DNA of 30,825 nt. Origin: a virus. Positions 1 to 30,825 of the stretch are shown piece by piece. Positions within the stretch are counted from its first letter, which is position 1; each line of letters starts with the position of its first letter. The notes below the pieces were generated by a model. That model was not told the DNA's origin and searched no databases. It was given only the letters and a program-made list of their open reading frames with translations. The position numbers and the translations under genes were made by a program. The stretch covers positions 1 to 30,825 of the IMG/VR virus record IMGVR_UViG_3300046655_000727, one strand, 5' to 3'.

Positions 1-1
1 A

Positions 2-913
2 GGAGACAAAGCCTCAGAAGCAGGAGGTGTACAAGTAGGTCACGGAGAGTTCGGGCACGCAGTAAGTACGACAAAAGTACTTGGCGCAGAATCTGTTATG
101 AAAACTAAAACTTCTATGCAGAAGTATGGTAGAATGGAGGGGTATAAAAAACTAGAGTCCCACATCACCGCTTACAAAGAAAGAATGAATGTAAATCTAA
201 GCATTGACCACTATCAAGAAGTGTCTGCTAGAGGTAAATTAAAGAAAACATATACGCCTATACTTTCTTCCCAAGGAACAGGTGAAAACTTATTAGATGC
301 AATGGGAGAAAGAGAAGCTTTAGCAGAGCTTCGCAAAGCGATGCAAGAAGAGTACGAAACTATTGTAGATCAAGAAGGATCTCGAACTCTTCGACAAGCT
401 ATCGACGATACAACAACTTACGCTTTAATGAAAGGGGTAAAAATAGCGAAGTATAAAGGTGACGCCAAGCCCAAAAAGGTAGTAAAAAGCAGAGGTAAAG
501 GCCAAAATACTAAGAGCGTAAGTAAAATTGCAAAAGTAGGAGTTATAAAAGGAACAGGAGCTCCATCGCCAAAAAATAAAAGAAATACTAAACGAAGTAG
601 TACTTCTATAGTAAATCTTATAGGAGTTCTAAATGCCCAGCTACCTAAAACAGTAGCTAAAAATATGGGAGCTCCTGCTCTAGAATACCAAACAGGGCGT
701 TTTGCTAGTAGCGTACGGATAACTGATATTAGCCAAACAAATCAAGGATTTCCGAGTATAGGGTACACTTATCAAAGAAATCCATATGAAACTTTTGAAG
801 TTGGAAATAGACAGGGTACAATAGATAGAGATCCAAGAAAGCTGATAGATAGCTCTATACGAGAAATTGCTGCTAGTATGGCAATTGGAAGATTCTACAC
901 ACGGAGAAATTAA
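2..913 (+). CDS. Putative neck / tail completion protein, 3' part (lambda Z or HK97 gp10 position)
   Basis: This reading frame is open from base 2, so the gene enters from outside the window and at least 303 residues are visible. The ATG at 98 has no ribosome binding site ahead of it and is probably an internal methionine. The middle is charged and lysine-rich (about residues 105-195 counted from base 2) and looks like a flexible linker. The last 100 residues are compact and include ALEYQTGRFASSVRI, a region that fits the joining proteins between head and tail. I recognise no catalytic motif. The stop abuts the next gene's ATG at 914, and GGAG just before the stop serves that gene. The function comes from position before a tail terminator and tube gene, not from a decisive motif. 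It could also be another head-closure protein. Confidence 0.55.
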   Translation, partial: GDKASEAGGVQVGHGEFGHAVSTTKVLGAESVMKTKTSMQKYGRMEGYKKLESHITAYKERMNVNLSIDHYQEVSARGKLKKTYTPILSSQGTGENLLDAMGEREALAELRKAMQEEYETIVDQEGSRTLRQAIDDTTTYALMKGVKIAKYKGDAKPKKVVKSRGKGQNTKSVSKIAKVGVIKGTGAPSPKNKRNTKRSSTSIVNLIGVLNAQLPKTVAKNMGAPALEYQTGRFASSVRITDISQTNQGFPSIGYTYQRNPYETFEVGNRQGTIDRDPRKLIDSSIREIAASMAIGRFYTRRN

Positions 914-1372
914 ATGGGAGTTTATAGCAGGACGTATACTACTAGACGAACCTCCATTGTTGAAGCTATCGTAGATAAGCTTAAAGAAATAGATGGTAAT
1001 GGAAATTTTCTCACTGATGTATTTAATAATGTACACCCTCGTTTAAAGTTTTGGGATGAAGTAACTGAGTTTCCGGCAATTCATGTAAATGCAGGAAATG
1101 AAACCCGCGAATATCAAGGAGGAGGTTATAGAGATCGATTCCTTACTGTAACTATTCGATGTTATGTTAATGAAGAAGATGCTACAATAGCTCTTGATAA
1201 ATTACTAGAAGATGTGGAAACAGTTTTAGATGCTAATAGTCAACTTATATATGCAGATAAAACTGGAGCTTCACAACAAACTCACCAAATTTCCATCGTC
1301 AGTATAGACACTGATGAAGGAGTACTAGAACCCCTAGGAGTAGGAGAAGTTCTTATAGAGGTTCGATATTAG
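914..1372 (+). CDS. Tail terminator protein (lambda gpU-like)
   Basis: A 152-residue protein of the size and layout of siphovirus tail terminators, which form a ring at the head-proximal end of the tail, stop tube growth and join the tail to the head. It has an N-terminal helix (SIVEAIVDKLKEIDGNG), a central pair of strands with FPAIHVNAGNETREY, a strand reading RFLTVTIRCYV, a helix with ALDKLLEDVETVLD, and a last strand ending GEVLIEVRY. That order is the alpha/beta fold of the gpU / HK97 gp10-like family. The start is one base after the previous stop and is preceded by GGAG. It lies directly before the tube gene, as in lambda. The call rests on fold pattern, size and order. No diagnostic active residue exists for this family. 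Confidence 0.75.
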   Translation: MGVYSRTYTTRRTSIVEAIVDKLKEIDGNGNFLTDVFNNVHPRLKFWDEVTEFPAIHVNAGNETREYQGGGYRDRFLTVTIRCYVNEEDATIALDKLLEDVETVLDANSQLIYADKTGASQQTHQISIVSIDTDEGVLEPLGVGEVLIEVRY

Positions 1373-1402
1373 AAAATACTGACACGAATCAAAGGGTTCA
1401 CG

Positions 1403-1421
1403 TTCAAGTCTTTTCAAGTCT
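1403..1421 (+). repeat. Nine-base direct repeat in the tube gene leader
   Basis: The 64-base gap before the tube gene holds TTCAAGTCT twice, at 1403-1411 and 1413-1421, ten bases apart. It is followed by AGGAG at 1425-1429, eight bases before the ATG. No -35/-10 pair or hairpin is evident in the gap. The spacing of one helical turn could mean a protein site, or chance in AT-rich DNA. Confidence 0.4.
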
Positions 1422-1436
1422 CATAGGAGAAACACT

Positions 1437-2663
1437 ATGGCTGCAAATTTGCAACTGAGTAGAAATACTCATGTATTCCTACAGAAAACACAGGCGGCGT
1501 ATTCAAGTCAAACTGCCGACTACCTGTGGCAGATTCCTGTTCTGGATGGATACTCTTTCTCACAGGCTGTCGCGACTTCAGAAATTACTCTGAATGAAAT
1601 GGCACGAGATTCTAACTTATCAACTCGTAGAGCACGAGCAATGTTTAATGATGCTCTTGAGCCCGCAGAGTGGTCTTTTACAACTTATATGCGCCCAAAT
1701 AATAACGGTACTTCAGTTGATGAATCTCTCTGGGCAAACATGCTCGGAGATGTTTACTATGATGGTTCAGACTGGCAAACAGTTTCTACTACCCCCAACG
1801 GTCCTGTTACTCGTACAGGTGCTTCACAAACCGTAAGTTTTGACACTGAAGATTCAAACTATGTACAAGTTGGTAGATTTAATCTATTCTTTGTTCTTGG
1901 TGCGTGCGGGGATACAGCAAATAGTTCTTATAGTCAGACAAATGGCCAAACTATTTATAGGCTTGCAGATTGTGTTGTAAATACTGCTGCAATTGAATTT
2001 GATATTGACGGTATTGCCCAAATTACTTGGAGTGGTTTCGGTACTCAAATCGAGCAGCTGGCCACTGCAAATATGTCTACTAACCTAACAACTACTGGTA
2101 TTAGCTCTACAAAGAACTTTATCAAGAATCGACTCACTCAGTTGACCGTAGTTCCTGGAGCTGTGGGCACTCCCGTTCGTAGTCAAGATACTGATGTAGC
2201 AAATGAATTTGATCTTCAGTACTATTTGACTCTGACTGGCGGAAGTATTTCTTTTGAAAATAACATTAGTTTCTTGACTCCGGAAGAGCTATGTAAAGTA
2301 AATATTCCTATTGGTCACGTTACGGGCACACGCAGTATTTCTGGCAGCTTTACTTGTTATTTGGACGACTCTCAGCTTCAGCCAGATGGAAATGCAGGCT
2401 CAACTTCTTCTAAGCTCTTTAAAGACTTGGTAGATGATGAAGCCCGTGGTGTTGTACAAAATGACTTTAACTTGGTGTTTGATGTTGGGGGTACCGCTGG
2501 CATCCCCCGTGTTCAGTTTAACTTTGCGAATGCTCACCTTGAGATTCCAAATCTTAATATTGAAGATGTTATTTCACTTGAGACTAGCTTCCACGCACTG
2601 CCCACTAGCTTGGATGGCGCAGACGAAGCAGTTATTACCTATGTTGGTCCAACCAGCTTATAA
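1437..2663 (+). CDS. Major tail tube protein (lambda gpV position)
   Basis: A 408-residue protein expected to polymerise as stacked rings forming the tail tube. It is almost all beta: alternating hydrophobic strands with Ser/Thr/Asn/Gly-rich turns, no signal peptide and no membrane segment. The C-terminal 150 residues have the tube-family pattern of a short strand (GSISFENNISFLTP), a segment rich in Asp/Glu, and a closing strand pair with NLNIEDVISLETSFHALP and DEAVITYVG. It is longer than lambda gpV (about 246), so probably carries an extra surface domain. An ideal AGGAG sits before the ATG. Arg codons are mainly CGN (10 of 14), unlike most neighbours, which fits a very abundant virion protein. 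An intrinsic terminator follows, isolating it from the chaperone genes. Identity is inferred from order, composition and expression signs. Confidence 0.8.
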   Translation: MAANLQLSRNTHVFLQKTQAAYSSQTADYLWQIPVLDGYSFSQAVATSEITLNEMARDSNLSTRRARAMFNDALEPAEWSFTTYMRPNNNGTSVDESLWANMLGDVYYDGSDWQTVSTTPNGPVTRTGASQTVSFDTEDSNYVQVGRFNLFFVLGACGDTANSSYSQTNGQTIYRLADCVVNTAAIEFDIDGIAQITWSGFGTQIEQLATANMSTNLTTTGISSTKNFIKNRLTQLTVVPGAVGTPVRSQDTDVANEFDLQYYLTLTGGSISFENNISFLTPEELCKVNIPIGHVTGTRSISGSFTCYLDDSQLQPDGNAGSTSSKLFKDLVDDEARGVVQNDFNLVFDVGGTAGIPRVQFNFANAHLEIPNLNIEDVISLETSFHALPTSLDGADEAVITYVGPTSL

Positions 2664-2677
2664 TAATCTTAATTGTC

Positions 2678-2700
2678 AGGGGCTTCGGCCCCTTTACCTT
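2678..2700 (+). terminator. Intrinsic terminator after the tube gene
   Basis: AGGGGC (2678-2683), loop TTCG, GCCCCT (2688-2693) form a perfect six-pair stem with the very stable cUUCGg tetraloop, followed by TTACCTTT. It begins 15 bases after the tube gene stop. The T tract is interrupted, so read-through is likely partial. Confidence 0.85.
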
Positions 2701-2743
2701 TCAAAAAATTTTTCTTGACTTTTTAATGCTTTTGTAATATACT
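2700..2743 (+). promoter_or_regulatory. Sigma-70 promoter P1 with A/T-rich upstream element
   Basis: TTGACT at 2715-2720 and TATACT at 2738-2743 are separated by exactly 17 bases. Ahead of the -35 lies TTCAAAAAAT followed by TTTTC, like an UP element. The 20 bases at 2700-2719 match those at promoter P2 (22465-22484) at 18 positions. It lies directly behind the terminator and 44 bases ahead of the chaperone gene start, so it probably drives the chaperone, tape measure and tail-tip genes. Confidence 0.8.
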
Positions 2744-2787
2744 TATATTTCAAAAATAAAAAATTCTTTTATACGAGGCTACAATAA

Positions 2788-3210
2788 ATGAGCGACAAAC
2801 CTATTTCTCTTTCGAGTCTTATGACTCCAAGTAAAACTGTAACTCTTGATTTTCCAGGCTACTCAGGACTTACTGTAGATGTAACTTACTTAGCTCGAGA
2901 GGAGCTGTTAAAACTTCGTAAGAAGTGTGTGAGTACTAAATTTAATCGCAAAACGCGACAACCCGAAGAAGAGCTAAATGAAGATATGTTCTTGGTCGAG
3001 TATGTAAAAGGAGTTATCAAAGGTTGGAAAGGCCTTAAATATCGATACCTAGAAGAGCTTCTTTTGGTAGATGTTTCTGAGCTAGACCCGGATGACGAAC
3101 TTCCCTTTACACAGGATAACGCAGAGCTTTTAATGAAAAACTCTGGAGATTTTGATACGTGGATTACCGAGGTTGTTGGTGACCTTGAAAATTTTACTGG
3201 GAACAAGTAG
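2788..3210 (+). CDS. Tail assembly chaperone, short form (lambda gpG-like)
   Basis: A 140-residue acidic protein, the same size class as lambda gpG. It lies between the tube gene and the tape measure, where siphophages encode chaperones that hold the tape measure and recruit tube subunits. It has a beta-type N-terminus (KTVTLDFPGYSGLTVDVTYL), then a helical stretch with LAREELLKLRKKC and FLVEYVKGVIKGWKGL. The C-terminus is acidic (DVSELDPDDELPFTQDNAELL). The start is preceded by GAGG. Its last 20 bases contain a -1 slippery heptamer, and the zero-frame stop TAG (3208-3210) sits inside a stem, so a fraction of ribosomes should make a longer G-T product. This short form is expected to be much the more abundant. 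Chaperones are lost before the virion matures. Confidence 0.85.
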   Translation: MSDKPISLSSLMTPSKTVTLDFPGYSGLTVDVTYLAREELLKLRKKCVSTKFNRKTRQPEEELNEDMFLVEYVKGVIKGWKGLKYRYLEELLLVDVSELDPDDELPFTQDNAELLMKNSGDFDTWITEVVGDLENFTGNK

Positions 3211-3229
3211 CTGAGATACGAAAGCTACT
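3189..3229 (+). promoter_or_regulatory. Programmed -1 frameshift signal (A AAT TTT plus stem)
   Basis: The heptamer AAATTTT (3189-3195) is read A AAT TTT in the chaperone frame and fits the X XXY YYZ rule, allowing both tRNAs to re-pair on AAA TTT. Ten bases downstream, AGTAGCT (3206-3212) pairs perfectly with AGCTACT (3223-3229), a seven-pair stem with a ten-base loop that holds the zero-frame TAG. The -1 frame is blocked upstream by TGA at 3186-3188 and open from 3189 to 3623. Confidence 0.85.
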
Positions 3230-3626
3230 AAAACGTTATGTAGAACAGAGAACATCTAATTTTGATCTAGACAAGTATCTTACAATTTGTGAACAGCTAG
3301 GCCAAGAACCGGACCCTGCCAAAATGCCGCTCGAATCTTCAGAATTTCCTGAAGAAGTTCAAGTGGCATTTTTTATATACTCACTATTTGCAGATAGATG
3401 GGAGGGTATGAACGGTACTTACTTGGGAAAAGATTGGACAAATGTTAAGTATTATTTTAAGGTCTACAAAGTTCAAGAGCCTGCAGTAGTTATTTATTTT
3501 ATGCATGTATATGATGAACTTGTAATTCAAAGTAGAATGTCACAAGCAGACACCCGACGTAAACAACAAGAAAGAAAAGCTAAAACAGGCGGCGGAAAAA
3601 ATTTCGCCCATAAGATTCAAGGCTAA
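3189..3626 (+). CDS. Frameshift extension of the tail chaperone (lambda T part of G-T)
   Basis: This -1 frame is not a separate gene. After slipping at 3189-3195 the ribosome continues at TAC (3195) and adds 143 residues to the first 136 of the chaperone, giving a fusion of about 279 residues, close to lambda G-T. The extension reads YWEQVAEIRKLLKRYVEQR, then a segment with EQLGQEPDPAKMPLE, then FPEEVQVAFFIYSLF and WEGMNGTYLGKDW, a pattern typical of siphophage chaperone extensions. It ends in a basic tail (TRRKQQERKAKTGGGKNF) likely to contact the tape measure. The methionine at 3324 lies inside this conserved stretch and lacks a ribosome site, so it is not a real start. The stop TAA overlaps the tape measure ATG (TAATG at 3624-3628), coupling their translation. 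Confidence 0.85.
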   Translation, partial: KFYWEQVAEIRKLLKRYVEQRTSNFDLDKYLTICEQLGQEPDPAKMPLESSEFPEEVQVAFFIYSLFADRWEGMNGTYLGKDWTNVKYYFKVYKVQEPAVVIYFMHVYDELVIQSRMSQADTRRKQQERKAKTGGGKNFAHKIQG

Positions 3627-6600
3627 TGGCTAAAAAAATACAAATAGATATTGAAGTCAATGGCAAAATGCAGAAGGCTACTGTTTCTGCAAAAAAGCTA
3701 AATAAAGCCCTACAGGATACTAGCGATAGTGCCCAACAAACAGATAGAAATATAAAGGGTACTGCACAAGCTTCTTCAAATGCCAGTAAAAACTTTTCAA
3801 AAATGTCTCAAGGCATGGGAGGTCTTGTAGGGGCTTATGCTTCTTTAGCTGCGTCTTTATTTGCTGTATCTGCCGCGTTTAATTTTCTAAAAAGAGCCGG
3901 CGAACTAAAATCCTTACAAGCAGGTCAAACAGCATATGCCAGTGCTACAGGTACAGCACTTAGAAGTTTGACTAATGATATTATTCAAGCTACGAATGCT
4001 CAGATCTCTTTTAGAGATGCTGCGCAAGCAGCCGCTATTGGTACTGCAGCAGGGCTTAGTGCAAATCAACTAAAAAGGCTAGGTAAAGCTGCAGCTGACG
4101 CCTCTCAAATTCTTGGCAGAGATGTAACAGATTCGTTTAATCGTTTGATACGCGGCGTTACAAAAGCCGAACCAGAACTTTTGGATGAATTAGGTATTAT
4201 TCTTCGACTAGAAAGAGCAACTACAGATTATGGATTAGCTATTGGAAAAACTGCAGATGAACTAACTCCCTTTGAAAGAAGTCAAGCAGTAGCAAACGAT
4301 GTGCTTACACAAGCAGAAGAAAAATATAGTAAAATTCTTGATGTTGTAGGAAGAAGTCCAAACCAGTATGCTCAATTAGGAAAAGCATTTGATGATCTTG
4401 TAATGAAAATTCAGAAGATCACAGACGCAGTTGCAGGTCCTTTGGCAAAAGTTTTACAAGATACTCCTGCTTTGGCAATTGCTTCTTTTCTTCTTTTATT
4501 AAGGGGCCCTTTAGCGGCTATGGGAGTAAGTTTTCAAGATATTGCAACAAACGCAAGAAAATCCGCAGATGCACAAATAAAAGCTTTACAAGATGTAACA
4601 GATCGAGCAAAAATAGCTACATTAAACGTAGGTAAGCTAAAGCAAGAATTTAAAGGTGCCGCGGGGAAGGCGTATGCACTAAATCCAAATAGTAAAGTAC
4701 TGGAACGTGCCTCAAAGGGCACAATGTCAAAAACAGATAGAGCAAACCTTAGAAAAGCTTTAGCATCCGCAGAGGCTCAGTATAAAAAACACGGAACAAT
4801 AGTAAATGGCATTTTTAAAGGAATGTCGATTCAAATGGTTACAGATGTTGCAGGTGCTTTCGCTCAAATGGAGCTAGCGGAACAAAATAAAGTTGCAAAC
4901 TCAAAAGTTGCAGCAACTAAAATAGAACTCTATTATGCTAAAGCTGCAACTGGTATTAAAGTATTCGGATCCGCGCTGGCTAGTTTCGGGGTAAGACTTT
5001 TAAATATTGTAGGTTGGATAGGTATTCTAGCTACTGGATACCAAATACTTAAAGGATTCTTTAACGATGATAAGCCTGAACAAAAACAAAATTCCTTACT
5101 TGACGTCCAAAGAGATAAGATTCAAAAACTAAATAAAGAGTTGCAGCACTTTGTAGAGATACAAAGAATTATGGCCGAGGGAACCACTGGCGTTAAAGGA
5201 TTCGGAGCAGTTGCAGGAGTTTTAGATAATTTAGATACAAATACTATGACTCAAGCTATTTCAGAATTCCGAAACTTAAATAGTATTCAACAACAAAATC
5301 TAGAGATTCAAAAAGAAATAGATAGAATTACTGCAAAGAATGCTGCTATGAGAAAACAAGATGCTTTATATAGTCAGGCAGGAAGAACCGGCAGAACAGA
5401 AATGTTACCCGCGGGAAGAGCTTCTGAACAAAGTTTAGAAGAAGTTCCAAAATTAATAGAAATTCCCGAAAGCGCAAAGGCTTCTTCGGAGCTTTTATTA
5501 AAAGTACGTGATTCTATAAAAGCAATTAAAGAAGAGACAGGGCAAACGTTAGGTCCTTTTGAAACTTTAGAAAATATGCTATCTAATCCGGAAAGTTTTT
5601 CTGAAAAACAAATTTTATCGGCAGTAGTTGCTGCCCAAGAATTGGGTAAGACAATAAGAGAGCTGCCTCGTCTTACTACAGATGCTTCTGCAGCCTTAAA
5701 AGGCTTTACTAACAGTATCGCTCCAAAATCTCAAGCACAACAAACTATAGATGCAATTCAAAAGCAACTTACTGCTATGAAAAAAATAAAAGATGCAGGA
5801 GGAGTGATTGATGAAAAAGAGTATAACAAACTAGCTCAGGCTCAAAAAGATATTGCAGACTTTAGAGATAGAGCACATAAGACAGCATTACGTCAGTTGG
5901 CAACACAGTTAAAGATTACAAATGAAGTTGTAGGAGAAAGTCAAGCTACTCGAGCCGTTAGAGACGCTCAAAATGCAATAGTTGAAAATTCTGATACACA
6001 ATTGGATATTCAAGCACAGATAGCAGATATTGAAGAAACAAAAAAAGCTATAACAGGACAATTAACTCCAGAAGATCGTAATCGGTTAGAGATCCTTCGT
6101 GCTCAATTAGCTGTTGAAGAAAAAATTGGAGGTATTTTGAACCAAAAACTAGCTCTTCAACAAGAGCTCAAGCCCCTTCGCGATTCACAAGTCGCTGCAA
6201 ATGTAGAACGACAACGTTTACAAAACTTACAACAACTAGTTAATTTAGAACAAAAGAAAATGGGGTATGTTAAAGAGCAGGCACAGGCTCTTGAGACAGT
6301 TTTGAATGCACGTTTTGATAGGGCACTTATGTCAGCTAGAAGTGCCGGGGGCCATATGGACCCGCGAAAAGAGCAGGCTGCAAAAATTAAACTAGAAGAG
6401 CATTTAGTAAAAATAAGAACAGCTCAAATTAATCGTGAGTTTAAAATGAAAATGACAACTCTTACGATGGAGGAAAAGAATTTAAAGATAAGAAATAAGC
6501 TAGCAAAAATACAATATCAGATTCAAATGAAAGATCTTGGGCAAAAGACAGACGCAGCTACTCTAGCATATTTTGACTCAATTGATAAGAGTATATCAGA

Positions 6601-8149
6601 AACAGCTCGTTTAGGTAGAGAAACTGCAGAAATAACACGAAATACAGCTCTTGAAACAGTAGACTTAACATTAGATAAGTTGAAGCAAGCTGCAGGAGAT
6701 ATGTCCTTTAAGGGTCAGATGGCAAAAACTTTTGAAGAGAGTTTTAGAGACGGGTTAAATACTGCGCTTTCTGGTTTAATTTCTGGAGACATGACTTTTA
6801 AAGAAGCAATGATGTCTTTTATAAATACAATTGCAGATGCAGCAATCAAAAGACTACAAAATATGCTAGTAGATTCCATAATGGAAGCAATATTCGGGCC
6901 TGAAGAAGATATTGCTGAGAAAATGGAAAGAATTCTTAAAGAAGAACAAATGTCTTCAAAAGTTGGAGAAACTATAGAAGAGGGCGGTACTTCGATGGCT
7001 AAAAAACTAGATGACGTTTTAAGCCAGGAAATTCAAACTAGAGTTAAGGTTGAATGTTGCGAAGAATCAGGCGGCGGAACCGGTGTAGAAGACCTCGCAA
7101 CACTAGCTATGGGCGCAATAGCTGTAGGAGGGTTAGTTAAAGGTGGTGGTGAATATGATATGGGGAAGGTGGGTGAAGTAGTTGCAACAATGGGCTCTCA
7201 AACTGCTGAGTGGTTTACTAATGCAGCAGGCATGGAAGAAATGGTAATAAAAGCAAGTCCTGGCTCTATAACTTTTTCGGAAAAAATAGCCGCAGCAGTC
7301 GATGGAGTACCTCTTTTAGGAGATTTAATGTATAAGCTTACCGGAGGCGATAGTGGAGGAGGATTTTTACAAACTCTCGGCAAGGTATTTGGCGCTCCTT
7401 TAGGACTGTTAGGAGGCTTATTCGGGGGCAAAGGGTTTGCCGATGGAACCTCTTTTGCTAGTATGGCAACTCCTACAGGTATTCCTTTCGGCCCGGCAGC
7501 CGGAGGAGAGGGAGGAGCAGGAATTCTCTCACAAATAACTGGTATGTTTTCAAAGTTTCTATATGGTACTGGGGGTGATGGTGTAGGACTTGCAGGAGGT
7601 CTCTTAGGGTTTATTTCAGACATTTTCGGAGGGTCAGAAGCTTCGTCGAAGGTTGGTGCATTTATAATGAAACTTTTATCTCCAATTATTGCACCCATTG
7701 CAGCACTTTTCGGAGGCGGTTTTGGAGGGCCAGGAGGGCCAGGAGCGGGAGCAGGATTAATAGATGCTGTTTTTGGTCCAGTTGCTGGAATGTTTGGACT
7801 TGCTAGATATGGCGGTATTATGAAGCCTCCTAAAGGTTATAGAACAGGCGGAATAGCTACTGGCTCTGCTGCAGGATACCCCGCACTATTACACGGTAAA
7901 GAAGCAGTAGTTCCTCTCCCTCATGGAAATAAAATTCCTGTAGATTTAAAAGGAGCAGGAGGCCAACAAAATAATATTGGCGTAACTGTAAATATTGCAT
8001 CAGATGGCTCTTCTAGTATAAGCCAAGATAATGCACAAGCAGAGCAGGAGGGCAAATCAATGGCGGCAGCAATTTCTGCAGCAGTTACACAAGAGCTTAT
8101 AAAGCAGAGAAGAGCAGGCGGAATGTTAAGTCCGTATGGAGCAGCGTAA
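3626..8149 (+). CDS. Tape measure protein (lambda gpH-like)
   Basis: At 1507 residues this is one of the two longest genes of the main tail-assembly block. It sets tail length by spanning the tube lumen. At about 0.15 nm per residue the tail would be near 225 nm (inference). It begins with a basic, helix-rich region and has hydrophobic segments near residues 66-84, 281-295 and 456-475. The centre (about 480-1060) is long coiled coil rich in Gln, Glu, Lys and Ala. The C-terminal 400 residues switch to Gly-rich hydrophobic stretches (for example PLGLLGGLFGGKGF) and end with RYGGIM, RTGGIATG and HGKEAVVPLPHG, a motif often seen at the C-terminus of siphophage tape measures. I see no lysozyme, peptidase or transglycosylase motif. 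The start overlaps the chaperone stop, and the stop is followed at once by the ATG of the collagen-like gene. Confidence 0.95.
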   Translation: MAKKIQIDIEVNGKMQKATVSAKKLNKALQDTSDSAQQTDRNIKGTAQASSNASKNFSKMSQGMGGLVGAYASLAASLFAVSAAFNFLKRAGELKSLQAGQTAYASATGTALRSLTNDIIQATNAQISFRDAAQAAAIGTAAGLSANQLKRLGKAAADASQILGRDVTDSFNRLIRGVTKAEPELLDELGIILRLERATTDYGLAIGKTADELTPFERSQAVANDVLTQAEEKYSKILDVVGRSPNQYAQLGKAFDDLVMKIQKITDAVAGPLAKVLQDTPALAIASFLLLLRGPLAAMGVSFQDIATNARKSADAQIKALQDVTDRAKIATLNVGKLKQEFKGAAGKAYALNPNSKVLERASKGTMSKTDRANLRKALASAEAQYKKHGTIVNGIFKGMSIQMVTDVAGAFAQMELAEQNKVANSKVAATKIELYYAKAATGIKVFGSALASFGVRLLNIVGWIGILATGYQILKGFFNDDKPEQKQNSLLDVQRDKIQKLNKELQHFVEIQRIMAEGTTGVKGFGAVAGVLDNLDTNTMTQAISEFRNLNSIQQQNLEIQKEIDRITAKNAAMRKQDALYSQAGRTGRTEMLPAGRASEQSLEEVPKLIEIPESAKASSELLLKVRDSIKAIKEETGQTLGPFETLENMLSNPESFSEKQILSAVVAAQELGKTIRELPRLTTDASAALKGFTNSIAPKSQAQQTIDAIQKQLTAMKKIKDAGGVIDEKEYNKLAQAQKDIADFRDRAHKTALRQLATQLKITNEVVGESQATRAVRDAQNAIVENSDTQLDIQAQIADIEETKKAITGQLTPEDRNRLEILRAQLAVEEKIGGILNQKLALQQELKPLRDSQVAANVERQRLQNLQQLVNLEQKKMGYVKEQAQALETVLNARFDRALMSARSAGGHMDPRKEQAAKIKLEEHLVKIRTAQINREFKMKMTTLTMEEKNLKIRNKLAKIQYQIQMKDLGQKTDAATLAYFDSIDKSISETARLGRETAEITRNTALETVDLTLDKLKQAAGDMSFKGQMAKTFEESFRDGLNTALSGLISGDMTFKEAMMSFINTIADAAIKRLQNMLVDSIMEAIFGPEEDIAEKMERILKEEQMSSKVGETIEEGGTSMAKKLDDVLSQEIQTRVKVECCEESGGGTGVEDLATLAMGAIAVGGLVKGGGEYDMGKVGEVVATMGSQTAEWFTNAAGMEEMVIKASPGSITFSEKIAAAVDGVPLLGDLMYKLTGGDSGGGFLQTLGKVFGAPLGLLGGLFGGKGFADGTSFASMATPTGIPFGPAAGGEGGAGILSQITGMFSKFLYGTGGDGVGLAGGLLGFISDIFGGSEASSKVGAFIMKLLSPIIAPIAALFGGGFGGPGGPGAGAGLIDAVFGPVAGMFGLARYGGIMKPPKGYRTGGIATGSAAGYPALLHGKEAVVPLPHGNKIPVDLKGAGGQQNNIGVTVNIASDGSSSISQDNAQAEQEGKSMAAAISAAVTQELIKQRRAGGMLSPYGAA

Positions 8150-11100
8150 ATGTCAACAACAGTATCAACAACAGCTCCTATTAGTCCTAATAATGGAGAT
8201 CTTTGGTTTGACTCAGTAAATCTTAGACTCTTTGTATATTATAATGACGGTAGTAGTGCTCAATGGGTAATAACAGGACCTACTGGCGTATCAGGACCCG
8301 CTGGAAGTACAGGCTCTCAAGGTAGTAGTGGACCTCAAGGACCGCAAGGACCACAAGGAGCCACGGGCCCTGCTGGCCCCTCTGGAACAACAGGACCTCA
8401 AGGCAACACTGGAGCAGTAGGCCCTCAAGGAGCTGACGGACCCGCTGGACCCGCAGGAAGTGGGGGCCCTCAAGGTCCCCAGGGCAGTACAGGTGCTACA
8501 GGATCAGCAGGACCCGCAGGAGCTACTGGACCTCAAGGCCCTACAGGAGATGATGGACCCGCAGGACCTCAAGGACCTATAGGACCTATAGGACCCAACG
8601 GTGCCGTGGGACCCTCCGGAACAAACGGTAATGATGGACCAGCAGGACCAATTGGAGCGACAGGGCCTCAAGGCTCTATAGGACTAACTGGGCCTGCCGG
8701 ACCTCAAGGACCCCAAGGGGATGACGGACCTCAAGGACCTCAAGGACCTACCGGCCAAACCGGACCACAAGGACCTACGGGGCCTGCTGGCGACGATGGA
8801 AGCACGGGCCCGCAAGGTCCTCCGGGGAATAGTGGAGTTGCGGGACAAACAGGGGCACAAGGACCTATAGGACTAACTGGACCTCAAGGACCCCAAGGAC
8901 CTCAAGGACCCACCGGCCAAACCGGCCCTGCTGGAGCCGCCGGAGCTGATGGAACTGCTGGAGTTGATGGAAATACAGGACCTCAAGGTCCTAGAGGACC
9001 TCAAGGATTTGATGGACCTGCCGGACCTACAGGCGCTGCTGGCGCAGATGGAAATACAGGCCCGCAAGGTCCTGCCGGGCCCGCTGGAGCTACTGGGCCT
9101 GCTGGACCTACTGGGCCTGCTGGACCGGAAGGAGATGAGGGCCCACAAGGAGCTACTGGACCTCAAGGCCCTGTAGGAGCAAATGGACCTGCCGGACCTG
9201 CCGGACCTACAGGCGCTGCTGGCGCAGACGGTGCAGATGGTGCAGACGGTGCTCAGGGAGGAATTGGTCCTCAAGGACCCGCAGGACAAACAGGCCCCGC
9301 AGGCCCTACTGGAGCGGGAGGAGAAAGAGGATTTCCAGGACAGACAGGTTCTACTGGACCTGCGGGACCCGCTGGAAATACAGGTGCACAAGGACCTGCA
9401 GGTACTGATGGGGATGGATTTACTGGAGGAACATACAATTCTTCTACCGGTGTTATAACATTTACATCTGATGATGGAATTGGATTTAGTACTGGAGATG
9501 TTCGAGGAGCTCAAGGAGCTCAAGGAGCTCAAGGGCCCGCAGGTACAAATGGTCAGGCTGGTAATACAGGCCCACAAGGGGCTACTGGAGCTACAGGTCA
9601 AACAGGACCTCAAGGACCTACAGGAGATGGATTTACTGGAGGAGCTTACAGTTCTTCTACAGGTATTGTAACATTTAGCTCTAATGATGGAATTGGTTTT
9701 ACTACAGGAGATTTAAGAGGTGATGGGAATAGAGGTATTTCTTCCGCAACTGTAAACTCAAGTAATGATTTAATTCTTTCACTGGCCGATAATACAAATA
9801 TTAACGCAGGAAGTGTTGTTGGACCAACTGGACCCCAAGGTTTACAAGGAGTAACAGGTCAAACTGGAGCTACAGGTCAAACAGGCCCCCAAGGTATTAC
9901 AGGACCTCAAGGACCCCAAGGTCCTTCTGGTCTTACAGGAGATGGTTTTAATGGAGGAACCTATAATTCTTCCACAGGTATAGTTACTTTTACTTCTGCA
10001 GACGGAATAGGATTTAGCACCAGTGATTTACGAGGCGATGGAAATAGAGGTATTTCTTCAGCAACTATTGACGGAAACGATGATTTAATACTTACACTTG
10101 CGGATAGCTCAACTATAAATGCTGGAAATGCTACAGGTCCTCAAGGCCCACAAGGACTCGCAGGTACGGATGGAGATGGCTGGAGTGGCGGAACATATGA
10201 TGGCGCTACAGGGGTAGTTACTTTTACGTCATCAGACGGGCTTCAATTTACTACAGGAGATATAAGAGGCACAGACGGAGCAGACGGTGCAGATGGTGCT
10301 ACCGGGGCTACTGGCGCCGCAGAGTTGAGATTTGATACTGAGCCAAATAGCACATCTACAGCATTTAAATTTGACGGAGCAGGCTTTACTTCTTCTACAG
10401 ATAATCCTACTTTAAATCTACAAAAAGGTTTAACATATCATTTTGATATGTTCAATGCAGGTGCAGCTGTAAATAGTACAAATTGGACTGCTACTGTAAG
10501 CCACACGTCGCCTAACTTACATATACCACAATTGTTTGGAGAAGCTACAGGAATAAGTCACGGCCAGAATCCGAACGCGAATTTGGTGCCGCCAACTGGA
10601 TCAGCTACATTTGTTGACGTTGGTAGCACAGGTATACCAACGTCATACTTTGGGTCGGGCCCTGCCACTAGTACGGGTATTCAATGCAGAACCGTTTTCG
10701 GATTTGGTAACGCCTCAGGCGCTCATCATCGAGTGGGCTGGGCCTACTCGAATGAATTTACTGTACCTGCAGGTACAGTATTAAATTTTGATGTGTATGT
10801 TAATCCAGCCCCGGGCGGATCCAGCACCCGCGACTTTGACCCAGTTAGTATGATAAGTCTTGTAGACTATACAAATTCAGCGTATACAATCTTATATAAT
10901 GCAGAAAGTAGTAGTAGTGCGTACAATACAGCTGGAGCTAAAAGTTTTACAATTGCTCTTGCTGGCACTTACCGTATAGTGGTAGCAAGCGGAGGAAAGC
11001 GCCACCTGCCCAACGGGTCTAGTGGAACACTCACCACTTTTGAGATAGTTCTATCAAATCTTGTATTGTCAAATGGTCACCCTCTTTGGCTTCAAACTTC

Positions 11101-12355
11101 TTCCGGAGCTTATGACGCAAATCATACTTTAGGAGCTTCAGATGGAGTAACGAACAATGGTGCGTCTTCGGGAACTTTGACTTATGAAGTCCCAATGGAT
11201 GCTCCTGATACTGTGTACTACGTTTGCCAAAATCATTCCGGAATGGCCGGTACAGTGTATACTACTGATGTAGCACAGGGGGGTGTTGTATTAGATAATT
11301 TGGCGCCTGCTCTAAAATTTGATGTAACAGCTAATGGAACAGCTAATCTATTTGAATTCCAAGGTTCAGGATTTAATAGTACTACAACCAATCCGACTTT
11401 ATATTTACAAAAAGGTTTAAAATACGAAATTGATTTATTTCAAGCTTTATTAACAACAGATTCTACTGGTTTCTCCGTAGATACCGAGTTAACAACAGAT
11501 ACGCCCTTGGGAGTCGACTTTAGCGCTTACGGTGTAGAAGCTAGTGATAATACTGGATGGCAGGCATACAGCGAGTACACATCTAGCGGATATAGTTCTC
11601 CTAATTATATTACAGGATTTAAGAATATTACCCTAAGTGGTGTTACGTACCCTTCTGTAGAAATTGTTACCGCAGCTGTTAGTGCCAGCACTCATCAGAA
11701 GGTTGTTAGAAAAGGCTGGGCGTATTCAAATGAGTTTATAGTAGATGCTGGAATAATATTAAGCCTATATATAAATGGCGCGGGCGGCGCGTCAGGTCTA
11801 TATTTTGATAATGAAGTTAAGGTATTGTTACATGACTTTAATAGCAGCACTACCACTGTCATGTTCAATGCGGCAAGCACTGACGGGTATCAATCATTTA
11901 CTTTAACAGGAGGAAGATATAGAATATTTGCTTTCACCGGGGCGAAAAAAGCATCTGGTGCTCCTGGAGGTTCGCAAACTACGCAGATTTTTTCTACTAG
12001 CCTAGCAGACGTAAAGTTATCAAATGGTCATCCTATTTGGTTTCAGACTTCTTCCGGTGCGTATAATGCGGCCAATGTACTAACAGCCTCTGACGGTGTA
12101 ACAAATAATGGTGCAGAAAATGGAAGCCTAATTTATGAAGTTCCTATGGATGCTCCAGATACTCTTTATTATGTATCTGAAAATAGTGCTACAATGACAG
12201 GCAAAATTTATACAACTGCTCCTACTGCCCACGTGACCAATTATACCACTACAGAAAGAAATGTTCTTACTGCAGTAAATGGTGATTTAGTTTATAATTC
12301 AACCACACATAAGTTCCAAGGATACGCAAACGGAACTTGGGTAGATTTACACTAA
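8150..12355 (+). CDS. Collagen-like fibre protein with two cupredoxin-like C-terminal copies
   Basis: A 1401-residue fibre protein. Residues 9-42 form a small module with [14 protein letters not shown] and QWV. Residues 43-419 are a nearly unbroken Gly-X-Y run, rich in GPQ, GPA and GAT, expected to form a trimeric collagen helix. Residues 420-710 hold four beta modules (GDGF-GGTY-TG-V-F) separated by short collagen stretches. Residues 725-1040 and 1055-1357 are duplicated domains, each ending with a cupredoxin-like strand set. The first has ligand-type residues H977, C1026, H1029 and M1032. The second keeps H1294 and M1349 but has Ser at 1343 and 1346. The C-terminus repeats a Trp module ([15 protein letters not shown]). 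It follows the tape measure with no gap and sits inside the tail-tip operon, so it is probably a tail appendage involved in adhesion. Prolines are unlikely to be hydroxylated. The exact virion site is unknown. Confidence 0.85.
8276..9412 (+). repeat. Collagen-coding nine-base repeat tract
   Basis: About 1.1 kb of Gly-X-Y codons dominated by GGACCTCAAGGACCT-type units. The near-identical nine-base units make this tract prone to slippage and recombination, and triplet number may vary between isolates. Several long open frames on the opposite strand here are a by-product of this composition. Confidence 0.9.
9413..10275 (+). repeat. Four related beta modules in the collagen-like fibre
   Basis: Four copies of a module of about 33 residues begin near 9413, 9626, 9938 and 10168. 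The consensus is GDGF-GG-Y, then S-TG-V-F-S, then DG--F-TGD-RG. Copies two and three continue with [10 protein letters not shown] and a strand pair ending in INAG. Each is followed by a short collagen run. They probably act as trimer-fold knots along the shaft (inference). Confidence 0.8.
10322..12220 (+). repeat. Duplicated cupredoxin-like domain, each copy with a large insertion
   Basis: Copy 1 (10322-11269) and copy 2 (11312-12220) share order and many residues: NPTL-LQKGL-Y near the start, KGWAYSNEF or VGWAYSNEF in the middle, then [32 protein letters not shown] and YYV. The start and end of each copy look like one cupredoxin-type domain, split by about 190-205 residues of inserted beta sequence. 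Confidence 0.75.
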
Positions 12356-12372
12356 CCTAATAGGAGCTATAA

Positions 12373-12912
12373 ATGTCATATGATTTTCCAAATAACCCAA
12401 GTAACGGAGATTCCGTTACATTTAATGGAGTTACTTATGTTTATAATTCTTCTATTCCTGCTTGGACTGTTGACGCAGGCAGCTATGGTCAATCGGGTAG
12501 CTCTTACGGAAATAAATTCGTAATGGTAATTCCGCAAGACGCACTAGCAACAGGAACTCCTGCGGCAGAAACATTTATAACTTTTGATAGAGGGTTTGGA
12601 CGTAGCGTTAAGCATCGAGTTTTAACTGCTCAATTTGGAGACGGATACGATCAAACTCTTAACGATGGAGTTAATATAAAAAATGATAGTTTTACAGCAA
12701 CTTTTAAAAATAGAGTCGCTTCTGAAATTAATCTTATTTCAGACTTTTTAGACTTGCGTTCCGCAAAAGAATTTGAAATACGAGTACCAAATAGAACTGG
12801 TATAGAAATTATGTATGTAAGACCTAAAAGCTATACTATTACATATGACTATGACCAATATCACACTTTGAATGCTCAACTAGCTAGAATTTATACTCCT
12901 AGAACTACTTAA
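12373..12912 (+). CDS. Minor tail protein (lambda gpM-like)
   Basis: A 179-residue protein. Residues from about 65 onward match the phage minor tail M pattern: FDRGFGRSVKHRVLTAQFGDGYDQ, then a helix (EINLISDFLDLRSAKEF), then a closing strand set with SYTITYDYDQYHTLNAQL. The FGDGYDQ run is the strongest sign of the family. M proteins connect the tube end to the tip. The first 35 residues are an added beta module (PSNGDSVTFNGVTYVYN, then W) of the same kind as in the fibres. The start has AGGAG nine bases upstream. It ends one base before the next gene, in the M-L-K-I-J order of lambda. Confidence 0.8.
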   Translation: MSYDFPNNPSNGDSVTFNGVTYVYNSSIPAWTVDAGSYGQSGSSYGNKFVMVIPQDALATGTPAAETFITFDRGFGRSVKHRVLTAQFGDGYDQTLNDGVNIKNDSFTATFKNRVASEINLISDFLDLRSAKEFEIRVPNRTGIEIMYVRPKSYTITYDYDQYHTLNAQLARIYTPRTT

Positions 12913-12913
12913 T

Positions 12914-14758
12914 ATGGCTATTTTTAATTACTATCTTGAAGTTGATGATGTACCCGCAAATACTTATGGGTATCATCCTCCTATTGCGGATGCTTCCTCT
13001 AACTATACCGTAATTATAAAAACTGGAGATACTGTAAATATTCGTACAGTATATACAGGTTCAAATACTACGGATGCTGGTGAAATAAGGTATATTGCAG
13101 CACCGAATAATGATACCGGACTAAATGATCCCGATGCAACAGGATCTCCGGGGTTAGACACAACTTGGACGCTTACTGCCACTGATAATACCGATTATTA
13201 TGCTAGGTGGTTTTGGTACACTGAAGTTAAGCCTGGACTTACATCACCTATAATTCCGCACGCCCAGTTGTCCGCTAGACTTTTAATTCTTCCTGACGCC
13301 TTTGGATTCACAGGCCTACCTAGTTTTATAGGTCCCGGAGGAGTAGAAGATATAGAAATAACAATGCCGGAGGATTTGGAGCCCTTCTTAGACGGTACTT
13401 ATAATACTGGTGACTATGACGGCCCTGTAGGAGGCCCAGAAAAGTTTTATTGGAAAATTACTACAGATGCAAATGCAACTCAATTAGCTCCTGTTGGTTC
13501 TTTTGAACGCAGAAATGGAATTCTAACTGGTCCTAAAAATGGCACTACAATTAATATCCGACCTAGCCAGAGTTGCCCTCTTGCAACCTACTATCTTAGC
13601 TTATACCACTTTAATACAACACCTCAATTTGTAAATGGGTCTGCTACTCCTTCTACAGCGGGAGCGGATTGTTTAATTCAGACATCCTCATTTACAGTAG
13701 CTGTAGACCCTTATATTGCTATAAGGCAATCTCAGCAGCAGTCAATTGATGATGCTTTAATAGAATTATTCGAAGTAACACTCCCAAGTGGTAGTATTTT
13801 GTACGTACATAATGGACTTGACTACGATGCTGGAACAATTGGTGAAAATATTTATTTTCCAAATGAGCTTGGAAATACTTTAAATGAATATTTAGCCTTT
13901 CCAATTGAAATTACAGGAATATCACAGACCTCTCAAGGGTCTAGTAATCGTCCTTCACTAAGAATGGCAAATATACCTATGCTAGCAGGGGGAAGGGGAA
14001 ATAATGGAAACGGAGTAGAAGATGAACAAACAATTTATAATATTCTTCAAACTGAAGGTCTTTTTACTTCGGATGATTTAGTTAATACTAAAGTAGTTTA
14101 TAGAAGTACTCTTTTTAAACATACATACAGAGTAGGGGATACTCCTCAAATACCTACAGAATTCCCTAAGGGTACTTACTTCATAGAAAAAGTGAGCCAA
14201 GAAGACAATATATTTGCCAACTATGAACTTGTAAGCCCTGCAGATATGGAGGGGATTACAATTCCTGCGAGAGTTGCAGTTGGAAAATATTGTGCTTGGG
14301 AGTACCAAGGGCTTCTTTATGGTAGAGGAGGTTGTCCTGTTCCTGCAAATGCTTTTAGTCTTTGGATTGATGAGAACGATAGATTAATTGCAACTAGTGC
14401 TGCATCTAGCGGAATTTCAACTTGGGCTTCCGCTACAACTTATGAGAGCGGGGTAACAAATGGAACAGGTATTGGAGACAAAGTAAGAAGGGTAAACCCT
14501 AACACTAATGGTTGGCAATTTTATGAGTGTGTTATTACAAATAGTGGTAGAGAGCCAGAAAAATATCCTACATATTGGAAGCGTTTAGATGTTTGTGGTA
14601 AAAAGTTAAGTTCTTGTAAGGTTAGATTTCAAACAAGACATAGTGCAGTACATAATACAGTTGCAGCAGGTAGTCTAATACCGGAGGATGAAACGCATAG
14701 AAATTCTGCAGAACCTTTACCTTTTGGAGGCTTTCCAGGGTCTCAAAAGTTTAGATGA
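12914..14758 (+). CDS. Tail tip protein L homologue with a long N-terminal extension
   Basis: A 614-residue protein whose last 345 residues match lambda gpL. It has the entry QSIDDALIELFEVTL, a central GTYFIEKVSQEDNIFANYEL strand set, and the C-terminus CGKKLSSCKVRF followed by LPFGGFPGSQKF. Four cysteines fit the [4Fe-4S] ligands known for gpL: C460, C474, C561 and C568. gpL helps form the tip hub and is about 232 residues, so the first 265 residues here are extra. That extension is beta-rich with Asp/Asn/Gly/Thr turns and may be one or two Ig-like surface domains. I cannot name it. The stop overlaps the next start (ATGA at 14755-14758). Confidence 0.85.
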   Translation: MAIFNYYLEVDDVPANTYGYHPPIADASSNYTVIIKTGDTVNIRTVYTGSNTTDAGEIRYIAAPNNDTGLNDPDATGSPGLDTTWTLTATDNTDYYARWFWYTEVKPGLTSPIIPHAQLSARLLILPDAFGFTGLPSFIGPGGVEDIEITMPEDLEPFLDGTYNTGDYDGPVGGPEKFYWKITTDANATQLAPVGSFERRNGILTGPKNGTTINIRPSQSCPLATYYLSLYHFNTTPQFVNGSATPSTAGADCLIQTSSFTVAVDPYIAIRQSQQQSIDDALIELFEVTLPSGSILYVHNGLDYDAGTIGENIYFPNELGNTLNEYLAFPIEITGISQTSQGSSNRPSLRMANIPMLAGGRGNNGNGVEDEQTIYNILQTEGLFTSDDLVNTKVVYRSTLFKHTYRVGDTPQIPTEFPKGTYFIEKVSQEDNIFANYELVSPADMEGITIPARVAVGKYCAWEYQGLLYGRGGCPVPANAFSLWIDENDRLIATSAASSGISTWASATTYESGVTNGTGIGDKVRRVNPNTNGWQFYECVITNSGREPEKYPTYWKRLDVCGKKLSSCKVRFQTRHSAVHNTVAAGSLIPEDETHRNSAEPLPFGGFPGSQKFR

Positions 14759-15078
14759 AACCTATTAAGAAACATTTTGAAGATTGGGCACCAAAAGAAG
14801 CGTGTGGCGTTTTTATAGATAATTTTACATTTTTAGGGTGTAAAAATATTTCTTCAGAAGATAATGTTTTTTGCTTTTGTCCTGAAGAGTATTTTAATAT
14901 TTTACGACAATATGAAATAGAAGGAATTGTTCATAGCCATGTTAATGAATCAAATAGTCCTTCAGAAGCTGATATAAATACGTGTAATGCAATGAGTATA
15001 CCTTACTACATATATTCTTACCCAACAATGGAACTAAATGTAGTTTTACCAAAATTAACTATAGGAGTTAAAAAATGA
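14755..15078 (+). CDS. JAMM-type tail tip peptidase (N-terminal half of lambda gpK)
   Basis: A 107-residue protein with a complete JAMM/MPN+ zinc site. E15 lies in KEACGVF, and the motif HSHVNESNSPSEAD gives H60, H62, S70 and D73 in exact H-x-H-x7-S-x2-D spacing. These residues would bind one zinc and activate water for isopeptide or peptide cleavage. Lambda gpK is about 199 residues and joins this domain to an NlpC/P60 wall hydrolase. Here the protein stops after the JAMM domain, and no NlpC/P60 gene follows. It is joined to the L gene by ATGA and to the next gene by ATGA at 15075-15078, so its amount is tied to theirs. The role is probably tip maturation; the substrate is unknown. Confidence 0.85.
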   Translation: MKPIKKHFEDWAPKEACGVFIDNFTFLGCKNISSEDNVFCFCPEEYFNILRQYEIEGIVHSHVNESNSPSEADINTCNAMSIPYYIYSYPTMELNVVLPKLTIGVKK

Positions 15079-15752
15079 GAAGAAAAGTAGTCTTTGAAGG
15101 AGAATTAGGCGAAAAATTTGGAAAAGAAACTTATATAGATGTAGCCTCTTTCGGAGATGTTATTAGATGTTTTTCTGCAAATTTTGATAACTTCAAACAA
15201 TATTTATTAGATTGTGATAAAAGACAGATTGCTTTTATATGTAAAGTAAATAATGTTGCTATTAGTGAAAAAGAACTTCCTTTACGATATGGGGAAGGAG
15301 ATATGGTTATAACTCCAGTACCTGCAGGCGCGGTTCTGGGCAAGTTTTTTAAAGGGGTCGTAAAAGCAATAACTGGAATAGTTTTAGTTGTTGTTGGAGC
15401 GATGACTGGTAATTGGACGTTAGTGATACAAGGGGGACTGATGGCTTTTTCAGGTATTGCCGAGCATTTAGCGCCTGACCCCCTTGGAGATCCTTCAGAT
15501 CCAGATCCCGACTACTTATACTCAGGAACAGCTCAACTAGTATTAGAAACTGATCCTATTCCTGTTTGCTATGGTAGAATGAGAGTTCCAGCTAAAGCAA
15601 TAAGTTTTGATATACGTGCAAATACTGCAGGAATTTCTGCAAATGCTGCATCCTCCGATAATTTAAAAGGTGCAAAAGGTGGAACGTCTAGAAATGCCAG
15701 CATGGGCAAGTATACTGCAGCAATCGCTGCTGTTACAGAGATTAGCGCGTAA
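15075..15752 (+). CDS. Tail assembly protein I homologue
   Basis: A 225-residue protein matching lambda gpI by position and layout. It has an N-terminal beta-grasp-like part (RRKVVFEGELGEKFG to YGEGDMVITPVPAG), then a hydrophobic stretch of about 35 residues (residues 90-128, with ITGIVLVVVGAMTGNW). The family segment DPDYLYSGTAQLVLETDPIP and CYGRMRVPAKAISFDI follows. The tail is Ala/Ser/Gly-rich. gpI is needed for tip assembly and is thought to interact with K and J. Arginine codons are AGA at seven of nine sites, the normal style of this region. Its stop overlaps the J start (TAATG at 15750-15754). Confidence 0.8.
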   Translation: MRRKVVFEGELGEKFGKETYIDVASFGDVIRCFSANFDNFKQYLLDCDKRQIAFICKVNNVAISEKELPLRYGEGDMVITPVPAGAVLGKFFKGVVKAITGIVLVVVGAMTGNWTLVIQGGLMAFSGIAEHLAPDPLGDPSDPDPDYLYSGTAQLVLETDPIPVCYGRMRVPAKAISFDIRANTAGISANAASSDNLKGAKGGTSRNASMGKYTAAIAAVTEISA

Positions 15753-18700
15753 TGGGGACACTTAACAAACTATCGAGACTTTTTCTTTATACTCCAGATA
15801 ATACTGCGATAGGTACCCTTGTGGGCGGAGAGTATCAAAATGTATCTTATACTGATTTAGTTAGTGAGGGGCCGATTTGGGGCTTGGTAGATGGGGCACA
15901 TTCTGTTTATTTTGATGATAATCCTGCGGAAGAAGGTAACTATACAGGATTCAAGCCTAAAAGAATAAATGCAAAAGTTACTTTTACTGGAAGTAGTACA
16001 ACAGGCACTTTTGATGTTGATACAAAATTACCCGTAGATTTTAGCTTGGGGGAAGGTAGGGAACTTGTTACAGCCCCTCATACAGTTTTTAATGTTACAA
16101 TAACCTCAAAGACAAAAACGGACGGAGGATTTGAGTTTGAAGTTGAGACAAATAATAGTACCCCCGCCCCCTTTAATTTTACTTCGGCAGTATTTGATAG
16201 TACTTCGTCTAAAGACTTTGACAGAATCGTTGCTTTAACTCTTTTATTTCCTAATGGGGGGATTAAAAGAGTAAGTTTACAAGGGAGTCTATCTACTGTT
16301 AATACCAGCACAGCAAATTTTATTGGATCTTTAAATGGAGTATCCTCAGCAGTTTTTGACGATATTATTGTAGGCACACTTAATAATGCAAGTAATACAA
16401 CTGGATATATTACAGTTATTGAGCACCGAAAAATTAATTCTATCAATGTAGCACAACGTGAAGTTGTAGTTGATGGGTCTAATCCTCCTGCACAATCTTC
16501 TCTTTTTTGGGTAACTGATGCAGTAACTTTTTCAGCAGCAGTTACAACGGGGACTAATGTAGATATAGGTTTAAGCGCTAACTCTAATATTGGAAAAATT
16601 GATGATCTAATGGTTCAAGAGAATTTTGGGACTGTTGATCAGTATCCTTTACCGCGTATTCAAAATGTAGGAGGTTCCGCAGCAGTTGTTGGCGCTTCTG
16701 GATCTACCCCCATAAAAATGTTTGATTATAGAGAGATGAGTAATCTACGCAGCGGTCATGTAGGCTTAGTTCATCAACCTATTCAGCCTACGCATTTAGC
16801 TCCAAAAGAAGGGGAAATAGTAGATTATGATGCTGAGACTGATCCAGCACCAAAAAATTTCGTCCATGGCGCCTTTGGGCTCCAAAGTGTTACTCAAGTA
16901 CGTCAAGCGGATACAATACAATTTGATATAGTTTATAATCAAGGGTTAATATATTTTGGAGGAAATGGAACTCCGAATTACTATCATATGACAGCAATGT
17001 ATGACGTAATTTTAGAGTTATATACAAGTGCGGGAACTTTAGCCATAATAAATATATACGATAATCCTGCTCTCGTACATAGAGGAAAAAGACAGGGACC
17101 TCTTGCATTTACGCATGAAATTGATATTAGTCAATATAGAACAAAATTTGGAGACTTTACAGGTTTTCAACTTTTCATTTATAGATTTACTCGGCACAAA
17201 GGGGCCACTATGCATGCCGACGGAACTAGAGCAAATAAAGACACGGAATACTGGAATGTTTTAGCTGAATCAAGTATTACTAACTTGGGGGCAACTTTTC
17301 AGGATAAATTCACATATCCAAATTCTGCTTTAGTAAATGTAGTATTTTCGTCTCGTCAATTTAAAACTGCTCCTAAAAGAAGTTATGATATACGAGGAAG
17401 ATTACTCAAAGTTCCTCAAACATATACTCCCAGAGAATATTCTGATACTGGAATAGCAAAATATCAGGGTTTTTGGGACGGTACTTTTATTGATAATGTT
17501 TATACAGACAATCCTGCTTGGATATTTTATGATATAATAACAAATAATAGATATGGAGCAGGAACTTGGGTTGACTCTGCTTTAATGGATAAATACTCTC
17601 TTTACAGAATTGCAAAATATTGTGATGATTTAGTTCCTGCAAGTGAGGAAACTAATGCAACACTATTTCAAGTAGACGAATTTTATGAAATAAAAACTTT
17701 ATCATCGCAAACTCAATGGAACGACATGGCAAGAACTACAGGAGTAACTTATTCTGTAGGCGATTTAGTACGAGTTTTAGAACCTGGGCCTTCAGGAAGT
17801 CTTGCAACAGGAGTCCGTTATGAGCCTAGATTTAGAATGAATCTATTTCTTACAAAGCCTGAAGCTGTATATAAAGTTTTGAAAGATATAGCAAGTGCAT
17901 TTACTTCTATCTTATATTGGATGGATGGCCAACTAACTTTAATTCAAGATCAACCTTCAACTTCCGTGCATACTTTTTCAAAAAGTAATGTTATAGAAGG
18001 AAGATTTGAGTATCAAACAACTTCTGCAAAATTACGTCCAAATCAGTATATTGTTTATTATAATGATCCTACAAGTAACTATGAAAGAGTTCCAGTTATG
18101 TATGAAGATCCTGTTGCTATTGCAAAAAATGGCAAAGTAATAACTAAAAGTGCTGTAGCTTTTGGGTGTACCTCAGAAAGTCAAGCAATACGATATGCAA
18201 AATGGAAATTATGGACTGCTCAAAATCAAAAAGAAATTATTGTATTTCAGACAGGACTACAAGGTAAATTTGTTAGACCAGGAGATATAATAGGAGTTCA
18301 AGATAGGGATCGACAAAATGTAACATATAGTGGGCGAGTAAGCACTTCTACATTAAGTACTTTAACATTCGACAGACAAGTTAATTTCAATGGTAATTCT
18401 AGTTATATTTTAAATGTAATGTTTAGTAGACCTGCAGCAGTATATGTTGGATATGAGCCTGTAACGGTAAATGGGGCTACTTATTCAAAAGGTGAGTACA
18501 TTTCTGAGGCTTTTATTCGGACCAGTGGAGGTGCATACGTTCTTTCAAATCTAGACACAGAAGAAAAAGCATCAAATGCTTTTAAAGATACTTCTAGTAA
18601 TGAGCTTTTACCAATACTTTGGAAAAAATATACGCATGTTAAGCAGTATGAAATAGTTAATCCTACTTCGGCAGGGACATTTCTACTTGCAGATGTAGTT

Positions 18701-20311
18701 ACTTTAGCAAATAGCGAAGTATTTGAAGAAAATATAGCAGATGGTTCTGTATGGTCTTTATTTGAAACAGCAAGCACCGGAGAAACAGTTTTAGGATCTG
18801 AAAAATTATACAGAATTATGTCTGTAACACATGAGGAGAAACATTTACATACAATACAAGCAGTAGAACACTCAAATGCAAAGTTCGAAGCAGTAGATAC
18901 TGACTATGAACTAGGAAATATTCCTCCCAGTATTTTTCCAGAGAAAGAACCAGAAACGGTACCTCCTCCTGAAAATCCTAGAATTCAACCTTTTTCAGAT
19001 AATCCAGCATTATTATTTTCAAAATTTCAGCTACAATGGGATGCTCCCGACACAATTTATATTGCAGCATACGAAGTATCAGCTACTCCAAATATATTTC
19101 CTGATGAACAAACTACTAAAACTGTTGGGGGTACTTCTCTATTATTTACAGATATTCCTCAAGGAAAATATGTTTTTAAAGTCAGAACTATTTCTCCAAA
19201 GCAGAATCGCTCTCCTTGGGTCTCGGTTGTATTAAATTATGAAGAGCCTACTAATGAAGACGGAGATCCTATAGGAGTCCCAGATCAAAGTATAGAACGT
19301 ATTCACGGTTTGCCTGTTTGGGCACATGCAAATATGCAAGGACGTATACTAAATATTTCCTCAACTCCTGCAAGTACTACAGAGTTTTATCAAGTAACTA
19401 ATAGATATTCCACTTTTTCTAATTTACCAGATACTTTGAATATAGCTGCAGGAGATTATTATATACTGGAGACCTCGGTTATTGCTACTGGTGGTACAAC
19501 TTGGAAAAGTCAACACTGGGTTTGGAATGGGGTAAAGCTCGAGACCCTTTGGCAGGCAACTACTGCAATTAGTGGCACACTTTTTAAAGAAGGAGAAACC
19601 TATGAGAAAGGTACAAAAAGAGAGGGCCCTACAACTTATGTAGCTAATCAGGGGTATACAGTTTCATATGAAATTTTTGCACTAAAAGGCGAGCAAGTAG
19701 AAGGTCAAGAAGGTCAAGAAGTTTGGGCCTTAGATTTTCCTGAATTGCCTGGTGGTGCAGGATATAAAATTGCAGAATTAGCTAGTTATGGGTCTCCCAG
19801 TAGTTACGCTACAATTACGAAAGCCTCTGGAAATGGTGTAGTAGACTTATCTGGAATTCCAGATGGAGATGATAGAGAGCTTTATATAATTTTTGATCAT
19901 AGTGTTCCCAAATTATTTTTAGGATATTTTGACATAGATGTACACCCCGACAGTGGAGCAACGGGCTTATGGAGAAATATTACTCCTGGAAATGGAGACT
20001 TAAGTCTTACTTATACAGCTATTACAGGTACTGCGGTTTTACCTGCTAATTCTAATATTTTAACAGGAACTAATACTCAATTTCTTACAGACCTTCGAGT
20101 AGGAGACTTTATAAGCTTAGCTAATGCTTCTTCTGCCGCAGCTATTCCTGCTCCTAGTCTAGCTGCTCAAGTAATAGGAATAGAATCTGATACAAAAATA
20201 ACTTTAAATGGTGTTTTTGACACACAAGTAACTCTAACAAATTTATATAGAAATACATACCGTCCTGACTATGCAAGAGATGCTGTCATTGCATTTGTAG
20301 AAAGAGAATAA
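15752..20311 (+). CDS. Central tail tip / host specificity protein J homologue
   Basis: A 1519-residue tail tip protein. The N-terminus has YTDLVSEGPIWGLVDGAHSV, a signature of J proteins. The middle has YDIRGRLLKVPQTYTPREY (near residue 546), then NPAWIFYDIITNNRYGAG and FRMNLFLTKPEAVYKVLKDI with YWMDGQLTLI, all standard J elements that build the hub below the tube. Residues near 1070-1165 look like a fibronectin type III domain (PPPENPRIQP to SPWVSVVLNYEEP). The remaining 350 residues are beta-rich and likely to carry host-facing domains. It is longer than lambda J (1132) mainly by the beta segments inserted at about 100-320 and by the C-terminus. It follows gene I with an overlap and is four bases from the fibre at 20316. 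Confidence 0.9.
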   Translation: MGTLNKLSRLFLYTPDNTAIGTLVGGEYQNVSYTDLVSEGPIWGLVDGAHSVYFDDNPAEEGNYTGFKPKRINAKVTFTGSSTTGTFDVDTKLPVDFSLGEGRELVTAPHTVFNVTITSKTKTDGGFEFEVETNNSTPAPFNFTSAVFDSTSSKDFDRIVALTLLFPNGGIKRVSLQGSLSTVNTSTANFIGSLNGVSSAVFDDIIVGTLNNASNTTGYITVIEHRKINSINVAQREVVVDGSNPPAQSSLFWVTDAVTFSAAVTTGTNVDIGLSANSNIGKIDDLMVQENFGTVDQYPLPRIQNVGGSAAVVGASGSTPIKMFDYREMSNLRSGHVGLVHQPIQPTHLAPKEGEIVDYDAETDPAPKNFVHGAFGLQSVTQVRQADTIQFDIVYNQGLIYFGGNGTPNYYHMTAMYDVILELYTSAGTLAIINIYDNPALVHRGKRQGPLAFTHEIDISQYRTKFGDFTGFQLFIYRFTRHKGATMHADGTRANKDTEYWNVLAESSITNLGATFQDKFTYPNSALVNVVFSSRQFKTAPKRSYDIRGRLLKVPQTYTPREYSDTGIAKYQGFWDGTFIDNVYTDNPAWIFYDIITNNRYGAGTWVDSALMDKYSLYRIAKYCDDLVPASEETNATLFQVDEFYEIKTLSSQTQWNDMARTTGVTYSVGDLVRVLEPGPSGSLATGVRYEPRFRMNLFLTKPEAVYKVLKDIASAFTSILYWMDGQLTLIQDQPSTSVHTFSKSNVIEGRFEYQTTSAKLRPNQYIVYYNDPTSNYERVPVMYEDPVAIAKNGKVITKSAVAFGCTSESQAIRYAKWKLWTAQNQKEIIVFQTGLQGKFVRPGDIIGVQDRDRQNVTYSGRVSTSTLSTLTFDRQVNFNGNSSYILNVMFSRPAAVYVGYEPVTVNGATYSKGEYISEAFIRTSGGAYVLSNLDTEEKASNAFKDTSSNELLPILWKKYTHVKQYEIVNPTSAGTFLLADVVTLANSEVFEENIADGSVWSLFETASTGETVLGSEKLYRIMSVTHEEKHLHTIQAVEHSNAKFEAVDTDYELGNIPPSIFPEKEPETVPPPENPRIQPFSDNPALLFSKFQLQWDAPDTIYIAAYEVSATPNIFPDEQTTKTVGGTSLLFTDIPQGKYVFKVRTISPKQNRSPWVSVVLNYEEPTNEDGDPIGVPDQSIERIHGLPVWAHANMQGRILNISSTPASTTEFYQVTNRYSTFSNLPDTLNIAAGDYYILETSVIATGGTTWKSQHWVWNGVKLETLWQATTAISGTLFKEGETYEKGTKREGPTTYVANQGYTVSYEIFALKGEQVEGQEGQEVWALDFPELPGGAGYKIAELASYGSPSSYATITKASGNGVVDLSGIPDGDDRELYIIFDHSVPKLFLGYFDIDVHPDSGATGLWRNITPGNGDLSLTYTAITGTAVLPANSNILTGTNTQFLTDLRVGDFISLANASSAAAIPAPSLAAQVIGIESDTKITLNGVFDTQVTLTNLYRNTYRPDYARDAVIAFVERE

Positions 20312-20315
20312 TAAT

Positions 20316-22448
20316 ATGCCTAATTCAATAAATACACAAGTTTGGTTAAATACAAATGCTGGAGAGGGGGGCGATGGGCCGGAGACCGATGCTGATCGAG
20401 TATTAGACGTTGAAAAAGCAATTAATGCAGGAATAAATGTATATCAAGAATCTGGAGGACTTACTTTTTCTGGTGCCGGTCAAATTAAAGGCGGAAAAAC
20501 TGACTACGATGTAGGAACGGGATTTTGGATAGGGGCTAAACCCGATGATTTTGCATATAAGGTTGCGATTGGAAATCCTAATGCTAATACATTTAATTTC
20601 GATGGGGAGTATATAGATGCTCAGATGCGAAATCTTGAGCTTACAGGCTATTTACGAGGGCCTGCAAGTTTTACAATTGACCCTGCTACTCACGGAAATG
20701 ATACAGGTACTGTTGTTATTGCAGGAAACCTTCAAGTTGATGGAACAACTACTACTATAAACAGTACGGTTGTTGAAATTGATGATATTGCAATTCAATT
20801 AGCAGCAGAAGCAACCACAGCATCTTTAGCAAATAATGGAGGAATAATTGTAGGAACTTTTACAAATTATCCTTTTATTCTTTACAGAAGTAGTTTTGAT
20901 TCTTGGGAGGTAAATAAAGACTGGACTCCAAATACAAATAATACAAAAGATTTGGGGAATACTAGTAAAAGATGGAGGAACTTATATCTTGCGGGTGGTG
21001 CAGATATAGAAGGAAACTTGGAGGTAGATGGAAATGTAGTTTTAGGAGACTCAACTTCAGATACAATTACAATGAATGGAAAAGTCTTTAGTGATATTCT
21101 TCCGGCCGGAAATATTCAGCATGATTTAGGTGCTCCGAGCCTGCGATGGCGAAATATATATGCACAGAATGGCGATTTTTCGGGCGACTTAGATGTTGAT
21201 GGAAATGCCACGATTGGTGGAACAATAACTTCAACTGGGGATATTAGTGCCCCAAATATGGCTGATGATTTAAGTGCTACAGTAAGCGGCTCAAACATAG
21301 ATATTAATTTGTTAGCTACTAACAATTCTGTTTTAGGAAATGTAACTTTAGCCCCGGGATCGAATATTAGTTTAGGCGAATCTAATAATGTAATTACTAT
21401 ATCAGCTTCTCAAGTTCAATCAGATTGGGCTGAAACAACTGTTTCTGATCCTTCTTTTATTCTAAACAAACCGTATCTTGCAGATGATTTAAGCGCATCT
21501 CTAAATAGCTCAACAAATAATATTGATGTTTACCTTTTAAACTCAAATAATCAGCATATGGGAACAGTTAGTTTTGAGGCAGGAAACAATATTACTTTAA
21601 GCGAATCTAGCGATGTAATTACTATATCAGCTTCTCAAGTGCAGTCAAATTGGACTGAGACAAATTCAAGCAGTGCTGCGTTTATTCAAAACAAGCCTAC
21701 TATTCCTTCAGCTCCTGTGCAGTCAAATTGGGCTGAGACAAATTCAAGCGTTCTTTCATTTATTCAAAACAAGCCTACTATTCCTGCAGCTCAAGTGCAG
21801 TCAGATTGGACTGAGACAAATTCAAATAGTCTTTCATTTATTCAAAACAAACCTGCTGTTCCGGCGGCTCAAGTGCAGTCAAATTGGACTGAGACAAATT
21901 CAAGCAGTGCTGCGTTTATCCAAAACAAACCTACTATCATCAGTACCTTTAGCGGTTTAACAGATACTAATTTTACCTCTCTTGCGGATAAAGATATTGC
22001 TAGATATAACAATTCTACTAGTAAATGGGAAAATTTTTCTGAAAGCCCTGTTCAGTATACTACAAGTTTTACTCCTGGCGGCTGTAGTCACTATAAAGTA
22101 TTTGTAACTCAAAAAGGAGACTTAATTCATCTTCAAGCTCGATTTCATGTAAGTCAGGAAAGTAACAGTACTAGTGATTGGAACGCAGTACTTGTGGCTC
22201 CCTCTGGATATAGTGTTCCTGTGCCGCCTTCTTTTGTTGGTACGCCCAGAATTGCTACTGGTAGTGGAATAACTATAAATACCTACACCCCTGGTACCAC
22301 AGTAACTACAGGTCTTTGGGTAGCTACCTATGATGACACTGGAACTATTAAGGTTATTAAACATGGAAGCACTAGTTACGCGAGTGTTACAAACGTGAGG
22401 GCGAACAGTTCTGAATACTTATTAATAAATATTACATTTACAACATAA
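20316..22448 (+). CDS. Tail fibre protein with tandem shaft repeats
   Basis: A 710-residue fibre. It begins with NTQVWLNTNAG and a module with GTGFWIGAKPDDFAYKVAIG, followed by NLQVDGTTTTINSTVVEI, both frequent in marine phage fibres. Two units of the type KDLGNTSKRWRNLYLAGG and HDLGAPSLRWRNIYAQNG with EGNLEVDGNVVLG follow. Residues about 310-440 hold two copies of a 75-residue repeat starting ADDLSA. Residues about 440-545 are four 26-residue repeats (VQSNWTETNSSS, AAFIQNKPTI). The last 130 residues are a distinct beta domain with a single cysteine and no repeat, likely to be the receptor-facing tip. The ribosome site is weak (AGAGAA), and the gene follows J by four bases, so translation may be coupled. 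Receptor unknown. Confidence 0.8.
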   Translation: MPNSINTQVWLNTNAGEGGDGPETDADRVLDVEKAINAGINVYQESGGLTFSGAGQIKGGKTDYDVGTGFWIGAKPDDFAYKVAIGNPNANTFNFDGEYIDAQMRNLELTGYLRGPASFTIDPATHGNDTGTVVIAGNLQVDGTTTTINSTVVEIDDIAIQLAAEATTASLANNGGIIVGTFTNYPFILYRSSFDSWEVNKDWTPNTNNTKDLGNTSKRWRNLYLAGGADIEGNLEVDGNVVLGDSTSDTITMNGKVFSDILPAGNIQHDLGAPSLRWRNIYAQNGDFSGDLDVDGNATIGGTITSTGDISAPNMADDLSATVSGSNIDINLLATNNSVLGNVTLAPGSNISLGESNNVITISASQVQSDWAETTVSDPSFILNKPYLADDLSASLNSSTNNIDVYLLNSNNQHMGTVSFEAGNNITLSESSDVITISASQVQSNWTETNSSSAAFIQNKPTIPSAPVQSNWAETNSSVLSFIQNKPTIPAAQVQSDWTETNSNSLSFIQNKPAVPAAQVQSNWTETNSSSAAFIQNKPTIISTFSGLTDTNFTSLADKDIARYNNSTSKWENFSESPVQYTTSFTPGGCSHYKVFVTQKGDLIHLQARFHVSQESNSTSDWNAVLVAPSGYSVPVPPSFVGTPRIATGSGITINTYTPGTTVTTGLWVATYDDTGTIKVIKHGSTSYASVTNVRANSSEYLLINITFTT
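21639..21950 (+). repeat. Four tandem 78-bp repeats in the fibre gene
   Basis: Units start at 21639, 21717, 21795 and 21873, exactly 78 bases apart, each opening GTGCAGTCA and encoding 26 residues with NW, ET and FIQNKP. Units 1 and 4 are the closest pair. A diverged relative at 21414 lies inside a larger 75-residue repeat. Such units expand and contract by recombination and set shaft length. Confidence 0.9.
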
Positions 22449-22464
22449 TATTTTTAAAACATCC

Positions 22465-22508
22465 TTCAAAAAATATATCTTGACAAGGCAGGTGTGCTTT
22501 GTTATAAT
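22465..22508 (+). promoter_or_regulatory. Perfect sigma-70 promoter P2
   Basis: TTGACA at 22480-22485 and TATAAT at 22503-22508 match the consensus at all twelve positions with the ideal 17-base spacer. The 20 bases at 22465-22484 repeat the promoter P1 upstream sequence with two changes, both in the A/T run. It lies 17 bases after the fibre stop and about 50 bases before the next gene. No terminator is visible between the fibre gene and this promoter. Confidence 0.9.
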
Positions 22509-22533
22509 CATACCATAGAATATTTAAAAAAGC

Positions 22534-22549
22534 CTTCTTTAGTAAGAAG
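22534..22549 (+). other. Leader hairpin below promoter P2
   Basis: CTTCTT (22534-22539) pairs with AAGAAG (22544-22549) around TAGT. The right arm is the only purine-rich, Shine-Dalgarno-like stretch before the ATG at 22564 and is 14 bases from it, so the hairpin may mask or position ribosome entry. No T run follows, so it is not a terminator. Confidence 0.5.
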
Positions 22550-22563
22550 TTAGCGCCCTTCCA

Positions 22564-22932
22564 ATGAATAGACAAGTAACTGTTGTTAAAAATGATACGG
22601 GACCGGATCTAACGGTTGTTATTGTTAAAAACGATGATAATCAAAGATTCGTAACGACTCCCTCTAATGTACATTTAAATATTCGTAGAAAAGATACAAC
22701 TACTAATATTATTAGTATTACTGCGGATGCGCTTAAATCCATTGGCACCAGCGCCCAATATACATTTAATCTAAGAAACTTTACAACGCATACAGACGTG
22801 ACACCCGATTTCTATGAAGCCGAGGTAGAGTTTATCGTGCCTGACGGTACAGACGAGCAAGGAAATCCTCAAACTGCTAGTTTTACAACATTTGAGCAGA
22901 TAACAATACAGGTGCGGGATGATTATACATGA
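22564..22932 (+). CDS. Small beta-rich structural protein
   Basis: A 122-residue protein of alternating short strands: QVTVVKNDTGPDLTVVIVKND, then VHLNIRRKDTT, then FYEAEVEFIVPDGTDEQG and a last strand with FEQITIQVRDDYT. The pattern resembles the N-terminal Ig-like domain of siphophage upper baseplate or receptor-binding scaffold proteins (BppU-like), but no signature is decisive. It is the first gene after promoter P2. The ATG has no clear ribosome site. An in-frame TAA at 22543 rules out a longer product, so this start is the only reasonable one. The stop overlaps the next start (ATGA at 22929-22932). It may be an adaptor for the large protein that follows (inference). Confidence 0.55.
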   Translation: MNRQVTVVKNDTGPDLTVVIVKNDDNQRFVTTPSNVHLNIRRKDTTTNIISITADALKSIGTSAQYTFNLRNFTTHTDVTPDFYEAEVEFIVPDGTDEQGNPQTASFTTFEQITIQVRDDYT

Positions 22933-25900
22933 GCAAAAATTTAACATTCCTATCGTTAACAGATAACTCTTTATTAATACAAGAACAATCTTTTATCGGG
23001 CCTCAGGTTGATTCGCTAACTGCTACGGGTATTAGTTTTTTTGATGCTAAAATTACCCATAATCAATTATATAGATATTTTTTCCATGAAACCGCAAAAG
23101 CTGATGAAGTTTTTGACAGAATAGCTACATATCATAGAAAATTCTTTGAAACTATTAAAGCAGAAGAAGTTTTATTTAAAAATATAACAACTGGCTTAGA
23201 TACTGAAGAAGTAAAACTAGATTCTAATAATTTTGCTTATGAATGGTTACGAATTCGTAAGTTTAATGATAGTGTAAAAATACGTGATTTACTTGATCCT
23301 GTTAAAGTACAGAATTACAAAGATGCTTTCAAAATTGGAGAAGAGCGAGTTGAGAAAGTCCTTCCTCCAATTACTACTACTGATGAGGCGGTATGGTTTG
23401 ACCCTCGGATAATTATAGAGCTGACAAAAGGATCCCTTCCTTTACAGTTGGCTGGGGGCAAAGATGATTTAGTTTTTGTTGGTAACGTAGTTCTTTCAAG
23501 AGATGCAGCAAAAACTTTTGAAAAAGTCAGACTACAATTAAATAGAGTAGCAAGTCTTGATGAAGCAAAGTTTGATGATACTACAATAAACTTTGAACAA
23601 ACTAAATCGATTACTCAAGATGCCGCAAAATTTTTCGATACTCCTTTAGTAGCAGGAAAGAGCTCTTTAATAAAAGATAGTGCTAAAGTTTTAGATAATG
23701 ACATTTTGCTTATTGGAAAAAATGTTATTCGATCAGACACAACAAAGTTTGGTGCAAGTTTTATCGATCCTAGCTCTAATGAGCAACTCTTAAAAAGAAA
23801 AGTAGGCAAGACAGTTCCTACTGAAGTTGCAAAAGCGACAGAAAATGTATTAACTTTAGGACAGTTTGAATTAGCTCGAGACGAATTTAAAACTTTTAGC
23901 GATGAAACCCTTTTAGTAGGTAAAAATGTTTTTGATGTAACTAAATTACAGATACTTGCAAGTAAGAAGATAAGTACAAATAAGCATACTGACGCAACTA
24001 AATTTATAGAAAAATTGATAGCTGGCGGGAAGGCAGTAATTTCACGGGAAACAGTAAAAATTCTTAGCCCAGTAGCAAAAAGTGCCTCTATAATTGCGCA
24101 TATTGATCCAGTAACTAAAGATATTGACAAAATAAAATTTGCTGCCAATAGAGATACTTCTCCAACTAGTGATAATTTTGTAAACTTAGGGCCTGGCCTA
24201 CATAAAGAGGAAGTTGCTCAATTTTTAGATGAATTTTTAAATAGTGGTAAAACGTCAGTTGACGTACTTGCTAGAGACAGACTGGGCACTAGTGAAGATA
24301 AAATTAACCGAGTGTATCATGTAAATAAGAGTATACCTCGAACTTTTTCACAGGAAGAACACAAGCCGACTTCCCCAGTAGACTTTAATGAGCCTGCTAT
24401 AAAAAATCCCGCTGCGGTCAATACAAGACCTGCTTCGCATGACCCTTACTTTACTTATTTGTGGCAGAATTTTTATAAAGATATTGTAAATCCAATAACT
24501 GGACAACTAGAATATCCTAGCATTTATCACCCAAGATTTCGGCCAGTAGATATAGATGATCGTAGAAGAGAAGACTATGCACTTGTCTCCGCAGGAAATG
24601 ATAGGCTAAGAGGAGACACTGATCCTCGATATGCTTCTGCAAACGGGGTCGCTTATTATAGATTAATACCTGTCTGGGACGGACAACAATGGAGATTCCC
24701 ATCGAGTAACGCAAGCTTAGCAAATACATTTCCTACACATAATGCTGTAGGAAGAAGAATTAACTTAGGACTACGAGCATTTACGCCGTCAGATTTTGAA
24801 AAAGCTAGAAAAGCAATTTACAATTCTGAAGGGCAGCTACTAGGATACCAGCAATTACCCTTGGGTGCTCCTACAGGAGAAACAGTTTGGGACAGCCTTC
24901 GAAGAGCAGGAATTACTTTAGGTAGATTTCAACTACATTTAAAACCTGGTAGCATTGAAGATAATCCCACGGGGTTTACTGAAAATATAGTTGCTAAGGC
25001 TGAATCTTTAGTTCCCTATGATAGAGTTCTTTTTGGGTTTTATAATCCCGGACAAACTCCTTTAGGGCAACCGGAAGATGTAAAACTAAGAAAGTCTTTA
25101 GGAGCAAGACTAGATATTGCTGAATTGATCGGTCGAAGATTTAAACGAGTTGAAATGACATTTAGGGAGGCTAATAGCAGACCCGGTGAGGTACTTAAAG
25201 GAAAAGATTTAATTGCTGCTATAGCAGACAAAGCACAAATAGAACACGATAGATTTCATGCATTTTTTAACCCAAGAGGGCATGTAACTCCAGATGTTAG
25301 TTTTGCGCAAAGTAAAGGAGTGCCCACAGAAATAATTAAATTAGAAGGTACTCCCGCAAAAAGATTAGAGAGAGAAAAAGGTCCAGAACTAAATGCACAA
25401 ACAAAAACTACTTTAAACGCTATAGCTTATGCACAAGCTCAAGTTTTAAATTCTGAAAAAATAATTGCTTCTTCTTTTTCAAGAAATCTTTTAGCAAGAA
25501 GCATAGATGAAGGCGTTAGAATTTTACATTTAATTCCAAGCGGTCCTTACAATCCTTATGTTGAACCGCCTCCAAATAATCAAGGAGTAATTACTAGAGT
25601 TGGAGAGGACTTATATGCAAGCTATGGTAGCAACAGGGCAATATCTTCGTATTCTACTTATGAATATACAAATTTAAATGAGTATACAGAAACTATTATT
25701 CCAACATATGAATTACTACCCTTTTTTTGGTCTGGGGGAAATGCACCGCCAACAGAGTATCAAGGAACTTACTCCTACCAGCAAAGAGAAGGCGGAGGTT
25801 ATGTTTATAAATATGGTACTTTAATTTGGGAACAAGATAGGCACTACTTTTCAACTGGATCTTGGGGAACTACTTCCGCAGGATTTTTCTGGGATGCTAT

Positions 25901-26564
25901 AAGAAATCATTGGGTGCTACTTAAAAATGTAGATTTTCAGGATAACTTAGGCCCTTTTGAAGACGTAATTGATTTACCTAGTAGAACTAATAGTTTAGAA
26001 CCGGGGCTCGGGGCAATAACTTTTTCAGACCCTGTTCATGGAGGACTAATAAATAGTACTTTAAATAGGTATTCTAGACCGCAAGGTAGTACAATAGTCA
26101 ATAGATTATTTTGGGAAAAGTTAGGTAGTATTGAGAGTTTATTTGAAGGAGATGCCCCTGCGTATGACACTAACGGACCTCCAATACAAAATCTTTTTAA
26201 ACAAAGTAGTATATATAGAGATACTGATGGTCATTTATATCTTTGGCTATATCCTCAGGTCTTTGGTCTAGGTGGAGGATATGGTAATTCTTTCTTTGGT
26301 ACCAATCATACTGGTACGAGTATTGGCGGAGCTGGCTGGAGAAAGATAAGTAATCGTACAACTGCAAGTTTAACTCCTCCGGGAGAAATACTATCTATTC
26401 TCACCGCTTTAGATACTGAATACAGTCGTAAAGTAAAATACGACAGACCACATACGGAAACGATTAAGGTTGCTGACCCTGGATCGGCTTATATACCCGT
26501 GTACTGTGCTTCATATTTCTTGGAGCCATATGTCAGCGAAGCAGGCAAAAGTGCCAATTTTTAA
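22929..26564 (+). CDS. Large repeat-bearing structural protein of unknown function
   Basis: A 1211-residue protein that I cannot assign to a family. Residues about 50-455 are built from roughly 20-residue degenerate repeats of the form D-x-x-K-F-x-D-x-x-L-x-x-G-K (for example DAAKFFDTPLVAGK, then DSAKVLDNDILLIGKN). Residues about 480-930 are less repetitive, with Arg/Pro-rich segments and a YHPRFRPVDIDDRRREDY stretch. The last 280 residues are rich in Tyr, Trp, Gly and Asn (YQGTYSYQQREGGGYVYKYG, GGGYGNSFFGTNHTGT), typical of adhesive surfaces. No signal peptide, membrane segment or catalytic motif is seen. It overlaps the 22564 gene and sits with fibre genes behind promoter P2, so it is probably a tail appendage. 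Arginine is mostly AGA, unlike the next gene. Confidence 0.6.
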   Translation: MSKNLTFLSLTDNSLLIQEQSFIGPQVDSLTATGISFFDAKITHNQLYRYFFHETAKADEVFDRIATYHRKFFETIKAEEVLFKNITTGLDTEEVKLDSNNFAYEWLRIRKFNDSVKIRDLLDPVKVQNYKDAFKIGEERVEKVLPPITTTDEAVWFDPRIIIELTKGSLPLQLAGGKDDLVFVGNVVLSRDAAKTFEKVRLQLNRVASLDEAKFDDTTINFEQTKSITQDAAKFFDTPLVAGKSSLIKDSAKVLDNDILLIGKNVIRSDTTKFGASFIDPSSNEQLLKRKVGKTVPTEVAKATENVLTLGQFELARDEFKTFSDETLLVGKNVFDVTKLQILASKKISTNKHTDATKFIEKLIAGGKAVISRETVKILSPVAKSASIIAHIDPVTKDIDKIKFAANRDTSPTSDNFVNLGPGLHKEEVAQFLDEFLNSGKTSVDVLARDRLGTSEDKINRVYHVNKSIPRTFSQEEHKPTSPVDFNEPAIKNPAAVNTRPASHDPYFTYLWQNFYKDIVNPITGQLEYPSIYHPRFRPVDIDDRRREDYALVSAGNDRLRGDTDPRYASANGVAYYRLIPVWDGQQWRFPSSNASLANTFPTHNAVGRRINLGLRAFTPSDFEKARKAIYNSEGQLLGYQQLPLGAPTGETVWDSLRRAGITLGRFQLHLKPGSIEDNPTGFTENIVAKAESLVPYDRVLFGFYNPGQTPLGQPEDVKLRKSLGARLDIAELIGRRFKRVEMTFREANSRPGEVLKGKDLIAAIADKAQIEHDRFHAFFNPRGHVTPDVSFAQSKGVPTEIIKLEGTPAKRLEREKGPELNAQTKTTLNAIAYAQAQVLNSEKIIASSFSRNLLARSIDEGVRILHLIPSGPYNPYVEPPPNNQGVITRVGEDLYASYGSNRAISSYSTYEYTNLNEYTETIIPTYELLPFFWSGGNAPPTEYQGTYSYQQREGGGYVYKYGTLIWEQDRHYFSTGSWGTTSAGFFWDAIRNHWVLLKNVDFQDNLGPFEDVIDLPSRTNSLEPGLGAITFSDPVHGGLINSTLNRYSRPQGSTIVNRLFWEKLGSIESLFEGDAPAYDTNGPPIQNLFKQSSIYRDTDGHLYLWLYPQVFGLGGGYGNSFFGTNHTGTSIGGAGWRKISNRTTASLTPPGEILSILTALDTEYSRKVKYDRPHTETIKVADPGSAYIPVYCASYFLEPYVSEAGKSANF
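23080..24290 (+). repeat. Degenerate 20-residue repeat array
   Basis: At least a dozen units of 19-20 residues, starting with D or E, then two residues, K, an aromatic or Leu, and closing with G-K. They run with little spacing from about residue 178 to 275, and more loosely from 50 and up to 455. DNA identity between units is low, so this is an old protein-level repeat. Confidence 0.7.
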
Positions 26565-26575
26565 GGAGATTAACT

Positions 26576-28000
26576 ATGCAAAAAGACAGTGCTCAAATTA
26601 AAGGTATTGTCAATCTCGTGCTTCGAGATAAAGAGGGCCGGGTGAAACAGCATAAGACTATTCGTAATCTAGTAACTGATTATGGTCTTGCACATATTGT
26701 GGGTCGAATGATTGATCCGCATCAAGATATTCGTGGAAACCATAAGATTCCTCGTATGATGAGCCATATGGGTCTTGGTATTGGAGCAGGTACTGCAGTT
26801 TCAGATACTGCAACTGCAACCTCAACTTACCATCGTATGTTGGAATCTGAAGTAGGAAGCCGCGTTCAGGTTAAAAGAGATACTAGTTTTAATTCTGAGT
26901 ATGCTACTTTTGATGTAGACTTTGCTCCAAGCGGAAGTTTTACTTACGGTGCCAATGGTGATACCACAATTCGTGTTGTAAGTACTATTCCAAGGGCTGA
27001 ATTTATTCGTGCTCCCGCTCTTATCACTGAACCCGCACTGATGACTTGTGAGTCGGTAAATGCAGGTCATGGTATTGCAGCAGGGACAGAAATTAAATCA
27101 ATTGCTACAGAGACCGGGGGAATTTTAGCTATCACTCTTGGAACAGCAGTTTCAAATGCCACAGGTTTTGATGGTACAAATACTGTAAGCATTCGTTTTA
27201 GCCCTGTTCAAAGCCAATATGGACGTATTTTTGAAAATACAGGCGCACACCAAACAGACAGTGATTTTAGTGGAGGCGGTGCTACAGTAGCAGCTTTGGC
27301 TGCTGGTGACATTGGTACTACTAGAGGTGTTATTGGTGGTTATTATAACAATGTAGATAACTATATTACTGGTACAGATTTAATTCCTCCTTTCTTTGGG
27401 GATGAAGATGATGTACCAAAAAATAGTGCAAATAACCCATTTACTCAGTTTGGTACCTCAGTAGATGGTGTTTTTCAAGGAACTATTGCCGGAAGTAGTG
27501 TTGTAATTGATGCTGGCACTGAACCCGAAGGCTACCCTACAGGGGAGCACGCATATTCTGGTTCGGGAAGTGATCCGAACGACACAGCGCAGACCCCGAG
27601 CTTACTGGGTACTGCTGTTCCAGGTACTAAGAAATCTGGTAAGCGAATTGTGTTTGTTGCTACTTTCAAGGCAAGTAACCCTACTTTTACAGGGCCTCTT
27701 TCAGGTCTTACAGAAGCACCTATTAAAGAGGCGGGTATCTTTAATAAGAATGTAAAAGATTCTGGTGTTTGGGAGTATAATAATGACTCTACTAACCCAA
27801 CTTCAGGATCTACCGGCGCAAATACTACAGTAGCTACTACTAGTGGTGGAAGTGTTCTTATGAATGCAGATGGTGCTACTGGTGATACTATCACTCAAAC
27901 TATGTTGTGTCGTACAACATTTAGTGTAGTGAATAAAGCAACAGATGATACTTTACAGATTACTTGGTCTGTTCAGTTGAAAGATACAGCTACTCCGTAA
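26576..28000 (+). CDS. Unidentified virion protein with high-expression codon use
   Basis: A 474-residue protein, not recognised. It starts QIKGIVNLVLRDKEGRVKQH and TIRNLVTDYGLAHIVGRM, then MMSHMGLGIGAGTA, a pattern I associate with marine phage structural proteins. It ends MLCRTTFSVVNKATDDTLQITWSVQLKD, a strand pair also seen in such proteins. In between it is Gly/Ser/Thr-rich beta sequence with an acidic loop near FFGDEDDVPKNS. It has an ideal AAGGAG ahead of its ATG. Of 17 arginines, 14 use CGN and only three AGR, opposite to neighbours and like the tube gene, which suggests abundant synthesis. It may be a decoration or appendage subunit present in many copies. No membrane segment or enzyme motif is seen. 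Confidence 0.65.
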   Translation: MQKDSAQIKGIVNLVLRDKEGRVKQHKTIRNLVTDYGLAHIVGRMIDPHQDIRGNHKIPRMMSHMGLGIGAGTAVSDTATATSTYHRMLESEVGSRVQVKRDTSFNSEYATFDVDFAPSGSFTYGANGDTTIRVVSTIPRAEFIRAPALITEPALMTCESVNAGHGIAAGTEIKSIATETGGILAITLGTAVSNATGFDGTNTVSIRFSPVQSQYGRIFENTGAHQTDSDFSGGGATVAALAAGDIGTTRGVIGGYYNNVDNYITGTDLIPPFFGDEDDVPKNSANNPFTQFGTSVDGVFQGTIAGSSVVIDAGTEPEGYPTGEHAYSGSGSDPNDTAQTPSLLGTAVPGTKKSGKRIVFVATFKASNPTFTGPLSGLTEAPIKEAGIFNKNVKDSGVWEYNNDSTNPTSGSTGANTTVATTSGGSVLMNADGATGDTITQTMLCRTTFSVVNKATDDTLQITWSVQLKDTATP

Positions 28001-28037
28001 TATTTGTAGCCTATCTAATAAGTAAAAGGGGTGATCA

Positions 28038-30825
28038 ATGGCTGCAATTGATATTGCTATTGTAACTAAAGGTACGAATCAAACTTATTCGGCAGGGGGC
28101 TCTACCATAGGTGGAGCTAGCTCTGTAAATAGGCTTCTTTCTGTGTCTGAGGTTGACGCAAACTTTATAAACTTAAAGCAAGGAGTAGTTAATCTAGAGT
28201 ATACTGCATCAACTACTTATGCACCATTGAGCTCCCCCGCACTTACCGGTACCGGTGGGAATCCAGCAACGTATTCACGTACTATTCCCACTGGTACTTC
28301 TACTTTTGAAATTGCAACTACTTCATTTGTACAGCAAGAGCTGGGCCCTACGGCAACTATTGTTAGTGATATTAATGTGGGAAACCAAGCACTAAATACA
28401 AAAATATCACTAAAAGCAAATTTAAATGGACCAACTACATTCACAGGAGCAGTTCGTTTAAGTGGCGCGAATAATGCTACTTTAGCAGGAGATGCTCAAC
28501 GGATTGTAAATACTGGATATGTAGATTATAAACTTCAAAATATTGACGTTAATCTTTTACCTACCACTGGAGGCCAAGTAAATATTGGTACCTCCTCAAA
28601 TTACATTAATGAAATTCATGTAAAACAAATACTTCCTGCAGGAAGTAATACAAGTATAGGTACTGCTTCTAATCCCTTTGATGAAGGTTACTTTGCAAAT
28701 AATACAATTTTTATTGGTAGTGCGGGTCTTTCACAAGGTGCTGCTGGAGGTATCGTACTTCCGGAAGGTTCTGCTTTTGGAGATGAAGATAGTACTATTC
28801 CGCGAAATCTTATTTCTACCGAATTAGATAAAGCATTTGGTGACTTAACAAGCGGTCCTAAAAAAGCAATCAAACTGACTTTGGTTGCAAGTGGTGGTAT
28901 TTCTAGTGGAAACGCAATCATTCTTAATTCGAATGGAACCGTATCAGCTATTTCTACTACAAATACCAGCTTTATTGGCTTTGCGGCCACTTCAGCAACA
29001 AATGGAAATAATGTAGATATTATTGTAGCGGGTCCTGTCACAGGTCTTTCGGGGCTACTAACAAATAGCGAAGTTTTAGTAAGTAGTACAGGAACTCTTA
29101 AATTTAGTAGAACTTTACCTTCTGATATTAAAGTTGGTACTGCTACTTCTACTACAGAACTATTTTTATACTCTACTTCCACAATGGATGTATACGCTTT
29201 GGCAAAAGCTAAAGCAGAGCTTGCAGATTTTTCTGTAAATACTGCGAGCGCCGGTAGCAACGGTTTAACATATAATTCTTCTACAGGTGTATTTGATTTT
29301 ACACCTGTAGACCTAACTACATTTGCTACACAGTCTTATGTAGATACTGAAATTGCAAATTTAGTAAATTCTGCTCCTACATCTCTCGATACGTTAGATG
29401 AACTTGCAGCAGCATTAAATGATGATGCAAATTTTGCATCAACTGTAACAAATAGTATTGGAACAAAAGCGCCTTTAGCAAGTCCAGCTCTTACTGGTAC
29501 TCCAACAGCGCCTACAGCTTCTAGTAGCACTAATACAACACAAATTGCTACTACTGCATTTGTACAAACTGAAATCACAGATAAGATTGAATTTACAAAT
29601 CTTAGTGTAAGTACTGCAAGCGCTTCCTCAGGAGGCGCACTTAGTTATAATAACGCTACAGGACAATTTACATTTACTCCCGCAGATTTGTCGGGGGCAG
29701 GAAATGCTAGCTTAAACAGTTTTAGCGTAACAACTAATACGCCATCAGGAAGCGGCGCTCTATCTTATAATAATTCAACAGGGGCATTTAGTTTTACTCC
29801 TGCGGTAACTTTTAATGGAGCTTATGGATCTCTTAGTGGAGTTCCTACAACCCTTGCACATACAAATGCAGATATTGATATTGGTAGTAACGATTTTATT
29901 ACAACAGGTAAAGTTCTTTTTGCAAATATGTACTCAGCAACGTCGGATTTGCCGAGTGCAACAACATATCACGGTATGTTTGCTCACGTACATGGTACAG
30001 GAAAAGGATATTTTGCACACGCGGGTAACTGGGTAGAGCTTGCAAATGCTGCAACTACTCTTTCAGGGTACGGAATTACAGATGCTGTTTCTAGTAGTAC
30101 ACATACTACAGATTTAGCTGCAAAAGCACCTCTCGCAAGTCCTGCATTAACAGGAGTTCCAACGGCTCCCACAGCAACAAGTAACACAAATACGACTCAA
30201 CTTGCTACCACTGCATTTGTAACTTCAGCGGTAGCAGCTGCAAGCGGTACTTATAATGATGCTTCGGTTGATGCACATTTAAATACGGGTACTGCTTCTA
30301 CAAACGAAGTACTTTCTTGGAATGGTAGTGACTATGACTGGGTAGCACAGTCTGGGGGAGGCGGAGGTGGTGCCTCTGTAACTACATCGGATGCTGCACC
30401 AAGTAGTCCAAGTGCCGGAGATCTATGGTATAACACTAGCGCGGGAGGATTATTTGTATACTATACTGATGCAAACTCTAGTCAATGGGTAGAAGTTGTA
30501 GGTAAAACAGGAGCTACGGGAGCTAGTGGAGTCAATGTAAATATTAGCGATGCTGCTCCCACTAGCCCAAGTACAGGTCAATTTTGGTGGAATTCCAGTA
30601 CAAATAAACTATACATTTATTATACTGATGCAAATTCTTCTCAATGGGTGCAAGCAACTACTCCGGGTGCTGATGGTGCTGATGGTGCTGATGGGGGTAT
30701 TTCTCGTTACGCTAATATTGCGGGTTTTCCAGGAAGTCCCACTGCTGCTGATTTGGCTTATGCAAACGATACAAATACTTTATACTTATATAATGGCACA
30801 TCTTGGGAGGTAGTAGCGTCTGGAA
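28038..30825 (+). CDS. Modular tail fibre, 5' part (runs off right edge)
   Basis: An open frame from ATG at 28038 through the end of the window (929 codons, no stop). AGGGGTGAT precedes the ATG. It opens with a fibre entry domain (LLSVSEVDANFINLKQG). Phage tail fibre repeats follow: a diverged one at residues 61-100 (APLSSPALTG to IATTSFV), and two close ones at 477-512 and 696-731 (APLASPALTGTPTAPTA, TTQIATTAFV). GALSYNNSTG-FTP modules lie between. From residue 785 there are QWV modules (GDLWYN, LFVYYTDAN, SQWV; next at 838), each followed by short collagen-like runs ([21 protein letters not shown]). The design echoes the 8150 gene, so a collagen stem may continue beyond the edge. Host receptor unknown; the C-terminus that would decide it is not in the window. 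Confidence 0.85.
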   Translation, partial: MAAIDIAIVTKGTNQTYSAGGSTIGGASSVNRLLSVSEVDANFINLKQGVVNLEYTASTTYAPLSSPALTGTGGNPATYSRTIPTGTSTFEIATTSFVQQELGPTATIVSDINVGNQALNTKISLKANLNGPTTFTGAVRLSGANNATLAGDAQRIVNTGYVDYKLQNIDVNLLPTTGGQVNIGTSSNYINEIHVKQILPAGSNTSIGTASNPFDEGYFANNTIFIGSAGLSQGAAGGIVLPEGSAFGDEDSTIPRNLISTELDKAFGDLTSGPKKAIKLTLVASGGISSGNAIILNSNGTVSAISTTNTSFIGFAATSATNGNNVDIIVAGPVTGLSGLLTNSEVLVSSTGTLKFSRTLPSDIKVGTATSTTELFLYSTSTMDVYALAKAKAELADFSVNTASAGSNGLTYNSSTGVFDFTPVDLTTFATQSYVDTEIANLVNSAPTSLDTLDELAAALNDDANFASTVTNSIGTKAPLASPALTGTPTAPTASSSTNTTQIATTAFVQTEITDKIEFTNLSVSTASASSGGALSYNNATGQFTFTPADLSGAGNASLNSFSVTTNTPSGSGALSYNNSTGAFSFTPAVTFNGAYGSLSGVPTTLAHTNADIDIGSNDFITTGKVLFANMYSATSDLPSATTYHGMFAHVHGTGKGYFAHAGNWVELANAATTLSGYGITDAVSSSTHTTDLAAKAPLASPALTGVPTAPTATSNTNTTQLATTAFVTSAVAAASGTYNDASVDAHLNTGTASTNEVLSWNGSDYDWVAQSGGGGGGASVTTSDAAPSSPSAGDLWYNTSAGGLFVYYTDANSSQWVEVVGKTGATGASGVNVNISDAAPTSPSTGQFWWNSSTNKLYIYYTDANSSQWVQATTPGADGADGADGGISRYANIAGFPGSPTAADLAYANDTNTLYLYNGTSWEVVASG
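29466..30231 (+). repeat. Pair of tail-fibre repeats in the right-edge fibre
   Basis: Two copies of a 36-residue unit start at 29466 and 30123. Both read KAPLASPALTG-PTAPTA, then NTTQ-ATTAFV. The protein is nearly identical while the codons differ at many third positions, so selection rather than recent duplication keeps them alike. Confidence 0.8.

Follow-up and report, generated by a model that had tools for sequence, protein, structure and literature searches.

A phage tail fibre with two split cupredoxin-like domains, one with a predicted type 1 copper site and one with a degenerate site

The virus DNA analysed here (IMG/VR record IMGVR_UViG_3300046655_000727, 30,825 nt; the whole stretch is referred to as the window) encodes a collagen-like tail fibre with two related domain copies, of which the first has the residues expected of a type 1 copper site and the second has lost part of them. 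The question raised by this locus is whether the two copies adopt a cupredoxin fold in which one of them would hold a copper ion, or whether the ligands are a relic in a purely structural fibre module. The fibre reading frame (8150–12355, + strand, 1401 amino acids) is open throughout, and is flanked by the tape measure gene on one side and by lambda-like minor tail genes on the other. The order of the tail cluster is a T5-like tail terminator and major tail protein, chaperones, tape measure (3626–8149), fibre, lambda-like minor tail genes, and a J-like protein. With T5-like terminator and major tail protein genes beside lambda-like L, K, I, and J-like genes, the region 914–20311 is a mosaic tail cluster. 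The fibre is organized as a collagen-like shaft followed by copy 1, copy 2, and a short tip (Table 1). Between the collagen blocks (residues 421–735; positions 9410–10354), a module ([33 protein letters not shown]) occurs four times, and is found also in relatives of the fibre. A second fibre-like reading frame (28039–30825) runs off the contig end; two tandem modules in it (30375–30530 and 30537–30680) share 51% and 38% identity, respectively, with the N-terminus of the fibre encoded from position 8150.

The two copies share 41% sequence identity (BLASTP, E = 6e-64). All eight residues singled out in an earlier note on this DNA, i.e., H977, C1026, H1029, and M1032 in copy 1, and H1294, S1343, S1346, and M1349 in copy 2, are exactly where it had placed them. 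Type 1 ligands follow the order H…C..H..M (two His, one Cys, and an axial Met or Gln), and this order is present in copy 1 but not in copy 2. The proposal that copy 1 carries a full type 1 copper ligand set with a short, amicyanin-type C-x2-H-x2-M loop is supported, as is a pseudo-site in copy 2, where S1343 and S1346 replace the Cys and His. The fibre is poor in cysteine, with just two Cys residues, and the C-x2-H-x2-M pattern is expected by chance 0.00013 times in the protein. Because contig L004 (IMGVR_UViG_3300046425_000674) encodes a copy 1 identical to that of the window and a copy 2 with the same HSSM state, sequencing error is unlikely.

Table 1. Features of the tail fibre gene, in window coordinates
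Feature	Position	Strand	Evidence or remark
Collagen-like tail fibre ORF, 1401 aa	8150..12355	+	Pfam Collagen 3.9e-62; PHROG tail fiber families
Collagen-like (GXX) shaft, aa 43-724, with four interspersed 'GDGFTGGTY...' modules	8276..10321	+	
Copy 1, aa 725-1040: split cupredoxin-like domain and insert	10322..11269	+	
Copy 1, N-terminal half of cupredoxin domain, aa 733-772	10346..10465	+	Masked HMM positions 7-46, E 0.0004-0.0005
Copy 1, inserted beta-sandwich, aa ~773-971; confidently modelled part about aa 812-974	10466..11062	+	AF2 pLDDT about 60-86
Copy 1, C-terminal half of cupredoxin domain, aa 972-1039	11063..11266	+	Masked HMM positions 41-104, E 2e-18
H977 (CAC), first predicted copper ligand	11078..11080	+	Codon start 11078; aligned with rusticyanin ligand His 'GHSF'
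C1026-x2-H1029-x2-M1032 (TGC, CAT, ATG), predicted copper-ligand loop	11225..11245	+	Codon starts 11225, 11234, 11243; Cys/Met aligned with nitrite reductase, plastocyanin, and rusticyanin ligands
Copy 2, aa 1055-1357: split architecture as in copy 1, ligand site degenerate	11312..12220	+	
Copy 2, insert, aa ~1096-1290	11435..12019	+	
H1294, kept in copy 2	12029..12031	+	Codon start 12029
S1343 (TCT), S1346 (AGT), M1349 (ATG) in copy 2; Ser in place of Cys and second His	12176..12196	+	Codon starts 12176, 12185, 12194
C-terminal tip ([35 protein letters not shown])	12221..12355	+	Relatives show at least three interchangeable tips, of which this is one

In related loci, the domain occurs in a compact form of ~100 residues, e.g., between collagen blocks in locus L008. 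The AF2 model of this compact homologue (L008:5902–6207), calculated from an alignment of 58 sequences taken from the fetched viral and genome loci only, has eight strands, a pLDDT of 97.9, and a pTM of 0.89. When the model was compared with the PDB using Foldseek, the first 50 matches were all cupredoxins, with probabilities of 0.98–1.00 and modest TM-scores (0.43–0.63); these include AcoP (9e-5) and rusticyanin (1.9e-4), as well as plastocyanin, amicyanin, CuA, and nitrite reductase. The model and the structural search thus support the cupredoxin-like fold suggested earlier, with the window copies joined to the compact family by a hidden Markov model (HMM) in which the ligand columns are masked. 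Unmasked profiles of the compact family match nitrite reductase, plastocyanin, rusticyanin, amicyanin, auracyanin, and azurin, and in the alignments the ligand Cys and Met line up, as does the first His in the case of rusticyanin. With the ligand columns masked, the compact-family profile finds no cupredoxin in the PDB. Since the ligand motif drives them, the sequence-profile and family matches do not constitute independent evidence; homology to the cupredoxins rests mainly on the predicted fold, and what the sequences add is the type 1 motif, correct in order and context. A Pfam scan of the window copies returned no copper family, and no match to Copper-bind (PF00127). Among the compact relatives, 26 of 64 match Copper-bind at E ≤ 1 (best 4e-6), and 27 of 64 give weak matches to the amicyanin model TIGR02657 (best 6.8e-5). 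The loop in copy 1 has the C-x2-H-x2-M form of amicyanin, but we do not file the domain as an amicyanin. A match of the compact domain to the phycobilisome linker Glr2806 (1.5e-4) was rejected as a chance result, as it covers a stretch without the metal loop, and has per-stretch E-values of at least 45.

The assumption that the units of 315 residues are single cupredoxin domains is not borne out, since an inserted sandwich domain makes up two thirds of each. An HMM built from the compact domains, with the four ligand columns masked, was run against all fetched loci, and matches each window copy in two pieces that flank the insert; the pieces in copy 2 match the same model segments as those in copy 1 (7–46 and 41–104). 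Each copy is a cupredoxin domain of ~100 residues, interrupted, at the point that immediately precedes the first ligand His, by an insert of ~200 residues. It is by the match of these two halves to the compact family that the window copies may be counted as cupredoxin-like. In the model of the compact homologue, the first His lies between the strands formed by residues 29–35 and 41–44, which places the entry of the insert at the loop leading into the metal site. The AF2 model of copy 1, for which only 14 sequences were available, shows the insert as a β-sandwich, while the cupredoxin halves have pLDDT values below 50; a single-sequence PDB search with copy 1 gave only chance matches to antibodies. 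The fold matches of the insert (Foldseek) are weak, and mostly to domains resembling carbohydrate-binding modules (CBMs) and to other jelly-roll domains; CBM61 is matched with a probability of 0.99, but with an E-value of only 4.8e-3 and TM-scores of 0.25/0.46. Searches with the insert gave no CBM family in Pfam and no PDB profile match, and its match to Pfam PPC (0.0026) falls below the cut-off.

The compact domain was detected by tblastn in 302 of 50,697 phage records, nearly all of them cyanophages. By name, 217 are Synechococcus, 54 Cyanophage, and 21 Prochlorococcus phages, and the list includes a few marine, Pelagibacter, and Actinomycetia phages. The phage genes that contain the domain encode gp9 connectors, tail fibres, gp7, and other baseplate or virion proteins, and HCHM domains are present in the tails of P-SSM2 and Syn33. 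In Syn33, the reading frame from position 3220 of L011, a baseplate wedge subunit beside gp9, has a divergent GHP…CKVHRYM motif, which suggests a second, more distant domain of cupredoxin-like kind in the same baseplate. At least 547 IMG/VR stretches encode a relative of the domain; the split form is rare, with 13 loci in a dedicated scan and a few more. A Foldseek search of viral models shows that the fold is shared by cyanophage proteins and small pithovirus- or marseillevirus-like proteins, and three small "beta-sandwich" proteins of the latter kind in BFVD (A0A481Z6J5, A0A481Z7Q7, and A0A481YVH3) match the cupredoxin model. The domain is also present in 12 bacterial loci, where the N-termini, as judged by eye, are mostly signal-peptide- or lipoprotein-like. 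Ordinary copper proteins belong to the same secreted or lipoprotein compartment.

A total of 121 distinct domains, on average ~40% identical to each other, passed the masked model, and their ligand states are HCHM in 112, HSSM in two, QSSM in two, and QATM, EATM, FAVM, HCHQ, and NCHM in one each; the patterns used to scan viral contigs contained GHP or Cys, so that full sites are over-represented in these numbers, and the degenerate share is not an estimate of natural frequency. The conservation of H-C-H-M among homologues, which the earlier note had left to be checked, is thus high, and together with the number of phage records that have the domain it does not agree with the view that such a site would be unusual for a phage. 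The Cys and the second His are both present in 114 of the 121 domains and both absent in seven, and a half-lost pair was never seen, even though, starting from a His codon, most of the changes seen at the His position take two or more base substitutions. Such joint loss is as expected of a metal site being given up, and would correspond to just two to five loss events; a Fisher value for the association ignores the relatedness among the domains. A tree of the window's group, with the ligand columns dropped, requires three changes of state, and a family-wide tree (59 columns) requires five, both trees being poorly resolved. In cyanophage S-B05, the change from H-C-H to F-A-V is an unrelated loss, clearly separate from the window's group. 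The Met residue is kept in all seven degenerate copies, and its conservation alone therefore does not indicate a ligand. As for the HCHQ state, Gln is known to occur as an axial ligand in place of Met (PMC4059628). In an acidobacterial, lipoprotein-like relative (L106:7998–8291), Gln replaces the axial Met, as in stellacyanin-type copper sites. The NCHM state in S-H9-2 is probably a one-residue shift in the alignment (sequence ATHALAF), and the IDDR domain of L061, which passed a first masked model but failed the criteria of the second, was left out of the count.

Based on these results, the explanation that we favour, and consider reasonably probable as a whole, is that the fibre head would comprise two cupredoxin-fold modules, each with a CBM-like β-sandwich of ~200 residues at the metal-holding side. 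Copy 1 would provide a complete mononuclear type 1 site, most likely occupied by one copper ion; copper is the likely metal considering the predicted fold, the ligand order, and the conservation. Phage tails are put together in the host cytoplasm, which contains very little free copper, and the ion would therefore be taken up after lysis, once the particle has been released. The role of the metal would most likely be structural, i.e., it would lock both the site and the point where the inserted domain is anchored, and thereby stiffen the module, with the outward sandwich insert contacting the host surface. Copy 2 would have the same fold as copy 1, and having lost the Cys/His pair, may do the same job as a metal-free module.

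A different occupant of the site in copy 1 would be zinc, or some other ion, loaded in the host cytoplasm in a purely structural role, with copper never serving as the physiological ligand. Zinc is available in the cytoplasm during tail assembly, where copper is not; a Cys/His/His/Met site can hold zinc, copper proteins expressed in E. coli pick up zinc, and the joint loss of Cys and His would fit any metal. However, a Met that is either invariant or replaced by Gln is the pattern of type 1 copper sites, and structural zinc sites usually prefer further Cys, His, or Asp residues, which makes a zinc site unlikely.

The relatives of the fibre have a bearing on whether any metal is bound. Three distinct two-copy fibres of the split type (window, L006, and L095) have one full and one degenerate copy each, in the order full–degenerate in the window, and degenerate–full in L006 and L095. 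In single-copy fibres, the copy is full in L005 and L007, and degenerate in L098–L100; one degenerate copy is visible in L101–L103, where the fibres are cut by the contig ends. Both the copies and the tips appear to be interchangeable among relatives. Pairwise dN/dS values are 0.18–0.36 for degenerate copies, which argues that these are maintained as working modules and are not decaying, and the values for full copies are similar (0.33–0.49). Since degenerate-only fibres (L098–L103) exist under purifying selection, metal is not needed for a working fibre or for the fold. This, and the persistence of Met where the site is broken, would also fit a robust fibre scaffold whose ligands are an inherited relic, with no metal in the particles. 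A relic should however lose its residues one by one, and against this stand the domains that keep all four ligands at low mutual identity, and a Cys/His pair that is kept or lost as a unit; we regard a relic of this kind as quite unlikely. The earlier suggestion of a structural relic does not suit copy 1, the ligand set of which is conserved family-wide, while it does describe copy 2 and its relatives. Finally, a copper site used for host recognition or as a redox switch, e.g., in contact with a copper-dependent or electron-transfer protein at the host surface, would agree with the position of the insert next to the metal site, with the occurrence of the domain in host-facing tail proteins of cyanophages, and with the proposal that iron-bearing fibres exploit metal receptors (PMC11705849), but is highly improbable since no partner or receptor is known, and metal-free fibres exist.

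The fibre domain shares with type 1 cupredoxins (rusticyanin, AcoP, plastocyanin, and amicyanin) the predicted eight-stranded fold and the His…Cys-x2-His-x2-Met order, and its ligand loop is as short as that of amicyanin. Unlike these proteins, it is part of a virion structural protein, has a 200-residue insert before the first ligand, and contains a predicted site; at the sequence level, the resemblance can be detected only by way of the ligand motif. A further comparison is with a contractile-tail baseplate protein, where the C-terminal ~100 residues represent the compact form of the domain with H-C-H-M, but this protein has no insert and a single copy, in contrast to the collagen-shafted fibre in the window. 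Phage fibres that bear iron are already known, and as in the "Ferrojan/Trojan Horse" proposal for the HxH motifs of T4 gp37, the metal is held near the fibre tip (PMC11705849). In T4 gp37, HxH pairs in a trimer hold the iron, whereas the site in the window fibre lies within one domain, and the 1401-residue protein contains no HxH motif. Cyanophages are also known to encode a cupredoxin as an auxiliary metabolic gene, i.e., plastocyanin (petE; PMC3037559), but this is a separate small protein proposed to act in host electron transport, and not a virion domain. A further paper (PMC8115048) concerns a viral NirK enzyme, and not a tail cupredoxin. In the open-access literature, we found no account of a cupredoxin in the tail proteins of phages, nor of a type 1 copper-like site there. 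Neither the fold nor the metal motif is new, and it is at the level of a variant that the insertion before the first ligand and the pairing of a full with a degenerate copy appear new.

The domain is a common but little-described building block of the tails of marine cyanobacterial viruses. A more far-reaching proposal, which we find conceivable but doubtful, is that functional type 1 copper centres are a regular component of marine phage tails, where they take up copper from the surroundings once the host has lysed and form a counterpart to the fibres that bear iron. In the window's group, such a centre would govern the insert at its rim, which would bind the host, and the second, metal-free copy would be its partner. 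Copper binding by copy 1 and its relatives would mean that a conserved site of the blue-copper type is built into many cyanophage virions, also in the gp9 baseplate protein, and would link phage tails to marine copper chemistry. Direct tests of this would be easy, i.e., by colour, by metal content, and by the effect of copper chelation on adsorption, and fibres that are otherwise alike but have either a full site or one that has lost both residues would form a natural series, with ready controls for the role of the metal.
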